Positions 1-64,000 of a stretch of DNA of 64,000 nucleotides are shown here, piece by piece (within the stretch, counting starts at the first letter, position 1; every line of letters starts with the position of its first letter). Under the pieces are notes generated by a model, which had not been told where the DNA came from, searched no databases, and was given only the letters and a program-made list of their open reading frames with translations. The translations under genes were made by a program, and so were the position numbers. Source of the DNA: an uncultured Prevotella sp. (GTDB taxonomy: Bacteria > Bacteroidota > Bacteroidia > Bacteroidales > Bacteroidaceae). Where the stretch lies: contig CAKQMS010000002.1 of NCBI GenBank assembly GCA_934254985.1, positions 62,001-126,000 on the forward strand, written 5' to 3'.

Positions 1-1752
1 AACCCTTATTGGGGTTACCAAAACGGTAAGAAGAGAAACTCTCGTATCGTTAACGACTTCGCACCTACAGCTTTGCTGACATGGGATTGGAAGATCAACG
101 ACGACATGAAGGTTACTACAACTCTTGCAGGTAAGTATGGTTGGTATAGCTCAACAAAGCTCAACTACAATAATTCAGACAACCCACATCCTGACTACTG
201 GAAGATGTTGCCATCAAGCTATTATGATGTATGGGGCGACAACACACAGTTCCAGACTGATCAGGCTTTGTCTGATTGGAAGATGGCTTACGAATACTTG
301 AGCTCAAGCAAGGCTAACCGCCAGATTAACTGGGATCGTCTATACCTTTCTAATAGAAATGCATCTGCTCAGGGTGCCGACGCTATGTACTATATCCAGA
401 AGCGCCACAACGACCAGAGCATGATCACTTTGTCGTCTACTCTCAATGCTCATCTCGACAAGAAGAGCAAATGGAATATTGGCTACTTGCTTTCTACAAG
501 CAACACCAAGCACTATCAGACAATGGACGACCTATTGGGTGCAACAACATTCCACAATATTAATACATACGCCATCGGTACATACGCTCCTGGTTCTAAC
601 GAGGTGCAGTACGACCTCAACAACCCTAACCGTGTTGTTGGCGAAGGCGACAAGTTTGGCTACGACTACGATATCCGCGTAAACAAGGGTTCTGTATGGA
701 CAAGCTACACTCGCAACATGAGACGTTTCAACTTCCTCGTTGCAGGACGTATCGGCGCTACTTCTATGGAGCGCAATGGTAAGATGCGCAATGGTTTGTT
801 CCCTAACAACTCATACGGCAAGAGTGGTATGGCTAACTTCTGTGAGGGTGGCGCAAAGGCTGCGATAACATACTCTGCAGGTCATGGTCACACATTCTCT
901 CTCGGTGCCGGCTATCAGTGGAATGCTCCTACAGCATCTACAGCTTTTCAGGCTGCAGAGATGAACAACGACTTCGTGAAGAACCTCAAGAATGAGCGCG
1001 TATTTAGCAGCGAGTTCGGCTATCAGTATCAGAACGCTTGGGTGCACGCCAACGTAAACGCATACTACAGCCGTCTTGACAATGTTACAGAGTGGACATG
1101 CTTCTACTTCGATGACATCAACTCGTTCTCTTATGTTTCATCTACTGGCAACACCAAGGAATACTATGGTGTTGAGGCTGGTTTGAAGTTCAAGCTCGCT
1201 TCTTACCTCGACTTGAAGTTTATCGGAACTATCAGCGAGGCTAAGTATGTTGACGACGCTAATGTTCGCTACTTGAACTCTACACAGGGTACATACAACG
1301 ACGATATTCTTCGTTGCAAGGGTATGCGCGAGAGCGGTACTCCTCTTACAGCTGCTGGTGCAGGCTTCAGCTACCACCAGGGCGGATGGTTTATCGACCT
1401 CAATGGCAACTACTACGACAGAATCTATCTCAGCTACTCTACATACTATCGTATGGATGGTCCTTTGAGCAAACTCAACCAGGAGCCTTCTGCACAGGAT
1501 AAGGGTAATGGTGGATTCATGCTCGATGGTAGCATTGGTAAGACATTGCGCTTGAAGACTGGACAGTTGAGCATCAACTTGATGGTTACCAATATCCTCA
1601 ACAACACCCGCATCTGCACAGGTGGATACGAGCAGAGCCGTTCTGACGTCACATCATCGGGCAACGCACGTTCTTACAGATTCTCTAAGAATCCTAAGAA
1701 GTACTATGCATACGGTACAAACGGCATGATTAACTTGACTTACAGATTCTAA
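1..1752 (+). CDS. TonB-dependent receptor, C-terminal part (partial)
   Basis: The reading frame is open from base 1, so the N-terminal plug and signal peptide lie outside the window. About 583 residues are visible. They are rich in alternating aromatic/polar beta-strands and end in the aromatic strand INLTYRF, as expected for an outer-membrane 22-strand barrel inserted by BAM. Near the C-terminus the pattern NLMVTNILNNTRICTGGYEQ is typical of Bacteroidota TonB-dependent receptors. The sequence does not look like a classical SusC C-terminus. Two lipoproteins follow with gaps of 13 and 75 bp, which suggests an operon of a receptor and its surface lipoproteins. The substrate cannot be told from this part. 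Confidence 0.85.
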   Translation, partial: NPYWGYQNGKKRNSRIVNDFAPTALLTWDWKINDDMKVTTTLAGKYGWYSSTKLNYNNSDNPHPDYWKMLPSSYYDVWGDNTQFQTDQALSDWKMAYEYLSSSKANRQINWDRLYLSNRNASAQGADAMYYIQKRHNDQSMITLSSTLNAHLDKKSKWNIGYLLSTSNTKHYQTMDDLLGATTFHNINTYAIGTYAPGSNEVQYDLNNPNRVVGEGDKFGYDYDIRVNKGSVWTSYTRNMRRFNFLVAGRIGATSMERNGKMRNGLFPNNSYGKSGMANFCEGGAKAAITYSAGHGHTFSLGAGYQWNAPTASTAFQAAEMNNDFVKNLKNERVFSSEFGYQYQNAWVHANVNAYYSRLDNVTEWTCFYFDDINSFSYVSSTGNTKEYYGVEAGLKFKLASYLDLKFIGTISEAKYVDDANVRYLNSTQGTYNDDILRCKGMRESGTPLTAAGAGFSYHQGGWFIDLNGNYYDRIYLSYSTYYRMDGPLSKLNQEPSAQDKGNGGFMLDGSIGKTLRLKTGQLSINLMVTNILNNTRICTGGYEQSRSDVTSSGNARSYRFSKNPKKYYAYGTNGMINLTYRF

Positions 1753-1765
1753 ACGACTCACTGAA

Positions 1766-2641
1766 ATGAAAAATATTAAATATCTATTAATGTTAGTGCT
1801 CGCATGCAGCCTGGTTACTGGTTGTATGGACGATGATTGGGACACTCCAAATGCCGAGGCACTAAATAAAGCCTATGGCAATCAAGAGATTGCTGAGACT
1901 AACGTAATCACCATCGGCAGTTTGAAGGAAAAATACGATAGCGTTATCAATGCGTCCACAAACTCTTACAAGCAGATTACTGAAGATGTACAGATTAAGG
2001 GTCGCGTAGTTGGCAACGACATCGGTGGCAACATCTACAACGAAGTGTCTATCGACGATGGCACAGGTGCTATACTCATCTGCATCTCTCAGGGAGGTTT
2101 GTTCTCTTACCTTCCTGTAGGTCAGGAAATCGTTGTTGACCTCAAGGGTCTCTACATCGGTGGCTATGGCAAGCAGGCTGAAATCGGTATGCCTTATACC
2201 AATGCAAAGGGCAACAGCTACGTAAGCCGTATGAGCCGCATATTGTGGAACAAGCACTTCAAGCTCACAGGTGTTGCTGATGCAAGCAAGGTTGTAGCTA
2301 AGGAGTTCGATGTTAGCAAACGTACAGATCCTGACTATCTCAATAACAACAATGGCAAGCTGATGACCATCAAGAACGTAGAGTTTACAAATGCTGACGG
2401 CAAGACAACCTTCGCACCAAGCGAAGAGAAGGATGCAGCAAACAGCGTAAACCGCGGTCTGTCGCAAAATGGCAAACCTTTAGCTACAAGCAGCATAGTA
2501 GTTCGTACAAGCTCGTATGCTGATTTCGCAGCTAAGCAATTGCCAACAGGTAAGCTGAACATCACAGGCGTATTCACACGCTACAGAACTACTTGGCAGA
2601 TTCTGATACGCGACGAAAGAGACATTCAGCCAGCAAAATAA
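1766..2641 (+). CDS. DUF5689-type OB-fold lipoprotein
   Basis: A 291-residue lipoprotein with the lipobox LVTGC (Cys20), so probably surface or outer-membrane anchored. Residues 45-135 have the layout of an OB-fold domain: ITEDVQIKGRVVGNDIGGNI, then ISQGGLFSYLPVGQEIVVDL. This resembles the DUF5689 domain found beside TonB receptors in Bacteroidota. A second beta-rich half follows and ends RDERDIQPAK. The gene starts 13 bp after the receptor stop, so it is very likely cotranscribed. The function is unknown. The OB-fold assignment is from pattern recognition, not a profile search. Confidence 0.75.
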   Translation: MKNIKYLLMLVLACSLVTGCMDDDWDTPNAEALNKAYGNQEIAETNVITIGSLKEKYDSVINASTNSYKQITEDVQIKGRVVGNDIGGNIYNEVSIDDGTGAILICISQGGLFSYLPVGQEIVVDLKGLYIGGYGKQAEIGMPYTNAKGNSYVSRMSRILWNKHFKLTGVADASKVVAKEFDVSKRTDPDYLNNNNGKLMTIKNVEFTNADGKTTFAPSEEKDAANSVNRGLSQNGKPLATSSIVVRTSSYADFAAKQLPTGKLNITGVFTRYRTTWQILIRDERDIQPAK

Positions 2642-2716
2642 CAACCTATATATATAATAAGGTGGAGGCTAATACCTACACCATAAACAAAAACAAAACA
2701 AAAAATATTCTATAAT

Positions 2717-4252
2717 ATGAAAAAGATAGCATTATCAATAATGGCACTTGCCATGGCGGCAGTGACATTCACAAGTTGCGAAGATGTTCCTGCTCCATAC
2801 GACTATCCAGGAACTGGTGGTGGTGGCTCTACCACTGAAGGCGTATACCTTGAGAAGAGCTTCGCTAAAGACCTTGGCGACTTCAAGTCATTTGGTACAA
2901 ACGACAACATTGCTTGGACTATTGACTACAGTAGCGCATGCATCACAGGTTACAAAGACTTTGACGGTGATGGCACTAAGTCCAATGAGGCAGGTGTAAC
3001 ATATCTCGTTAGCCCAGAGATTGACCTTACAAAGGCAAGCAAGGCTTATATCGAAATGAACCATGCTATGAAATATGAGCGTGCAGACGTAAATGCCAAC
3101 AACACTCTGCTCATCAGCAAGGACTATACCGACGACCCTACAAAGGCTACTTGGACTCCAATCGCTTATCCTACAACAGGTCTTAACGATGCTTCTACCA
3201 AGGAGTTTGTTTTTGTAACATCAGCAGCAAACATTCCTGCAGAGTTCATCGGTCAGAAGGTTAGAATCGCTTTCCGTCATACATGTACAGATAAGCAGTC
3301 TTCAACTTGGGAAATCAAGACTCTCAGCGTTAAGGAAGGTGAAGTTGAGAATGGTGGTGGCGAAGTTACCCCTACCCCAACTCCAGGTGAGGGTACAGGT
3401 GAAGGCACAGAGGCTTCTCCATACGATGTAACAAAGGCTTTGGCTATCATCGCTTCAGGTAGCGCATCTGAAAATGATGTTTACGTTAGCGGTATCATCT
3501 CAACAGTATCAGAAATTGAAACAAGTAACTTCGGTAACGCTACTTACAACATCTCTGTTGATGGTACAACAAATTCTGAGCTTATCATTTTCCGTGGTTA
3601 CTACCTCGGTGGTGCTAAGTTTACAGCTACTGACCAGCTAAAGGTTGGCGACAAGGTTGTTGTTTGCGGTAAGCTCATCAAGTTCTACGAGAAGTCTGAA
3701 ATGGCTCAGGGCAACAAGCTTATATCTCTCAACGGCAAGAAGGCTGAAACTGGTGGTAGCACAACTCCTGGTGGCGAAGAAAAACCAGGCGGTGGCGAAA
3801 CTGGTGGTGAAGAGAAACCAGGTGGTGGCGCTGTTGAAGGCAACACTTTGACAGTAGAAGCTTCTGCTATGGGTATTGAGAACGGAACTGCTATGCCTAC
3901 TATCACTTTAACAGACGGAACAAAATTGACTTTCGATGGTGGTGGTAATCAAAATGCTCCTAAATACTATAATGCAGGAAAGAATATCCGTATGTATCCT
4001 AAGAATAGTATGACAATAACTGCAACAAAGAATATCGAAAAGGTAGAATTTGTTGTTGATGTATACTCTGGTGTTACATACAATGCTTCTGGCGATGTTT
4101 CTGCAGAGCCTGGTAAGGTTGAGATACAGGATACTAACATCATAATTTCTGGTATCTCAGGCAAATCTACCAAGTTCACAAACACCAGCACCACAACAGG
4201 AGCTGCATCGCAGGTAAGAATAAAGACTATCAAGATTACATACGCAAAGTAA
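2717..4252 (+). CDS. Multidomain lipoprotein (choice-of-anchor-J-like, OB-fold/DUF6359-like, C-terminal beta domain)
   Basis: A 511-residue lipoprotein with Cys21 in FTSCED. Residues about 45-205 look like a jelly-roll (SPEIDLTKASKAYIEMNHAM, IRIAFRHT-type strands) of the choice-of-anchor J kind. Residues about 230-345 begin ASPYDVTKAL and continue VYVSGIISTVSEIE and LKVGDKVVVCGKLIKF, the pattern of a YhcR/DUF6359-like OB-fold. A Gly/Glu/Pro linker at about 345-371 with PGGEEKPGGG repeats leads to a C-terminal beta domain. It follows the DUF5689 gene by 75 bp and a rho-independent terminator follows it, so it closes the receptor operon. Its role is unknown; a surface binding protein for the receptor's substrate is an inference. 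Confidence 0.7.
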   Translation: MKKIALSIMALAMAAVTFTSCEDVPAPYDYPGTGGGGSTTEGVYLEKSFAKDLGDFKSFGTNDNIAWTIDYSSACITGYKDFDGDGTKSNEAGVTYLVSPEIDLTKASKAYIEMNHAMKYERADVNANNTLLISKDYTDDPTKATWTPIAYPTTGLNDASTKEFVFVTSAANIPAEFIGQKVRIAFRHTCTDKQSSTWEIKTLSVKEGEVENGGGEVTPTPTPGEGTGEGTEASPYDVTKALAIIASGSASENDVYVSGIISTVSEIETSNFGNATYNISVDGTTNSELIIFRGYYLGGAKFTATDQLKVGDKVVVCGKLIKFYEKSEMAQGNKLISLNGKKAETGGSTTPGGEEKPGGGETGGEEKPGGGAVEGNTLTVEASAMGIENGTAMPTITLTDGTKLTFDGGGNQNAPKYYNAGKNIRMYPKNSMTITATKNIEKVEFVVDVYSGVTYNASGDVSAEPGKVEIQDTNIIISGISGKSTKFTNTSTTTGAASQVRIKTIKITYAK

Positions 4253-4274
4253 TCTTATAGACAATACATCCATC

Positions 4275-4306
4275 AAGAGGGGCTCACCAGAGTCCCTCTT
4301 TTTTAT
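4275..4306 (+). terminator. Rho-independent terminator of the TonB-receptor operon
   Basis: An 11 bp stem (AAGAGGGGCTC with GAGTCCCTCTT, one G-U pair) has a 4-base loop and is followed by TTTTTT. It lies 22 bp after the stop of the preceding lipoprotein. Confidence 0.85.
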
Positions 4307-4334
4307 TGATATAAATACAAAAAAGTCATAATTG

Positions 4335-4367
4335 TTTGGTAGAAAGGAAAATTCTTACTACCTTTGC
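4335..4367 (+). promoter_or_regulatory. Bacteroidota-type promoter for rpmE2
   Basis: TTTG at 4335-4338 and TACCTTTGC at 4359-4367 are separated by 20 bp, a textbook match to the TTTG / TAnnTTTG promoter of Bacteroidota. The ATG of the L31 gene follows 55 bp later. Confidence 0.8.
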
Positions 4368-4422
4368 AACCCAAAGCGCATAATAGAGAAAATTATTAAT
4401 AACAATTCAATATTAAACAGAA

Positions 4423-4674
4423 ATGAAAAAAGGTATTCATCCAGAAAACTATCGCCCCGTCGTATTTAAGGATATGTCCAACGGCGATATGTTCCTTACA
4501 AAGTCTACATGCAAGACTACAGAGACAGTAGAATTTGAAGGCGAAACTTACCCAGTAGTTAAAGTCGAAATCTCAAGCACATCTCACCCATTCTATACAG
4601 GTAAGAGCAAGCTTGTTGATACTGCCGGTCGTGTTGATCGCTTCATGAGCCGTTACGGTAAGTTGAACAAGTAA
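4423..4674 (+). CDS. rpmE2: 50S ribosomal protein L31 type B
   Basis: An 83-residue protein with the L31 signature: the [20 protein letters not shown] start, [11 protein letters not shown] in the middle and [10 protein letters not shown] near the end. It belongs to the type B (zinc-independent, C-minus) form: the CxxC zinc ligands of type A L31 are missing and only one Cys is present. L31 sits in the central protuberance of the large subunit and bridges to the 30S head. It is monocistronic, with its own promoter and a strong terminator. Confidence 0.95.
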
Positions 4675-4714
4675 GACAGATATCTTTTCACAAGATACAT
4701 ACGATTTTATAAGG

Positions 4715-4760
4715 GTGCGGTCGAAGGTAGTTGCATATACGCTTCGGTCGCACTTTTTGT
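4715..4760 (+). terminator. Terminator after rpmE2
   Basis: A 12 bp stem pairs 4715-4726 (GTGCGGTCGAAG) with 4742-4753 (CTTCGGTCGCAC), with two G-U pairs. It is followed directly by TTTTTGTTTT. Confidence 0.9.
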
Positions 4761-4865
4761 TTTCTCTTTATTTATATTCTTAATCCTTTAGAAGATTCAT
4801 TCACCCCACCCCATTTATTCACCCCGCCTTATTTATCCTGACAAAAATATTAATCACCCTTAATC

Positions 4866-5789
4866 ATGCTAAAGAAATCTCTATTATATATTTTTGCAGC
4901 TATGACATTAGTTGCATGCTCAAGCGATGATAATGAAGATAGCTTTTCCACCAACGCTAATGCCAACTCTACAAAGCAATGCGCTGAATATGGAGGCTTG
5001 GAGTTTCCTCGCTTGAATAGCGATACAAAGAACAATGTGGTGCTTGTTCACAAGAGCAATGGTATACTCAACTATTGCGTAGAGTGGGACATGCAGAAGA
5101 AGTCGCAACGCTGGTCGTGCTACAAGATGTACAAGAGCATCATGGCATCAAATGTAGACCGATTCGATGTAAAATATAATAATCCAAACCCCAATAAATA
5201 TAAATATCAATATCCTTTGGATCCTATCTTGGGCACAAAATATCCATGGTCTGTAGGCAATGGCGATGGCTACTATCGCTCAGGCTATGATCATGGCCAT
5301 ATCTGTCCTTCGGCAGATAGATTGATGAGCTTTGAGCAAAACTATCAGACTTTCTATCTCACCAACATGCAACCACAAACAAATGGTTTCAATGCTAAAG
5401 TATGGGCTAATATGGAGAAAAAGGTGCGCGATTGGGCAAAGAGCAACAACTACAAATTCTGCGATACCATGTATGTATGCAAGGGTGGAACCATCGATAA
5501 TAAGAGCCAGATTGCAGGAACTATAAACGGTCATATCATCCCTAAATATTTCTTTATGGCAATTCTTATCAGCAAGAAGCAATCAAGTGGCAACGTGAAA
5601 TATGATGCCATGGCTTTCTGGATAGAGCATAAGAATTGTACCGACAATAACAACGCATTGAAGAAATATGTCATCACTATCGACGAATTGGAAAAGAAGA
5701 CTGGCATCGACTTCTTCTGCAACTTGCCTGACGGTATAGAGAAGGAAGTTGAATCAACTGTCAACATGAAGCTTTGGAGATTTAACTAA
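4866..5789 (+). CDS. DNA/RNA non-specific endonuclease family lipoprotein (NucA type)
   Basis: A 307-residue lipoprotein with Cys18 in LVACSS. It carries the beta-beta-alpha-metal nuclease core. The DRGH motif appears here as DHGH (142-145), with His145 the expected general base. TNMQPQTNGFN (166-176) supplies the metal-binding Asn region. The fold then continues through the usual ALxxVKGGT- and PKYFF-like strands. Replacement of Arg by His at the second position of the motif is a variation within the family. The protein is probably exported and outer-membrane anchored, where it could degrade extracellular nucleic acid. It is transcribed alone and ends at a strong hairpin. Confidence 0.88.
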   Translation: MLKKSLLYIFAAMTLVACSSDDNEDSFSTNANANSTKQCAEYGGLEFPRLNSDTKNNVVLVHKSNGILNYCVEWDMQKKSQRWSCYKMYKSIMASNVDRFDVKYNNPNPNKYKYQYPLDPILGTKYPWSVGNGDGYYRSGYDHGHICPSADRLMSFEQNYQTFYLTNMQPQTNGFNAKVWANMEKKVRDWAKSNNYKFCDTMYVCKGGTIDNKSQIAGTINGHIIPKYFFMAILISKKQSSGNVKYDAMAFWIEHKNCTDNNNALKKYVITIDELEKKTGIDFFCNLPDGIEKEVESTVNMKLWRFN

Positions 5790-5840
5790 TAGTCACAAAA
5801 CATCTCCCCAAAGAGAGAGAAATTATAAGTATAAAATATT

Positions 5841-5880
5841 AGCCGTAATGCTTAAACGACATAAGCATTACGGCTATTTT
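5841..5880. terminator. Strong, probably bidirectional terminator
   Basis: A perfect 14 bp stem pairs AGCCGTAATGCTTA (5841-5854) with TAAGCATTACGGCT (5862-5875) around a 7-base loop, followed by ATTTTATT. It lies 52 bp after the nuclease stop, between convergent genes. Confidence 0.88.
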
Positions 5881-5899
5881 ATTGTGTGCATTTTTGCAA

Positions 5900-6012
5900 T
5901 TAGTTTCGTTGTCAGTACCAGCTAAGTAACACTCCAGTACCAGTTAGGTGAAACTCCAGTACCAGCTAAGTGAAACTCCAGTACCAGTTAAGCGGTACTA
6001 AAAACGGTACTG
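5900..6012 (+). repeat. 22-bp-period repeat element, copy A
   Basis: Four consecutive 22 bp units start at 5911, 5933, 5955 and 5977. Each has the core CAGTACCAG(C/T)TA(A/G)G. They are flanked by TTAGTTTCGTTGTCAGTACC on the left and AAGCGGTACTAAAAACGGTA on the right. The same element, with the same end sequences and four units, occurs in the opposite orientation at 40943-41056. It lies between convergent genes and contains no ORF. Confidence 0.85.
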
Positions 6013-6032
6013 AGAGGCTTTTTCAAAGCAGC

Positions 6033-6587
6033 CTATTTCTTGATTATTCTTACAGGCTTTACTTCATTTTTCTCTGTGCTGCGAGTAGCTTCGTCTACAC
6101 TTCCACTCTTTGCGTAGCCATAGCCAAAGCCGTAGTCATAGTCATACCAATTAGGCGAAGAGGTGTGGCGCAAGCGGAAGTTCACTCTCTGGTCACCATA
6201 ATAGATAGTACCTACGAAGTAGTTGTCGCTAAGATGATAGTCGTAGATTTGAACTCTCGTTCCTTCTTCTATCAAATATACGTCGATAACGCCATTATTA
6301 ACTTGCCAATCAATATGATTAGCAATATAGCTTCCCCAAGGACCATTATTATAGTGGTCTACCCAATATCCTGTACCTGAGGAATAGCGGTAAGGATCGC
6401 GCGAGAAGCAGAGTTCTGAATAGGTGGCATCATACACTCTGCCATCGTATTCCATGCTAACATACATGTTTCCACTCCATGTGCCTTCCAATGTATATGC
6501 TATTTCAGCATCCTCATCACACGATGTGAATGTCGTTGCCATCAATGCCATGAAAGCCATTGCCAATATAGATGTAAACTTCTTCAT
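6033..6587 (-). CDS. Small lipoprotein of unknown function
   Basis: A 184-residue lipoprotein with Cys23 in TFTSCDED. The body is rich in Tyr, Trp, Gly and Asp with alternating strands (EGTWSGNMYVSMEYDGRVYD, WQVNNGVIDVYLIEEGTRVQ), which suggests a small lipocalin-like or immunoglobulin-like beta fold. The C-terminus is basic and looks disordered. I do not recognise a family. A -7 box lies about 40 bp upstream. It is monocistronic and convergent with the nuclease gene. Confidence 0.75.
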   Translation of the reverse strand: MKKFTSILAMAFMALMATTFTSCDEDAEIAYTLEGTWSGNMYVSMEYDGRVYDATYSELCFSRDPYRYSSGTGYWVDHYNNGPWGSYIANHIDWQVNNGVIDVYLIEEGTRVQIYDYHLSDNYFVGTIYYGDQRVNFRLRHTSSPNWYDYDYGFGYGYAKSGSVDEATRSTEKNEVKPVRIIKK

Positions 6588-6627
6588 AATCTTACTGTTT
6601 AAATTGGTTGTTTATTTATTTTCTACT

Positions 6628-6636
6628 GCAAAGATA
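6628..6636 (-). promoter_or_regulatory. -7 box for the 6033-6587 lipoprotein gene
   Basis: On the minus strand the sequence reads TATCTTTGC, a full match to TAnnTTTGC, 41 bp before the start codon. No clear -33 TTTG was seen. Confidence 0.65.
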
Positions 6637-6740
6637 GGTTTATATTTTCATTCTGCCAATAGTAAAACTCATATTCATCGGTATGTTTTCCCTATAGTGT
6701 AGGGAAAAATCCCTAAAATTAGTATAATATTCGCGTTGTG

Positions 6741-6774
6741 TTGCTTGGATTACAATTAATTTTGGTATTTTTGC
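6741..6774 (+). promoter_or_regulatory. Promoter for the glutathione peroxidase-trxB unit
   Basis: TATTTTTGC at 6766-6774 matches TAnnTTTGC. TTG-containing sequence at 6741-6747 sits at about -33 distance. It lies 36 bp before the ATG of the peroxidase gene. Confidence 0.7.
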
Positions 6775-6810
6775 ATAGCAAATAAAATAAAACATAACAT
6801 ACAAACAAAG

Positions 6811-7365
6811 ATGAGAACAGTTTACGAATTCTCTGTCAAGGACAGAAAAGGTAAAAACGTATCACTCAAAGAGTATTCAAACGAAGTACTCCTTATAGTC
6901 AACACAGCAACACAATGCGGATTCACACCTCAGTATGAAGATTTAGAAAAGCTCTACGAGAAATATCATCAGCAAGGTTTTGAAATCCTCGATTTCCCAT
7001 GCAACCAGTTTGGTAGCCAAGCTCCTGGTACTGACGAGTCTATACACAACTTCTGTAAGCTCAACTATGGTACAGAGTTTTCGCGTTTCAAGAAAATCAA
7101 GGTTAATGGCGACGATGCTGACCCATTGTTCAAGTTCTTGAAAGAATGCAAGGGGTTCGCTGGTTGGGACGAGAGTCATCCTCTATATCCTGTATTGGAC
7201 AAGATGCTCTCAGAGCAGGATCCTAACTACAAGGAGAGCGCTGATATAAAATGGAATTTCACTAAGTTCCTTACCAACAAGCGCGGACAGGTGGTAGCTC
7301 GCTTCGAGCCTACAGAGCCTATTGCCAACATAGCAGCTAAGATTGAAGAACTGCTACAGGCATAA
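6811..7365 (+). CDS. Glutathione peroxidase family protein (cysteine form)
   Basis: A 184-residue thioredoxin-fold peroxidase that reduces hydrogen peroxide or organic hydroperoxides. The active-site motif is NTATQCGFTPQY, with Cys36 in place of selenocysteine. FPCNQFG (62-68) supplies the Gln of the catalytic set and a WNFTKFL motif near residue 153 supplies the Trp/Asn. Bacterial Cys-type enzymes of this family usually take electrons from thioredoxin rather than glutathione. That fits the thioredoxin reductase gene located 46 bp downstream, apparently in the same transcript. Length is normal for the family. Confidence 0.93.
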   Translation: MRTVYEFSVKDRKGKNVSLKEYSNEVLLIVNTATQCGFTPQYEDLEKLYEKYHQQGFEILDFPCNQFGSQAPGTDESIHNFCKLNYGTEFSRFKKIKVNGDDADPLFKFLKECKGFAGWDESHPLYPVLDKMLSEQDPNYKESADIKWNFTKFLTNKRGQVVARFEPTEPIANIAAKIEELLQA

Positions 7366-7411
7366 AGGGCGACAAAGAGAGCAAGATTAATCACTCATTA
7401 GATAGATATAT

Positions 7412-8344
7412 ATGGAAAAGACTAAATGCCTTATCATCGGTAGCGGTCCTGCCGGATATACCGCAGCTATTTATGCAGGACGAGCTAACCTCAGCCCTGT
7501 GCTCTATTGCGGACTACAGACTGGCGGACAGCTCACTCAAACTACTGAAGTTGAAAACTTCCCTGGCTATCCACAGGGTGTAGACGGAAACCAGATGATG
7601 ATGGATATCCGCGAACAGGCAGAGCGCTTCGGTGCCGACCTCCGCGATGGTATCATCACAAAGGTGGATTTCGGACAGCGTCCTTTCATCGTTACCATTG
7701 AGGATGGTACAGAGATTGCTGCCGACACCGTAATCATCGCTACTGGTGCATCAGCAAAATATCTCGGTCTTGACGACGAGAAGAAATACAACGGACAGGG
7801 CGTTAGCGCATGTGCTACTTGCGACGGTTTCTTCTATCGCAAGAAGACTGTTGCTGTGGTTGGTGGTGGCGACACCGCATGCGAAGAAGCATCATACCTC
7901 GCAGGTCTTTGCAAGAAGGTTTACATGATAGTTCGCAAGCCTTATCTCCGTGCTTCTGACGTGATGAAGAAGCGTGTGGAAGAGAACGAGAAGATAGAGA
8001 TTCTCTATGAGCACAACACTCTCGGTCTTTATGGCGAGAATGGTGTAGAGGGAGCTCACCTCGTAAAGCGCAAGGGCGAAGCTGACGAAGAGCGCTACGA
8101 TTTACCTATCGATGGTTTCTTCCTCGCTATCGGTCATAAGCCTAATACTGATGTATTCAAGCCTTGGCTCGACCTCGACGAGATTGGCTATATCAAGACT
8201 ATCAATGGCACTCCACGCACCAATATCGAGGGTGTGTTTGCTGCTGGCGACTGCGCTGACCCTACATATCGTCAGGCTATCGTTGCTGCAGGCTCTGGAT
8301 GCAAGGCTGCTCTTGAAGCAGAGAGATATCTTGCTGCATTGTAA
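7412..8344 (+). CDS. trxB: Thioredoxin-disulfide reductase
   Basis: A 310-residue flavoenzyme that transfers electrons from NADPH through FAD to thioredoxin. Visible motifs are the FAD-binding GSGPAG (10-15), the redox pair CATC (134-137) in SACATCDGF, the NADPH-binding GGGDTA (151-156), and the second FAD segment GVFAAGDC near the C-terminus. Length is typical. It is probably cotranscribed with the peroxidase gene upstream, so the two form a peroxide-detoxification pair. A 24 bp perfect inverted repeat terminates it. Confidence 0.96.
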   Translation: MEKTKCLIIGSGPAGYTAAIYAGRANLSPVLYCGLQTGGQLTQTTEVENFPGYPQGVDGNQMMMDIREQAERFGADLRDGIITKVDFGQRPFIVTIEDGTEIAADTVIIATGASAKYLGLDDEKKYNGQGVSACATCDGFFYRKKTVAVVGGGDTACEEASYLAGLCKKVYMIVRKPYLRASDVMKKRVEENEKIEILYEHNTLGLYGENGVEGAHLVKRKGEADEERYDLPIDGFFLAIGHKPNTDVFKPWLDLDEIGYIKTINGTPRTNIEGVFAAGDCADPTYRQAIVAAGSGCKAALEAERYLAAL

Positions 8345-8389
8345 TTATAGGCATTATGTGGCTTGCTAAAAGGCAGGCATACAGCATAC

Positions 8390-8437
8390 AAAAAGAAGGA
8401 ATATTTCATCAACGTTGATGAAATATTCCTTCTTTTT
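8390..8437. terminator. 24-bp perfect inverted repeat, bidirectional terminator
   Basis: The arms 8390-8413 and 8414-8437 are perfect reverse complements with essentially no spacer (centre AACGTT). One end is A-rich and the other T-rich, so the hairpin can terminate both trxB and the convergent symporter gene. Confidence 0.88.
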
Positions 8438-8458
8438 ATTTTTATCTATTTCCTATTT

Positions 8459-9886
8459 TCATTTATTGCTCTTTACTTTCAAGCTGCTAATCCATAAGCC
8501 AAAGAAAGTGAGCATGCCGTTGAGCATCAGTAGCTCATATCCGAAACGATAGTCGGTGTAGTTCTTGGTATACCAATCTATAATGAAGCATATCACAGGC
8601 GAAGCTACAGCGATATATGGTACAGCCTTGTCGCCAACACTACGCTTAGTGAGCAGAGCATAGGCAAAGAGACCGAGCAATGGACCATAGGTATATCCGC
8701 AAAGGGTATATATGGCATCGAGCACGCCTTGGCTGTTCACCATTTTGAAAAGCACCACAAACATAGCAAAGACAACAGCCATTACCAAGTGCACTCGCTT
8801 GCGCATCTTCTCATCATCCTTACGTTGGCAGATATCTACACAATAGCTTGTGGTGAGGGCTGTCAATGCGCTATCAGCACTTGAGAATGATGCTGCCACG
8901 ATACCTAAAGAGAACAACACCACTACTCCATTGCCCAACATTCCCGATGCAGCAAACATAGGTAGCAGGTCGTCGCCCGATGCTGGCATCTGCATATTGT
9001 ATTTACCAAGCAACATAAGTAGCAACACGCCGAGAGCTAAGAACAATAAGTTGGCAGGAACAAAGGCAAAGCCATAGCTACACATATCCTTCTTGGCATC
9101 AGAGAGCGATTTGCAGGTTAGGTTTTTCTGCATCATATCTTGATCTAAGCCTGTCATCACTATCACAATAAAGATACCGCTAAGGAATTGTTTCCAAAAG
9201 TTCTGCTTCGACATCCAATCGTCAAAAACAAATATCCTTGAATGACTGTCGTTGGCTATGGCTTTTATCGTTGATGCGGTATCTAAGCCAAGGGTGCCCA
9301 TCACATTATATATTATTAAGCCCAAGGCTGCAAACATACAGAGTGTTTGAAAGGCATCCGTCCAAACCAAGGTTTTTATTCCGCCTCGCCTTGTGTATAG
9401 CCAAATCAAAAATACCATTCCCGATGCAGTAACGGCAAAAGGTACATTCATATCGGCAAAGACAAAGCGATGGAGAATGAAGCATACCACATAGAATCTC
9501 GCTGCTGCTCCAGTCATCTTAGATAGCAAGAAGAAGCTTGCGCCAACCTTATACGACCGAGCGCCAAGTCGCTTATCAAGGAAGGAATATATGGTGGTGA
9601 GGTTGTGCTTATAGTAAACAGGCAGCAACACGAAAGCCACCACGAAATATCCTAATATAAAACCTAAGCAGGTCTGCATGTAGGTCATGTCGGCTTTGGC
9701 TACCATTCCCGGCACAGAAACAAAGGTGATACCAGAGATTGAAGCTCCTATCATTCCGAATGCCACCATATACCATGGTGAATGTCTATTGCCACGATAG
9801 AAGGTGTCGTTGTCTGCTTTGCGCGATGTAAGCCTACTCACCAGCATTAGCAAAGCGAAATAAGCAAGTATTGTCAGTAATATCAT
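8459..9886 (-). CDS. Sodium:solute symporter (SSF family)
   Basis: A 475-residue integral membrane protein with about 12-13 hydrophobic segments. Family features include the N-terminal YRGNRHSPWYMVAFGMIGAS segment followed by SGITFVSVPG, the RRGGIKTLVWTD motif near residue 165, and GIVAASFSSADSALTALTTS near residue 345. These match SSS/SSF transporters that couple Na+ to uptake of sugars, amino acids, or organic or sialic acids. The substrate cannot be predicted. It is monocistronic and convergent with trxB. Confidence 0.9.
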   Translation of the reverse strand: MILLTILAYFALLMLVSRLTSRKADNDTFYRGNRHSPWYMVAFGMIGASISGITFVSVPGMVAKADMTYMQTCLGFILGYFVVAFVLLPVYYKHNLTTIYSFLDKRLGARSYKVGASFFLLSKMTGAAARFYVVCFILHRFVFADMNVPFAVTASGMVFLIWLYTRRGGIKTLVWTDAFQTLCMFAALGLIIYNVMGTLGLDTASTIKAIANDSHSRIFVFDDWMSKQNFWKQFLSGIFIVIVMTGLDQDMMQKNLTCKSLSDAKKDMCSYGFAFVPANLLFLALGVLLLMLLGKYNMQMPASGDDLLPMFAASGMLGNGVVVLFSLGIVAASFSSADSALTALTTSYCVDICQRKDDEKMRKRVHLVMAVVFAMFVVLFKMVNSQGVLDAIYTLCGYTYGPLLGLFAYALLTKRSVGDKAVPYIAVASPVICFIIDWYTKNYTDYRFGYELLMLNGMLTFFGLWISSLKVKSNK

Positions 9887-9905
9887 ACGTTGGTTGTTTT
9901 TCCGT

Positions 9906-9914
9906 GCAAAGGTA
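9906..9914 (-). promoter_or_regulatory. -7 box for the symporter gene
   Basis: The minus strand reads TACCTTTGC, a full match to TAnnTTTGC, 20 bp upstream of the start codon. Confidence 0.65.
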
Positions 9915-9986
9915 GCGCTTTTTTATCCTTTTGGCTTGCTCTTATATAAAATAATGTCTATATTAGCAACATAAAAACAAAATCTA

Positions 9987-11099
9987 ATGGAAACAAACGA
10001 AGCAAAATACATATCAACAATAGGATGGAGAACAGAAACGAAACATTCTATGCTAAGAAGAATGGAGGAACACGACTACCATTCCTCGGGCATATATATG
10101 CTAACTCTCACCCTTTCAAATCGCTCGCTCCCACTATTAGGCAAACTACAATGGAGCCATAATCCAGATGGAGAGCAGCAAGCAATAATAATTCCTTCTG
10201 AATTAGGGAAGCTCGTAGAACGCGAATGGCGACTTATCGCCAACGACTATCCACAGATAGAGATTATACGCGTACAGCTCATGGAGGAACATCTGCATGC
10301 AATACTCTACATCAGGGCTGAGATTCCTTGCCATCTTGGAAATATTATAGGTAAAATCAAGAATAGATGCAACAAGCACTATTGGCAAGAGCTAACTCTG
10401 CAAGGACTATTAGGACCTAAAGGCGAGGATGCCCCACCGCCATTATTCTCTAAGAACTTTCAAGATACCGTATTATATGGTAAAGGGCAGCTGGAAGCTA
10501 TGATACGCTATGTCAGCGACAACCCTCTGCGCGCTCTTACAAAGAGAGAGAATCCGGAGATGTTTAAGGTGGTGCATTCGCTAACCGTAAACGGTACAAC
10601 ATTCGCAACCATAGGCAACAGATGGTTGCTAAATAAGCCTATTAGGATGCAGGTGAAATGCCATAACAACACATCCCCAGAAAACCAACTGCTAATATCG
10701 AAGCAAAAGGAATACTTCTTGATGCGAGGCACAAAGGGAGGAGTTGTGGTGAGTCCTTGCATTTCGGCGGGAGAAAGGGAGATAGCACGCGCTGCTCTTG
10801 ATGCCCACCAGCCGCTGATAGTGATACTCGAAAATGGCTTCGCTCCTTTATATAAGCCACCAGGTAAATACTTCACCGCTTGCGCTGAGGGTCTGCTCCT
10901 TATGCTCGCTCCTTGGCCCTACCACATGGAGAGGCGCACCATAACCCGCACCCAATGCCTACAGCTAAACACCATGGCTGCCAATGTAAGCACCGAGCCA
11001 TGGACAGAAGAAATGGAGGAAAAAATGAAAAGAGGAGAGGATATAGAGGAACCGGAGGCTGAAGCAGAAAACAAAGGGCAAAGAGAAAGCGAAAGCTGA
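9987..11099 (+). CDS. REP-associated tyrosine transposase-like (HUH/Y1) protein with C-terminal extension
   Basis: A 370-residue protein. Residues about 35-195 carry the Y1 (IS200/TnpA_REP) layout: an HUH pair in MEEHLHAILYI, a following helix LGNIIGKIKNRCNKHYWQ, and FQDTVLYGKGQLEAMIRYVS then DNPLRAL, where the Tyr of RYVSDNP is the expected nucleophile. Such enzymes nick and rejoin single-stranded DNA at REP hairpins. Residues about 195-345 are an extra domain with a strand/loop pattern (GGVVVSPCISAGEREIARAA, then PLIVILENGFAPLYKPPG) loosely reminiscent of DprA/LOG-type Rossmann segments. That resemblance is weak. The last 35 residues are charged and low-complexity and run into a purine-rich tract. 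A hairpin-bearing inverted repeat follows immediately. Confidence 0.78.
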   Translation: METNEAKYISTIGWRTETKHSMLRRMEEHDYHSSGIYMLTLTLSNRSLPLLGKLQWSHNPDGEQQAIIIPSELGKLVEREWRLIANDYPQIEIIRVQLMEEHLHAILYIRAEIPCHLGNIIGKIKNRCNKHYWQELTLQGLLGPKGEDAPPPLFSKNFQDTVLYGKGQLEAMIRYVSDNPLRALTKRENPEMFKVVHSLTVNGTTFATIGNRWLLNKPIRMQVKCHNNTSPENQLLISKQKEYFLMRGTKGGVVVSPCISAGEREIARAALDAHQPLIVILENGFAPLYKPPGKYFTACAEGLLLMLAPWPYHMERRTITRTQCLQLNTMAANVSTEPWTEEMEEKMKRGEDIEEPEAEAENKGQRESES

Positions 11100-11397
11100 A
11101 AGCAAAAAAAGCGGAAACTGAAAGCAAAAGCAGGAAACAGAAAGCAAAAGAAAGCAAAGAAAGCGACGCTGCCAAGCAGCGCCGAACCCAACCCCAAGGA
11201 GAAAACAAAAAGAGAGAAGAAGGAAGAAAAGAGGGAAAGAAAGGAGAGAAAGAGGAAAAGAAAAAGAGAAAGAATGGGAAAAAGAAACAGGGAAAGCTTG
11301 CGCCTTGGGGTTGGGTTCGGTGCAGCTCGGCTGCACCGCTTAACCTTAAGCTTGAGCCACCCAAGCCCACCCAAGCCTTCTCTTTTCCTTCTTTCCC
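11100..11397. other. Purine-rich intergenic tract with no gene
   Basis: On the plus strand this stretch is almost all A and G from 11100 to about 11300, with GAAAGCAAAAG and GAGAAAGA motifs recurring. Long open frames on the minus strand translate only to Phe/Leu/Ser runs and are composition artefacts. The tract is embedded in the inverted-repeat structure described separately. Confidence 0.7.
11167..11337. repeat. Mirrored REP-like element (BIME-like) downstream of the HUH gene
   Basis: Order on the plus strand: hairpin CGCTGC-CAA-GCAGCG (11167-11181); CCGAACCCAACCCCAAGG (11182-11199); about 103 bp of purine-rich DNA; the exact reverse complement CCTTGGGGTTGGGTTCGG (11303-11320); hairpin GGTGCAGC-TCG-GCTGCACC (11319-11337). 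Each 18 bp arm abuts a GC-rich hairpin on its outer side. This is the layout of two REP units in opposite orientation next to a RAYT gene. Confidence 0.7.
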
Positions 11398-14300
11398 CTA
11401 CCCTTTATCTATAGCTCGCAATATATTCACCGCCTCGGCAACCTTAGCTACATTCTTTACATGCAGCAGGCGGCGACCGCGAACCTCCTTGAGTTCGCAA
11501 CGGCGAAGGTTTGCTGTGGCATAGTTTATGAACTTATCAAAGAGCTGGCTTTGGAAGAACGGGCTGTCGTTATTGGAAACGAACTGCATGTTCATCATAC
11601 CTTGCTTGAGGATTATCTTCTCAACACCGAGGCGCTTGCCAAGCCTACGCAGCAGTACCACCTGCATAAGCTCCTCACCCTCAGCAGGCACAGGACCGAA
11701 GCGGTCTATCAATCGCTGACGGTATACATCAAGGTCGCGGTCTTCTACTATGTTATCAAGCTCACGATATAGAAGCATACGCTCCGAGCTACCAGGAACA
11801 TAGGTATCAGGGAAATACATCTCCAAGTCGCTCTCTATAGCGCAATCTTCTACGAAATCTTCGCCTGTGAACACCTTACCTTGCGCCATTTCCTCAGCAT
11901 ATAGATCTTGGAACTCATCATTCTTGAGCTCAGTAACGGCTTGGTTAAGTATCTTTTGGTATGTTTCATATCCAAGGTCTTCCATAAAGCCACTCTGCTC
12001 AGCACCTAACAGGTTGCCAGCACCGCGAATATCGAGGTCTTGCATGGCAAGATTGAAACCGCTACCAAGGTCGGAGAATGTCTCTAAAGCCTCCAATCGT
12101 CTGCGTGCCTCAGGCGAGAGCACACTCTTAGGCGGAGCAAGCAGATAACAGAAAGCCTTGCGGTTGCCACGTCCCACACGTCCACGCATCTGATGAAGGT
12201 CAGACAATCCGAAGCGATGAGCATCATTGATAATTATGGTGTTAGCATTTGGTATGTCGATACCATTCTCTACGATGGTAGTAGATAGCAACACATCGAA
12301 ATCATGATTTACGAAACCAAGGATTATCTTCTCCAGTTCCTCTGGCGACATCTGACCATGTCCAATAGCAACACGGCAATCGGGTACATACTTCATTATC
12401 AGCTTCTCTATCTCTGTAAGCTGTGCTATGCGATCGTTGACAAAGAAAACCTGACCATTGCGACTCATCTCGAAGTTTATAGCGTCCGCTATCACCTCAT
12501 GGTTGTAAGAAGCCAGCTGAGTAGAGATAGGATGACGGTTTGGAGGTGGAGTGCGCATGATACTCATATCTCGAGCACCCATCAACGAGAACTGCAGAGT
12601 ACGAGGAATTGGTGTTGCCGACATGGTGAGAGTATCGACGTTAGTCTTCAGTTTGCGCAGTTTCTCCTTTGTAGAAACACCAAATTTCTGCTCCTCATCG
12701 ATGATGAGAAGTCCCAGGTCGTGCCATTTCACATTCTTTCCTATCAGCTTATGCGTACCCACAAGGATATCTATGCGTCCCTGCTCCAGGTCTTCAAGCA
12801 CTTGCTTTGTCTGCTTTGCTGTGCGAGCTCGCGACAGATAGTCTACACGCACAGGGAAATCACGCAGACGGTCGCGGAAGTTCTGATAGTGTTGTAATGC
12901 CAACACCGTTGTAGGCACCAATACCGCCACCTGCTTAGAATCGCAAGCAGCCTTAAAGGCAGCACGTATCGCCACCTCGGTCTTGCCAAAGCCTACATCA
13001 CCACACACAAGCCTATCCATAGGTGCAGCCTTCTCCATGTCAGCCTTCACATCCTGTGTAGCCTTAAGCTGGTCGGGAGTATCCTCATAGAGGAAGCTTG
13101 CCTCAAGCTCATGTTGCATAAAGCTATCAGCACTATAAGCGAAGCCCTTTTCGTGTCGGCGCTTAGCATATAGCTTTATCAAGTCGCGTGCGATATCCTT
13201 GATACGCTTCTTTGCCTTCTGCTTTAAGCGCTCCCAAGCACCAGTGCCGAGAGTGCTAAGACGAGGAGGTTCGCCAGTATCGCTACGTCGATATTTCGAT
13301 ATCTTATAAAGAGAGTGGATAGAGACATCCACCTTATCATTATTCTGATATATGATACGTATCACCTCTTGGTATCCATCGCCCGATGGTACCCTTACCA
13401 ATCCACCAAACTTACCCACGCCAAGGTCTACATGCACAATGAAGTCGCCAGGTTCCATTTCTTGTAGTTCCTTCATAGTCAGCGCCATCTTGCCTGCACG
13501 TGCCGAGTCGCTCTTTAGGCTATACTTATGGAAACGGTCGAATATCTGATGATCGGTAAAGAAACAGATACGCAGAGTATTATCAACAAAACCTTCGTGG
13601 AGAGTAGAGTCGACAGGCTCGAAGTCGATAGACGAGCGTTGCTGATTATGCGAAGAGCGCTCTATATCGCCACCCATATCGTCGAAGATATCACGAAGTC
13701 GCTGTTGCTGCTTCTTGCTATCTGCGAGGATGAATATCTTGAAACCAACCTCAGTATACTGAGTGAAGGTTTGGCGAAGCATCTCAAAATTCTTATGAAA
13801 CAAAGGTTGTGGTGAAGTATTGAAGACTATCTTTGCCTGCACATCCTTGGTGTCGTCAACCGATGTTGATAATGTAACCCTTTTCAGTCCTGCCACCGAT
13901 TCCACGAAAGCCGAAGCACTAAGTAGCGACAATTGCTTATTCATCTCGCGCATTATCTCCTGCTGTTCCATCTCTGTGGCTGCAGCCAGTCGGTCGGTAT
14001 ATGCCTGTTGCGAGAATCCCTCGTTCCATATACGCTCTATTGTATCGCGAATATACAGCAAATCCTTTACCACCAACAGCGCATCCTTTGGCATATATTC
14101 CGTGAATGGTATCTTCTCGGTATCAACCTTTGACAGCTCTGGCACGATCTCTATCTTCTGCTTTTGTTCCTTAGATAGCTGATCTTGCACATCGAAGGTA
14201 CGGATGGTATCAATCTCATCACCAAAGAAGTCGATACGGTAAGGATATTCGCAAGAATAGGAATAAACATCGATGATGCTACCACGCACAGCAAACTGCC

Positions 14301-14823
14301 CAGGCTCGTATACATAGTCTACCTCAGCAAAGCCAAAGTCGCGAAGTGAATGTACGATATTTGTTATTCCTACTTCCTGACCAACGCTAAGAGTTATCAT
14401 TCTCTCGTCGACAACCTTTCTACGGGCAACAAGCTCCGACAAAGCTTCAGGACAAGTAACGATATATGCATTATCGCCTGACGACAAGCGAGCAAGCACC
14501 TCGGTACGCAATATCTCGTTGGCAGCATCTCGTTGTCCGTATTTCACCGCCCTTTTATACGACGATGGGAAGAACAAAACCTTTTGCTGTCCCAACATCT
14601 GCGCCATATCGTTGTAGAAATATCCAGCCTCGTCGGCATCATTTAATACAAAGAGTACTGTTCGATTCAAGCGTTCGAACAATGATGCAAAGAATACAGG
14701 GGCTGCCGAAGCCACCAGTCCCTGAGCAGATATGTTGCCTATCTTCTTGTCGGCAACAAGTTTAAGAAAAGCGGCACTCTGAGGCAATTTACCATAGAGT
14801 GCCGCCATATCGTTTATATTCAT
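11398..14823 (-). CDS. mfd: Transcription-repair coupling factor
   Basis: A 1141-residue SF2 translocase that removes stalled RNA polymerase and recruits UvrA. The N-terminal UvrB-like domains include YEPGQFAVRGSIIDVYSYSC. The polymerase-interaction domain has GDFIVHVDLGVGKFGGL. The motor has Walker A GDVGFGKTEVA (near residue 610), motif II DEEQKFG (near 710), and the QMRGRVGRG motif. A TRCF C-terminal domain follows. The DEEQ box is the usual Mfd form. Length is normal. It appears to be transcribed alone. Confidence 0.97.
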   Translation of the reverse strand: MNINDMAALYGKLPQSAAFLKLVADKKIGNISAQGLVASAAPVFFASLFERLNRTVLFVLNDADEAGYFYNDMAQMLGQQKVLFFPSSYKRAVKYGQRDAANEILRTEVLARLSSGDNAYIVTCPEALSELVARRKVVDERMITLSVGQEVGITNIVHSLRDFGFAEVDYVYEPGQFAVRGSIIDVYSYSCEYPYRIDFFGDEIDTIRTFDVQDQLSKEQKQKIEIVPELSKVDTEKIPFTEYMPKDALLVVKDLLYIRDTIERIWNEGFSQQAYTDRLAAATEMEQQEIMREMNKQLSLLSASAFVESVAGLKRVTLSTSVDDTKDVQAKIVFNTSPQPLFHKNFEMLRQTFTQYTEVGFKIFILADSKKQQQRLRDIFDDMGGDIERSSHNQQRSSIDFEPVDSTLHEGFVDNTLRICFFTDHQIFDRFHKYSLKSDSARAGKMALTMKELQEMEPGDFIVHVDLGVGKFGGLVRVPSGDGYQEVIRIIYQNNDKVDVSIHSLYKISKYRRSDTGEPPRLSTLGTGAWERLKQKAKKRIKDIARDLIKLYAKRRHEKGFAYSADSFMQHELEASFLYEDTPDQLKATQDVKADMEKAAPMDRLVCGDVGFGKTEVAIRAAFKAACDSKQVAVLVPTTVLALQHYQNFRDRLRDFPVRVDYLSRARTAKQTKQVLEDLEQGRIDILVGTHKLIGKNVKWHDLGLLIIDEEQKFGVSTKEKLRKLKTNVDTLTMSATPIPRTLQFSLMGARDMSIMRTPPPNRHPISTQLASYNHEVIADAINFEMSRNGQVFFVNDRIAQLTEIEKLIMKYVPDCRVAIGHGQMSPEELEKIILGFVNHDFDVLLSTTIVENGIDIPNANTIIINDAHRFGLSDLHQMRGRVGRGNRKAFCYLLAPPKSVLSPEARRRLEALETFSDLGSGFNLAMQDLDIRGAGNLLGAEQSGFMEDLGYETYQKILNQAVTELKNDEFQDLYAEEMAQGKVFTGEDFVEDCAIESDLEMYFPDTYVPGSSERMLLYRELDNIVEDRDLDVYRQRLIDRFGPVPAEGEELMQVVLLRRLGKRLGVEKIILKQGMMNMQFVSNNDSPFFQSQLFDKFINYATANLRRCELKEVRGRRLLHVKNVAKVAEAVNILRAIDKG

Positions 14824-14867
14824 ATTTTCATAAGAAGTTATGGAGTCAACTTCCTAAAAGCCTTTTA

Positions 14868-15617
14868 TTATGCAGGCAATTTAGGATACTTGCGGAACCA
14901 TCCATCCCAGCGAAGTCGCATCACTCCGAAGAATGCTTCACCAAAGATACCACCACTCATCTTGCTTACGCCTTCACGACGGTTGACGAATATCACAGGC
15001 ACCTCCTTTATCTTAAAGCCTATCTTATAAGCAGTAAACTTCATCTCAATCTGGAAGCCATAGCCCTTGAAGCGAACCTGATCCAAAGGTATTGTTTCAA
15101 GCACACGACGCTTATAGCACTTAAATCCTGCTGTGGTATCGTGAACCTTGAAGCCTGTGACAAGGCGTACATACTGCGAAGCAAAATAGCTCATCAGCAC
15201 ACGACCGATAGGCCAGTTTACAACATTCACACCACTCACATATCGGCTACCGATAGCTACATCGTAGCCTTCGTCGTGGCATGCAGCATACAGACGTGGC
15301 AAGTCGTTAGGATCATGACTAAAGTCGGCATCCATCTCAAAGATATATTCATATCCATGTTCCAAAGCCCACTTAAAGCCTGTGATATATGCTGTGCCAA
15401 GTCCGAGCTTGCCCTTTCTGTGAAGACAGAACAAGCTACCCTTGAATTCTTTCTCTATAAGTTCCTCTACCTTGTCGCCAGTATGGTCAGGACTACCATC
15501 ATCAATGACAAGGATATGAAAACTCTTCTCTAACCCGAAGACGGCACGAATAATCTTTTCGATATTCTCCATCTCGTTGTAGGTTGGTATAATAACTATA
15601 GAATCACTTTCTCGCAT
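14868..15617 (-). CDS. Family 2 glycosyltransferase, polyprenol monophosphomannose synthase-like
   Basis: About 249 residues. The start is placed at the ATG of MRESDSIVIIPTYNE, because the longer frame would need a TTG inside the promoter box. A GT-A fold is shown by VIDDGSPDHTG and the metal-binding EMDADFSHDPNDL. The C-terminal part GFQIEMKFTAYKIGFKIKEV matches DPM1-like transferases, which move mannose or another sugar from a nucleotide donor to a lipid phosphate on the cytoplasmic face. There are no extra transmembrane segments. It lies 73 bp downstream of plsC but has its own -7 box at 15638-15646. Confidence 0.88.
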   Translation of the reverse strand: MRESDSIVIIPTYNEMENIEKIIRAVFGLEKSFHILVIDDGSPDHTGDKVEELIEKEFKGSLFCLHRKGKLGLGTAYITGFKWALEHGYEYIFEMDADFSHDPNDLPRLYAACHDEGYDVAIGSRYVSGVNVVNWPIGRVLMSYFASQYVRLVTGFKVHDTTAGFKCYKRRVLETIPLDQVRFKGYGFQIEMKFTAYKIGFKIKEVPVIFVNRREGVSKMSGGIFGEAFFGVMRLRWDGWFRKYPKLPA

Positions 15618-15637
15618 GATCGGTTTGTTAGTTTTTT

Positions 15638-15646
15638 GCAAATGTA
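15638..15646 (-). promoter_or_regulatory. -7 box for the glycosyltransferase gene
   Basis: The minus strand reads TACATTTGC, a full match to TAnnTTTGC, 21 bp upstream of the ATG at 15617. This supports the shorter start for the glycosyltransferase. Confidence 0.65.
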
Positions 15647-15690
15647 CATAAAATATATAATACCTCCAAGCATTTTTATGCTTTATTATA

Positions 15691-16449
15691 TTACTGGTCT
15701 GGGTTTTCTACAAAGCCTTGATATTTTTCTTCTATTGCCGACATCACAGCCTCGTAGCTCTTCTGCTCAACGTTGGCTACATTGTCCTTGCCCTGACCAA
15801 TAGGGTATATAGGTTCGTGGATAGTCAATGAAAGTGGTGACCAAGTGACCCAATGCATATCACGCATACGTGGCATCACATCGAATGAGCCATTGATGGT
15901 TAATGGCACCACAGGCAACTGCAACTCGTCGGCAAGCATAAATGCACCACGCTTGAATACTCCCATGTGACCAGTAAAGGTACGTGCGCCTTCCGGGAAC
16001 ACCACCAACGACATACCACCCTGCAAGGTTTTTCGTGCCTTGTCGTAGGTTTCCTTAATCTTTCTTGGTCCGCGTTTGTCAACAAATATCTGATGTGAAT
16101 ATTCGCAAGCAATGCCTATGAAAGGAACTTTTCTAAGCTGATGCTTCATCATCCATTTGAAGTTACGGTTCAAGAAACCATAAATCAAGAATATATCGAA
16201 AGCTCCCTGATGGTTGCTCACAAAGACATACGATTGTCCTGGCTTAAGATTCTCGCGTCCCTTCACGGTTACTGGCAAAAGAAACAGACGCACGGTTAAC
16301 CACGACCATAGCTTGCCTGGATAATATCCCCAGAAATGTCCGTTGCCTATAATGCTTCCTACAACAGTAAACAGCGACACCAATATTGATGCCAACAAGA
16401 ATAGCGGCAATGCCACTACAAGCTGATAAAGTCGATATAAGTATTTCAT
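15691..16449 (-). CDS. plsC: 1-acyl-sn-glycerol-3-phosphate acyltransferase
   Basis: A 252-residue acyltransferase that adds the second acyl chain to lysophosphatidate at the inner membrane. The N-terminal hydrophobic segment VVALPLFLLASILVSLFTVV anchors it. The catalytic HX4D motif is NHQGAFD and the substrate-binding motif is VFPEGAR, both in the correct order. It sits 12 bp after the metallophosphoesterase gene and is probably the last gene of the pyrC operon. Confidence 0.93.
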   Translation of the reverse strand: MKYLYRLYQLVVALPLFLLASILVSLFTVVGSIIGNGHFWGYYPGKLWSWLTVRLFLLPVTVKGRENLKPGQSYVFVSNHQGAFDIFLIYGFLNRNFKWMMKHQLRKVPFIGIACEYSHQIFVDKRGPRKIKETYDKARKTLQGGMSLVVFPEGARTFTGHMGVFKRGAFMLADELQLPVVPLTINGSFDVMPRMRDMHWVTWSPLSLTIHEPIYPIGQGKDNVANVEQKSYEAVMSAIEEKYQGFVENPDQ

Positions 16450-16461
16450 GTTTTAAGGTTT

Positions 16462-17631
16462 TTATTTCGTTTTATGTAATGTTATTACTGCAATCTCGGC
16501 AGTAGCACCGAATCGCATTGCCACCACACCTCCAAGTCCAGATGTTACATATAGTTGCTGTCGACCTTGGTTGTATAGTCCATAGTCGTTGTGAGCTGTG
16601 AGCTGAGTGAAGCGTAGTCCGAAGACAGAAACCTGACCGGCATGAGTATGTCCGCTTAATGTCAACTGCACCCTACCATCTGGCACAATTTTCTCTTGCC
16701 ACACATTAGGGTCGTGCTGTAGCATCACTATGAATGCACCTTTGCCTACACCATGCAAACTCTTCTCCAAGTCAGCAAGCTTTGGCGAAGGTTTACGTCC
16801 TCCATTCTCTTCGCCTGCTATCACCAGCGAGTCGGCATTTCGCCTTATCACACGATTATCGTTTCTCAACACCGTCCATCCCATTTGCTGCTCTCTGTCT
16901 ACAGTAGCCTTGATGTTGGCTTTCTTAACATCATCGGTAGCATCGATATATATACTGTAGTCGTGATTTCCCAACACAGAGTATACGCCATCTTTGGCTT
17001 TCACCTTGCTGAGCAATGGCATCACAGGAAGCAATTCATCTGGTTGCATATTCTGAATATCGCCTGTAAACACCACCATATCAGCCTTTTGAGCATTTAT
17101 ACTATCTATATCTCGCTGCAATATAGACTTCTTATCATACTGAAAGCTACCCACATGTGCATCGGAGAAATGCACTATGCGATAGCCATCGAAGGCTTCG
17201 GGCAAATCATCGAAATACAAATCGAGATGCTTAACCTCCAACTTACCAAAGCCTACTATGAAACCATACATTATTATATATATGGCACCTGCGGCAAATG
17301 GCAACCAGATGATATTACCATAATTGCGACGACGATGGGTATATCTGCATACCAGACAGCCAATACCAGAGCATAATGCAAACAGCATCTTTGGCATCAC
17401 CACCAAACCCACAAGCATCATGTAGACATTGATGAACATCATCTCGTCGGGCACGAAGTTGCGTGTGGATGCTATTGCAATGCTGTATGCCACCATCAAT
17501 ACCGAGGGCAACCACCAAAGTAACCTACGCCACCATGTATAGCCTTTGTAGTGTCGCCAATAGTGCATATCGATATAGATATCGGGCAACACTATAGCCA
17601 ACAATATTGGTATTATGATACGTGCAATCAT
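16462..17631 (-). CDS. Membrane-anchored metallophosphoesterase (YaeI-like)
   Basis: 389 residues. Four hydrophobic segments fill the first about 135 residues. A calcineurin-like phosphoesterase domain follows with all metal-site blocks: HFSDAHVGSF, FTGDIQN, LGNHDY and LSGHTHAGQ. Membrane-linked members of this family hydrolyse phosphodiesters such as UDP-diacylglucosamine-type lipids, but the substrate here is not known. The start codon overlaps the stop region of the preceding gene by one base, which indicates translational coupling. Confidence 0.88.
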   Translation of the reverse strand: MIARIIIPILLAIVLPDIYIDMHYWRHYKGYTWWRRLLWWLPSVLMVAYSIAIASTRNFVPDEMMFINVYMMLVGLVVMPKMLFALCSGIGCLVCRYTHRRRNYGNIIWLPFAAGAIYIIMYGFIVGFGKLEVKHLDLYFDDLPEAFDGYRIVHFSDAHVGSFQYDKKSILQRDIDSINAQKADMVVFTGDIQNMQPDELLPVMPLLSKVKAKDGVYSVLGNHDYSIYIDATDDVKKANIKATVDREQQMGWTVLRNDNRVIRRNADSLVIAGEENGGRKPSPKLADLEKSLHGVGKGAFIVMLQHDPNVWQEKIVPDGRVQLTLSGHTHAGQVSVFGLRFTQLTAHNDYGLYNQGRQQLYVTSGLGGVVAMRFGATAEIAVITLHKTK

Positions 17632-18437
17632 TATTGATTCTTTATTTTCAAGAATTTCTTCATCATCTCCATAGGTAGCCCACGTCGACGAGCATAGTCG
17701 TTCATCTGGTCTTTACCTATATCGCCAATGCTGAAATATTTAGCCTGCGGATGTGCAAACATCAATCCTGATACCGAAGCATGCGGAGTCATCATTCCGC
17801 TTTCTGTTAGTCGGATGCCTATCTGCCTCATGTTGATGATATTGTCTATCATGAAGTTGATACTTGCATCAGGTATCGATGGATAGCCAACGGCTGGTCG
17901 TATGCCAACATATCGGCAATTTAGCAAGTCGTCGATAGAAGCCTGCTCATCTGGAGCATAGCCCCATATCTTGGTTCTCACCTCTTGGTGTAAGCGCTCG
18001 GCTGTAGCCTCAGCCAATCTGTCGGCAAGGGTTTGCGCAAGCATAGTCTGATAGCAGTCAGAGCTATTGCGACTCACAGCAGGCGCATCTACAGTTGCTG
18101 CAAAGATGCCAAGTTTGTCAGTAATACCCGACGACAATGGTCGGATAAAGTCGGCAAGACATAGGTTTGGCATACCTTCTGTAGTTGGTTTCTGCTGTCG
18201 GAGGAATGGTATGCGTGTGCCTGCAGCTATGATATCGTCGCCATCAGAATTAGCATCCACTATCTCAACAACAGCATGCGTTTGGTATCTATCTTCCCAT
18301 TCTTCAAGCATTCGCAATGCTTCTTGCTTCTGTTTTTTTTGTTCGCTTTCGGGCTTTCCTGATAATCCCCAAGCATGGAAGAAGTATATCCAGTTGATAT
18401 ATGGCACAATATCCGAGATTCGATAATCTATCACCAT
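17631..18437 (-). CDS. Stand-alone methionine synthase (MetH) reactivation domain protein
   Basis: 268 residues that match only the C-terminal AdoMet-binding activation domain of cobalamin-dependent MetH. The key blocks are IWGYAPDE (158-164), the AdoMet-binding RPAVGY (180-185) followed by PSIPD, SVSGLMFAHPQAKYFSIGDI, and DYARRRGLPMEM. There is no homocysteine, folate or cobalamin domain. In MetH this domain reductively remethylates cob(II)alamin with flavodoxin and AdoMet. A separate domain implies a MetH without it elsewhere in the genome. It is tightly packed between pyrC (3 bp) and the phosphoesterase gene (1 bp overlap). Confidence 0.9.
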   Translation of the reverse strand: MVIDYRISDIVPYINWIYFFHAWGLSGKPESEQKKQKQEALRMLEEWEDRYQTHAVVEIVDANSDGDDIIAAGTRIPFLRQQKPTTEGMPNLCLADFIRPLSSGITDKLGIFAATVDAPAVSRNSSDCYQTMLAQTLADRLAEATAERLHQEVRTKIWGYAPDEQASIDDLLNCRYVGIRPAVGYPSIPDASINFMIDNIINMRQIGIRLTESGMMTPHASVSGLMFAHPQAKYFSIGDIGKDQMNDYARRRGLPMEMMKKFLKIKNQ

Positions 18438-18440
18438 GCT

Positions 18441-19766
18441 CTATCTGAATTCCAATTGCTGTCCGATATATTCTGCATCTACCTTACCATCAGCATAAAC
18501 GGTATGACCATTGCAGATAGTCTGCTTCACATGCCAATTATATTCATGTCCCTCCATAGGGCTCCATCCACACTTGCTCTGTATGCACTCCTTGGTAACA
18601 GTCCATGGCTTACCCTGAGCAACAATCGCAATATCAGCATGATAGCCAGGGCGCAGGTAGCCACGCTTATTGATAGCAAACAGTTTGGCAGGATTATGAC
18701 ACATCAATTCCACAAGCCGTTCGATAGAAATGATGCCCTGATCCATCAGTTCGAGCATTGTCACCAACGAGAACTGTACCATAGGCATTCCCGAAGTAGC
18801 CTTTGCTGCTCCACCCTGCTTATCTGCCAAGAGATGAGGAGCATGGTCGGTACCAACAACAGATATTCTGCCATCGGCAATAGCTTTTCTCAATGCATCT
18901 CTATCTTCAGGACGCTTTATAGCAGGATTGCACTTTATCAATGCACGCTTTGTGGCATAGTCGGCAGACGAGAAAAAGAGATGTGCCACGGTAGCCTCAA
19001 GGCTGATGTTGTCGGTAGCCAAATCCAATTCTTTCTCTGTACTCACATGGGCGATATGCAGACGAGTACCAAACTGGCGAGCCAAACCTGCAGCCAAGGC
19101 TGCCGACTCATAGCATGCTTCCTCTGAGCGAATCAGCGGATGCAACATCACATCAGGGTCGTCGCCATAAGCTTTCTTCATCTGCTCCATGTTGCGATTG
19201 ATGATATCTGTATCTTCGCAATGCGACATCAGAGGCACATTGAGTTCTGCTGCCTTCTGAAATATTTTCAATAGCGAACCATACTTATCAACAAGCATAT
19301 TGCCTGTGCTTGAACCCATGAAGAGTTTTATTCCAGGCACATGATGCCAGTCTACACTATCCATTATGCCTACATTATCGTTTGTAGCACCGATAAAGAA
19401 AGCATAGTTCACATGACTCTTCTGTCGTGCCAGCTCTTCCTTTTGACTCAGAGCCTCAAGGGTTGTTGTTTGCGGAATGGTGTTAGGCATCTCAAGGTAT
19501 GATGTTACACCACCTGCCGCAGCCGCCTTCGACTCGCTGTTGATATCAGCCTTTTGTGTTAGTCCAGGCTCACGGAAGTGAACATGATCGTCTATAATGC
19601 CTGGCAAAACGAAACACCCTGTGGCGTCTACTGTTTCCGAGTAGTTTCCACAGGGTGCTTCGCCTTGACCTATACTATCTATCAAGCCGTTATCAATCAC
19701 GATATAGCCCTCGAAGGTTTTTCCTTCGTTGACAATACGGCCATTCTGTATCAAAGTCTTGGTCAT
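18441..19766 (-). CDS. pyrC: Dihydroorotase
   Basis: A 441-residue amidohydrolase that cyclises carbamoyl-aspartate to dihydroorotate in pyrimidine synthesis. The metal-binding motif is DDHVHFREPGLTQKADINSE, the later metal-site histidines are in MSHCED and LHIAHVSTEKE, and the catalytic Asp is in VVGTDHAPHLL. Length and motifs fit the class I (PyrC of Bacteroidota) or allantoinase-like branch; allantoinase is the main alternative. It is followed directly by the MetH reactivation gene, phosphoesterase and plsC, so it is the probable first gene of a four-gene operon. Confidence 0.9.
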   Translation of the reverse strand: MTKTLIQNGRIVNEGKTFEGYIVIDNGLIDSIGQGEAPCGNYSETVDATGCFVLPGIIDDHVHFREPGLTQKADINSESKAAAAGGVTSYLEMPNTIPQTTTLEALSQKEELARQKSHVNYAFFIGATNDNVGIMDSVDWHHVPGIKLFMGSSTGNMLVDKYGSLLKIFQKAAELNVPLMSHCEDTDIINRNMEQMKKAYGDDPDVMLHPLIRSEEACYESAALAAGLARQFGTRLHIAHVSTEKELDLATDNISLEATVAHLFFSSADYATKRALIKCNPAIKRPEDRDALRKAIADGRISVVGTDHAPHLLADKQGGAAKATSGMPMVQFSLVTMLELMDQGIISIERLVELMCHNPAKLFAINKRGYLRPGYHADIAIVAQGKPWTVTKECIQSKCGWSPMEGHEYNWHVKQTICNGHTVYADGKVDAEYIGQQLEFR

Positions 19767-19835
19767 AATATCATTATCTTTTATTCTCTATAGATTTGGC
19801 TTCCAAAGAGTTTACCTTACTTATTCAGATAAGGG

Positions 19836-20612
19836 TTATTCTGCAGGTTTAGCCAGTTCGTTAGGTGTTGGAGCGTTAGGCACTGGAGCCACAGGCTGCT
19901 GTACAGGAGTTTCCTTCATACCATTCATTATCTGCTGGTTTTCCTGTGCCTTCTCATAATATTCCTTCACCATAGGGTCGTTCTTGAATTTGTCGGTGGC
20001 CTTGGTCATGATATCCTCTATCCAAGCATCGAGCATAGGGAATTCATACTTGCTGGTGCATGTGTTCAGGAAGACCCAAGGTCCGAGGATATTGTCCATA
20101 TTGTCCTCAACAAACTTAGTAACGAGCTTATCCATCTTCTCGTTTAGCGCCTCGTCCTCAGCCTGTAGCTGTCTGATAACAGGCTCCATATCCTTGCCGT
20201 CCATGATAGCTTGGTCGTGCTTGTGCACCAATTCGGCACTTGCATTAGCCAACTTCTGATATTCTTTGATAAATTCTGTAAGCTCATCGTTGAGCGGAGT
20301 GCCTGTAACGGTCTGCTGCAGATTATCTATCTTTATGGTAATGTCGCCATCCTCAAGCACAACGGGCAGTGCAGGCACACCATTCATGAAGACGTTGGCT
20401 ACACGTACAGAATCGATGGTACCACTAAACTTAAACTTACCATGAAGCACATCGCACGAGTCGAGGTCCTTAAAGGTAGTGTCGGTAAACACCTTAAGAT
20501 AAAGTTTTTGTCCATCGAGGTTAGAAATGCTTGATGTGCCATCAATATTGAAACTATTGGCACACGACGATAGACCGAGAACGGCCATCACTACATAAAT
20601 TATCTTATTCAT
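19836..20612 (-). CDS. DUF4369-type lipoprotein
   Basis: About 258 residues. The start is moved to the ATG of MNKIIYVVMAVLGLSSCANS so that the lipobox (LSSC) is at a normal distance. The N-terminal about 100 residues (DGQKLYLKVFTDTTFKDLDS, then HGKFKFSGTID) match the DUF4369 beta domain that in Bacteroidota often precedes thioredoxin-like domains. No thioredoxin domain follows here. Instead there is a charged helical region and a Pro-rich tail (QQPVAPVPNAPTPNE). The function is unknown. Confidence 0.75.
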   Translation of the reverse strand: MNKIIYVVMAVLGLSSCANSFNIDGTSSISNLDGQKLYLKVFTDTTFKDLDSCDVLHGKFKFSGTIDSVRVANVFMNGVPALPVVLEDGDITIKIDNLQQTVTGTPLNDELTEFIKEYQKLANASAELVHKHDQAIMDGKDMEPVIRQLQAEDEALNEKMDKLVTKFVEDNMDNILGPWVFLNTCTSKYEFPMLDAWIEDIMTKATDKFKNDPMVKEYYEKAQENQQIMNGMKETPVQQPVAPVPNAPTPNELAKPAE

Positions 20613-20672
20613 ATCGTTGATTATCTTCACATGCTTCACATCTCGCAAACGAGAAAATTGCATTTTGTGCAT

Positions 20673-20681
20673 GCAAAGATA
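20673..20681 (-). promoter_or_regulatory. -7 box for the DUF4369 lipoprotein gene
   Basis: The minus strand reads TATCTTTGC, a full match to TAnnTTTGC. It lies 60 bp before the chosen start, and overlaps or abuts the longer alternative start, which argues against that longer start. Confidence 0.6.
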
Positions 20682-20732
20682 GTATGTTTGAAGGATGTGG
20701 GGAAATAAATTTGCGCTATTTATAACAACAAG

Positions 20733-21152
20733 CTATTCTTTTATATTTTTTTTGGATAGTTCGTGATCTATACGATGTGTGGTATAAACCTCTATAACCG
20801 CAGCTATCAGCAGTAGTACCACCCATTTGTTGTACAGAATCTCGATATAGTCGGCATAGTTGCTAAACATTGGTTGGAAGAAATGATAATGACTATCTGC
20901 CATCAGCACTCCTGCCACAACAAAGAATATGCTTGCCAAGCCTTGAATGTTTTTTAGGCGTTTTAATGTTGTATCTGTTCCTGTGTATATCTGCATTGTC
21001 TGCATAAGGCTGAACATCACGGCTCCTACAAGGAACACCCAGCACACAATACCACGAAGCCACATTGCTACGTAGCATCCTGCACCTATCACCATGAGTG
21101 CACCACCCAACAGGAATATTACAGACTGTATCTTATTTAGTTGTTTCATCAT
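20733..21152 (-). CDS. Four-helix inner-membrane protein of unknown function
   Basis: About 139 residues from the ATG of MMKQLNKIQSVIFLLGGALM; upstream codons give a GTG start inside the previous gene. Four hydrophobic segments are visible: SVIFLLGGALMVIGAGCYV, IVCWVFLVGAVMFSLM, LASIFFVVAGVLM and WVVLLLIAAVIEVYTT. The C-terminus is lysine-rich. It overlaps the 3' end of the FtsB-like gene by about 20 bp, so the two are translationally coupled. I do not recognise the family. Confidence 0.75.
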   Translation of the reverse strand: MMKQLNKIQSVIFLLGGALMVIGAGCYVAMWLRGIVCWVFLVGAVMFSLMQTMQIYTGTDTTLKRLKNIQGLASIFFVVAGVLMADSHYHFFQPMFSNYADYIEILYNKWVVLLLIAAVIEVYTTHRIDHELSKKNIKE

Positions 21153-21468
21153 CTTTTGTAAATTGCACGTCATCACTCAACACAAAGACGTCCTCATCGT
21201 CGGCCTTCATGAAGTATTTTTCTCTTGCTATCTTTTCTATTTTTTTGGGGTCACGCTTCAGTTCATGCAGAGCCTCTGCGTTCTTGGCATGGGTTTCATC
21301 GTAAGCCTTTATCTGGTCTTTAAGATCGCTTATCTGCAAGTCGTATTTCACACGCTGCACAAAGCTATTGTCATCGACAAAACCTACGACCACAATACCT
21401 AACACTATCACTATAACATATTTATAGTGAGATATCATGTTCCAGATAATATTTAGTTTTTTGCCCAT
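21133..21468 (-). CDS. FtsB/DivIC-family septum formation protein
   Basis: A 111-residue bitopic membrane protein. A short cytoplasmic N-terminus is followed by one transmembrane helix (YVIVIVLGIVVVGFVDD), a coiled coil (about 40-75, QISDLKDQIKAYDETHAKNA) and the motif KIEKIAREKYFMKADDEDVF typical of the family. These proteins link FtsL and FtsQ in the divisome and help activate septal peptidoglycan synthesis. The acidic tail is longer than usual. A -7 box lies just upstream. Confidence 0.88.
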   Translation of the reverse strand: MGKKLNIIWNMISHYKYVIVIVLGIVVVGFVDDNSFVQRVKYDLQISDLKDQIKAYDETHAKNAEALHELKRDPKKIEKIAREKYFMKADDEDVFVLSDDVQFTKDDETTK

Positions 21469-21495
21469 TCCTGTTATTAATTCAATTTTAGTTGG

Positions 21496-21504
21496 GCAAA
21501 GTTA
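21496..21504 (-). promoter_or_regulatory. -7 box for the ftsB-like operon
   Basis: The minus strand reads TAACTTTGC, a full match to TAnnTTTGC, 28 bp upstream of the start codon at 21468. Confidence 0.65.
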
Positions 21505-21544
21505 CTATAATTATCCGAATTCGATGCGTGTTTCACAAATTTTA

Positions 21545-22486
21545 TTATTCGGGCTCAACATATTTGCCATCCACCTTTGTTGGCTCAAGATGCAGTCCGA
21601 TATAGGTATCTTTACCGAAGCGCTCGCGTAGTCGGCGTTCTATGTTGGAAGCATGTTCATGGGCATGATAAAGGGATGTATTGCCTGGCAAACGAAGGTG
21701 CATGGTCAGGGCTATATTGTTGCCAATACGACGGGTGCGCAGATGATGAATACTGCTCACACAAGGTTCTTCTTCAGCAATTCTGATTATCTCTTCTTCT
21801 ACATCTTCTGGTAGACTATGCTCCATAAGTTCGTCCACAGTTTGCTTGAGCAGTCGCAATGATGCACCTATAATAAAGAAGCTCACTATTATGGCTGCTA
21901 TAGGATCGAGCACAGTCCACTCTGCACCAAGCAATATTGCTCCACCAATACCCAAGGCTGTGCCTATTGACGATAAGGCATCAGAACGATGATGCCATGC
22001 GTTGGCAACTACTGCTTGTGAGCCAACTTTCTTACCCACAGCAACAGTAAACTGATAAGCCCACTCCTTGAGCACAATGCTTGCCAAGGCTGCTATCAAC
22101 GCTATCCATCCTGGCTTTGGCAATGCTATTCCTTGGATGGCATGATAGGTCTTCACCATTCCATCATAGCAAATCATCACTCCCACCATCAACAAAGCCA
22201 TACCTATAATGGCTGATGCTAAGGTTTCGTATTTGCCATGTCCATAGTCGTGGTCTTTGTCTTCGGGCTTATTGCCGATATGCACAAACACCATAACTAT
22301 GATATCTGTAAGAAAGTCGGATAGAGAATGTACGGCATCTGCTATCATCGCTGCAGAATTACCAAGAATACCTGCTGCAAACTTAAGCACCAACAGCACC
22401 ACGTTGATAGCACTTCCCATTAATGTTACGCGATATATCTTACGCTCACGCGTCTTTGCTTCATCATCAACAACTTTATTTTCCAT
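21545..22486 (-). CDS. Cation diffusion facilitator family transporter
   Basis: A 313-residue CDF exporter of divalent metals (Zn, Fe, Co or Mn) by proton antiport. The metal sites are HSLSD in helix II and HHRSD in helix V. Six hydrophobic segments fill the first about 215 residues. A cytoplasmic ferredoxin-like domain follows (VSSIHHLRTRRIGNNIALTM, then HLRLPGNTSLYHAHEHASNI). Metal specificity cannot be assigned. It is divergent from mnmA. Confidence 0.92.
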   Translation of the reverse strand: MENKVVDDEAKTRERKIYRVTLMGSAINVVLLVLKFAAGILGNSAAMIADAVHSLSDFLTDIIVMVFVHIGNKPEDKDHDYGHGKYETLASAIIGMALLMVGVMICYDGMVKTYHAIQGIALPKPGWIALIAALASIVLKEWAYQFTVAVGKKVGSQAVVANAWHHRSDALSSIGTALGIGGAILLGAEWTVLDPIAAIIVSFFIIGASLRLLKQTVDELMEHSLPEDVEEEIIRIAEEEPCVSSIHHLRTRRIGNNIALTMHLRLPGNTSLYHAHEHASNIERRLRERFGKDTYIGLHLEPTKVDGKYVEPE

Positions 22487-22587
22487 AATGATAAATGATA
22501 ATAGTTATATCTATCTGATAAAAACGAATGAAATATAGAATTATTGTAAAAAACATGGCTTTCATTTCTTATATCAATTCTTTTATT

Positions 22588-22596
22588 TAACTTTGC
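22588..22596 (+). promoter_or_regulatory. -7 box abutting the mnmA start codon
   Basis: TAACTTTGC, a full match to TAnnTTTGC, ends only 3 bp (AAC) before the ATG at 22600. If used, transcription would begin at or next to the A of the start codon, giving a leaderless mRNA. Confidence 0.6.
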
Positions 22597-22599
22597 AAC

Positions 22600-23676
22600 A
22601 TGGATTTAGCAGAAATTAAAGATAAGAAGATAGCTGTGCTGTTGTCTGGAGGTGTAGACAGCAGTGTGGTAGTTCACGAGTTTGCCTCGTTGGGCTTGCA
22701 TCCCGATTGCTTCTATATAAAGATAGGTCCTGAGGAACAGGAGGAATGGGACTGCTCAAGCGAAGAGGATCTTGAGATGGCTACTGCCGTAGCTCACAAA
22801 TATGGTTGCAAACTACAGGTAGTAGATTGCCATAAGGAATATTGGACTCAGGTTACTCGCTACACCATGGAGAAGGTGAAGGCGGGATTCACTCCTAACC
22901 CTGATGTAATGTGCAACCGCTTGGTTAAGTTTGGTGCCTTCAACGAAAAGATGGGACACAACTACGACCTCATTGCTACAGGCCACTATGCACAGACGGA
23001 ATGGATAGATGGTAAGAAATGGCTTACCACCAGTCCTGACCCAGTGAAAGACCAGACCGACTTCCTTGCACAGATATATGATTGGCAACTCAAAAAAGCC
23101 ATCTTCCCTATTGGTCACTATCAAAAGGGCGAAGTAAGAGAGATTGCTGAGCGTGAACATTTGGTAAACGCAAAGCGTCGCGACAGCCAAGGCATCTGCT
23201 TTCTTGGACAAATCAACTACAACGAATATATCCGTCGATATCTTGGCGAAATGCCTGGAAAGGTAATAGAACTTGAAACTGGCAAGGTGATAGGCGAACA
23301 TCGAGGTCTATGGTTTCACACTATCGGTCAACGCAAAGGTCTTGGCTTTGGTGGTGGTCCTTGGTTTGTTGTAAAGAAGGATGTAGAGGCTAATATATTG
23401 TATGTCAGCCACGGCTATGACCCAGAGACTGCTTACAAGCAAGACTTCAAGATTCATGATTTCCATTTCCTCACAACCGAAGTCAACGAACCTCGTGTCA
23501 CATTTAAGATTCGCCACACTCCAGAATACCATCATGCAACAGTAGAGAAGACTGCCGAAGGCGCATACATCATCCATTCAGACGAGAAGATACATGGTGT
23601 TGCCCCTGGCCAGTTCTGTGTTGTATACGATGAAGACCATCACAAATGCTATGGTAGCGGCGAAATAACGCTATAA
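22600..23676 (+). CDS. mnmA: tRNA-uridine 2-sulfurtransferase
   Basis: A 358-residue enzyme that thiolates U34 of Lys, Glu and Gln tRNAs. It has the PP-loop ATP site SGGVDS (16-21), the catalytic Cys105 in NPDVMCNR and the persulfide Cys200 in DSQGICF. The C-terminal beta-barrel contains FHTIGQRKGLGFGGGPWFVV. All blocks are present in the usual order. The start is fixed by the PP-loop lying 15 residues in, with no other Met nearby. A 20 bp imperfect stem terminator follows. Confidence 0.96.
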   Translation: MDLAEIKDKKIAVLLSGGVDSSVVVHEFASLGLHPDCFYIKIGPEEQEEWDCSSEEDLEMATAVAHKYGCKLQVVDCHKEYWTQVTRYTMEKVKAGFTPNPDVMCNRLVKFGAFNEKMGHNYDLIATGHYAQTEWIDGKKWLTTSPDPVKDQTDFLAQIYDWQLKKAIFPIGHYQKGEVREIAEREHLVNAKRRDSQGICFLGQINYNEYIRRYLGEMPGKVIELETGKVIGEHRGLWFHTIGQRKGLGFGGGPWFVVKKDVEANILYVSHGYDPETAYKQDFKIHDFHFLTTEVNEPRVTFKIRHTPEYHHATVEKTAEGAYIIHSDEKIHGVAPGQFCVVYDEDHHKCYGSGEITL

Positions 23677-23700
23677 GAATAGGATATTAAACATAACATC

Positions 23701-23760
23701 TAAGCTATATTTCGGAAAATATAAGTTGCATTTTCCAAAATATAGCTTATCTTTTATAGT
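23701..23760 (+). terminator. Terminator after mnmA
   Basis: A 20 bp stem pairs 23701-23720 with 23730-23749 with one mismatch. It starts TAAGCTATATTT and is followed by TCTTTTATAGTTTT. The rest of the 341 bp gap to the GH88 gene is AT-rich and holds only the promoter below. Confidence 0.8.
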
Positions 23761-23932
23761 TTTAATAAATATCTTTCAAATCTACAAGATACTTAATAAG
23801 ATTTTTTTAATAAATATCACTATAATAAGTAAAATAAGTAGCATAATAGACAAAATTCTGCATTTTATTACTATTAAACTAATATTTTTAGAAAAAAATC
23901 TATTAAATACCGATTATATGGAGAAAAAGTAT

Positions 23933-23941
23933 TAATTTTGC
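23933..23941 (+). promoter_or_regulatory. -7 box for the GH88 gene
   Basis: TAATTTTGC is a full match to TAnnTTTGC, 76 bp before the ATG. No clear -33 TTTG is visible, which is common for regulated promoters of this group. Confidence 0.6.
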
Positions 23942-24017
23942 ACACGAAAAACAATACTACAAAACCTATTACTACAAAACTTTTGAAATGGCAAACTTTA
24001 ATTAAACCTAATAAAAT

Positions 24018-25244
24018 ATGAAATTACATTCTTTTTCAGTAAAGATTTCAGCCGTAGCGATAGCAATGGCAAGCCTTTGTGGGTGTCAAACTAAGGATAC
24101 AACAAAGGACATTATTCAAGACAACGTCGACAATGCTGTAGCACAGTTAACCCTACAGACCGACATTATCGAAAAAAGTGGTAAGTTTCTGAACCCACGT
24201 ACCTATGAAAATGGTAAAATGAACTATGTGCCTATCGATGATTGGTGCTCAGGATTTTTCCCAGGTACATTATGGTACACATATAAACTTACTGGCGATA
24301 AGAAATGGGAAACACTGGCTGCTAAATATACAGAACAGCTCGACTCTGTAAAGCATCTTAAATGGCACCACGATGTTGGCTTCATGATTGGCAGTAGCTA
24401 TCTTAATGGACTGCTCTTGGATGGTAAGGAGGAATATAAGCCTGTTATCATCGAGGCTGCCAAGTCACTTTCTACTCGTTTCCGCAAGGGTGCTGGTATC
24501 ATCCAGTCATGGAATGTTGACAAAGGCACATGGCAGGCAGAGCGTGGATGGACTTGTCCTGTTATCATTGATAATATGATGAACCTTGAACTTCTTTTCG
24601 AGGCTACTCGTTTGTCGGGCGACTCTACCTATTATAATATAGCAGTTAGCCATGCCAACACAACCCTCAAGAATCACTTCCGCGAGGACAACAGTTGCTA
24701 CCATGTTATTGACTACAACCCAGAGACAGGCGAAGTGCTTCACAAGCATACAGCTCAGGGCTATGCTCACGAAACAGCATGGGCACGCGGACAGGTTTGG
24801 GCTCTCTATGGCTACACAATGTGCTATCGTTATACTAAGGACGAGCGCTACTTAGAGCACGCACAGAAGGTTTACGACTTTATCTTCAACCATCCTAACT
24901 TGCCAAAGGATCTTGTTCCTTACTGGGACTATAACGCTCCAAAGATTCCTAACGAGCCACGTGATGCTTCTGCTGCAGCATGTACTGCTTCAGCACTCTA
25001 TGAGTTGGCTACATATGTTCCTAACAAGGGTTACAAGGAGACTGCAGACAAGATTATCGAAAGCTTAAGTTCTCCTGCTTATCGTGCAAAGGTGGGTACA
25101 AATGGTAACTTCATTCTCATGCATAGTGTAGGTAGCATTCCTCACGGACATGAAATTGACACTCCACTCAACTACGCAGACTATTACTTCATGGAAGCTC
25201 TCCTACGCAAGCAGCGTACAGAAAAAGGAGAACCTGTAAGATAA
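24018..25244 (+). CDS. GH88 unsaturated glucuronyl hydrolase, lipoprotein
   Basis: A 408-residue enzyme that hydrates the 4,5-double bond of unsaturated uronates released by polysaccharide lyases, freeing the next sugar. The export signal has a lipobox-like SLCGC with Cys23. The two acidic residues of the family align as Asp119 (WHHDVGFM) and Asp185 (IIDNMMN), 66 residues apart. Other family blocks are WCSGFFPGTLWY, the AHETAWARGQVWALYGY segment and GSIPHGHEIDTPLNYADYYF. It opens a PUL that also encodes a PL8 lyase, which makes its product chemically sensible. A stable hairpin separates it from susC. Confidence 0.93.
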   Translation: MKLHSFSVKISAVAIAMASLCGCQTKDTTKDIIQDNVDNAVAQLTLQTDIIEKSGKFLNPRTYENGKMNYVPIDDWCSGFFPGTLWYTYKLTGDKKWETLAAKYTEQLDSVKHLKWHHDVGFMIGSSYLNGLLLDGKEEYKPVIIEAAKSLSTRFRKGAGIIQSWNVDKGTWQAERGWTCPVIIDNMMNLELLFEATRLSGDSTYYNIAVSHANTTLKNHFREDNSCYHVIDYNPETGEVLHKHTAQGYAHETAWARGQVWALYGYTMCYRYTKDERYLEHAQKVYDFIFNHPNLPKDLVPYWDYNAPKIPNEPRDASAAACTASALYELATYVPNKGYKETADKIIESLSSPAYRAKVGTNGNFILMHSVGSIPHGHEIDTPLNYADYYFMEALLRKQRTEKGEPVR

Positions 25245-25274
25245 AAGAAACTCATTCGATATTAATCAGTACAA

Positions 25275-25309
25275 AAGTTAAGGGGCTCTCATTTTTAGCT
25301 CCTTAACTT
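25275..25309 (+). other. Hairpin between GH88 gene and susC
   Basis: A 13 bp stem (AAGTTAAGGGGCT with AGCTCCTTAACTT, one G-U pair) is not followed by a T-tract, so it is not a standard terminator. It may be an RNA-processing or stability element that sets different levels of GH88 and SusC, or a weak attenuator. Confidence 0.5.
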
Positions 25310-25371
25310 CTGTGCATATATTCACTTCTACTCTTTTTTAGAGTAATTTTATAATCTAGTATCTATTCTCT

Positions 25372-28300
25372 ATGGCAAACAACAATTGGCTATTCTTTAA
25401 GAAAACTTGTTGTCTGATAGCACTTTTGCTATCGGCAAACCTTGCTTACGGCCAGATTAATGTCAAGGGTACCATTGTGGATGAAACCAACCTTCCTATG
25501 ATGGGAGCCAGTGTATTGCTGAAAGGTTCCAACGGCGTAGGCACCGTGTCCGACTTTGATGGTAACTTCTCATTAGACGTTAAGGACGAAAATTCTGTTT
25601 TGGTATTCTCGTATCTTGGCTTCGCTACTCAGGAAGTGAAAGTTGGCAAACAAAAGACTCTTCAAATTGTATTGAAGGAAGACGGCGCACTGCTTCAAGA
25701 AGTAGTGTCGATAGGTTATGCTACCGTTAAGAAGAGCGACCTCACTGGTTCGGTAGACAAAGTAGACATGGGCGAACTCAACAAAGCATCTGTGGCTTCT
25801 TTCGACCAAGCTCTTGGTGGACGCATCGCTGGTGTACAGGTAGTTAGCGGTGACGGTCAACCTGGTGCTGAAGCCAACATAGTAATCAGAGGTAGCAACA
25901 CTATTAGTGATGTTGCCGACGGTTCACCTCTTTATGTTATCGATGGCTTTGCTACAGAGGATGCAAATGCTGCAGCCATAAACCCTAACGACATCGAGTC
26001 GATAGACGTGTTGAAGGATGCTTCGGCAACGGCTATCTATGGTGCACGTGGTGCCAATGGTGTTATCATTATCACCACCAAGCGTGGTTCTGAGAGCGCT
26101 CCTCGCATAACATATAATGGTTATGTAGCTTATCAGACAAAACCAAAATTCCTTAATCTTCTTCAGGGACGCGACTTTGTTGAATTGCAACAAGAAATGC
26201 TCACCCCTGACGAAATGAACAAGACTTATTTTAGCTTCGACGAAAATCTGGGACGATACCAGACTATCGACGACTACAACAATCGAGCTTCTACCAATTG
26301 GCAGGATCTCGTATTCCGTGATGCTCCTATGACAAGCCACCACTTGGCTCTCAACGGAGGTACCAAGAACACACGCTACAGCAGTAGCGTTTCATACTAC
26401 AATCAGCAAGGTACTATCGTAGAATCTTCTTACGAGAGCTTAAAGGCTCGTATGACCCTCGACCAGCAACTCTCTAAGAGTGTGAAATGGGGAGGTGCTG
26501 CCAACTTTGCTAACAATATGTCTATTGGTTCTGCTCCTTCGCAGGGTGATGGACAGAGCACTCAGTATTTTCTTTATCAAGTATTGGCATATCGTCCTGT
26601 GAAATATCGTAGCAGCGACGACCTTGCAGATATTACCGACACCAATGGCGGTACATATCCTTACAACCCTGTAAAGACTATCGAAAACAGCTATACGAAG
26701 CAGCGTAACCGTCAGTTCAATATCAACACATATCTTAATTGGACTATCATTAAAGATCTGCTCTTCAAGGTTACATTCTCATATACATGGCGCGAAGTTC
26801 GCGACGAGAAGTTCTACAACAAAAACACCTACTTTGGTGATCCTTCATACTCTTCGTCACGTTCTAACGGTATGTTCAACTATAAAGAGTGGAACAGTTG
26901 GTCTAACGAATATACTCTCAGCTACAAAAAGCGCATCAAAGACCATAATCTAAATGGTATGCTCGGTACCTCACTTTCAAGCCAAGAGATTACAAACCTT
27001 GGTGCCAAGTCGGTTATGCTTCCATGGGATGAGATGGGCTTCTGGGGTATCAACGAGGGTACACCACAGTCGCTTACTGCTGATAAGGTAAAGAACAATA
27101 TGTTGTCGTTCTTTGCCCGATTCAACTACGACTGGAAATCTCGTTATCTCATCACAGCAACTATGCGTGCCGATGGTACATCACGTTTCGTACATCATAA
27201 ATGGGGCTACTTCCCTTCTGTTGCTGCAGCATGGCGTGTTAGCGACGAACCATTCATGGCAACTTTCGGTTCATGGCTCAGCAACTTGAAGCTACGTTTG
27301 GGTTGGGGTGCTACAGGTAACAATGCTACACAAAACGCATTCCCAAGCAACATCCTTTATACTGGCAACCAGAACTATCCTTTCGGAAATAGCATGCAGC
27401 CTGCTATCTACCTCATGCAGATTGCTAACCGCAACTTGAAATGGGAGACAACATATCAGAGCAACCTCGGTATTGACTTTGGTATTTTAAACAACCGCAT
27501 CAATGGTAGCATCGACTTGTATAATAAGGATACACGCGACTTGCTTTTGTATGCCGACGTGCCACCTTCAATAGGTTTCTCTCAGGTTCAGCAGAATGTT
27601 GGTAGTATCAACAATAAGGGTCTTGAGATTACTCTCAATGCCACTATCCTACCAGGCAAGAAGAATCGTTTGAAGTGGACAAGCAGCTTTAACATTGCAT
27701 TCAACAAGAACGAGATCACAGCTCTTAGCGACGGACAGTTGAGCCGCAAGGCTGGCATACGCTATCCTAACATTCCTGACCTTTATATCTGTAAGGTTGG
27801 TTCTCCTCTTAGCGAGATGTACGGATATGTATATGATGGTGTATATCAGTATGAAGACTTCAACGAGGTTGCTCCTGGTGTATTCCAGCTCAAGCCAGAG
27901 ATTCCTAACAACACCAATGAACGTGCTAACATCAAGCCTGGTGATCCTAAGCTGAAAGATATCAACGGCGATGGTAAGGTTACTGCAGAAGACCAGACAG
28001 TTATCGGTCATGGTTTGCCTATCCATACTGGTGGTTTCACCAACAATTTCGAATGGAAGGGCTTTGACCTCAGCATCTTCTTCCAATGGTCGTATGGCAA
28101 CGATGTCATCAACTACAACCGTGCAAGACTTGAGAGCCTCGACGGCAGACATCTTAACCAGCTTTCAACAGTAAAGGACCACTGGACTCCTCGCACTACT
28201 CTTGCAGACAATACAGTAGTAGAAGGCAACTATACCAACTACCTTTGGGCTGTAAACCGCGGTTTGAGCAATATCCACACAAGCAGAGAGGTTGAAGATG

Positions 28301-28542
28301 CTTCATTCCTCAGACTGAAGAACGTGCAGCTCGGCTACCGCTTTCCTAATAAGGTATTGAAGCGTCTACACCTGTCAAGTCTTCGCATGTATATAAGTGC
28401 ACAAAACCTATACACATGGACAAGCTATACAGGCTACGACCCAGAAGTGTCTACACGTAACTCAGCAATGACTCGCGGTTTCGACTATTCAGCTTATCCT
28501 AAAGCCAAGACTTTCACCTTCGGTGTAGAATTGGCTCTGTAA
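25372..28542 (+). CDS. SusC/RagA-family TonB-linked outer-membrane protein
   Basis: 1056 residues. A signal peptide is followed by a CarboxypepD-reg-like domain (about 28-110, NVKGTIVDETNLPMMGASVL, then SDFDGNFSLDV). A plug follows with the SusC signatures SIGYATVKKSDLTGSVDKVD, GGRIAGVQVVSGDG and DVLKDASATAIYGARGANGV. The C-terminal barrel ends TFTFGVELAL. It imports oligosaccharides across the outer membrane with its SusD partner, encoded 54 bp downstream. The context suggests glycosaminoglycan-type oligosaccharides. It is the first gene of an operon that seems to run to 37978. Confidence 0.96.
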   Translation: MANNNWLFFKKTCCLIALLLSANLAYGQINVKGTIVDETNLPMMGASVLLKGSNGVGTVSDFDGNFSLDVKDENSVLVFSYLGFATQEVKVGKQKTLQIVLKEDGALLQEVVSIGYATVKKSDLTGSVDKVDMGELNKASVASFDQALGGRIAGVQVVSGDGQPGAEANIVIRGSNTISDVADGSPLYVIDGFATEDANAAAINPNDIESIDVLKDASATAIYGARGANGVIIITTKRGSESAPRITYNGYVAYQTKPKFLNLLQGRDFVELQQEMLTPDEMNKTYFSFDENLGRYQTIDDYNNRASTNWQDLVFRDAPMTSHHLALNGGTKNTRYSSSVSYYNQQGTIVESSYESLKARMTLDQQLSKSVKWGGAANFANNMSIGSAPSQGDGQSTQYFLYQVLAYRPVKYRSSDDLADITDTNGGTYPYNPVKTIENSYTKQRNRQFNINTYLNWTIIKDLLFKVTFSYTWREVRDEKFYNKNTYFGDPSYSSSRSNGMFNYKEWNSWSNEYTLSYKKRIKDHNLNGMLGTSLSSQEITNLGAKSVMLPWDEMGFWGINEGTPQSLTADKVKNNMLSFFARFNYDWKSRYLITATMRADGTSRFVHHKWGYFPSVAAAWRVSDEPFMATFGSWLSNLKLRLGWGATGNNATQNAFPSNILYTGNQNYPFGNSMQPAIYLMQIANRNLKWETTYQSNLGIDFGILNNRINGSIDLYNKDTRDLLLYADVPPSIGFSQVQQNVGSINNKGLEITLNATILPGKKNRLKWTSSFNIAFNKNEITALSDGQLSRKAGIRYPNIPDLYICKVGSPLSEMYGYVYDGVYQYEDFNEVAPGVFQLKPEIPNNTNERANIKPGDPKLKDINGDGKVTAEDQTVIGHGLPIHTGGFTNNFEWKGFDLSIFFQWSYGNDVINYNRARLESLDGRHLNQLSTVKDHWTPRTTLADNTVVEGNYTNYLWAVNRGLSNIHTSREVEDASFLRLKNVQLGYRFPNKVLKRLHLSSLRMYISAQNLYTWTSYTGYDPEVSTRNSAMTRGFDYSAYPKAKTFTFGVELAL

Positions 28543-28596
28543 TAATTCACAATTCTTTTATATAAGAAAAGCTCAACATAATATATATAATAAGGT

Positions 28597-30213
28597 ATGA
28601 AAGGAATAAAATATATTCTATTAGCAGTTCTATCTCTACCGTTTGCAGCTTGCAACTTCCTTGAGACTGACCCTTACGACTATCTGGAGCAAGATGATAT
28701 CTACCGCACAGAGAGCAGCTGTATGGCTGGTCTTGCTGGTGTCTACGATGCTCTTGGCTCGGTGGGATGCTACGGACAAAACCTATGGGCTGACCTCGAT
28801 GCAGGTACCGATATCTTGGTTTACAACCGCAGCTATGGTAAGAACTACATCCAGATAAGCAACTATAATTACAACAATACCGACAATGCGCTGAAGGTGT
28901 CTTGGACAGCTCTCTATGAGGGTATAAACCGTGCCAACGACTATATATCTCTGATATCTCAGCGCAAGGATTCTGAATGTGGCGGTGCTGAGCGCAAAGC
29001 TCAGTTCATTGGCGAAGCTAAGGCTTTGAGAGCTGTATTCTACATGAATCTTGTTGCTTTCTGGGGCGAGGTGCCTCTACGCATCACTCCTACCTACGAC
29101 CTTAAGACTCAAAACCTTAAGAAGGCTTCACAGCAGGAGATTTATGCTCAGATTATTAGCGACTTGGAATATGCAGGCGAAAACTGTCTGCCAGCCAACA
29201 AGTTTGAAACTCCAGGACGTATCTCTCAGACTGCTGCATGGGCGCTTCTTGCAAGAGCTTATATGTGGGAAGCTGGATACCCTGTATATGCCGACACTTG
29301 GGGCAAGGCTCTTGAGTATGCTAAGAAAGTTAAGCAGAGTGGTCTCCATCGTCTTATCCCTAAGGGACAGGGTGGCTATCGTCAGTATTTCATCAATCTT
29401 TGCACCAATGCTTACGACTTGACATACCGCGAAAGCCTTATGGAAGTAGAATTCTATGGCAACGGACAAACTCAGACCAATGAAGCTGGTAGATTAGGTC
29501 TTTACCTCGGTGTAACCCAGCAGGCTGTGTCTGATGACTATGCTTATGCTTACGGTCTATACGACGGTACAAAGTATCTATTCCGCCTTTATGAGAATGG
29601 CGACGAGCGCCAGTGGTGGAATATTGCTGACTATAAATATGTTACAACAAATGGTGTTGTAAAGGAGGTTGAACGCACTACAGCAGAAAAGGCGTTAGAG
29701 GATGGCAACGCAGCTAAATGGCGTGCAAAGTATATTCCTGAGCGTCCATTGTCACGCAACAACTCTTCTATCAACTTCCCTGTTATCCGCTATTCTGACG
29801 TATTGCTGATGATAGCAGAATGCAACAATGAGGTTAACAACGGACCTAACGAAGAGGCTATAAGCGCTATAAACCAAGTTCGCATGCGTTCTGGTGCCTC
29901 TATCATAAGTCTTGCCGACTATCCTGACCACGATAGCTTCAGCAAATTGGTGGAAGAAGAGCGCACACGCGAGTTGTGCTACGAGGTGCCACGCCGCATG
30001 GAGTTGCGCCGCCATGGAGTAGAATACTTCCAGAAGCAGTTGAACATTCTGAAGGATCAGTCGCTCAACGAAGTAAACAAGAAGATAGGCTACGACCTCG
30101 ACAATGTCAAGGCTACTCCAGCCCTCAACTTCTCTCTAAAGCACATCTACTTCCCTATTCCACAGGCAGAACTTAATGTAAACACTCTGTGCAAACAGAC
30201 TGAATTGTGGTAA
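28597..30213 (+). CDS. SusD/RagB-family surface lipoprotein
   Basis: A 538-residue lipoprotein (Cys19 in FAACNFLET), the lid of the SusCD import complex. Family blocks include FLETDPYDYLEQDDIYRTES, RANDYISLI, FIGEAKALRAVFYMNLVAFW with GEVPL, the tetratricopeptide-like helices, and the C-terminal INFPVIRYSDVLLMIAECNN with INQVRMRSGA. It binds glycan on the cell surface. It follows susC by 54 bp. Confidence 0.95.
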   Translation: MKGIKYILLAVLSLPFAACNFLETDPYDYLEQDDIYRTESSCMAGLAGVYDALGSVGCYGQNLWADLDAGTDILVYNRSYGKNYIQISNYNYNNTDNALKVSWTALYEGINRANDYISLISQRKDSECGGAERKAQFIGEAKALRAVFYMNLVAFWGEVPLRITPTYDLKTQNLKKASQQEIYAQIISDLEYAGENCLPANKFETPGRISQTAAWALLARAYMWEAGYPVYADTWGKALEYAKKVKQSGLHRLIPKGQGGYRQYFINLCTNAYDLTYRESLMEVEFYGNGQTQTNEAGRLGLYLGVTQQAVSDDYAYAYGLYDGTKYLFRLYENGDERQWWNIADYKYVTTNGVVKEVERTTAEKALEDGNAAKWRAKYIPERPLSRNNSSINFPVIRYSDVLLMIAECNNEVNNGPNEEAISAINQVRMRSGASIISLADYPDHDSFSKLVEEERTRELCYEVPRRMELRRHGVEYFQKQLNILKDQSLNEVNKKIGYDLDNVKATPALNFSLKHIYFPIPQAELNVNTLCKQTELW

Positions 30214-30261
30214 TAAGTAAGGTTAGAAAGCATACAACAATCACACAACATAACAAGCAAT

Positions 30262-31263
30262 ATGAGGAAACCCATTAAATATATAAACAGCATTTTGGCT
30301 TCATCTCTTATCGTGATGGCCAGTGCTTGCGACCCTGATAGTGTTGATAGTCTATCTTTCAACGTTAGGACAGAAGGTGGTGTTACTACCGTGAAGACAG
30401 ATGAGGAGATTCATTTCCTTATTGATGGTAATGCCGACTATATCACGTTCTATTCGGGCGAAGATGGAAACAACTACGACAATAAGTCAAGAACTGAAGC
30501 TGAAATAGCTTCGCTCACCTTGTCGTGCAATATCAAGCAGCAGTATAACGACCTCAGCTATTGGAACAAGGAAATAATACATGCTTATATCAGCACAGAC
30601 TTCAGCGGCGTATATACTCCTGAGGAACTGAGCAAGGCTACATGGACTCCTATCTCTGGCAATGAATATGGTCACTTACCTATTCCTATGGCAACAGCAG
30701 CATCTGCAGCAGAAACCTCTGGCACAGTAGACCTTTCGTTGTTTACCAACATCAACAAGAAGTTCTATGTTGCATTCCAATACAATGCAGAAGGTCGCGA
30801 TGCTATTCCTGAGGCTAACGGCAACAACAAGTACACTAATCGTCCACGTGTAGACATCACTAATCTGAAAATACAGAAGACTACTACCGACGGACAGGTT
30901 ATTGACATTACAGATGCTATTAAGGAGTGGGCATTCCGACCTATCTACCAGCAGTCGTCAACAATGACCAACTACCAGGTTAGCGACAACAGCCTACTCT
31001 TCCAGCCTCAGAAGGCTACTCTCAATGCAGAAGGCAAAGAGCCTAACGAAGTAGTATGGATGGTGAGCCAGAATATCAACCCTCGTAGCGTTGAGCCTGA
31101 TAGAGGTACTGCAATACAATCTATCGAGGCACGTCTCAACAAATATAGCTATTCTTATCGCAAAGCTGGCACCTATACCGCCACTTTCGTAGCTAAGAAT
31201 GCTAACATGTGGGAAAGCAAGGCTACAGTACGTAAACTCACCATCGTTGTGCAGGAACCATAA
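30262..31263 (+). CDS. DUF5017-type lipoprotein (SusE-position glycan-binding candidate)
   Basis: A 333-residue lipoprotein (Cys23 in ASACDPD). The N-terminal immunoglobulin-like part has VKTDEEIHFLIDGNADYITF followed by YSGE, the pattern of DUF5017 proteins found after susD in many PULs. A middle beta-sandwich and a C-terminal PKD-like strand set (GTYTATFVAKNANMWESKAT) follow. By position and architecture it is probably a surface glycan-binding protein. It lies 48 bp after susD in the same operon. Confidence 0.78.
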   Translation: MRKPIKYINSILASSLIVMASACDPDSVDSLSFNVRTEGGVTTVKTDEEIHFLIDGNADYITFYSGEDGNNYDNKSRTEAEIASLTLSCNIKQQYNDLSYWNKEIIHAYISTDFSGVYTPEELSKATWTPISGNEYGHLPIPMATAASAAETSGTVDLSLFTNINKKFYVAFQYNAEGRDAIPEANGNNKYTNRPRVDITNLKIQKTTTDGQVIDITDAIKEWAFRPIYQQSSTMTNYQVSDNSLLFQPQKATLNAEGKEPNEVVWMVSQNINPRSVEPDRGTAIQSIEARLNKYSYSYRKAGTYTATFVAKNANMWESKATVRKLTIVVQEP

Positions 31264-31342
31264 TAATATGGACTTTACAATAATGGACATACTTCTTGCC
31301 TACAAACAATACTGATAATAATCTGATAATACTCTGAAACTT

Positions 31343-32983
31343 ATGAAATACTTACGCCAACTACCTCTGATGTTACTGCCCATGTTGGGTTTGTTGTCTA
31401 CAGCTTGTAGCGACGACGATAACACAACTTCGGAGCCTACAACACCAGAAGTTCCTAATACTCCAGAGCCTGAACCTGAACCAATAACAGGTTGTTCTCT
31501 ATGGCAAGACTATCTTGCAGCACGCACCAATGGCGAAGAAACGACATTGCTCGATTTCTCTTATGCTGGTTATGAACATGGCGAAAGAGGAATTCCTGAT
31601 GTTGACTATCCTGTGTACCTTGTCGATAACTATGGTGCAGTGGCCAACGACAACAAGAGCGACCGTGAAGCTCTCGAAGCAGCTATTGATGCTGCAACAA
31701 AGGCTGGTGGCAAAGCTATCATCCGCTTCTCTGCAGGTAGATACGATCTCCGTCCTGCCGATGCACCAAACAAGTCAATCATCATCAATGGCGACAATAT
31801 CATATTGCAGGGTGCCGGTAGCGGCGAAGGTGGCACAGAGATATTTATGGAATATCCTAACACCATCGTTCAGCCTGATGCTCTTTGGAGCGGTCCTGAT
31901 TTGATAAGATTTACCTACCTTGGAGCCAACTCCGACAATCAGCTCTTGCTTACTAATGTCACAGGCGATGCTGCTCGTGGCAGTCACAGCTTAGAGGTTG
32001 CTTCAACGAGTGGGCTCTATATCGGTCAGCGTATACTCCTCAAAGGTGGCAGCAAATCGGCCGACGCTATAGCTCAAGAGGTTGCACCTTATGATGTATT
32101 GACCTCTGAATGGAAGACATTCATCAACGATGGCGTTCAGGTAAACGAGTATCTTACCATTGAGCGCATCGAAGGCAACACTCTGCGTTTCAAGGAGCCA
32201 TTGATGCATAGCGTTGATGCTTCATGGGGCTGGACTCTTCACAGATTCCAGCATCATGTAGGTTGCGGTATCGAAGACATTGCCTTCCGTGGCAACTTCC
32301 ACGAACCATACATCCACCATGAGCCAAGTGGCATCCACGATAGCGGATACAAGATGATTGCTTTCCATCGTCAGGCTAACGGATGGATTCGTCGTTGCCG
32401 CTTCATCGATGTCATCGAAGCAGCAAGCGTGATGCTTAGTGCTAATGTCTCAGTCATCGACTGTAGCATAGAGGGACAGAAGGGTCATGCAGCCATTCGT
32501 TCAGAAGCCTCATCACATGTATTGTTGGCAAACATCAACGATATGGCAGGTCAGGAACACTCTACAGGAGTTTCCAAGACTTCTATCGGTACCGTAATCA
32601 TGAATTGCACAACTGCAGCTACAAGCACATTCGAATCTCACAGCAGTCAGCCTCGTGCCACTCTTATAGATAAATGTTCGGGTGGTTTCTTGCCTAACCA
32701 TGCAGGTGGCGACGTAACATTCGGTCCTAATCATTTGGCAGACCTCGTGCTATGGAACTATACCGAGACAGGAACTTCAGTAGGCGAATTCAACCTATGG
32801 GCTCGCAACAACCGTTTCTTGAAACCTATCATCGCTGGCTTCCAGGGTGCAACAACCTTCAATCCTGATCAGGTAACGGTAGACTTGTCGCATGGTACCA
32901 TGGTAGAACCTCTATCTCTATACCAGGCTCAGTTGCAGACACGCTTACGCAAAGTGCCTTCATGGCTTACCAACCTTAAATAA
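31343..32983 (+). CDS. Pectate-lyase-superfamily beta-helix lipoprotein (DUF4955-like)
   Basis: A 546-residue lipoprotein (Cys22 in LSTACSDDD) with a Pro/Glu linker at about 28-48. It then shows the start of a right-handed parallel beta-helix: YLVDNYGAVANDNKSDREAL, AGGKAIIRFSAGRYDLRP and IIINGDNIILQGAGSGEGGT. Later coils include GCGIEDIAFRGNF and IDVIEAASVMLSANVSVIDC. The fold is that of pectate lyase, GH28 and chondroitinase-B-like enzymes. The catalytic type cannot be fixed from sequence reading. In this PUL a second depolymerase is the best guess. Confidence 0.75.
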   Translation: MKYLRQLPLMLLPMLGLLSTACSDDDNTTSEPTTPEVPNTPEPEPEPITGCSLWQDYLAARTNGEETTLLDFSYAGYEHGERGIPDVDYPVYLVDNYGAVANDNKSDREALEAAIDAATKAGGKAIIRFSAGRYDLRPADAPNKSIIINGDNIILQGAGSGEGGTEIFMEYPNTIVQPDALWSGPDLIRFTYLGANSDNQLLLTNVTGDAARGSHSLEVASTSGLYIGQRILLKGGSKSADAIAQEVAPYDVLTSEWKTFINDGVQVNEYLTIERIEGNTLRFKEPLMHSVDASWGWTLHRFQHHVGCGIEDIAFRGNFHEPYIHHEPSGIHDSGYKMIAFHRQANGWIRRCRFIDVIEAASVMLSANVSVIDCSIEGQKGHAAIRSEASSHVLLANINDMAGQEHSTGVSKTSIGTVIMNCTTAATSTFESHSSQPRATLIDKCSGGFLPNHAGGDVTFGPNHLADLVLWNYTETGTSVGEFNLWARNNRFLKPIIAGFQGATTFNPDQVTVDLSHGTMVEPLSLYQAQLQTRLRKVPSWLTNLK

Positions 32984-33021
32984 GAATAAACAGAACGTAT
33001 CATAAAAGTAACTATCGTCTT

Positions 33022-34011
33022 ATGAAAAGTATCTATAAATATATTTTTTCGCTACCCCTTGGCTTAATGCTCTTTGGCATGCAGTCTTGCTCTGACGACA
33101 AGACAGAGGATGAAAGCGGTCCACGTCCTGTCATCTTGAAAGCTGAGGTCTTTACCGCAGGCAATGATGCTGGCGCCACTTGGAGCAGCGGACAGAGCCT
33201 CGGAGTCTACATGCTAAAGAATGGTAGCAACGAGATTATTGGCGACAATGCCAATATCAAGTTCCTTGCCGACAACCGTGGTACTACAGGCTATCTTGTT
33301 CCTGCCAACAACATTCCTATCTACTACCCTACCGATGGTAGCAAAGTAGACTTCCGAGTTTACTATCCATACAATGAGAACATCGCTACCCGTAGCTTAG
33401 GAATCAACCAAACGGAAGTCGTTCTTAAGAACAATACTAAGGCCGACGCCCTACTCTATTCCGACAACTGCCAAGGTGCTAATGGCGACAAAAAGCCAAC
33501 GGTTCAGATTAAGTCTATGCTCTCTGTTGTCAAGTTGGATATGCGTTGCCAAATCGAAGATGCAGCTACCGTTACAGCCACTATTCGCAATGCAGCCACT
33601 CGTGCTACATTCGACATTATAGAAGGTAAGTTTACAGAGCGTATTGTTGAAGATGCTCCTGTTCTGTTTACAGCCACAAAGAAAGTCGACAATGGCGAAG
33701 ATGTTTACACCTTGCAAGCCACTTTGCTATCGGGCATAATGGAAGATGATGCAGTTATCGACATCACCGTGAAAGACAAAGCGGGAAAGGTGTTAAAGGC
33801 ATACAAGCCTGCATCGTTGCGTAAGGTTCTTGCTCTTAGCGAGGAACAGCCTGCCGAAGAGAATACTCAATATGATATTGATGTTCAGCTCAACGCAGCA
33901 AGCAACAACATCACTACCCAGGTGGCAGCAAAATCACAGATCGTAATTCTTAAATGGAATGGTAACGACGATAATGCCATAGGCGGTGTTGCTCGACCTG
34001 AGAGAAAATAG
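33022..34011 (+). CDS. Fimbrillin-family lipoprotein 1
   Basis: A 329-residue lipoprotein (Cys23 in MQSCSDD). It has the two-domain fimbrillin pattern: ATWSSGQSLGVYMLKNGSNE, then strands with PIYYPTDGSKVDFRVYYPYN, and MLSVVKLDMRCQIEDAATVT starting the second domain. It lacks the extra C-terminal sandwich of the next two genes and ends in a charged tail. It lies in a PUL operon (38 bp after the beta-helix gene), so a glycan-binding or display role is as likely as a pilus role. Confidence 0.75.
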   Translation: MKSIYKYIFSLPLGLMLFGMQSCSDDKTEDESGPRPVILKAEVFTAGNDAGATWSSGQSLGVYMLKNGSNEIIGDNANIKFLADNRGTTGYLVPANNIPIYYPTDGSKVDFRVYYPYNENIATRSLGINQTEVVLKNNTKADALLYSDNCQGANGDKKPTVQIKSMLSVVKLDMRCQIEDAATVTATIRNAATRATFDIIEGKFTERIVEDAPVLFTATKKVDNGEDVYTLQATLLSGIMEDDAVIDITVKDKAGKVLKAYKPASLRKVLALSEEQPAEENTQYDIDVQLNAASNNITTQVAAKSQIVILKWNGNDDNAIGGVARPERK

Positions 34012-34045
34012 ACAATAATAATAACAATAATAATATATTACCCTT

Positions 34046-35584
34046 ATGAAAAAAACATCAATTATTTCAGCCAGTCTTTTATTGATTCTTGCTGCTGGAT
34101 GTAGCGAAGATCAGATTCAGCAAACAGCTGTTCGCAAGAAGGCAACTTTCACCATAGGAAATGTAGGTACTATGGGTAGCCGTAGCGTAACTCACAACGA
34201 CGGCACTACTGAGTTTGTAGTAGGCGATGGTATCGGTATCTTTGCCACCAAAGGCGCTGAAGGCTCTAACGTGAAGCATACTGTAGGTCCTGATGGCGTA
34301 CTTACTTCTGACGAAGGTATCTATTACATCGGTACTGATGCAACAGCTAACTTCTTTGCATATTATCCTTATCAGACAGCATTCGATGGCGAGAATGTCA
34401 ACTTCAATGTTGCTACAAATCAGGACAGTGAAGCTATGTTCAACAATAGCGACTTTATGACCGCTACCACTTTGAATGTTCCTGTAACCACAGAAGAGAA
34501 TGTCTCTCTTAAGTTCCAGCATCAGCTCAGCCTCATACAGCTTGAGATGGTAGTAGGAGAAAATGGAAAAAAGCCAGACTCTGTATTGATAAACAACTGC
34601 CAGACTGGTATCTCTTGGAACTATCTTCAGGGCACATGCACCACTACAGGCAATACTGCAAAGGTTAAGATGTGGCAGCAGAGCAACGAGGGCAACCCTA
34701 TCTTCAAGGCTCTCATCCCTGCTCAGACCATACCTGCAAAGTCTAAATTGCTTAGCATATTCATTGGCGACAAGACTTATTCATTTACTACTTCTGCCGA
34801 CGTAACTCTCGGCACCAACAATATCAAGAAGTTCAAGGTTGGTATTGGTAGCGATGATAAGCTCGTAGTATTCTCTACAGATATCACAGCCGGCTCATGG
34901 CAGGAAGATACAGAAGTTATTGAAGGCGAAGGAACATTGGTAGAGCCTGAAACTATTATGGCTGAAACAAACTTCGAGAACTTCAACTATAATACTGTAA
35001 ATAAGACTAAAGAGGAAATAAACGCAGCTGGATGGTGGCGCTTTGTTGTTAAGCCAGACGAAGATGTTGTTGAGGTTACCGACGATGCTGCAGATACAGA
35101 GCGTGGCAAGGTAATGCACTTCAATCGTACCAACCTTCCATGGCACAACGGTACATTCTACTATTGTGCAGAGAATGTCATCAAGGGTCGCTACGTTCTT
35201 AAGTTCAAGGCTAAGTCTTCAGCTTCTGAGAATATGAAGGCTAACCAGCTTCGCATTGGTGCTTATATGCAGGAGTTCTATACCGACGAGGATGGCAAGC
35301 TAAAGAACAAGGACTATTTTGCTATCATCGAAAACAACAAGACTGAGGTTACTACTGTTTACAAGCAGATCCTCACTTCTGATGCTTACGACGAATATAC
35401 TGTCGTTTTCGACCTTGGTCGCGTATCTACCATCCACAATGCTACAGCTGCCAACGTAACAGAAGAATCTAAGCAGGTTGCTTCAGAGAAATTGCTCAAG
35501 AAGGTTGTTCTCTACCTCAGCCCTAACAAGGCAGGAACTGACTTCTGGATTGATGATATCAGCTGGGAACCTTTGAAAGAGTAA
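34046..35584 (+). CDS. Fimbrillin-family lipoprotein 2 with C-terminal beta-sandwich
   Basis: A 512-residue lipoprotein (Cys19 in LAAGCSEDQ). Residues about 30-285 are fimbrillin-like: EFVVGDGIGIFATKGAE, FFAYYPYQTAFDGENVN and VSLKFQHQLSLIQLEMVV. Residues about 310-512 form a separate jelly-roll-like domain with GRYVLKFKAKSSASENMKAN, ending TDFWIDDISWEPLKE, the style of carbohydrate-binding modules. It lies 34 bp after the previous fimbrillin-like gene. The C-terminal domain suggests glycan binding. Confidence 0.75.
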   Translation: MKKTSIISASLLLILAAGCSEDQIQQTAVRKKATFTIGNVGTMGSRSVTHNDGTTEFVVGDGIGIFATKGAEGSNVKHTVGPDGVLTSDEGIYYIGTDATANFFAYYPYQTAFDGENVNFNVATNQDSEAMFNNSDFMTATTLNVPVTTEENVSLKFQHQLSLIQLEMVVGENGKKPDSVLINNCQTGISWNYLQGTCTTTGNTAKVKMWQQSNEGNPIFKALIPAQTIPAKSKLLSIFIGDKTYSFTTSADVTLGTNNIKKFKVGIGSDDKLVVFSTDITAGSWQEDTEVIEGEGTLVEPETIMAETNFENFNYNTVNKTKEEINAAGWWRFVVKPDEDVVEVTDDAADTERGKVMHFNRTNLPWHNGTFYYCAENVIKGRYVLKFKAKSSASENMKANQLRIGAYMQEFYTDEDGKLKNKDYFAIIENNKTEVTTVYKQILTSDAYDEYTVVFDLGRVSTIHNATAANVTEESKQVASEKLLKKVVLYLSPNKAGTDFWIDDISWEPLKE

Positions 35585-35643
35585 AAAAGTAAAAAAGTAA
35601 AAAAATAAAAAATAACATAATGATAATCAAAACACATAAAACT

Positions 35644-37143
35644 ATGAAACATTTAACCTTATTCCTCGCATTAGGAGCAGTAGTTCTCTCCTCTTGCCAA
35701 AATGAAGATAATGAGATCGTTAACGAGTCAACAACTTCTGTAAGCTTCACCATCAATGGTCAGGAAGCTATCACACGCTCATTGACAACTCCTAAAGAGA
35801 ATAGCTATGCTACAGCTTTCGTAGCAAACGACCAGATTGGTATCTATGCTACAGGTGCAGCAACAGCAACAAACGCTTGCTATACAGTAGCTGCAGATGG
35901 TGCAGGCCTCACAGGTTCTACCGTCACCATCAACAAAACAGGCAACGCTCAGTTCTTTGCTTATGCTCCTTACAAAGCAGAGGCTACTGCCGAAGCTGTA
36001 GCTCACAGCGTAGCTATCAACCAGCAGGATGCTGAAGCATACAATGCAAGCAACTTCCTCACTGCTAAGGTTGCTGATATCACAGCCGAAAATCCTAACG
36101 TAGCTTTTGCTTTCAATCCTCGTCTCTCGCTCGTTCGCGTAGAACTTACAGGTGATAAGGGTGTTACCACTACCGACGTTAAGATTAATGCTAAGAGTGC
36201 TATCTCTTGGAATCCTACTACTGATGAGGTTACAGCAACAGGCAATGCTGCTACTATCACCTTCCACAAAGAGGATGTCGACGCTACTCATGCTGTCTTC
36301 ACAGCATTCGTACCAAGCCAGACTATAGCTGGTGGCACACAGGTGCTCATCATGACTGTTGGCGACAAGACTTACGCATTCAAGCCTGCTAACGATGTCA
36401 CCCTCACAGCTGGTGCTGTAAACAAGATTAATGTTAAGATTGCTGGCACAAGCACTCCAGAAATCACTACCGAGAACATCAAGTTCTCTGGCATTTCAGT
36501 AAACGACTGGACAGTAAACGATATCGTTGTTAATGATGGCGAAATCGAAGAGGTTGTAGCAGCTCCTATCGAGCTCATCTCTGCTGCTGATGGTACATTC
36601 ACCGCAGAAACAGCTTTGAAAGTAGTAACAGGCTATCAGGGTTGTGTTGTAGGTTGGAATGCTCTTGCTGTTAAGAATGGCGAAACCGCACACGCTACTA
36701 TCGCTTACGACGAAACAGAAGACGCAATGAAGGTAGACCTCTTGGCTACGGGCGCTTGGTATCAGAAGGCATTGGTATATCGCACTCCTGACAATGCAGG
36801 TTCACTTGGCAAATATAAGCTTAGCTTCAAGGTTAAGTCTACCAATGGTAAGGATATCATCGTAAGAGTAATGCGCGGTCAGACCAAGGATGTATTCACA
36901 TCAAATGCTTACTTCTGCACAGGTACCAACGGCTTCACAGGTCAGGCTCTTACAGCTAAAACAACAGATGCATATGAGTCAAAGGTTGTAAACATCGACT
37001 TGTCTAAGATTACCAATGCAACAACAGCAGCTACCGCAGCTGACCTTGCAACAGGTATCACCATCTCGTTCTCTACAAAGACTGTTACCGACGCTGAGAC
37101 TTACTATATCAAGGATGTTAAACTCGTAGAAGTAAAGGAATAA
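35644..37143 (+). CDS. Fimbrillin-family lipoprotein 3 with C-terminal beta-sandwich
   Basis: About 499 residues from the ATG of MKHLTLFLALGAVVLSSCQN (Cys18); an ATG 24 bases upstream would push the lipobox too far in. The fimbrillin-like part contains FVANDQIGIYATGAATATNA, QFFAYAPYKAEAT and VAFAFNPRLSLVRVELT. The C-terminal about 190 residues contain GKYKLSFKVKSTNGKDIIVR and end YYIKDVKLVEVKE, parallel in architecture to the preceding protein. The two look like a tandem duplication with strong divergence. Confidence 0.75.
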   Translation: MKHLTLFLALGAVVLSSCQNEDNEIVNESTTSVSFTINGQEAITRSLTTPKENSYATAFVANDQIGIYATGAATATNACYTVAADGAGLTGSTVTINKTGNAQFFAYAPYKAEATAEAVAHSVAINQQDAEAYNASNFLTAKVADITAENPNVAFAFNPRLSLVRVELTGDKGVTTTDVKINAKSAISWNPTTDEVTATGNAATITFHKEDVDATHAVFTAFVPSQTIAGGTQVLIMTVGDKTYAFKPANDVTLTAGAVNKINVKIAGTSTPEITTENIKFSGISVNDWTVNDIVVNDGEIEEVVAAPIELISAADGTFTAETALKVVTGYQGCVVGWNALAVKNGETAHATIAYDETEDAMKVDLLATGAWYQKALVYRTPDNAGSLGKYKLSFKVKSTNGKDIIVRVMRGQTKDVFTSNAYFCTGTNGFTGQALTAKTTDAYESKVVNIDLSKITNATTAATAADLATGITISFSTKTVTDAETYYIKDVKLVEVKE

Positions 37144-37165
37144 ATCTCTTAAAACGACAACAATT

Positions 37166-37978
37166 ATGAACAAACTGTTCATTTTTGCAGCACTCACAAC
37201 ATCGCTTCTATTCACAGCTTGCAGCAACGACGAAGAGTTCAACGACTCTGAACGTACATCAACTGTTAGCTTCAAAGTAGAAAAAGATGTAACCACCCGA
37301 ACAACTACAGATGCGGAAGGTTCTGTATACAAGACCAAGTTCGTAGTTGGTGAATCTATAGGTATTTATGGCAACAATGCCAACAACAAGAAATACTCAT
37401 TCACAACAACTTCCGAACTGTCGAGCGAATCTCCTATCGGCATCATAGGCTCACAGGCATACACTTTCTATGCCTATTCTCCATATGCAGAAACCAACGA
37501 CGCTACTGTTGTATTCAGCGTAAAGGAAGATCAGACTAAAGCCGAGGATTTCAATGCCAGCAACTTCCTTGTAGGTGTCGGTACTCATGCTGCAAATAGC
37601 ACTACTCCTGTAAGCCTAACCTTCTCACCAAAGATGGCTATGGTTTATGTGAATATCACGGGGTCTCTTGGCGCCAGCATTACTGATGTATGCATCACAA
37701 ATGTTCACAAGAGCATCAAATGGAATGCTACAGCTACAGAGCCTGAACTTGTTAGCACAGACGCTGTGACATCTATCAAGATGTACTGTCCAAACTCTGC
37801 CGAGCAAGTTTATTTGGCTTTCGTTCCTGTTCAGACCATCAATGCAGGCACACCATTCTTAAGCTTCACCATCGGTAGCAAGAAGTATGCATATACTCCT
37901 TCGGCGGCAGCCATCAGCCTCAAGGCTGGTTCGCGCAATGCTTTCACTATCGATTCAAGTAAGCTTACACAGAACTGA
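37166..37978 (+). CDS. Fimbrillin-family lipoprotein 4 (short)
   Basis: A 270-residue lipoprotein (Cys19 in LFTACSND). It has the fimbrillin pattern only: FVVGESIGIYGNNANN, YTFYAYSPYAETNDATVVFS and VSLTFSPKMAMVYVNITGSL. It lacks the C-terminal sandwich present in the two genes before it. It lies 22 bp downstream of them and is the last gene of the operon, followed by a strong terminator. Confidence 0.75.
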   Translation: MNKLFIFAALTTSLLFTACSNDEEFNDSERTSTVSFKVEKDVTTRTTTDAEGSVYKTKFVVGESIGIYGNNANNKKYSFTTTSELSSESPIGIIGSQAYTFYAYSPYAETNDATVVFSVKEDQTKAEDFNASNFLVGVGTHAANSTTPVSLTFSPKMAMVYVNITGSLGASITDVCITNVHKSIKWNATATEPELVSTDAVTSIKMYCPNSAEQVYLAFVPVQTINAGTPFLSFTIGSKKYAYTPSAAAISLKAGSRNAFTIDSSKLTQN

Positions 37979-38023
37979 TATTCGGGACACTCCCAATATA
38001 CTATAATAGTATAAATCACACAT

Positions 38024-38068
38024 GCCGATAGCACTCACCAACAAATAGTGCTATCGGCTTTCTTTTTT
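38024..38068 (+). terminator. Terminator of the susC operon
   Basis: A perfect 12 bp stem pairs GCCGATAGCACT (38024-38035) with AGTGCTATCGGC (38047-38058), followed by TTTCTTTTTT. Confidence 0.9.
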
Positions 38069-38102
38069 ACTCTAAAAAGGTGGAAATATCACATATTTTA
38101 GC

Positions 38103-38111
38103 TATATTTGC
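38103..38111 (+). promoter_or_regulatory. -7 box for the PL8 lyase gene
   Basis: TATATTTGC is a full match to TAnnTTTGC, 27 bp before the ATG. With the terminator just upstream it makes the lyase gene a separate transcription unit. Confidence 0.65.
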
Positions 38112-38138
38112 AGTATATAAATCTCAATAACAGAATCT

Positions 38139-40514
38139 ATGAAAAAAACTATCGTAAATGCCGTCGTAGCCCTTGCTGCCCTTGTAGCTATGCCTATGTA
38201 TGCACAGGAGTTTACATGGAATGAAACCACCCACGACTTCGGCACCATCGACGAAGCTGATGGCACAGCAAGCTTCGACTTCACCTTTACTAATACTGGC
38301 GACAAACCGCTTATTATTAATAAGGTTATAACAGGTTGCGGATGTACATCTGCTAAATGGAGTAGCAAAGCCTATGCTCCTGGAGCTAAAGGAACAGTAC
38401 GCATAAGCTATCATCCAGAAAACCGAAAGATGGCAGAATTCAGCATTCCTTCTGAGGTTTTCACAAACCTCAAGGAGCCTGCTACTCTCACCATCACAGG
38501 TAAGGTAAACCTTGTGAAACACTCTTATGTAAACTTCTTCGACCCTACCAAGGGTGAGCGCAAGACGTATAAGGCACAGGAACCTAAAGACGACTACGAG
38601 CTGGTGTTGCAGCGTGTGCGCCAAAACCTCTACGAGGGCACAACAGTAGAGCGTATGGATAAGGGCGCTACAAGTCTTATGAAGATGCTCACACCTGAAG
38701 GTATATGGCCAGAGTTCGACTATAAGTGCTTCTTCCGTACCAATTGGGAACCACAGCGCCACCTCACCAATATCCGTCAGATGGCTATTGCTTACACCTG
38801 TCCTGAGTCATCGCTATATGGCAATCAGGTGTTGTTCCGTGCCATCGACAAAGCCCTACGCACATGGAATGAGTATAAGCCAACTTCTTTCAACTGGTGG
38901 TACAACGACATCTCGGCACCAAAGATTATGGCAGACATCCTTGCCTTGCTTGCTGCTGGCGAACAGAAGCCTGCTCCAAGCGTAACAGCAGGACTCATGG
39001 AGATGATGGCAAAGAGCGACCCTCGCAAATGGACTGGTGCCAACAAGCAGGATATTGCTATGCACCACATGATACGTGGCTGTATCCTCAAGAACGATAG
39101 CATCGTGAGCACTAATGTTAGCGAGTTCTTCGAGCCTATCTGCATAACAAGTGGCGAAGGTATACGCGAAGACCTCTCATATCAGCAGCACAATGCTCAG
39201 ATATATATCGGTGGTTATGGAACAGTATTTGTTAACAACATCTCGCAGATAGCTCCTCTCTTCCGTGGCACCAAGTATGCACTATCAGAAGACAAGCTTA
39301 AGCTCTTTAGCGAGTTTGTACGCTCTACATATCTCAACATCTTCCGTGGCAGATATATGGACTTCAGCGTATGCGGACGAAGCGTAACTCGCAAGAAGAC
39401 TCTCGACCTTGGCGACTATGCTTCGCTCTTTAAGAATATGAAGGCTCTCGACCCTGAGCATGCCGACGAATATGAGGCTGCTGCTCAGCGCTTTGCTACG
39501 CAGAATCCTACCATCGGTCGTACAGACATCAACAAGATGTACTACACCAGCGACTACATGCTTCAAAACCGTAAGCGCTACGACCTATCTGTACGTGCTG
39601 TCAGCAAGCGCACTTGTCGCTCAGAGAGTGGTAATGGTGAAAACCTTTGGGGTACATACCTCAGCGAGGGTGCCACCAGCATCCGCGTAATGGGTAATGA
39701 ATATATCGACATCTTCCCAGTATGGGAATGGGATAAGATTCCTGGCACCACACTTCCTGCAGGTGAAGTTGAAAACCACAATGATTGGGGTGTAGCAGGT
39801 GTTGCCGACTTTGTAGGCGGAGCCTCTGATGGTCGCTACGGCGCTATGGCTTACGGCATGAACGACTACGGCGTAAAGGCTCAGAAGGGTTGGTTTATGT
39901 TCGACAACGAGGTAGTTTGTCTTGGTGCAGGCATCGAAGCTCCTGGCACAGAGAAGGAGTTGAACACCACCGTTAACCAATGCAACCTCCTTGGCGATGT
40001 ATATATGATAGGTGCTGATGGTGCAGCAGCAAAGGTTGCACCTGGTTCTACTGTTAGCCAGCCTATAAGTGGTTGGGTATGGCACAACAAGGTGGCATAC
40101 TATTTCCCACAGTCTACTTCCGTAAACCTCAAGACAGCTAATCAGACTGGTCGCTGGAGCAAAGTCAACTTCAACCAGAGTGGCGAGGAAGTATCAAAGC
40201 CTGTATTCAACCTCTCTATCCCTCATGGCAGCAAGCCGCAGCAGGCATCTTATGCCTACTTCATCGTTCCTGGCATCGCATCGCCAGCCATGCTAAAGGC
40301 TTACGACACACAGACTGTAGAGATTCTCAGCAATACAGCAACTCTGCAAGCTGTACACCACAAGAAGCTCGACATCGTAGAGGCTATATTCTATCAGCCA
40401 GGCACTCTTACCATAGGCACCACTACCCTACGTGCCGACAAGCCTTGCATAATGCTTGCCAAGAAAGTATCTACAGGCAATCCTGAGATTATCCAGAAGG
40501 AACCTGGTAAATAA
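38139..40514 (+). CDS. DUF1573 domain fused to a PL8-family polysaccharide lyase
   Basis: 791 residues. A signal peptide (ends MYAQ) is followed by a DUF1573/ASH-like beta domain at about 22-125 (ETTHDFGTIDEADGTASFDF, GDKPLIINKVITGCGCTSAK). The PL8 catalytic alpha/alpha toroid and beta-sandwich domains come next. The aromatic patch is NWW (252-254). The PL8 catalytic residues align as Asn302 (TGAN), His351 (SYQQHNA), Tyr360 (GGYG) and Arg414 (VCGR); the 9 and 63 residue spacings after His match hyaluronate lyase. ENLWGTYLSEGATSI and IPGTTL are further PL8 blocks. PL8 cleaves hyaluronan, chondroitin or xanthan by beta-elimination. It probably makes the substrate for the GH88 enzyme. Confidence 0.92.
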   Translation: MKKTIVNAVVALAALVAMPMYAQEFTWNETTHDFGTIDEADGTASFDFTFTNTGDKPLIINKVITGCGCTSAKWSSKAYAPGAKGTVRISYHPENRKMAEFSIPSEVFTNLKEPATLTITGKVNLVKHSYVNFFDPTKGERKTYKAQEPKDDYELVLQRVRQNLYEGTTVERMDKGATSLMKMLTPEGIWPEFDYKCFFRTNWEPQRHLTNIRQMAIAYTCPESSLYGNQVLFRAIDKALRTWNEYKPTSFNWWYNDISAPKIMADILALLAAGEQKPAPSVTAGLMEMMAKSDPRKWTGANKQDIAMHHMIRGCILKNDSIVSTNVSEFFEPICITSGEGIREDLSYQQHNAQIYIGGYGTVFVNNISQIAPLFRGTKYALSEDKLKLFSEFVRSTYLNIFRGRYMDFSVCGRSVTRKKTLDLGDYASLFKNMKALDPEHADEYEAAAQRFATQNPTIGRTDINKMYYTSDYMLQNRKRYDLSVRAVSKRTCRSESGNGENLWGTYLSEGATSIRVMGNEYIDIFPVWEWDKIPGTTLPAGEVENHNDWGVAGVADFVGGASDGRYGAMAYGMNDYGVKAQKGWFMFDNEVVCLGAGIEAPGTEKELNTTVNQCNLLGDVYMIGADGAAAKVAPGSTVSQPISGWVWHNKVAYYFPQSTSVNLKTANQTGRWSKVNFNQSGEEVSKPVFNLSIPHGSKPQQASYAYFIVPGIASPAMLKAYDTQTVEILSNTATLQAVHHKKLDIVEAIFYQPGTLTIGTTTLRADKPCIMLAKKVSTGNPEIIQKEPGK

Positions 40515-40544
40515 CTCTTTGCTCACATAGAGCAATAAACAAAG

Positions 40545-40600
40545 ATAAACCGTTGCTTAACTTTTGCTTGTGCAGAAGTTTGCAACGGTTTATTTCGTTT
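40545..40600 (+). terminator. Terminator after the PL8 gene
   Basis: A perfect 12 bp stem pairs ATAAACCGTTGC (40545-40556) with GCAACGGTTTAT (40582-40593). A 25-base loop separates the arms, and TTTCGTTT follows. Confidence 0.75.
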
Positions 40601-40942
40601 GTAATGTCAATATAAAGAATTAACTGATATTTTATTGAACTTTCACGCAAGTTCAGAAGTTATAGAAGTTAAAGAAGTTATCGCTCCCTGCGGTCGCTAG
40701 AAGTTAAAGCCATTAGCCTTTAAGTTGGAGTTTTTTTCAGCTGTTTTTTTTAGCTATAAAACATATGGCTTTAACTTCTTTAACTCCTTTTATTCTTTAA
40801 CTTCTCTCATAAGCGAAACTTTAGTATTTTATTATTGCAGTCCGCTAAAACTATTTACAATTTACAGATAGTTAACCGTAAAGGTTGATTTAGAAAATAT
40901 AGTTGAATCCAGCAAGCTATATAAGTGGATAAAACAAGTATC

Positions 40943-41056
40943 CCAGTACCACTTTTAGTACCGCTTAGGTGGTACTGGAGTTTATCTTAGGTGGTACTGG
41001 AGTTTCACCTATGTGGTACTGGAGTTTCTCCTATATGGTACTGACAATGAAACTAA
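40943..41056 (-). repeat. 22-bp-period repeat element, copy B (inverted relative to copy A)
   Basis: Read on the minus strand, it begins TTAGTTTCATTGTCAGTACC, runs through four 22 bp units with core TCCAGTACCA, and ends AAGCGGTACTAAAAGTGGTA. These ends match copy A at 5900-6012 with only scattered changes. It also lies between convergent genes. Confidence 0.85.
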
Positions 41057-41194
41057 GAGCCTTTTTTAAGGAGGTTAAGAGCTTTATTTTCTATTTGTCC
41101 GCTAATACCTTTTATGCTCAAAAACCACACCCCACCTTGTCTTGCATGCAATAAAGAAAACAACACTCCGCTTTGTCGTTAAAACAATAGGTAA

Positions 41195-41237
41195 CAAAAA
41201 AGTCTCTTCATGTTTGACTAAGCAAACACGAAGAGAC
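41195..41237 (-). terminator. Terminator of minus-strand module 1
   Basis: A stem pairs 41202-41216 with 41223-41237 (GTCTCTTC...GAAGAGAC plus TGTTTG/CAAACA with one mismatch). On the minus strand it is followed by TTTTTTGTTAC. Confidence 0.85.
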
Positions 41238-41276
41238 CAAGTTTTTAAATCAAATTATCTATCAGTAGCCTTTGGA

Positions 41277-41450
41277 TTATTCCTCCCAAAGATTACCACT
41301 TTTAGCACCCTCACCTCCAAATGGATCAGTTTCTTCTTTGAGATCAGAGAGATTACCACCTGGTGTAGCAGAACCTGTTGAACCTGCCATTATTGTATTG
41401 TTCTCCATCTTCAATTCTGTTATAGCTGGAGCGATATATGTCTTTTTCAT
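41277..41450 (-). CDS. Small YIxPxI / Trp-acidic-tail protein 1
   Basis: A 57-residue protein that starts MKKTYIAPAITELKMENNTI, continues MAGSTG and ends SGNLWEE. The middle is Gly/Thr/Glu-rich. No signal peptide or transmembrane segment is visible. It shares the N-terminal K-x-YIxPxI motif, the central MA-x-S-x-G motif and the Trp-acidic C-terminus with the small proteins at 44300-44482 and 54742-54915. It begins 22 bp after the stop of the GLUG/fimbrillin-type lipoprotein gene and a terminator follows, so it is cotranscribed with it. The function is unknown. Confidence 0.78.
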   Translation of the reverse strand: MKKTYIAPAITELKMENNTIMAGSTGSATPGGNLSDLKEETDPFGGEGAKSGNLWEE

Positions 41451-41472
41451 TTCTACTGTTTTATTTATTTTG

Positions 41473-43332
41473 TTATTTCTTTACGATTGCACCTTCTGCA
41501 TTAAACTCATATTCTGTAGAGCCCCAAGCGGTGTTAGCATCTGTTACCCACTCGCTAAATGGCTTTTTGTCATCTTTCTTATAGCATTTATTTGGTGTAA
41601 CAGCAGTACTTGAAATCAAATTATCAGCATTTGTCCAACAATTATTCAATGTAAACTCAATTGTACTTGGTGAAGCAACTATACCTCTATTAGTTCCAAC
41701 ATTAGGGAACAACAAGTTCTCAGTCCAACATGCTGTAATTGTAATTTGGTCAGCATCTTTAGAACTTGAAATATAGCCTAAAATACCTCCAGTATAAGTT
41801 GTTGTTGCAGTTGTTATAAATGAAACATCTTTTGTTGAACAGCCCTTTATAATAATTTTCTGATCAGCAGTATTTCCATTTATAGAACCAACAATACCAC
41901 CAAATCTTGGAGACGCATTTGTGCAGTTAATATATCCCTCGTTTCTACAAGCTTCAATTACCGCATCAGTTTTACCATTTTGAGCATATATATCACCAAG
42001 AATTCCACCAATATACTGTGTTTTAGAATTAATAATACCTTTATTTACACAATTCTTTATAGCGTTACCTGTATGGTTAATTCTACCAACTATTCCACCT
42101 ACGGCTTTAGTAGTTACTGATTCATCTGTTGTAATATTTGCTTTATTAGTAAGGTTTTTCACAACTCCATTATAGCCCAAAACTCCAAAGAGACCTAATT
42201 CAGTTGGGGTACCTCCAAGTTTTATATTTCCTAAAATCGCATGACCATCACCATCAAAAGTGCCATGGAAGTTGTCAATTGGAGTCCAAGAGCCATTGAT
42301 AACGATATCATTGGTCAACACAAAATACTTTCCTGAAGTATTTGCATTAGTTTTCGCCTGCTCTCTCAAAAAATTAAATTGTGCCAAGTTGCTAATCTGA
42401 TATGGATTATTTTGGACTCCTGTTCCACCAGCAAAGCTTGTGGCTACACCATTATCAACAACTGCACCTTTCTTTTCAATCTTATAAACCTTACCAGCTA
42501 CGAGGTTAGCATTACCAAGAGTGAATTCATAGGTTTTGCCATCAGCCATTACAGCCTGGAGCTTAACGTTCTGAACTGCACCTGGGTACATTGCGATATA
42601 GATATCCTTTGCCTGACCTGCTTTTACTTCTACAGAAGGAACGGTGATAGTAAAGCCATTCTGGTTGCCGAGCTGACCAGCGTTAGCACCTGTGGTATTC
42701 ATGCGTGAGATAGAATACACGTTGTCGCCGGTAAGATACAAAGCGGCTGTACCTGCAACAGTTGTCCCAGGGAAGTCCAAAGAAAGCTTAAGGAATGTTG
42801 TCTGATACTCGAAATTCATTGAGAGTTCTGTACCCTTGGCAGGATCGTAAGTTGTCTTACCAAACAATACGCAACGGCTTGTTGCATCTGCATAAGTACC
42901 ATCTTGTTTAGAATAGTCTACCTCTATCTGATCACCAAGACCTTCTGTTTTAGCATTTACAGCAGAGATACCATCGTTAGCAACATAAGCGGTAATCTTA
43001 TCTCCATTCTTAGGTGTGGTAGGCAATTTTACTGTAAGTTTTGCATTGTGCTTATCTGCTGTAGTAGTAATTCCACACTTACCAGCATTAGCTGTAGAAC
43101 CAGCAAAAGCATAAACCTTATCGGTAGAGGTCCATTCTACTGTATAATCGTTGTTATACTGAACTCGCGACATAGCGGCATCAGCGCCAGCAGTAGCATT
43201 AATAGTCAAGGTAACGCCCTTGTCTTCTGTTGAGTTTTTGTCACCTACGATATCATTGTCTGAGCTACAAGCTGCAAAGAATGACAATGCTGCAGGAACA
43301 AAAAGCATTTTCATAAGTCTTGTTTGTTTCAT
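41473..43332 (-). CDS. Fimbrillin-like lipoprotein with GLUG repeats
   Basis: A 619-residue lipoprotein (Cys22 in FFAACSSDN). The first about 280 residues have fimbrillin-like strands (YTVEWTSTDKVYAFAGSTAN, YQTTFLKLSLDF). Residues about 300-560 carry a GLUG-type repeat region: FHGTFDGDGHAILGNIKLGG, LGLFGVLGYNGVVKNLTNKA, VGGIVGRINHTGNAIKNCVN, IGGILGDI and FGGIVGSING. These repeats form a beta-solenoid typical of surface adhesins. Unlike the two other modules it has no poly(G) tract and its frame is intact. The small-protein gene follows 22 bp downstream. Confidence 0.82.
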   Translation of the reverse strand: MKQTRLMKMLFVPAALSFFAACSSDNDIVGDKNSTEDKGVTLTINATAGADAAMSRVQYNNDYTVEWTSTDKVYAFAGSTANAGKCGITTTADKHNAKLTVKLPTTPKNGDKITAYVANDGISAVNAKTEGLGDQIEVDYSKQDGTYADATSRCVLFGKTTYDPAKGTELSMNFEYQTTFLKLSLDFPGTTVAGTAALYLTGDNVYSISRMNTTGANAGQLGNQNGFTITVPSVEVKAGQAKDIYIAMYPGAVQNVKLQAVMADGKTYEFTLGNANLVAGKVYKIEKKGAVVDNGVATSFAGGTGVQNNPYQISNLAQFNFLREQAKTNANTSGKYFVLTNDIVINGSWTPIDNFHGTFDGDGHAILGNIKLGGTPTELGLFGVLGYNGVVKNLTNKANITTDESVTTKAVGGIVGRINHTGNAIKNCVNKGIINSKTQYIGGILGDIYAQNGKTDAVIEACRNEGYINCTNASPRFGGIVGSINGNTADQKIIIKGCSTKDVSFITTATTTYTGGILGYISSSKDADQITITACWTENLLFPNVGTNRGIVASPSTIEFTLNNCWTNADNLISSTAVTPNKCYKKDDKKPFSEWVTDANTAWGSTEYEFNAEGAIVKK

Positions 43333-43641
43333 CTTTTTATTAAGTTATTAGATATTTATTAAATTATTTATTAAATACAGTTTGAATTATTAGATATTTG
43401 CATTAGGTTTGCATAACCGGGTGCAAAATTATATAATATTCTTCGACTATATAAAGCATTTACATAGTTTAACTACTTAATAAAATATTTTATTATCATT
43501 CTAACTATCAACAAAAATCTACCAGACTTACATATACACCTTATTATAATATATTATTATGTCGTAATTATTAAGCATTTTGCTTTAATTTGAATGCTTC
43601 AAACTTACAGATTATCTTTGATTTTCATCAATATTCACTCC
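43333..43641. other. AT-rich intergenic region
   Basis: About 309 bp, strongly AT-rich. It holds the -7 box TAATTTTGC on the minus strand (43423-43431), about 90 bp upstream of the GLUG lipoprotein start. I see no gene. Confidence 0.6.
43423..43431 (-). promoter_or_regulatory. -7 box for the GLUG lipoprotein / small protein 1 operon
   Basis: The minus strand reads TAATTTTGC, a full match to TAnnTTTGC. It implies a 5' leader of about 85 bases. Confidence 0.6.
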
Positions 43642-44142
43642 TTACTTTTTATCCCATTCTTTTAGCACTTCCTTAGCTTTTTCCAAATGTCGCTTGTCGC
43701 GTGCACCACGACGGTCGAAGAGAGCGGCAGCATCAAAGGATGCACCTGTTTTAGAGCGTGGAATAGCAGAGATAGCCTGTTGCATGCCCTTGAGCATACA
43801 CGATAGTCCCTCCACACGAAGATCCTTTCCCCAAACTTGAACTTCGCGTAGAGTATTCATCGATGGCAACAACATAATGGTATCAGTAAGATTCTCTTGT
43901 TTCACGGTATATGCCAAATAGCCATACCGCATAAAAGTAGCCTCTTCGAAGGCTACGGGCAGATGTAGAGTGCCTGTATAGTCGGTAGTGTCGCGATAGT
44001 TGGTTTTGGTAACTACATGCACATCTCGCAATGGCGTATGCGTTTCCAAGTCGCATACCACTATCACTCTTTGGGCTTTCACCTCACTACACCATATTAT
44101 AATAAAGAGGGGCAACAGAAAGCCCAAAATATTACTACTCAT
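43642..44142 (-). CDS. Exported carboxypeptidase-regulatory-like domain protein
   Basis: 166 residues. The signal peptide (LGFLLPLFIIIWCSEVKAQ) is followed by one CarboxypepD-reg-like beta-sandwich (QRVIVVCDLETHTPLRDVHV, DTTDYTGTLHLP, GYLAYTV). A short helical tail (AIPRSKTGASFDAAALFDRR) has no recognised domain. No TonB plug or barrel follows, unlike SusC. Its -7 box and start codon lie inside a 16 bp inverted repeat pair. The function is unknown. Confidence 0.78.
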   Translation of the reverse strand: MSSNILGFLLPLFIIIWCSEVKAQRVIVVCDLETHTPLRDVHVVTKTNYRDTTDYTGTLHLPVAFEEATFMRYGYLAYTVKQENLTDTIMLLPSMNTLREVQVWGKDLRVEGLSCMLKGMQQAISAIPRSKTGASFDAAALFDRRGARDKRHLEKAKEVLKEWDKK

Positions 44143-44226
44143 TTGTCAAGTCATTAATACGTGGTGCTCGTATATCGCACCTTAAACTTCGACAAAGTTA
44201 ATATTTTTGCTCTGTTGCCCCTCTTT
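44104..44226. repeat. 16-bp inverted repeat pair enclosing a promoter and start codon
   Basis: AAAGAGGGGCAACAGA at 44104-44119 and its exact reverse complement at 44211-44226 bound a 91 bp segment. The segment contains the start codon of the 43642-44142 gene, its -7 box and a small hairpin (GGTGC...GCACC). Confidence 0.7.
44193..44200 (-). promoter_or_regulatory. -7 box for the 43642-44142 gene
   Basis: The minus strand reads TAACTTTG (then TC), matching TAnnTTTG, 51 bp upstream of the start codon. Confidence 0.55.
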
Positions 44227-44299
44227 GGGTTAAAATACTTTTTGTATATTAAACTTTCATTTTGCTAAAATACAGCGTAATTAGTTAACAATCGTAAAA

Positions 44300-44482
44300 C
44301 TATTCGTCACCCCAAGCATCATAACGCTTAGAAAGGATAGCATCAGGAGTTGAAACTTCACTACTTTCTGAATCAAAAGTTGGAGTATATCCTACAGGAT
44401 TGTTGCCACTAGATGCAGCCATTAGAGTCTGCTCTTCTATGATTGTGATATTGATTTCAGGTTTGATATATTTTGTTTTCAT
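44300..44482 (-). CDS. Small YIxPxI / Trp-acidic-tail protein 2
   Basis: A 60-residue protein that starts MKTKYIKPEINITIIEEQTL, continues MAASSG and ends RYDAWGDE. The YIxPxI motif is at residues 5-10 and MAASSG is at 21-26, the same positions as in small protein 1. No signal peptide is visible. The gene starts 24 bp after the stop of the large exported-protein gene (module 2), so it would be cotranscribed with it whether or not that gene is in frame. Confidence 0.82.
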   Translation of the reverse strand: MKTKYIKPEINITIIEEQTLMAASSGNNPVGYTPTFDSESSEVSTPDAILSKRYDAWGDE

Positions 44483-44506
44483 TGTTTCTTAGTTTTTATG
44501 TTGTTA

Positions 44507-46322
44507 TTACTTAATTACCACTTTCTTTCCATTATGGATATAGATACCCTTGTTAGGCTTCATTGTCTTCACACCCTGAAGTGAGAAGTATTCGTTAGCA
44601 TTAGCCTTAGCAGCATTTACGTTGCTGATGCCTGTTGTTTCGCCACCGAATGAAAGGAATGTAGCCTTAGATGCAGTTTCTGAGAGGTCGATATAGCACT
44701 TGCCTGCAGGGATATTTACACCATCAGCAACCTTACCGAAGCCAACCCCCTCTGCACGCTTTGTTAATACATAGTATTTTGTATCAGCAGTAGCTGTCAA
44801 TCCCTCGCCAGTAGCAACCTTCAAGTCGTTGCCATCAATAGCCTCAGCAGCCTCTTTGGCCAAAGCAAACTCGTAGCTATTCTCTTCGCCAGCAATAACA
44901 TATCCAGTACCAGCCTTTAGCACCTTGCCTGCCTCTACCTGTGTAAGGTTAATCTGATTGCCTTCAACCTTTGCAGTATAAACCTTAATGCCAGATTCCT
45001 CAGCAGGAACGGTTACATTAGAAGATGGTGAATAGGTAGCGAACTTAGCGGAAGAAATTGGAGCGAGGTCAGAAATTCTACGAATATAGATATAATCAAG
45101 ACCATTTTTAGCATCACCAGACTTCTTCCATACAAAAGGACAAGCCTTATTAACAACAATTATTTGTGATTTAGTATCTCCATTTGACATATCTGTAACA
45201 ACATGATCATAAGCTTCATCACCATAAGCGAAAGATAAAGTACAACCGACTTTATTATTTGCATACGTAAATGATGTCACTTCATATTTACCCGGAGTAA
45301 GATTTACCAATTCTATATCATTAGGAGCATAACCACAAGCAGCATTTGAAGAACGAACTACCATATTATTACCAGCAGAAGTTACTACAGCCCCTTCGAT
45401 ATTCTCACCTTCTGAATAATAAACGACATTATCAATCTTTGCATCCGAATAATCTAATGTTTTATTAAAACCATCAACATTAGGAGTTATTGTCAAACGA
45501 TATTCTTTATCAGTAACTCCATAAGAATATAGTTTACCATCAACATTTATAAAATGAGAGTAAGGTACTGTCACATCATCACCTTCAATACAAATTCCTT
45601 CAGAAATAGTTGTTCCAAGATTGGTTGTAACCGAATAATTATAATTATTTGCCTTACGCAAAGCAACATTTAGAACATTTTCAGAAGAGCCTAATTCCAT
45701 AGATGTAGTAGCTCCATCTGCAAAATAATACTTCTGCCCATCTATAGTTATAGGAGATTCGGCATATATAGTTGCGCTCAATTGGTCTTTTGCTATAACA
45801 CTTTTAATAGTTTGATTCTCATATTGATAATTTATTGTATAATCAACAAGATTAATACTATTATCTTTATCCATTACTAGGATAGCTACAACGCACCCAC
45901 TTCTACCTAGAGTAATATTTAGTGTTGGACTATCATTATCAACTTTTAAAAAAGTCAAATTATTTCCTGTATAATCAGTTGTAACAGTACAATTAGCTAT
46001 AGAACAAACATTCCCTGCCTTATTTTGAGTATCAAACCAATTGACAATAACCAATTGGTCTTTCTTAAGAGATATAGAAATCGTAGCACTTCTATTTCCA
46101 GAACCGAAGTTGTATAAACCAAAATTTGAATCTCTATACCTCAAATCTCCTGAAGTAGGTAACGTACTAGAATCTTTTAGGAAATTATACAATACAGGAT
46201 TCTTGTATCCTTTTACTGTATAAGAATCAGATAAAGAAGTTGAATAACCCCATACTTTTACCCCCCCCTAACATGCAAAACAGCACAGCGAGAAGCATAG
46301 TTTTTAATAAATTTTGTTTCAT
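44507..46322 (-). CDS. Large exported T9SS-type protein, frameshifted at a poly(G) tract
   Basis: The gene starts at the ATG at 46322 (MKQNLLKTMLLAVLFCMLGG). A run of eight G on the coding strand (46261-46268) follows codon 18, and the frame then stops after 31 codons. With seven or ten G the frame continues VKVWGYSTSLSDSY into the 561-residue open frame. The mature protein has a beta-rich N-terminal part and a domain at about 390-530 shared with the 54956-56144 protein (IKVYTAKVEGNQINLTQV...AGTGYVIAG). The C-terminus, YFSLQGVKTMKPNKGIYIHN then GKKVVIK, resembles a T9SS sorting domain. It is either phase-variable and OFF here, or affected by an indel or read error. Confidence 0.8.
46261..46268 (-). 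repeat. Poly(G) tract (G8 on coding strand) in the module 2 large gene
   Basis: Eight consecutive C on the plus strand. It lies just after the hydrophobic part of the signal peptide and is the position where the reading frame breaks by one base. Confidence 0.85.
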
Positions 46323-46642
46323 TTTTTTATGTTTTAGTTATTAATTTAGGTATCGATTGTAAAATTCAACTGTTTGAATTGCCATTCATTAAGTAGTCGT
46401 AGCACAGAAGAGTAAGCATTTCAACTGCGTGTATGCAAAGATATAACGAATTAATTACAACGACAATAGGTATATTGTATAAATGCCAATTATTGCCAAA
46501 ATATGTAGTAGATTACCAAAAATCATAGTTGCAAGAAAACAATTATGCCTCAAACTACAGAGTACAAGTAGGTATCTGCAGTTTGAGGCATAAGATTAAT
46601 ACTTCCGTGATAATAAAGAATGTGTGGAAGACTATATAGCTC
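46323..46642. other. Intergenic region upstream of module 2
   Basis: About 320 bp. It contains the -7 box TATCTTTGC on the minus strand (46435-46443). A possible terminator hairpin of the GYF-protein gene is formed by TATGCCTCAAACTACAG and CTGCAGTTTGAGGCATA (about 46543-46591). I see no gene. Confidence 0.65.
46435..46443 (-). promoter_or_regulatory. -7 box for module 2
   Basis: The minus strand reads TATCTTTGC, a full match to TAnnTTTGC, about 112 bp upstream of the ATG at 46322. Confidence 0.6.
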
Positions 46643-47530
46643 TTAAATCATATCGATGAGCTTGTCGATAGCATCACCGATGCCTTTATCGCCATCAGGA
46701 TCCATCTTCTTCTTGACATGCTTCTTCACCACATCTTTCACATCGTTGACAATCTCCTCGTCCTCACTATCCACCGACTCAGCATTAGTGTCGTCGGCAT
46801 TGTCGGCATTAGAATCGTCTGAAGGCGATGTGGAGAGCCAATCGTTATTCGACTTAGTCTTCGATGGTTTGCCGAAGCCTTCGCCAATAGACTTGGCAAG
46901 GTCAGCCTCGCCAACGGTAAACACCTTGCCAAGTAAACCTACCGATGCAGTATGCTCCTCGCCACGGAATTCTATTGTGGTGGTAGAGAAGAAGATGTAG
47001 TTATGGTAAACGAGCACACTATTGAGCAGAGGCTCAACGAGGTTGGCTATCATCGAACCACCAAGAGCACCCGTCATCTGTCGTATTTGCTTAGGCAAAG
47101 GTAGTGCGTCGTTGACGGTTTGTGTGAGAGCCGAAGTGATATTCTCTTGTATCACCTCCTGATGTTTATTACGGTCAGGACATGTGGTGCCCATCAATAT
47201 TGCAGCAAAGAGGATTATTGCCAATCCTATCCACAGCATAGTTGTTCCACAACCTTTTCCCTTCTTCTTTGGTTTCTCAGGTGTTGGTTCTGGTGCAGGC
47301 TCATATTCTGGCTGCACATATGCAGGTTGTGGAGTAGGATTTGTAGGAGGTGGAGGTGGCGTCTGCTGTCCATAGAGATAGTTTTTGAGTTCTTCCACCT
47401 GCCATGCAGGAGTCCAGTCTGTCATTCCCTCAGCCCATACCAGGGTATCAGAGTTAAGACCTCTTTTCACAAGCTCGTCGATGGTGTATGGTCCAGCTTG
47501 CTGTCCGTTGTCTACGATAAAATAGTTCAT
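46643..47530 (-). CDS. GYF_2-domain membrane protein
   Basis: 295 residues. Residues 1-55 are a GYF_2 domain (YFIVDNGQQAGPYTIDELVK, TLVWAEGMTDWTPA), which binds proline-rich peptides. A Pro-rich linker (57-90) and a transmembrane helix (TMLWIGLAIILFAAILMG) follow. Then comes a DUF4359-like soluble part (NYIFFSTTTIEFRGEEHTAS, then VGLLGKVF) and an acidic, then lysine-rich tail. Related proteins in Bacteroidota are uncharacterised. A -7 box lies 29 bp upstream. Confidence 0.82.
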   Translation of the reverse strand: MNYFIVDNGQQAGPYTIDELVKRGLNSDTLVWAEGMTDWTPAWQVEELKNYLYGQQTPPPPPTNPTPQPAYVQPEYEPAPEPTPEKPKKKGKGCGTTMLWIGLAIILFAAILMGTTCPDRNKHQEVIQENITSALTQTVNDALPLPKQIRQMTGALGGSMIANLVEPLLNSVLVYHNYIFFSTTTIEFRGEEHTASVGLLGKVFTVGEADLAKSIGEGFGKPSKTKSNNDWLSTSPSDDSNADNADDTNAESVDSEDEEIVNDVKDVVKKHVKKKMDPDGDKGIGDAIDKLIDMI

Positions 47531-47559
47531 CTTTCTATATATATAATAATGTATGGGCG

Positions 47560-47568
47560 CAAAAGTAC
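47560..47568 (-). promoter_or_regulatory. -7 box for the GYF-domain gene
   Basis: The minus strand reads TACTTTTGC, a full match to TAnnTTTGC, 29 bp upstream of the start codon. Confidence 0.6.
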
Positions 47569-47699
47569 AAAAAATATATCTATTTGCCTATATCTGCTTA
47601 AAAAAAATTCATCGTAACATTATCGAAACATTAGTGCAATGCTGCAGCAACATCTTTTATAGACCTTTGCATCGTGAAAAGTACAACAACAATAAAACG

Positions 47700-48719
47700 A
47701 TGAAAAAGAATTTGATTGTTGCAGCCGTTATGGCTTGCACCGCCATGAGCGCCATGGCACAAGATGTAGACTTGACTCCAAAGATAGGAGGAACCATTCG
47801 AAGCAAATACGAATACCAGACCGAAGAGGGCGAAGGTCGCTTCGAGGTTAGAAATGCGAGAATTAATATCACAGGCAAGGTTACCCCTATAGTATCATAC
47901 AAGGCAGAGATAGACCTCTGCGACGAGGGTGCAATAAAGATGCTCGACGCATATACAAGATTGAAGCCTTCTAAGGATTGGCAGTTTACAATTGGTCAGA
48001 TGCGTGTGCCTTTCACCATCGATGCCCACCGCTCTCCACATCAGCAGTATTTCGCCAACCGTTCGTTCATTGCCAAGCAAGTGGGCAATGTGAGAGACGT
48101 TGGTGCTGCCGTAGGATATAATGTTAATGTTGGTTTCCCTATCATCCTCGAAGCAGGACTCTTCAATGGCTCAGGACTAACAAACCAGAAGGACTATTGG
48201 ACCAAGGGAACAAACTATTCTGCTAAGGCACAGTTCCTGTTGCCATGCGGACTCAACGTAGTGGGTAGCATACAGAAAGTGAAACCATCGGATGTCACCG
48301 TTACTATGTACGACGGTGGACTCACCTTCCACCACAAGCAACTCTTGATAGAGGCAGAATATCTATATAAGCACTATTCTAAGGATGCCTTTGAGGGAGT
48401 GCATGCCTTTGACGGTTTCATCAACTACGACTTCTTGATGAAGAAAGGTCCGCTGCAGAAAATCTCAGCCCTTGCCCGCTACGACTTCATGAGCAACCAT
48501 AGCGATGGTAAGCGTTATGAGAATAGCAATGGCGAGAGCGTACTCAAGGTCAACGACTACAAGCGCAGTCGTATCACCAGCGGTATCACGCTAAGCTTCG
48601 CCAAGCCTTTCATCAGCGACGTTAGAATAAACTTCGAAAAATACTTCTATGCCAAGAATAGCATAGCCAAACCATCCGAGAAAGATAAAATCGTCATTGA
48701 GTTTATGACGAAATTCTAA
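47700..48719 (+). CDS. Porin, phosphate-selective porin O/P-like
   Basis: About 339 residues from the ATG of MKKNLIVAAVMACTAMSAMA. The open frame extends upstream, but only this start gives a signal peptide (cleavage after AMAQ). The mature part is a beta-barrel: GGTIRSKYEYQTEEGEGRFE, YKAEIDLCDEGAIKMLDAYT, and the motif WQFTIGQMRVPFTIDAHRSP typical of OprO/P-like porins. It ends in a barrel strand with Phe (IEFMTKF). It allows passive diffusion of small anions or solutes; specificity is not known. It is convergent with rsgA. Confidence 0.85.
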   Translation: MKKNLIVAAVMACTAMSAMAQDVDLTPKIGGTIRSKYEYQTEEGEGRFEVRNARINITGKVTPIVSYKAEIDLCDEGAIKMLDAYTRLKPSKDWQFTIGQMRVPFTIDAHRSPHQQYFANRSFIAKQVGNVRDVGAAVGYNVNVGFPIILEAGLFNGSGLTNQKDYWTKGTNYSAKAQFLLPCGLNVVGSIQKVKPSDVTVTMYDGGLTFHHKQLLIEAEYLYKHYSKDAFEGVHAFDGFINYDFLMKKGPLQKISALARYDFMSNHSDGKRYENSNGESVLKVNDYKRSRITSGITLSFAKPFISDVRINFEKYFYAKNSIAKPSEKDKIVIEFMTKF

Positions 48720-48730
48720 GGAGAGAGAAG

Positions 48731-48815
48731 AGTGAAGAGTGAAGAACGAAGAGTGAAGAATCAAAATGCTATAAAAGCTAATGGATTCTTCACTCTTCGT
48801 TCTTCACTCTTCACT
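48731..48815. repeat. 32-bp perfect inverted repeat made of GAAGAGTGAA words
   Basis: The arms 48731-48762 and 48784-48815 are exact reverse complements with a 21-base loop. Each arm consists of GAAGAGTGAAGAACGAAGAG-type microsatellite. A further CTTCACTCTTCACTTAAATT copy follows. It lies between the convergent porin and rsgA genes and could act as a bidirectional terminator despite lacking a T-tract. Confidence 0.8.
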
Positions 48816-48845
48816 TAAATTCTTCACTCTTCACTTAAATTCTTC

Positions 48846-49778
48846 CTACTGGCTCTCTCTATACTTTCCTTCTTCTTTATCTTCGAGCATAGAGAGGTAG
48901 CTTTGGTAGCGGCTGGCAGAGATATAGTGGTCTTCCACAGCCTTGAGCACAGCACAACCAGGCTCGTGAGTGTGAGTACAGTTATTGAAGCGGCAATGCT
49001 GCGAGAAATGGAATATCTCTTTGAAATAGCTCGTTATCTCTTCTGGTTCCATATCGAAAGTGCCGAAACCTTTTATGCCTGGAGTATCTATGACATAGCC
49101 ACCACATGGCAACAGAAGCATTTCGCTGAATGTTGTGGTGTGCATACCCGTATCGTGAGCATAGCTAATCTCGGCAGTACGCTGCTGAGCGCCAGGCACA
49201 ATGCGGTTGATAAGGGTAGACTTTCCCACTCCACTATTTCCGCTTAGCAAAGTCACTTTGCCCTGCAAGTGCGGCATTATCGCCTCTACACCCTCGCCAG
49301 TCTCTGCCGATACCTCCAAGCATTCGTAGCCGATGGTGGTATAGAGGGTCACCATCATCTTCTGATATCGAGCCTCATCTTCTGTTAGGATATCCGTTTT
49401 GTTGAATACCAACACCACAGGCACATTATAAGCCTCAGCCGAAGCCAAGAAGCGGTCGATGAAGGTAGTGGAAGTTTGCGGATGAGCCACAGTAACGATG
49501 AGCATAGCCAAGTCGACATTAGCTGCGAGGATATGACTTTGCTTCGAAAGGTTCTGCGACTTTCTGATAATATAGTTCTTTCTGTCTTCGATAGCCGAGA
49601 TAAAGGCAGTACCCTCTTGGTTAGTAACCAAAGTAACCCTGTCGCCAACGGCCACAGGGTTAGTACTTCGGATACCTTTCAGTCGAAAGTTACCCTTTAT
49701 CTTGCTCTCTATGAGTTGGCCGTCGTCGGTTTTGACGGTATACCAACTACCAGTATTCTTTATTACTAATCCTTTCAT
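48846..49778 (-). CDS. rsgA: Ribosome small subunit-dependent GTPase A
   Basis: A 310-residue circularly permuted GTPase that checks late 30S maturation. An OB domain (about 1-70) is followed by the permuted GTPase motifs: G4 NKTD (126-129), G1 GNSGVGKST (180-188) and G3 DTPGIKGFG. The C-terminal zinc finger has [14 protein letters not shown]. Length is normal. It lies 8 bp downstream of frr, so the two translation-related genes form an operon. Confidence 0.96.
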
Positions 49779-49786
49779 GCGCAGGA

Positions 49787-50347
49787 TTACACAGTCATGA
49801 TTTCCTTCTGCTTCTCTGCCAGCAGGTCGTCAATCTTCTTGATGTACTTATCGTGAAGCTTCTGCAAGTCGTTCTCAGCATCCTTCTCAAGGTCTTCTGA
49901 GAGTCCGTCCTTGATAGCCTTCTTCAGCTTATCCTTGATTTCGCCACGTACGTTGCGCACCTCTACCTTGGTCTTTTCGCCAATCTTGTTGCACTGCTTC
50001 ACCAAGTCGCGACGACGCTCCTCAGTAGGCTGAGGAATAGCAAGGCGGATAACTTCGCCATTGTTCTCAGGTGTGATACCAACATCGCTATCCATGATAC
50101 CCTTTTCGATATCCTTGATAGCCTTACGGTCCCAAGGCTTAATAGCTATGGTACGTGCGTCAGGCACAGATACTGATGCCACCTGATTCAATGGCACCAT
50201 CGATCCGTATGAGCTAACTCTAACTCCGTCAAGGATTGCAACATTTGCACGTCCTGCTCTAATGCGTGCCAACTGCTCTTCCAAGTACATGGCAGCCATA
50301 TCCATACGCTCTTCGGCGTCGGTAAGTGTTTCTTTTACGTCTAACAT
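49787..50347 (-). CDS. frr: Ribosome recycling factor
   Basis: About 186 residues from the ATG of [15 protein letters not shown]; the longer frame adds a non-family N-terminus that reaches the promoter. Core motifs are [39 protein letters not shown] and [20 protein letters not shown]. With EF-G it splits post-termination ribosomes. A -7 box (TATTTTTG on the minus strand, 50381-50388) lies about 34 bp upstream. rsgA follows 8 bp later. Confidence 0.97.
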
Positions 50348-50380
50348 AATAATTAAATTAATGATTTTCGATATTTTGCA

Positions 50381-50388
50381 CAAAAATA
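50381..50388 (-). promoter_or_regulatory. -7 box for frr-rsgA
   Basis: The minus strand reads TATTTTTG then TGC, matching TAnnTTTG. Confidence 0.55.
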
Positions 50389-50565
50389 GGCATTAATTTC
50401 GAAATAGCCAATAGTTTGATTATTTTTTTGTATAAGAAATAGGTGGAAATTGTCCAAACATACCTTGCTATTTGAGTTTTCTACCACTATTTAGCCTGTA
50501 TAGGTTATAATCTGTAATCAAGAATAAGTGTATTTACAACATTATGCAAGAAAAGTGAGAAAATA

Positions 50566-50598
50566 TTTGGTATATTGAAATTAACTTGCTACTTTTGC
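50566..50598 (+). promoter_or_regulatory. Promoter for the 50669 T9SS-cargo operon
   Basis: TTTG at 50566-50569 and TACTTTTGC at 50590-50598 are 20 bp apart, a full Bacteroidota consensus. The start codon follows 70 bp later. Confidence 0.78.
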
Positions 50599-50668
50599 GA
50601 TGTTATTAGAGAAATAGAACAACTGACACCGCTTATTGAACATTTTAAAATTATATTAATAGTTGCGT

Positions 50669-52459
50669 ATGAGACATTTCTACACTACGATGTTGGCAGC
50701 AATGGTTGCTACAACATCATTTGCACAATCAACAGTAAAGACTCAGTCGCTCCTTGAGGCAAATACCGTTGGTACAGTTACCACATGCCCTATCAAGCAG
50801 CAAGCTAAAGTGCTTCCTTTTGGAGCAAAGAAGACTAACTTCCGTCTTCCAAACTTTGCTAAGAAAACAACCTTGTCACCAGCATTGCGTGCAAAGAGAG
50901 CCGCAGCAGAAGACATGCCAATGATCTCAGAACAGCCACAGGGAACACTCTATGCCAATTATTATGGCAACGAGGCAGGCTATGAGATTTTCTGGGGAGG
51001 AGTAGTATCTACAGAAATTGATGGTGCTGCAGAAAACTTCGTTGTTGCCGACAATGGTGATGTGTATCTTAAGGATGCTATGTCGACTTTGCGTCAGGGC
51101 AACTGGATAAAAGGTCATAAGGCTGAAGGCGACACCATAGTTTTCAATTTCCCTCAGAAATACTACCAGCAGGAAGCTGAAGACGAGACTGGCAAGCCTA
51201 CAGGCGGAATGGAATACTGCTATCTATGGCGTACGGTGCTTAGCGATGGTCGCGACACTTTCATTCCAGACCCTACATCACAAACTATTAAATATGTATT
51301 CCGCAACGATTCGTTGATTCGTGTTGACGACTTCAAGGACGGAATCTATCTTAGCCTTGCCGATGCCGATGGTGTATGGGTGGGCTATAACGACTTCCGC
51401 AGTACATGGACTAAGTGTAAGGATCAGATTGCTGTGCTTCCTGCAACAGCAAAACCTGAGAAATACCAGCTTGACTATTTCTTTAATGCCAATGGTCAGT
51501 CAGATACTCGTATTATAAATGTTGCTACCGATGGCAACGACATCTATCTCGGCAACCTTTCTGACGGAAATCCTGATGGATGGGTTAAGGGTGAACTCAA
51601 AGATGGTAAAGCTTACTTTAAAGGCATGAACTACCTCGGTGTAGAAGATGGCGTCGACGCAGGTACATCTTATCACACTTATTTCTCACCAGCAGGTTCT
51701 GTTAAACAGTATTTCGAAGATTACAACTTCACTATTGATAGCGTTTATTTCAGAGACGAGATTATCTTCGACTATAACGCAGAGACAAAGAGTTTGAAGT
51801 CTGACAGCCTGTTTATCATCAACGTAGGCAAGAAAGACATCTATGCTCTCACCAAGTTCTACAATAGCAGTATGGCTCCATGGATAGAGAAGCCTGGTAC
51901 ACCAAAGAAGCCTTTCCTCTACGACTTCCTACCTTTCAAGGATGGCGCCGGCAAGGGTGGTATACAATTCGATGTTGAATATACATCTACAGATGGTGTA
52001 TATCTCGACCCTAACAAGATGTACTACAACATCTATTTCGACGACGAAATCCATACATTCTATTCTGACGAATACGTGAGTGGTTTACCAGGAGATGCCG
52101 ATGAGGTTACTGACATTCCATTGAACTATAACAACAATGTCGACATTATGGCTTACAACAACTCACGCATCGTATACTTCTATACCACAGGTTTCGAGAG
52201 CTTTGGTATTCAGCTCCTTTACAAGGATGGCGACAAGGTTTACAAGTCAGATATGGCTAAATTCGTATTCGATGAGGATGGCGAACCTGTAGCAGGTATT
52301 AAGAATGCAACAGCCAACAACTTCGGCTCTGCAGTAAAGAGCGTAAGCTATACCGACCTCAGCGGCCGCACCATCAGCAAGCCTAACAAGGGTATATATA
52401 TGAAGACCGTAAGATTTGCTGACGGCACTCAGAAGACTATTAAATACATTAAGAAATAA
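50669..52459 (+). CDS. Large exported protein with T9SS-like C-terminal domain
   Basis: About 596 residues from the ATG of MRHFYTTMLAAMVATTSFAQ, with a clear SPI signal. The body is Asp/Tyr-rich beta structure (YANYYGNEAGYEIFWGGVVS, DSLIRVDDFKDGIYLSLADA) with no domain I recognise. The last about 35 residues, SVSYTDLSGRTISKPNKGIY, then MKTVRFADGTQKTIKYIKK, match the T9SS type A sorting-domain pattern (strand, xGxxxxxPxKGIYI, basic end). Export through the type IX system to the surface is therefore likely. It is followed 4 bp later by an Omp28-like cargo gene. Confidence 0.8.
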   Translation: MRHFYTTMLAAMVATTSFAQSTVKTQSLLEANTVGTVTTCPIKQQAKVLPFGAKKTNFRLPNFAKKTTLSPALRAKRAAAEDMPMISEQPQGTLYANYYGNEAGYEIFWGGVVSTEIDGAAENFVVADNGDVYLKDAMSTLRQGNWIKGHKAEGDTIVFNFPQKYYQQEAEDETGKPTGGMEYCYLWRTVLSDGRDTFIPDPTSQTIKYVFRNDSLIRVDDFKDGIYLSLADADGVWVGYNDFRSTWTKCKDQIAVLPATAKPEKYQLDYFFNANGQSDTRIINVATDGNDIYLGNLSDGNPDGWVKGELKDGKAYFKGMNYLGVEDGVDAGTSYHTYFSPAGSVKQYFEDYNFTIDSVYFRDEIIFDYNAETKSLKSDSLFIINVGKKDIYALTKFYNSSMAPWIEKPGTPKKPFLYDFLPFKDGAGKGGIQFDVEYTSTDGVYLDPNKMYYNIYFDDEIHTFYSDEYVSGLPGDADEVTDIPLNYNNNVDIMAYNNSRIVYFYTTGFESFGIQLLYKDGDKVYKSDMAKFVFDEDGEPVAGIKNATANNFGSAVKSVSYTDLSGRTISKPNKGIYMKTVRFADGTQKTIKYIKK

Positions 52460-52463
52460 GACC

Positions 52464-54320
52464 ATGATACAGAAAAAGCATTTCCTCGGCGCCTTTATTA
52501 TGGCAGCCGCTTTCGCTGGCTACACCTTTAATGGTTATGCCAACGATGGATTGGTAACATATAGTGCAAATACTGGCACAAAAGAAGTGAAATACTTCGG
52601 AACAGCGAAGAAAGAGTCTTTCGATGTTGCCATGTTGCTTGCCGACAAATATACTAAGGGCAAAAAGATTGAAACCATCAAAGTGCCATTCCCAAAGAAT
52701 GCAGAAATAGGCAATGTCAAGATTTGGCTGACTAAGAAGCTTACTCTTGAGAATAAAAAGAATGTAGCAGACGTGATGACTCTTGATGCCACTATGGACG
52801 ACTCTACAGCTATTGTAAAGTTCGCTACTCCATACACCATTGATAGCGACACGCTATACATTGGCTATTCGTTTGACGTAGTTGAGCTGACAGAAAGAAC
52901 CCAACTTCCTATTTCATTGATTAACGAAAAGGGAGTACAAGGATTGTGGACTCACTCAAGCCGCACATATCGTTCATGGCTTGACAAGTCTACCTACGGT
53001 TGCTCTGCTATGCAGGTTGAACTATCAGGATTTAACGCCAACGATGCCTATTTCGAGGGTTTCAAGGATTATTATAATCAGGTGAACATAGCTACCCCTA
53101 TTAATCTTACCCTCTTGAATCGTGGCTACAATGGCATAAAGTCGATAGACTATAGCTACAGCGTAGGCGATAAGAAAGTTAGCGACCACTTAACTCTCGA
53201 AGCTCCTATCCCTGCATGTCTCAATGCTTCTACCGAGTTTACTGTCACATTGCCTGCAATAGAGGCAAAGGGCAAATATCCTGTTACATTCTCTATCGAC
53301 AAGGTGAACGGAGAGGCTAACAGCGAAGTTGCTACTGCCAACAGCACAATGGCAATATACAACAAGTTGCCTAAGCATCGCCCTGTGATGGAAGAGTTTA
53401 CAGGAACATGGTGTGGTAACTGCTCACGCGGTTGGATTGGTTTGGAAGTAATGACTCGCTTGCATCCTGACTTCATCGCTTTGGCATACCACTCTGGCGA
53501 CGTGATGCAGGTTATTGACCAAAAGCAGTTCTTAGGCTTCGATACAGAGAATCCTGCATATCCTATGGCAAATATCGACCGTGTATACACAGATATAGAC
53601 CCATACTATGGTGCCGACATGACACCTTTCGGTATTGAGGAGATATGGAAAAAGCAAGCTGAGATATTGGCTCCTGCAAGTTTGGAGACAGAGGCTGCAT
53701 TTACTCCTGATGGCAAGGACATCAAGGCTAAGGCTACATTGGAGTTCCCAGAGGCAGCCAATGATGCCGACAAGTATAGCGTAGAGTTTGTACTCGTTAC
53801 TGATGGTCTGCATGGCGAAGGACAGGCATGGGAGCAGAGCAATTATCTTGAGGAAAACGAGAAAGGTGATTACCCATTCCCTGAGGCAGATATTTTCTTT
53901 GCTGGTAGCTCATCAATACCAAACATGCACTACAATGATGTAGTAGTAGCAACAACTCGCTTGCGCAATGGTCTTATCAAGTTGCCAGCAAAGGTTGAAG
54001 CAGAGAAAGCATTCAGCATCGAAGGAACAATCACAGAAGTTGACTCTATCAAGAACATGGCAAACTATCCTGTTATCCAAGATTCAAAGAACTTGCGCAT
54101 CGTGGCTCTGCTCATCAACGAAAAGGGAGAAATCGTGAATGGTGCTCAGGCTAAGGTTACAGGCTATGAGACTACAGGCATCCGCAACATCAACAACAAT
54201 GCAGCAGAAGCTGATGTTCCTGCAATCTACAACCTCCAGGGTCACCGCTTGCAGACCATGCAGAAGGGCTTGAACATCATCCGCACCAAGGATGGCAAGA
54301 CAAAGAAGGTGATGCTATAA
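52464..54320 (+). CDS. Omp28-related exported protein with thioredoxin-like domain and T9SS-like C-terminus
   Basis: About 618 residues from the ATG of MIQKKHFLGAFIMAAAFAGY, which overlaps no signal from the previous gene and gives a good SPI peptide (ending GYAND). The N-terminal beta-sandwich is followed by an Omp28-type thioredoxin-like domain. It starts at about 305 with RPVMEEFTGTWCGNCSRGWI, with the CxxC pair Cys317/Cys320. A later beta domain and a T9SS-like tail (IYNLQGHRLQTMQKGLNIIR, then TKDGKTKKVML) follow. It is cotranscribed with the preceding cargo gene. Its role is unknown; a surface thiol or scaffold function is an inference from the CGNC motif. Confidence 0.85.
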   Translation: MIQKKHFLGAFIMAAAFAGYTFNGYANDGLVTYSANTGTKEVKYFGTAKKESFDVAMLLADKYTKGKKIETIKVPFPKNAEIGNVKIWLTKKLTLENKKNVADVMTLDATMDDSTAIVKFATPYTIDSDTLYIGYSFDVVELTERTQLPISLINEKGVQGLWTHSSRTYRSWLDKSTYGCSAMQVELSGFNANDAYFEGFKDYYNQVNIATPINLTLLNRGYNGIKSIDYSYSVGDKKVSDHLTLEAPIPACLNASTEFTVTLPAIEAKGKYPVTFSIDKVNGEANSEVATANSTMAIYNKLPKHRPVMEEFTGTWCGNCSRGWIGLEVMTRLHPDFIALAYHSGDVMQVIDQKQFLGFDTENPAYPMANIDRVYTDIDPYYGADMTPFGIEEIWKKQAEILAPASLETEAAFTPDGKDIKAKATLEFPEAANDADKYSVEFVLVTDGLHGEGQAWEQSNYLEENEKGDYPFPEADIFFAGSSSIPNMHYNDVVVATTRLRNGLIKLPAKVEAEKAFSIEGTITEVDSIKNMANYPVIQDSKNLRIVALLINEKGEIVNGAQAKVTGYETTGIRNINNNAAEADVPAIYNLQGHRLQTMQKGLNIIRTKDGKTKKVML

Positions 54321-54367
54321 GCATGAATCTCATCTTATAGACTCTTTATAGTTTATACATATCAACG

Positions 54368-54406
54368 ACATAGCTCAGAGTTCGCGCTCTGAGCTATGTT
54401 TTTTTT
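54368..54406 (+). terminator. Terminator after the Omp28-like gene
   Basis: A perfect 13 bp stem pairs ACATAGCTCAGAG (54368-54380) with CTCTGAGCTATGT (54387-54399), followed by TTTTTTT. Confidence 0.92.
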
Positions 54407-54432
54407 AAGATCACCCGACAAACGATGGGGAT

Positions 54433-54551
54433 TAATGTTTAGTGTTTAATGTTTAGTGTTTAGACGGTCTTTTAAACATAAACCTTATAAACCGTTGCTG
54501 GAGAATATCGCACACCCATTAAACATTAAACACTAAACATTAAACACTAAA
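54433..54551. repeat. Inverted pair of TTTAGTG/TTTAATG heptad arrays
   Basis: Four heptads (GTTTAGT, GTTTAAT alternating) at 54433-54463 and their reverse complements at 54518-54551 flank about 54 bp. The left array plus its flank (54436-54489, ending TAAACATAAACCTTATA) recurs as a direct repeat at 56626-56679. Confidence 0.75.
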
Positions 54552-54571
54552 GAGAATTATGTCTCAAAAAC

Positions 54572-54649
54572 GCAGCAGGCTTCGATGGCAAACGAAGCAA
54601 GCTTCATTGGCACTTGAAGCAGGCTTCGTTGGCACATGAAGCCTACTTC
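54572..54649. repeat. 22-bp-period palindrome array, locus C
   Basis: Four 12 bp units lie at exact 22 bp spacing: GCAGCAGGCTTC, GAAGCAAGCTTC, GAAGCAGGCTTC and GAAGCCTACTTC. The 10 bp spacers are GATGGCAAAC, ATTGGCACTT and GTTGGCACAT. The middle two units are perfect palindromes apart from the central two bases. The array is between convergent genes and has no ORF. Confidence 0.8.
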
Positions 54650-54741
54650 ATTTTTTTAGGTGATTTTCTTGGCAAAAAGTGGTGGCACCCTTTCGGATAC
54701 CACCACCTATACTATTATTCTCGTATATATTTAGCCTAAGC

Positions 54742-54915
54742 TTAATCTTCGTCATCCCAAGATGATGACTGGCGGCTGCGAGCAGCGCTTAAGCTGGTTG
54801 CATAATCGTCCTTACTTCCTAAGCTAAATGTAGTTGTTTCGCCACTTGTTGCAGTCATAACAACATTATCAATTATCATAGTCTTTATTTCTGGTGCAAT
54901 ATATGATTTCTTCAT
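54742..54915 (-). CDS. Small YIxPxI / Trp-acidic-tail protein 3
   Basis: A 57-residue protein that starts MKKSYIAPEIKTMIIDNVVM, continues TATSG and ends QSSSWDDED. The YIAPEI motif is at residues 5-10, the MTATSG motif is at 20-25, and a Ser-rich, then Trp-acidic tail follows, as in the two other small proteins of this window. The gene starts 40 bp after the stop of the module 3 large exported-protein gene. No signal peptide is visible. It is too short for most gene-length cut-offs. Confidence 0.78.
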   Translation of the reverse strand: MKKSYIAPEIKTMIIDNVVMTATSGETTTFSLGSKDDYATSLSAARSRQSSSWDDED

Positions 54916-54955
54916 GATTATAATCCTTTTATTGTGTGTTTATTTATTGAATTGA

Positions 54956-56144
54956 TTAGAAACGATATTTCTTTCCGTTAATGATATAGAATCCCTTAGA
55001 AGGAGTCTTTACGCGCATACCCTGCAAGTTGTAGATAGCATTGTCTGCCTTCTTTTCTACAGCTACACCGTTGATAGCTGTAGCCTCGCCAATAAACAAA
55101 GTAGATGGCTTTGCTGAAGATCCATCAGGAATCTCAAGATATGCTTTACCTTTTCGAAGTGTATTATCAGATTTTACAGGATCAATATACTTGAATTCTT
55201 TATCACTTACCAAAATATAAGCAGTTTTACCTTCGAAGTCTTTTGCTTCCATATTCTTGGTAACACCTTTGAGGCAATTATTTGAAAGCGCTTCTGCATC
55301 ATGAACTACAGGAAGTGAAACAGACTGAACATTGTCTACATTCTCAATCAAAAGACCTTCGCCAGCCTTTACCTTACCTGTTACCTGAGTCAATGTAACT
55401 ACATTATTATTAACAGAAGCCTGATAAGCCTTTACAACTGTTACATCTGTAAAGTCTACGTCATGGTCTGGGCTGCAAAATGTAGAATATTTATATTTAT
55501 TGTAACTCTTACTAAGATCTAACTTTACACCTGGATTTTCTTTGATTACCAAAGATTGCAGAATAAGTGTATTTTCATCAGTTTGATCAGTTGCATGATG
55601 ACCAAATTCTACACTACTTAAAGGTGTTGATGTCTCAACAATACCACTTGCTATCTCATCATTTTTATAAGCTAATTTATAATAAGCCTCATCTTCTGCC
55701 TGATTTACAACAATGGTAATTGTATACATTTTACTTTCTGGTTTTCCAACCAATGTAGTTTCTTTACCATCAGCCACGAGTTTGAAATAGCCAGATGTAC
55801 TACCAACTCTATTAAATTTGAATGTTAATCCGCCAAAAGTAAAATAATTATATGAGTCTGCATTATTACAATCAGTTCCAGCCTTGAATTCTGCAACTAA
55901 TGTTACCAAAGGGTCTTCATTTTTAAAAGTAAAGTTGTGTTTAGCAGATATTGTACCTGTACCTGCTAGAACAAGAGCTGTTTTTTCAGTTACAGACAAA
56001 TTAGTCCCCCCCCCAATCTGTAACATCATCAGCTGTCCAATCGTCTTTTCCTGTTTTTGTGTAGACGTCTTCTGCAAACGCATTACCTACTCCAAGCGCA
56101 ATGGCAAGGAGCATCAAAGTAAATTTTACCAAATGCTTTTTCAT
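54956..56144 (-). CDS. Exported T9SS-type protein, frameshifted at a poly(G) tract
   Basis: The gene starts at the ATG at 56144 with a clear signal peptide (MKKHLVKFTLMLLAIALGVG, then NAFAED). After DDWTADDVTDW the coding strand has nine G (56006-56014) and the frame stops at once (GGD then stop). Eight or eleven G would continue GGTNLSVTEKTALV into the rest of the protein. The N-terminal half looks like a concanavalin-like sandwich. A domain shared with the 44507-46322 protein follows (VVKAYQASVNNNVVTLTQVT, AGEGLLIENV). The T9SS-like tail is YNLQGMRVKTPSKGFYIING, then KKYRF. Phase-variable OFF state, pseudogene or base-calling error are the alternatives. Confidence 0.82.
56006..56014 (-). 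repeat. Poly(G) tract (G9 on coding strand) in the module 3 large gene
   Basis: Nine consecutive C on the plus strand, about 44 codons after the start codon. This is the exact point where the frame is lost by one base. Confidence 0.85.
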
Positions 56145-56201
56145 AATTAAATTTGTGTTTAAATAAATAATTGTATATAAGTTCTAAATGTTATCCTACG
56201 A

Positions 56202-56330
56202 CAAGTTATCCTCTGTCTATAGTTTGTTTTATTGGTAAGTTATCCTTGTCTTTAGTTTGCTTGCGGGCAAGTTATCCTCGTCTTTAGTTTGCTTGTGGCA
56301 AGTTACGCCTACCTAATAGTTTGTTTAGCA
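56202..56330 (-). repeat. About 32-bp degenerate tandem repeat in the module 3 leader
   Basis: Four units start at about 56202, 56236, 56268 and 56299. Each begins (C/T)AAGTTA and contains TAGTTTG(C/T)TT. They lie between the -7 box (56373-56381) and the start codon at 56144, so they would be part of a long 5' leader. The pattern is imperfect at both ends. Confidence 0.65.
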
Positions 56331-56372
56331 GATTATTTCTGCTTTGCAAATTGATCATTTTCAAAAATTGGT

Positions 56373-56381
56373 GCAAATATA
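56373..56381 (-). promoter_or_regulatory. -7 box for module 3
   Basis: The minus strand reads TATATTTGC, a full match to TAnnTTTGC, about 230 bp upstream of the ATG at 56144. Confidence 0.55.
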
Positions 56382-56544
56382 ACACTTATTACAATATCAC
56401 CAAAATATTTTCGAAACTTTTTTGAGATTTTTTTGTAACCTTATAGTTTGATAATCAACGACAAAAGACTATCTGAGGTTGTTATAGTTGACGCCCATGA
56501 GTATTTATCTTATATAGAAAATGCAGAAAACATGTTCCATAAAT

Positions 56545-56622
56545 GCGACTAATCGCGAAGACCAATACGACTAATCGTGTTGCCCATTGCGACTAGTCGC
56601 ATAGCCCATAGAGACTACTCGC
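56545..56622. repeat. 22-bp-period palindrome array, locus D
   Basis: Four 12 bp units lie at exact 22 bp spacing: GCGACTAATCGC, ACGACTAATCGT, GCGACTAGTCGC and GAGACTACTCGC. The spacers are GAAGACCAAT, GTTGCCCATT and ATAGCCCATA. The third unit is a perfect palindrome. In the second the outer G-C pair is replaced by A-T, keeping the dyad. The total length of 78 bp equals locus C. Confidence 0.8.
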
Positions 56623-56625
56623 TTG

Positions 56626-56679
56626 TGTTTAGTGTTTAATGTTTAGTGTTTAGACGTTTTTTTAAACATAAACCTTATA
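56626..56679. repeat. Second copy of the 54-bp heptad-containing direct repeat
   Basis: It matches 54436-54489 nearly base for base (TGTTTAGTGTTTAATG..., ending TAAACATAAACCTTATA), with about two differences. It directly follows the locus D palindrome array. Confidence 0.75.
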
Positions 56680-56774
56680 GTTCTCTGCATCATAGAATTA
56701 AGAAACATATACGGAAGAATTAAAAAAAAGTATAATTTTAGTCACTTATCTATGTTACAATCATTTTTTTTCTT

Positions 56775-56925
56775 ATCTTTGCATAAGATAGGCTGCACTC
56801 GGCAATTTGTGAGCAAGCTCACATTGCGCTCGTTTGCACTACCTTTGCATAAGATAGGCTGCACTCGGCAATTTGTGAGCGAGCTCACATTGCGCTCGTT
56901 TGCACTATCTTTGTCATAAGATAGG
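56775..56925 (+). promoter_or_regulatory. Duplicated 66-bp promoter/palindrome units upstream of the Rpn gene
   Basis: Two direct repeats of 66 bp begin CATAAGATAGGCTGCACTCG (56782 and 56848), and a third start is at 56915. Each unit is preceded by a -7 box (TATCTTTGC, TACCTTTGC, TATCTTTGT). The two full units each contain a palindrome, GTGAGCAAGCTCAC or GTGAGCGAGCTCAC. The last box is about 30 bp before the ATG at 56949. Confidence 0.7.
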
Positions 56926-56948
56926 GTAAATAATCAATAAGAATAGCT

Positions 56949-57779
56949 ATGGCACAATTCATAAACCCCTTTACCGACATAGGTTTCAAGCGAATCTTCG
57001 GTCAGGAGATATCTAAACCTTTGTTGCTCGACTTCCTCAACAACTTGTTGGCAGGCGAGGAGCATATCGTGAACCTTAGTTTTCTCGACAAAGAGCAGCC
57101 TGCTCTGTATGAAGACGACCGTTCGCTAATCTATGATATTTATTGTGAGACCGATGAGGGCAAGAAGATCATTGTGGAAATGCAGAATAAGTCGCAACCT
57201 TATTTCAAGAACCGCAGTATCTACTATGTTTCTGAAGCTATAGCTCGCCAAGGCGAAAGAGGGTCGGGATGGAACTATAGCATAGATGCTGTGTATCTTG
57301 TTGCTTTCCTCAATTTCTGTCCTATGGACTTTAAGGAGAAGTTCAGAACAGATGTAGTGTTGAAGGATAAGGAAACAAATGATGATTTTTCTGATAAGAT
57401 ACGCATGACATATATGCAGCTACCTTTGTTTAATAAGGAAGCTGATGAGTGTGAGAATGAATTTGAACGTTGGATTTTTGTATTGAAGAATATGGAAACA
57501 TTGACAAGACTACCTTGGGCTGCACAGAATGCAGTATTCAAGAAGTTGGAAGATATAGCCGATGTTGCTGCGCTTTCAAGACAAGAGCGCATGAAATACG
57601 ATGAAGGACTGAGAAAGTATCGCGATACTATCTCTGTGCTTCAGGGTGCTCGCGAAGATGGATTTGCTGAAGGAAGAAAACAAGAGGCTCTTGCTATTGC
57701 TAAGAAATTGAAGGCTATGGGTATGACAGTTGAGGAAATTACTGAAGCAACAGGCTTATTAGAAGAAGATTTAAAGTAA
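56949..57779 (+). CDS. Rpn-family recombination-promoting nuclease / PD-(D/E)XK nuclease family transposase
   Basis: 276 residues. The N-terminal motif MAQFINPFTDIGFKRIFGQE followed by LLLDFLNNLL is diagnostic of the family. The PD-(D/E)XK-type core is visible as RSLIYDIYCETDEGKKIIVE with MQNK (Asp, then E-x-Q/K). The C-terminal part is helical and charged (AREDGFAEGRKQEALAIAKK) and ends in a short helix-turn-helix-like segment (LKAMGMTVEEITEATGL). Family members are mobile-like nucleases that raise recA-independent recombination. It is monocistronic with duplicated promoter units and a good terminator. Confidence 0.92.
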   Translation: MAQFINPFTDIGFKRIFGQEISKPLLLDFLNNLLAGEEHIVNLSFLDKEQPALYEDDRSLIYDIYCETDEGKKIIVEMQNKSQPYFKNRSIYYVSEAIARQGERGSGWNYSIDAVYLVAFLNFCPMDFKEKFRTDVVLKDKETNDDFSDKIRMTYMQLPLFNKEADECENEFERWIFVLKNMETLTRLPWAAQNAVFKKLEDIADVAALSRQERMKYDEGLRKYRDTISVLQGAREDGFAEGRKQEALAIAKKLKAMGMTVEEITEATGLLEEDLK

Positions 57780-58251
57780 CGAAGCTATAAAAAGAATCGG
57801 GGTTGGATGAAGCTAAATAAACTTCTGCCAACCCCGATTTATTTATATCAACGACAATAGTACCTCCAAGATCTTTGTTGAGGTTGTAGTTTTAAGACAA
57901 CAAATACAACATGTACAACAAATACAACATTGGAATTATCCGGAACATAACGGATTTAGATAGTACGGATTTTATCACAAGGTATTGTCCCCCACAAAGA
58001 CTAATCACGGCTCTGTTGCATAACCACGAACAGTTGGAGTTTTTTAGAACACGAACTGCTTGCGGTTTTTACGAACACGAATTTTTCGAATGAATGCGAA
58101 TGAGCCCGATGGGCTCTGTTGCTTACGTTTATTGATTGAGTTTTTAATCTACATTCGGTAGATTCGCACGATTACTTCCCGTTGGTCAGTGGGTCTACGA
58201 CAAATCTCGTGTTCTTTTAAAACAGCAAGAGATTTCGTGTTCTTTTAAACG
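57780..58251. other. Gene-free region with several short repeats
   Basis: It holds the Rpn-gene terminator, a 15 bp direct repeat ACAACAAATACAACA (about 57898 and 57916), a small hairpin GAGCCC-GAT-GGGCTC (58105-58119) and a direct repeat CGTGTTCTTTTAAA (about 58209 and 58234). The open frame at 57911-58093 has no start context and no family resemblance. I see no gene. Confidence 0.6.
57795..57845 (+). terminator. Terminator after the Rpn gene
   Basis: A perfect 12 bp stem pairs AATCGGGGTTGG (57795-57806) with CCAACCCCGATT (57828-57839), followed by TATTTAT. Confidence 0.85.
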
Positions 58252-58905
58252 CTATTCTACCGTAGAAATAGTGACATCAGTAAACTCGTTCATATAGTCG
58301 AAGAGTTTCAGGGTGTAGTTGCCACGCTTTGCTTTCACCTCGATGTTAGCCTCAAGGTATTCTCCCTTTGATGTGCGACGGTCTTTAATCTCGTAGGAGT
58401 GAACCTCCATGCCATCGAGTTTTATGCGCTTGATAAGTTCCTTCACGCTGTCGCGCGAAGGAGCAGAGAATGATAGTTCGATGTTGGTAGTGACGAACTG
58501 CGGGATGAGATAGTTGAGCACTTCGAGTCCAAGCAGCACCATGATGGTGGTGGCTAAGGCTGCGACATACATACCCGTGCCACAAGCCAAGCCGATGGCT
58601 GCCGTTACCCATAAACCGGCTGCCGTGGTAAGTCCACGCACAACATTCTTTTGGAAGATGATGGTGCCAGCACCGAGGAATCCTATTCCCGATACCACCT
58701 GTGCTGCCACACGAGAGGAATCTTTGAGGTCGAAGCCAAAGCCATATTGCGACACTATACAGAACAAGGCACTACCCAAAGCAACAAGGAAATGAGTGCG
58801 AAATCCCGCTTCCTTGGCTCTATATTCTCGTTCTATGCCTATTGCACCTCCTAAAGCCAATGCCATTGACAATCGAATGGTAAGATCTAAATAGGTAGCA
58901 TCCAT
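58252..58905 (-). CDS. MgtC/SapB-family membrane protein
   Basis: About 217 residues from the ATG of MDATYLDLTIRLSMALALGG; an upstream GTG is possible, but GGAGGA just before this ATG looks like a ribosome site. About four to five hydrophobic helices contain the family motifs GGAIGIEREYRAKEAGFRTH and GIGFLGAGTIIFQKNVVRGL, then TTAAGLWVTAAIGLACGTG. A C-terminal ACT-like cytoplasmic domain follows. Family members affect membrane potential and phosphate or Mg homeostasis. It lies 35 bp after rsmA on the same strand. Confidence 0.9.
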   Translation of the reverse strand: MDATYLDLTIRLSMALALGGAIGIEREYRAKEAGFRTHFLVALGSALFCIVSQYGFGFDLKDSSRVAAQVVSGIGFLGAGTIIFQKNVVRGLTTAAGLWVTAAIGLACGTGMYVAALATTIMVLLGLEVLNYLIPQFVTTNIELSFSAPSRDSVKELIKRIKLDGMEVHSYEIKDRRTSKGEYLEANIEVKAKRGNYTLKLFDYMNEFTDVTISTVE

Positions 58906-58940
58906 ATATTGTTCCTCCACATTATTATATATATGACTAT

Positions 58941-59732
58941 TTACTTGATATACTCAGCCACATAGTTGGTGAGCTCAACGAACTGCTGCAACGCAAGTTG
59001 TTCAGGGCGCTTTGTCATAAGCTCATGTTCGAAGAAGTCGGCAGGCACATTTGCTGCATCTATAATCTGGCGAAGGCTCACGCGCAACATCTTGCGACGC
59101 TGATTGAACACCGTCTTTACCACACGCTTAAACAGTTGCTCGTCGCAACCAAGAGTGCGAGTATCGTTGCGAGTCATTCTGATTACGGCACTCTTCACCT
59201 TTGGAGGCGGATTAAACACATTCTCATCGACGGTGAAGAGATATTCCACATCATACCATGCCTGAATCATCACCGACAATATGCCATAAGCCTTAGTGCC
59301 AGGAGCCGAAGCAATGCGCTGTGCCACCTCGCGCTGAATCATACCCGTACAGCAAGGTATGAGGTCGCGATAGTCGAGCATCTTGAAGAATATCTGCGAA
59401 GAGATGTCGTAAGGATAGTTGCCCGTAAGCACAAACTGATTACCGCCGAAGAGTTCTCTGAGATCCATACGCAGGAAGTCGTCGCCGATGATGTTTTCGC
59501 GCAAAGCAGGGAACGCCTCGTTGAGATAAGCCACCGACTCAGAGTCTATCTCTATGGCTTTAACAAGACGAGGTTTCTGGATGAGATACTGAGTGAGCAC
59601 ACCCATTCCAGGTCCTATCTCTAAGACAGGAATATCAGGACAGGCATCCACGGTATCGGCAATGCGCTTGGCTATGTTGAGGTCGGTCAAGAAATGCTGA
59701 CCGAGATTTTTCTTTGGTTTAACTGCTTTCAT
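58941..59732 (-). CDS. rsmA: 16S rRNA (adenine1518/1519-N6) dimethyltransferase
   Basis: A 263-residue KsgA/RsmA enzyme that dimethylates two adjacent adenines in helix 45 during 30S assembly. KPKKNLGQHFL is right at the N-terminus and fixes the start. The AdoMet site has VLEIGPGMGVLTQYL and the acidic motif IEIDSES; the catalytic motif is GNYPYDIS. The C-terminal helical domain ends RPEQLALQQFVELTNYVAEY. A full -7 box ends 3 bp before the ATG, as for mnmA. Confidence 0.96.
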   Translation of the reverse strand: MKAVKPKKNLGQHFLTDLNIAKRIADTVDACPDIPVLEIGPGMGVLTQYLIQKPRLVKAIEIDSESVAYLNEAFPALRENIIGDDFLRMDLRELFGGNQFVLTGNYPYDISSQIFFKMLDYRDLIPCCTGMIQREVAQRIASAPGTKAYGILSVMIQAWYDVEYLFTVDENVFNPPPKVKSAVIRMTRNDTRTLGCDEQLFKRVVKTVFNQRRKMLRVSLRQIIDAANVPADFFEHELMTKRPEQLALQQFVELTNYVAEYIK

Positions 59733-59735
59733 GTT

Positions 59736-59744
59736 GCAAAAATA
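59736..59744 (-). promoter_or_regulatory. -7 box abutting the rsmA start codon
   Basis: The minus strand reads TATTTTTGC then AAC then ATG. It is the same arrangement as at mnmA (TTTGCAACATG) and predicts a leaderless transcript. Confidence 0.6.
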
Positions 59745-59903
59745 ATCATTTTTTCTATAACAACATAGCCAAGCGCCCGATTTTATTAGTTTTTAGGAAT
59801 GAAGAAGCATGATGCTTGCGCTAACGAGAAGTATCAATAGCTAAAGTTTATGCAAAATTTACTAAAAACATCCTTTTTATGCTCATTGCTGAATAAAAAA
59901 AAG

Positions 59904-59912
59904 TAACTTTGC
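59904..59912 (+). promoter_or_regulatory. -7 box just before the flippase-like gene
   Basis: TAACTTTGC, a full match to TAnnTTTGC, ends 7 bp before the ATG at 59920. The 5' leader would be only a few bases. Confidence 0.6.
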
Positions 59913-59919
59913 AGAAATT

Positions 59920-60918
59920 ATGGATACAAGAAAGGCTATAAACAACATATTCAAGGTGGGCATGTCGCTCGTATTGGGCGGCGCCATACTCTATTGGATG
60001 TATCGAGGATTCGACTTCGAGCAGATAAAAGAGGAGGTGATGCACAAGATGAATTGGACTTGGATGCTGTTGTCGTTTCCCTTCGGAATATTGGCACAGA
60101 TGTTTCGTGGATGGAGATGGCGACAGTCGCTTGAGCCTATAGGAGAGAAGCTTCGCTCGAGTGTGAGCATAAACTCCATATTCTTGTCGTACGCCTTGAG
60201 CTTGGTGGTGCCACGCGTAGGCGAGTTTGCTCGCTGCGGAGTGTTGAAGAGATGGGATGGAGTGTCGTTTCCGAAAGCGTTGGGAACTGTGGTGACAGAA
60301 CGTGTCATCGACTCGCTATTGGTGCTCATCATCACAGGCATAGTGTTCTTGATGCAGATACCTGTGTTCCTACACTTCTTCAACGAGACAGGCACAAGTA
60401 TCGACGGACTGTTGCATCAGTTTACGGCTACAGGATACATAGTGACGATAATATGCTGCATTGCAGTATTGATATTGCTGCATGTGTTGCTCAAGAAGCT
60501 TGCTATATATAATAAGGTGAAGGCTACGCTATGTGGACTATGGCAGGGAGTGATATCGCTAAAGGGCGTGAAGAATGTTCCTTTGTTCATTGCTTACACC
60601 CTCGGTATATGGCTAAGCTATTTCCTTCACTACTACTTGACTTTCCAATGTTTTGAGTCGACAAGCCACTTGAGTTTGACTTGCGGACTTGTGACATTTA
60701 TCGTTGGTAGCATAGCGGTGATAGTGCCAACACCAAATGGTGCAGGACCATGGCATTTCGCTGTAAAGACAATGTTGATATTGTATGGCATACAGTCGAC
60801 AGATGCTTTGTTCTTTGTGCTGATAGTTCACTCTGTGCAAACGCTTCTCGTAGTGCTTCTCGGCGTATATGCCTGGATTGCCCTTGCGTTCACTAAGAAA
60901 GTGAAGAGGGAAGAATGA
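59920..60918 (+). CDS. Flippase-like / lysylphosphatidylglycerol synthase TM-region family protein
   Basis: A 332-residue membrane protein with about eight hydrophobic helices. Family motifs are the charged FRGWRWRQSLEPIGEKLRSS segment, FLSYALSLVVPRVGEFARCG and the C-terminal IVGSIAVIVPTPNGAGPWHF. This matches the UPF0104/AglD-like LPG_synthase_TM domain without the catalytic synthase part. Proteins of this type are proposed lipid or lipid-linked-sugar translocators. The substrate is unknown. Confidence 0.88.
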   Translation: MDTRKAINNIFKVGMSLVLGGAILYWMYRGFDFEQIKEEVMHKMNWTWMLLSFPFGILAQMFRGWRWRQSLEPIGEKLRSSVSINSIFLSYALSLVVPRVGEFARCGVLKRWDGVSFPKALGTVVTERVIDSLLVLIITGIVFLMQIPVFLHFFNETGTSIDGLLHQFTATGYIVTIICCIAVLILLHVLLKKLAIYNKVKATLCGLWQGVISLKGVKNVPLFIAYTLGIWLSYFLHYYLTFQCFESTSHLSLTCGLVTFIVGSIAVIVPTPNGAGPWHFAVKTMLILYGIQSTDALFFVLIVHSVQTLLVVLLGVYAWIALAFTKKVKREE

Positions 60919-61022
60919 AGAGTGAAGAGTGAAGAGTGAATAATGAAAAAGACATTAAACACTAAACATTAAACACTAAACATTAAACATTAAACACTAA
61001 ACATTAAACACTAAACATTAAC
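60918..61022. repeat. GAAGAGT microsatellite and ten-unit TAAACAC/TAAACAT heptad array
   Basis: GAAGAGT repeats at about 60918-60940 are followed at 60952-61022 by ten 7 bp units, a mix of ACATTAA and ACACTAA. The array ends 18 bp before the pepD ATG. The heptads are the same words as at 54433-54551 and 56626-56653. Confidence 0.8.
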
Positions 61023-61039
61023 CATTAAAAACTATAATT

Positions 61040-62497
61040 ATGGCTGAAATCAAAAACCTAAAACCTGAGTGCATTTGGCGCAACTTTGATGCGCTGACCC
61101 AGGTGCCACGTCCATCAGGACACCTTGAGAAAGTACAACAGTTCTTGCTCGACTTCGGTAAGAAGGTAGGTGTTGAAGTATTCAAAGACGAGGCTGAAAA
61201 CATTGTAATGAAGAAGCCTGCTACTCCAGGAATGGAGAATCGCAAGACTATCTTGCTGCAGGCTCACATGGATATGGTGCCACAGAAGGCTGTGGACAGC
61301 ACCCACAATTTTGAGACAGACCCTATCCAGACCTATATCGATGGCGAATGGGTGAAGGCTAAGGGTACAACTCTTGGTGCCGACGACGGTATCGGAGTAG
61401 CAGCTATCATGGCTGTTATGGAAGACAAGACTTTGAAGCATGGTCCTATCGAGGCTCTTATCACAGCAGATGAAGAGACAGGTATGTTTGGTGCAGAAGG
61501 TCTTCCTACAAACACTCTCAACTCAGACGTATTGCTTAACCTCGACTCTGAGACTTGGGGTAAGTTTGTTATCGGTAGTGCAGGTGGTGTAGACGTTACT
61601 GCTGATTTGGAATACAAAGAAGTAGAAACTGATGCTAACGATGCAGCATTGCAGGTCACAGTAAAGGGATTGAAGGGTGGACACTCTGGTTTGGAGATTC
61701 ACGAAGGCAGAGCCAACGCCAATAAGCTGATGGTGAGATTCGTTCGCGAAGCTATCAAGGACTACGAGGCTCGCTTGGCTTCATGGCATGGCGGAAGTAT
61801 GCGCAACGCCATTCCTTTTGAGTGCAAGGTGGTTTTGACATTGCCAAAAGAGAATGTAGAGGCTGTTAAGGAACTCGTAGAAGAGTGGAAGGCAGACTTC
61901 AACGACGAATACAAGAACATTGAGAATGGCGTAGAATTCTTTGCAGAAGATGTAGAGACTCCTAAGACAGAGGTGCCAGAAGAAATACAGGACAACCTCG
62001 TTGACGCTATCTACGCATGCCACGACGGTGTGATTCGTATGATTCCTGCTTATCCTAACGTAGTAGAGACATCAAGCAACCTCGCTATCATCGACATCGA
62101 AGGCGGTGCAGCTTATATCAAGATATTGGCTCGTTCATCACGCGAAGATATGAGAGACTATGTAGCTACAATGCTCGAAAGTTGCTTCAACATGGCAGGC
62201 ATGAGAGTGGTACACAGCGGACAGTATGGCGGTTGGGATCCAAACCCAGACAGCGAGATATTGAACCTCTTGAAGACTATCTACAAGGAGCAGAATAATG
62301 AGGACGCATTGGTACAGGTAGACCATGCTGGTTTGGAGTGCTCTGTGATATTGGGCAAATATCCTAACCTGGATGTTGTATCGCTCGGTCCAACCCTCCG
62401 TAGCCCTCACACCACAAACGAGCGTTGCCTTATCGACACCGTGGCTCCATTCTGGGAGTTGCTTAAGGAAACAATGCAAAGAATTGGCGAGAAATAA
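61040..62497 (+). CDS. pepD: Aminoacyl-histidine dipeptidase (PepD, M20C)
   Basis: A 485-residue di-zinc peptidase that cleaves Xaa-His and other dipeptides in the cytoplasm. The first metal ligand is in LLQAHMDMVPQ (His76, Asp78 supporting), then GTTLGADDGIGVAAIMAVME, the catalytic Glu in TADEETGMFGA, and LNLDSETWG. The dimerisation (lid) domain contains GLKGGHSGLEIHEGRANANK, and the last metal His block is near LRSPHTTNERCLIDTV. Length is normal. A heptad repeat array lies directly upstream, and I could not find a -7 box there. Confidence 0.95.
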   Translation: MAEIKNLKPECIWRNFDALTQVPRPSGHLEKVQQFLLDFGKKVGVEVFKDEAENIVMKKPATPGMENRKTILLQAHMDMVPQKAVDSTHNFETDPIQTYIDGEWVKAKGTTLGADDGIGVAAIMAVMEDKTLKHGPIEALITADEETGMFGAEGLPTNTLNSDVLLNLDSETWGKFVIGSAGGVDVTADLEYKEVETDANDAALQVTVKGLKGGHSGLEIHEGRANANKLMVRFVREAIKDYEARLASWHGGSMRNAIPFECKVVLTLPKENVEAVKELVEEWKADFNDEYKNIENGVEFFAEDVETPKTEVPEEIQDNLVDAIYACHDGVIRMIPAYPNVVETSSNLAIIDIEGGAAYIKILARSSREDMRDYVATMLESCFNMAGMRVVHSGQYGGWDPNPDSEILNLLKTIYKEQNNEDALVQVDHAGLECSVILGKYPNLDVVSLGPTLRSPHTTNERCLIDTVAPFWELLKETMQRIGEK

Positions 62498-62544
62498 GAC
62501 ATTTTTCAGGAGAAATAAAGCTTATATCAAGCTATATTATTAAA

Positions 62545-62590
62545 AAAGCGTTGCATCGAAGATTTTTTTCGTTGCAACGCTTTATTTATT
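62545..62590 (+). terminator. Terminator after pepD
   Basis: A perfect 11 bp stem pairs AAAGCGTTGCA (62545-62555) with TGCAACGCTTT (62573-62583), followed by ATTTATTT. Confidence 0.85.
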
Positions 62591-62603
62591 TAATCTAAAT
62601 TAG

Positions 62604-62612
62604 TAATTTTGC
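62604..62612 (+). promoter_or_regulatory. -7 box for corA
   Basis: TAATTTTGC is a full match to TAnnTTTGC. Transcription would start near 62617, giving a leader of about 140 bases. Confidence 0.65.
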
Positions 62613-62641
62613 AAGCGAAATAACCAAATCATTTTTCTTAC

Positions 62642-62677
62642 ATGGACGACTATCACGCGGAAAACCAGAAATTGTAA
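62642..62677 (+). CDS. Candidate corA leader peptide (11 residues)
   Basis: ATG to TAA encodes MDDYHAENQKL. It lies between the predicted transcription start and an RNA structure that could hide the corA start. The stop codon is 2 bases before the first hairpin arm. A ribosome reaching the stop would cover that arm. No Shine-Dalgarno site is seen, which is not unusual in this phylum. Expression is an inference. Confidence 0.4.
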   Translation: MDDYHAENQKL

Positions 62678-62679
62678 GA

Positions 62680-62752
62680 CGAAGATAAGCAAAAGTATAG
62701 TAAGCTAATCTTCGCCAACAACTCATTTTTCCTAAAAGAAACGAGGATTAGC
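62680..62752 (+). promoter_or_regulatory. Competing hairpins in the corA leader (attenuator-like)
   Basis: Segment 2 (62704-62714, GCTAATCTTCG) pairs with segment 1 (62680-62690, CGAAGATAAGC) with one mismatch, or with segment 3 (62742-62752, CGAGGATTAGC) over all 11 positions including one G-U. Segment 3 ends 3 bases before the corA ATG. The two structures exclude each other. Confidence 0.55.
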
Positions 62753-62755
62753 ACA

Positions 62756-63682
62756 ATGAAAACATACTGGAACATCGAAAACACCCTCAAAGCCATTCCT
62801 GAATGGCAACCAAACTGCTGGATTCAAGTTACATGCCCTACAGAAGAGGACCAGAAAGAACTTGAAGAAAGATTTAATATCCCTGACTATTTTCTTTCCG
62901 ATATCTCCGATACCGACGAGCGTGCCCGCTATGAGTACGACGACGGATGGATGCTCATCATCTTGCGTATACCATACGTCAAGGAGGTGCGCTCACGCAC
63001 GCCATATACCACAGTTCCACTTGGTATCATTCACAAGCGCGACGTTACGATAACAGTTTGCTACTACGAGACCAATATGATGATTGATTTCGTGAGCTAT
63101 CAGCAGAAACGCGGAGAGGGATTCACCGACTATGTAGACATGATTTTCCGCTTGTTCCTATCAAGTTCTGTGTGGTATCTGAAACGACTAAAGCAGATAA
63201 ACACATTGATAGAAAAGGCTAAGCACAACCTCGACCACGAGGTGAACAACGAGAGCCTTATCGGACTAAGTCGTCTGCAAGACTCATTGACATATTTCGT
63301 GACATCTATTCGTGGCAACGAGAACTTGTTGGCAAAGCTGAAGTTTAAGTTACAGGTGGACGAATTGGATGCCGACCTTATCGAGGACGTAAACATTGAG
63401 ATGACGCAGGCACGAGAAACTACCAATATCTACTCCGACATCTTGGAGTCGACGATGGACACTTACTCGAGCATCATCAATAACAATATGAATACCGTGA
63501 TGCGTACGCTTACTGCCGTGACAATTATCATGATGTTCCCTACCCTCATAGCATCACTCCTGGGTATGAACCTCATCAATGGCATGGAGGATAGTCCGTA
63601 TGGATTTGTCATTGCCATAGTGATTTCATTCCTTGTAACAGGATTATCGTGGGGTATTTTGCGCCATAAGCGCCTCATCTGA
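62756..63682 (+). CDS. corA: CorA-family magnesium/divalent cation transporter
   Basis: 308 residues. A large cytoplasmic N-terminal domain (IPDYFLSDISDTDERARYEY, WMLIILRIPY) is followed by a long helical stalk and two C-terminal transmembrane helices. The selectivity motif GMN is at 270-272 in SLLGMNLINGMEDSPYGFVI, and the C-terminus is basic (RHKRLI). It forms a pentameric channel for Mg2+ or Co2+. It is monocistronic, with a 5' leader that looks regulated. Confidence 0.95.
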   Translation: MKTYWNIENTLKAIPEWQPNCWIQVTCPTEEDQKELEERFNIPDYFLSDISDTDERARYEYDDGWMLIILRIPYVKEVRSRTPYTTVPLGIIHKRDVTITVCYYETNMMIDFVSYQQKRGEGFTDYVDMIFRLFLSSSVWYLKRLKQINTLIEKAKHNLDHEVNNESLIGLSRLQDSLTYFVTSIRGNENLLAKLKFKLQVDELDADLIEDVNIEMTQARETTNIYSDILESTMDTYSSIINNNMNTVMRTLTAVTIIMMFPTLIASLLGMNLINGMEDSPYGFVIAIVISFLVTGLSWGILRHKRLI

Positions 63683-63697
63683 TATAAAAACAACAAA

Positions 63698-63725
63698 AAA
63701 ATCCCTATTTATTAGGATTTTACGT
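63698..63725 (+). terminator. Weak terminator after corA
   Basis: AAAATCC (63698-63704) pairs with GGATTTT (63715-63721) around a 10-base loop that can add two further pairs. T-rich sequence follows. Confidence 0.5.
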
Positions 63726-63735
63726 TTTTTTTATT

Positions 63736-63744
63736 TAAGTTTGC
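63736..63744 (+). promoter_or_regulatory. -7 box for the 63838 gene
   Basis: TAAGTTTGC is a full match to TAnnTTTGC, about 94 bp upstream of the start codon. Confidence 0.6.
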
Positions 63745-63837
63745 AACTCGTAAAACATATAAATCTGAGCATCGACCATCTTATATATAGATGAGAGGTG
63801 CTAACCATAAACCGAATCAGAAACTCAAATCAGTTAC

Positions 63838-64000
63838 ATGATGGACTCTCAAGAAAATACCCTTAAACAGGGTTTGCAGGCTGAAGAGCAGCAGGAGACT
63901 GTTGCCGCAGCAGAGGTAGAAAACACAGAAAACGTTGCCGCAGAAGAAACCGAAAGCAAGGCTGCTCCTGTAAGACCAACTTTCAAGAACAAACAAGAAG
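63838..64000 (+). CDS. Start of a probable DUF349-domain protein (partial)
   Basis: The frame opens ATGATG and encodes MMDSQENTLKQGLQAEEQQE, then an acidic Ala/Glu-rich stretch, and PVRPTFKNKQE at the window edge. A disordered acidic N-terminus that leads into a basic helical region is how DUF349 proteins of Prevotella-like bacteria begin, as far as I recall. Only 54 residues are visible, so this is a guess at the family. Confidence 0.5.
   Translation, partial: MMDSQENTLKQGLQAEEQQETVAAAEVENTENVAAEETESKAAPVRPTFKNKQE

Follow-up and report, generated by a model that had tools for sequence, protein, structure and literature searches.

Small proteins behind exported-protein genes of Prevotella as probable dispersed RiPP-type precursors with a candidate trans-acting maturation operon

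The window analyzed here, a 64,000-nucleotide stretch of an uncultured Prevotella sp. (contig CAKQMS010000002.1, positions 62,001 to 126,000), carries three very short genes, each behind a gene for a large exported protein, which raises the question of what such small proteins are for. All three frames are open on the minus strand where the initial annotation had placed them: small protein 1 at 41277..41450 (57 aa, MKKTYIAPAI..., with Y5xxP8, Ser24, an acidic variable middle, and C-terminal NLWEE), small protein 2 at 44300..44482 (60 aa, MKTKYIKPEI..., Ser24, C-terminal SKRYDAWGDE), and small protein 3 at 54742..54915 (57 aa, MKKSYIAPEI..., Ser24, C-terminal RSRQSSSWDDED). They had been proposed to form one unrecognized family, and both parts of that proposal stand: nine columns are identical in all three (M1, K2, Y5, I6, P8, I10, M21, G26, and W55), Pfam gave no match for any of them, and NCBIfam gave only one, at chance level, for small protein 2 (E 0.19). 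Chance open reading frames were ruled out by family membership, codon variation, and genomic context, and a regulatory leader was rejected because the small ORF sits downstream of its partner. A GG-leader/C39 reading was also set aside, as the small-protein motif ends in Ser and has no Gly-Gly.

The small ORFs are separated from the upstream partner genes by 22, 24, and 40 nt (modules 1, 2, and 3), as expected from the claim that each follows a large exported gene, but partners 2 and 3 are not single open frames in this record, because the signal peptide and the body are read in different frames, with a G-run in each case where the two frames part. Partner 2 has a body frame (44507..46192, minus strand) that is listed from a TTG and ends YFSLQGVKTMKPNKGIYIHNGKKVVIK; a run of 8 G (46261..46268, minus strand) lies between it and the signal-peptide frame (ATG at 46322), as read from the sequence. 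In partner 3, the body frame (54956..56083, minus strand) ends IYNLQGMRVKTPSKGFYIINGKKYRF, the signal peptide is encoded by a 47-aa ORF in another frame (56001..56144, minus strand), and a run of 9 G (56006..56014, minus strand) marks the junction. Partner 1 (41473..43332, minus strand, 619 aa) is an exported protein with a lipoprotein-like N terminus (CSSDND) and a sub-threshold GLUG match only. It has neither the "KGLYIVNGKK" tail nor a fimbrillin match in Pfam, so a description as T9SS-tailed or fimbrillin-like finds no support in this partner. No T9SS C-terminal domain was matched by Pfam or NCBIfam on the window partners at E values up to 1, or by NCBIfam on five partners or neighbors from three relatives' loci (L001 to L003) at E values up to 10; a true T9SS tail is thus not supported by the curated models, and we take the tail to be T9SS-like by resemblance alone. 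SprA was found in 57 of 60 genomes.

The pairing recurs far beyond this window. Of 146 candidates in a homology search, 144 reached E ≤ 0.01 (the best 120 of the 144 being listed), and the profile search of related genomes suggested by the initial annotation found the family in 202 of the 220 genomes in the GTDB genus of Xylanibacter brevis, with up to 28 copies per genome. Among 128 distinct members, namely, those from relatives' loci plus the window, 112 lie on the same strand and at most 200 nt downstream of a gene ending "YNLQGQRV…KGLYIVNGKK", as counted from automatic tail labels after stricter filtering and inspection by eye (a member of L003 at 8001 and that of L027 were excluded, and that of L127 was included). 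The excluded L003 member has a tail gene 433 nt upstream. In X. brevis itself, 10 of 11 members are found within 450 nt downstream of a tail match on the same strand (9 of 11 within 200 nt), a placement expected by chance for about 0.6% of genes (71 of 85 tail places used), which confirms recurrence beyond chance. The reach of the family depends on the profile: A4, searched class-wide, detected members in 4 of 295 genomes, and the broader A8, which has no distant negative control, detected them in 157 of 201 family genomes, so that a genus-limited family was dropped.

Within the family, the two ends are the constant parts. Tyr and Pro of Tyr-x-x-Pro are present in all 128 members, and a Ser follows 19 to 20 residues after the Tyr in 121 of them; the near-invariant residue is therefore the Ser (Ser24 in the window), not the Ser-Gly joint that had been claimed. 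A variable acidic middle follows, and then a C-terminal Arg…Trp-Asp/Glu motif; counted from Tyr+20, the predicted acidic core has a median length of 34 residues. Among close homologues the middle is hypervariable, with indels, while the ends are kept.

Such close pairing could point to a role as cytoplasmic adaptor or chaperone in secretion or folding of the tailed partner (a T9SS-linked helper) instead of a RiPP precursor, and in six of the 112 tail-linked cases the small gene and the gene upstream even share 1 or 4 nt. We consider this unlikely, since just one in eight or so of the 85 X. brevis tail matches is accompanied by a small-protein member, some members come after genes without a tail, and four precursor-less genomes of the 60 keep SprA and have no RRE. 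The hypervariable middle also argues against a helper, as does the poor AlphaFold model of the small protein (a single helix only, pLDDT 63, pTM 0.18); moreover, because the partners begin with signal peptides, a cytosolic helper would probably have little time to act. Less probable still is a toxin or an immunity/effector partner of the exported protein, whose middle would be under diversifying selection and which would undergo no maturation. Constant ends around a variable middle would suit it, as would the position of module 3 between 54-nt direct repeats near a transposase, but no toxin family was matched in Pfam or NCBIfam, and it leaves the leader similarity and the RRE co-occurrence described below unexplained.

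The initial annotation had noted a likeness to leader/core precursors and the lack of a known maturation enzyme nearby. The tail-linked members are indeed dispersed, and the objection is answered by a candidate trans-acting operon that most related genomes carry at another site. Absent from the window itself, it consists of an HprK-like kinase, an S26-like peptidase, and a stand-alone PqqD-type RiPP recognition element (RRE). The three genes lie together, as a rule in one copy per genome and away from the precursors. The RRE occurs in 192 of the 220 genus genomes, and the operon, as judged by its kinase, is present in 164 of the 201 family genomes sampled. The RRE keeps N35 and D73 (Asn is missing from the N35 site in 9x90_B, another lasso RRE of solved structure, which speaks against the RiPP reading), and its best NCBIfam matches are lasso PqqD families, below cut-off. 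In the kinase, the Walker A motif SGTGKST and NDD are invariant; its model has a PEPCK-type fold, with PEPCK leading and HPr kinase lower among the Foldseek matches listed, and in a second listing all 50 matches were PEPCK entries. HprK and PEPCK share a common fold. The peptidase, whose gene adjoins that of HprK in 39/39 loci, has an invariant S40 in GxSMxPF and an invariant H78-R79 (9/9 sequences); it is matched by S24/signal-peptidase profiles, but like the kinase it scores under the curated family cut-offs. For most of the 13 listed operon loci, no exporter was noticed next to the operon; an MsbA-like exporter is present in L159 and a similar ORF in L163 and L147, with none noticed beside type I operons.

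Taken with the conserved residues, this operon leads us to favor, at a probability of roughly 0.7, the reading that the small proteins are dispersed precursors of RiPP type, each bearing a YxxP leader and processed in trans by the HprK-like/S26-like/PqqD operon; of the options first considered, the evidence prefers this predicted leader/core arrangement to a chaperone or an anchor. The first ~22 to 24 residues would form the leader, whose invariant Tyr-x-x-Pro may be bound in the cytoplasm by the RRE, which would hand the precursor to the kinase and to the Ser/His peptidase. The kinase, by analogy with the LPP system discussed below, would phosphorylate the near-invariant Ser at Tyr+19/20, and the peptidase would cut the leader off close to that Ser, in the M-L-A/C-G/A-S region. 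The product, presumably exported, would be the acidic core with its variable middle and Arg...Trp-Asp/Glu end. One operon would thus serve up to 28 precursors per genome. Most of these are paired with a large exported protein, in most cases "KGLYIVNGKK"-tailed, to which the peptide may be functionally tied.

Precursors and enzymes also tend to occur together. Within the genus, the operon system is absent from 12 of 18 precursor-less genomes versus 13 of 202 precursor-bearing ones; these 13 have neither RRE nor HprK, five of them carry 11 to 17 precursor copies, and their rate is comparable to that of single-locus gaps (SprA, 3/60; rsgA-frr, 29/398), with an assembly-gap origin unproven. Enzymes without detected precursors occur in 6 genus and 16 family genomes. 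Controlled for the tree, the co-occurrence is not significant in 40 genomes (about 2 independent joint losses against a mean of 0.1 opposite events; sign test, p 0.5; underpowered). Leaders similar to those of the family occur beside four RRE clusters; 3 of 5 are borderline (E 0.005 to 0.012), and two of those three have Phe for Tyr. Of the leader-like peptides next to radical-SAM genes, two have different, Cys-rich cores. These peptides, the nonsignificant tree-controlled test, and the 13 genomes would fit tail-linked RiPP-type precursors that are not substrates of this operon, with shared ancestry explaining the co-occurrence and another enzyme (for example, radical SAM or a C39 transporter) acting on them. 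We regard this as improbable, slightly more so than a helper role: it is the HprK-S26-RRE operon that is widespread, no A4 precursor match was found in type I operon loci that could be their own substrate, and published relatives of the operon recognize YxxP.

The closest of these relatives are the LPP RiPPs (linear polyphosphorylated peptides; Nat Commun 2026), described as restricted to Bacillota (PMC13381572). Common to both systems are a YxxP leader, a stand-alone RRE, an HprK-like kinase, a signal-peptidase-I-like leader peptidase, and a variable precursor C terminus, although here, unlike in LPP, the extreme C-terminal end is conserved; the distance from Tyr to the conserved Ser is 18 in the printed LPP consensus versus 19 to 20 here (PMC13381572). 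Some LPP loci have an MsbA-like exporter, which was noticed here in L159, with the similar ORF in L163 and L147. LPP clusters contain one to three precursors, a trait of that type, together with an NTP transferase (PMC13381572). In the Bacteroidota genomes here, the precursors are instead scattered, as many as 28 to a genome, with as a rule none detected next to the operon, and no NTP transferase was noticed among the ORFs listed at operon loci. The precursors here also usually adjoin an exported-protein gene and carry the extra C-terminal R..W-D/E motif.

In literature searches on T9SS and small proteins in Prevotella, RiPPs and RREs in Prevotella, T9SS with RiPPs, and fimbrillins (including passages of PMC10352776 and PMC13289728), no earlier description of the small-protein/secreted-partner pairing was found. 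If the preferred precursor reading is true, one of the commonest gut and rumen genera spends up to dozens of genes per genome on modified peptides, which would probably escape cluster-based mining, as the genes for precursor and enzymes lie apart, and the substrate of the HprK/S26/PqqD operon becomes a testable matter. The LPP type would also reach another phylum, and the placement of the precursors beside exported surface proteins would be a first concrete hint at an LPP role. More tentatively, the genome may hold an LPP-like precursor array, each member being co-transcribed with a dedicated exported surface protein (in some cases phase-variable) and all being served by one core operon, so that each partner receives its own phosphorylated acidic peptide as matched ligand, adduct, or signal; we see this as possible, with the odds against it.

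Other systems share single features. Phosphorylated lasso peptides (paeninodin type) likewise have a discrete PqqD-type RRE reading a YxxP or WxxP leader and an HprK-like kinase, but the cores here are acidic, and no B2 peptidase or macrolactam synthetase was noticed beside the operons among the listed ORFs. The HPr-rel-A system (TIGR04352 kinase, TIGR04353 PqqD) has the same kinase/PqqD pairing, with sub-threshold matches that score far under the curated cut-offs; to our knowledge, an S26-type peptidase is not among its defined parts. In prochlorosins, one enzyme set acts in trans on many dispersed precursors, as proposed here, but the enzyme is an unrelated lanthipeptide synthetase, the leader alone is conserved, and there is no known tie to secreted-protein genes. 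Three putative RiPP clusters in the same genomes (L164, L165, and L171) share the leader layout and PqqD, with HprK in L164 and L171; they differ in that they have a radical-SAM/SPASM maturase homologue (by NCBIfam in L164 and L165, by the CxxxCxxC motif only in L171), the precursor adjoins the enzymes, and the core is Cys-rich in L164 and L171.

The three small ORFs (41277-41450, 44300-44482, and 54742-54915, minus strand) are all open, and they lie, as the initial annotation claimed, directly behind genes for large exported proteins, with gaps of 22, 24, and 40 nt. Searched against Pfam and NCBIfam, they gave no family match except one at chance level. The annotation had treated them as one family, and a profile built from the three indeed retrieved 144 homologues at an E value of ≤0.01 among 146 candidates from 5.8 billion proteins. 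The best 120 of the 144 homologues form three subfamilies, one for each window ORF, in which the ends are constant and the middle varies in letters and length, even among near-identical proteins. In a contig pattern scan, 3 of 489 pattern matches were confirmed, every one in Prevotellaceae, and the three genomes concerned hold 12, 22, and 8 family members at an E value of ≤1. Within the GTDB genus of Xylanibacter brevis, a 28-row profile (A4) found members in 56 of 60 and then in 202 of 220 genomes (E ≤ 0.01), with a maximum of 28 in one genome; across the class, 4 of 295 genomes matched at an E value of ≤1e-3, X. brevis itself among them. The family probably extends beyond the genus, since with a broader profile (A8) members were detected in 157 of the 201 genomes examined from the GTDB family (E ≤ 0.01). 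Some family-level members (L275, L274, L280, L281, L285, and L287) have a different signature at the C terminus, for example, RRG.WG.LW or RGEWGNLW.

The anatomy of the small proteins was derived from 128 distinct members, three of them the window's own and the others from the sampled loci (129 rows minus one 5-residue frame artifact), selected by the small-protein profile alone. Tyr and a Pro at Tyr+3 are present in all 128, and Ser occupies Tyr+19 or +20 in 121 (Thr in 5), mostly preceded by two hydrophobic and then two small residues (M/L/I, L/I/M, A/C, G/A/T). C-terminal to the Ser, a variable acidic stretch is followed by Arg or Lys (111/118) and then Trp (108/123; Phe in 9), mostly with Asp or Glu behind it. 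Beyond Tyr+19, the median length is 34 residues, and this part carries a net negative charge in all 126 members counted, two read-through members being excluded. All four Pro and all six Ser codons occur at the conserved sites; thus, it is the protein and not the DNA that is conserved. AlphaFold yielded no confident fold (pLDDT 63, pTM 0.18).

A gene encoding a C-terminal tail like YNLQGQRVxxPxKGLYIVNGKKVxxK lies within 200 nt upstream on the same strand in 112 of the 128 members, as read by eye in a stricter pass after automatic labeling (113/128), and the gap from the upstream gene to the member has a median of 22 nt. Of the remaining 16, two are farther off, four lack any 100-residue ORF upstream in reach (two of these near contig edges), and ten lie within 200 nt of an upstream gene with some other end: window protein 1; L075 and L027, with fimbrillin-like ends; L088 (two members) and L129, with an FNVAGQQxK end; L003 at 8001, where a tail gene lies 433 nt upstream with a short ORF between; and L050, L133, and L139, with uncertain frames. 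At locus L025, two members stand in tandem behind one tail gene. The association exceeds chance, a comparison that the annotation had proposed: of the 11 members in X. brevis (G003), 10 have a tail match no more than 450 nt away, and for 9 of these the distance is at most 200 nt, against an expected chance of about 0.6% per gene. Because this genome has 85 tail matches (87 in G025), most of its tail genes have no small partner, and the pairing is not reciprocal. Among 28 loci of the family-wide search, 20 members lie behind a tail gene (in one case 239 nt away), one behind a degenerate tail, and three behind different ends; for the remaining four, no ORF is within reach upstream. No curated T9SS tail model matches the partners, so they are T9SS-like by resemblance only; the translocon protein SprA was found in 57 of 60 genomes. 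The open-access literature searched holds no description of the small-protein/exported-protein pairing.

Most likely, the small proteins are RiPP-type precursors matured in trans by an operon of HprK-like kinase, S26-like peptidase, and PqqD (RRE): the RRE would bind YxxP, the kinase would phosphorylate the conserved Ser, the peptidase would cut beside it, and an acidic, Trp-ended peptide would be set free. The family would thereby work like the linear polyphosphorylated peptides (LPP), for which the published description places the modified Ser at core residue 3, with Phe and Thr at leader residues –3 and –1 (PMC13381572). Transferred to the Prevotella leader, this pattern would place the cleavage site behind the A/C of M-L-A|G-S or, alternatively, behind Ser24. 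We do not assign the family to LPP, because its precursors are encoded away from the cluster, in which no NTP transferase was noticed, and because LPP is described as restricted to Bacillota (PMC13381572).

When 28 loci around RREs were searched with A4 (E ≤ 0.05), five ORFs matched, three of them borderline, and all five adjoin an RRE cluster, with no match elsewhere; cluster-type RiPPs of these genomes therefore seem to use a leader of the same layout. Those of L164 (E = 0.005) and L171 (E = 0.011) have a Cys-rich core, Phe in place of Tyr, and an adjoining radical-SAM-type gene, that of L165 (E = 4e-5) adjoins a radical-SAM/PqqD pair, and the two copies in L177 (E = 1e-4 and 0.012) adjoin an S26/RRE frame. 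The L164 and L165 maturases give sub-cutoff matches to radical-SAM/SPASM RiPP maturase families, and that of L171 is recognized from its CxxxCxxC motif only. These four loci, which carry PqqD and family-type leaders, are putative RiPP clusters of Prevotella-type genomes.

Precursors and enzymes also co-occur. Among the 220 genus genomes, 186 have precursors and an RRE, 16 precursors only, 6 an RRE only, and 12 neither (Fisher P = 2e-8, relatedness ignored). A search for HprK in the 34 genomes outside the first class detected it in every RRE-only genome (6/6) and in 3 precursor-bearing genomes among the 28 that lack an RRE; with these 3 added to the RRE counts, the system is missing from 12 of the 18 genomes without precursors versus 13 of the 202 with them (P = 3e-9, relatedness ignored). 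The latter rate (6%) is close to that at which single loci are missing (SprA, 3/60; rsgA-frr, 29/398). The operon may simply be unassembled in the 13 genomes, but five of them hold 11 to 17 precursors each. At the GTDB family level, 148 genomes have both, 9 precursors only, 16 the kinase only, and 28 neither (P = 2e-15, relatedness ignored). A tree of the window and 40 of the genomes shows seven changes of the RRE and five of the precursors; independent joint losses number about two, and opposite changes 0.1, on average; the sign test on this tree was underpowered (P = 0.5). Among the first 60 genomes, SprA does not follow the precursors: all 4 that have no precursors have SprA and no RRE. The sampled genome nearest to the window (G361; 75% identity over rsgA-frr) has 4 precursors and one RRE.

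The only G/C runs of ≥8 in the window (46261-46268 and 56006-56014) are both found where the signal peptide of a partner ends, and at both, signal peptide and body are in different frames. Loci L001 to L143 contain seven such runs, of which four fall within signal peptides of partners (L001, L063, and L088 in frame; L123 not in frame). These runs suggest either that the exported partner undergoes slipped-strand phase variation or that the sequence contains errors. The third module (small protein 3 with its partner) is framed by a 54-nt direct repeat (96%; 54436-54489 and 56626-56679) adjoining a PDDEXK_2 transposase gene (56949-57779), and it may be a mobile cassette. A gene with GYF_2 and DUF4359 domains (46643-47530) lies upstream of module 2, and a polysaccharide-utilization-like locus (24018-40514) comprises GH88, a TonB-receptor/SusD pair, DUF5017, DUF4955, four fimbrillin-like (Mfa_like_1) genes, and a PL8 lyase.
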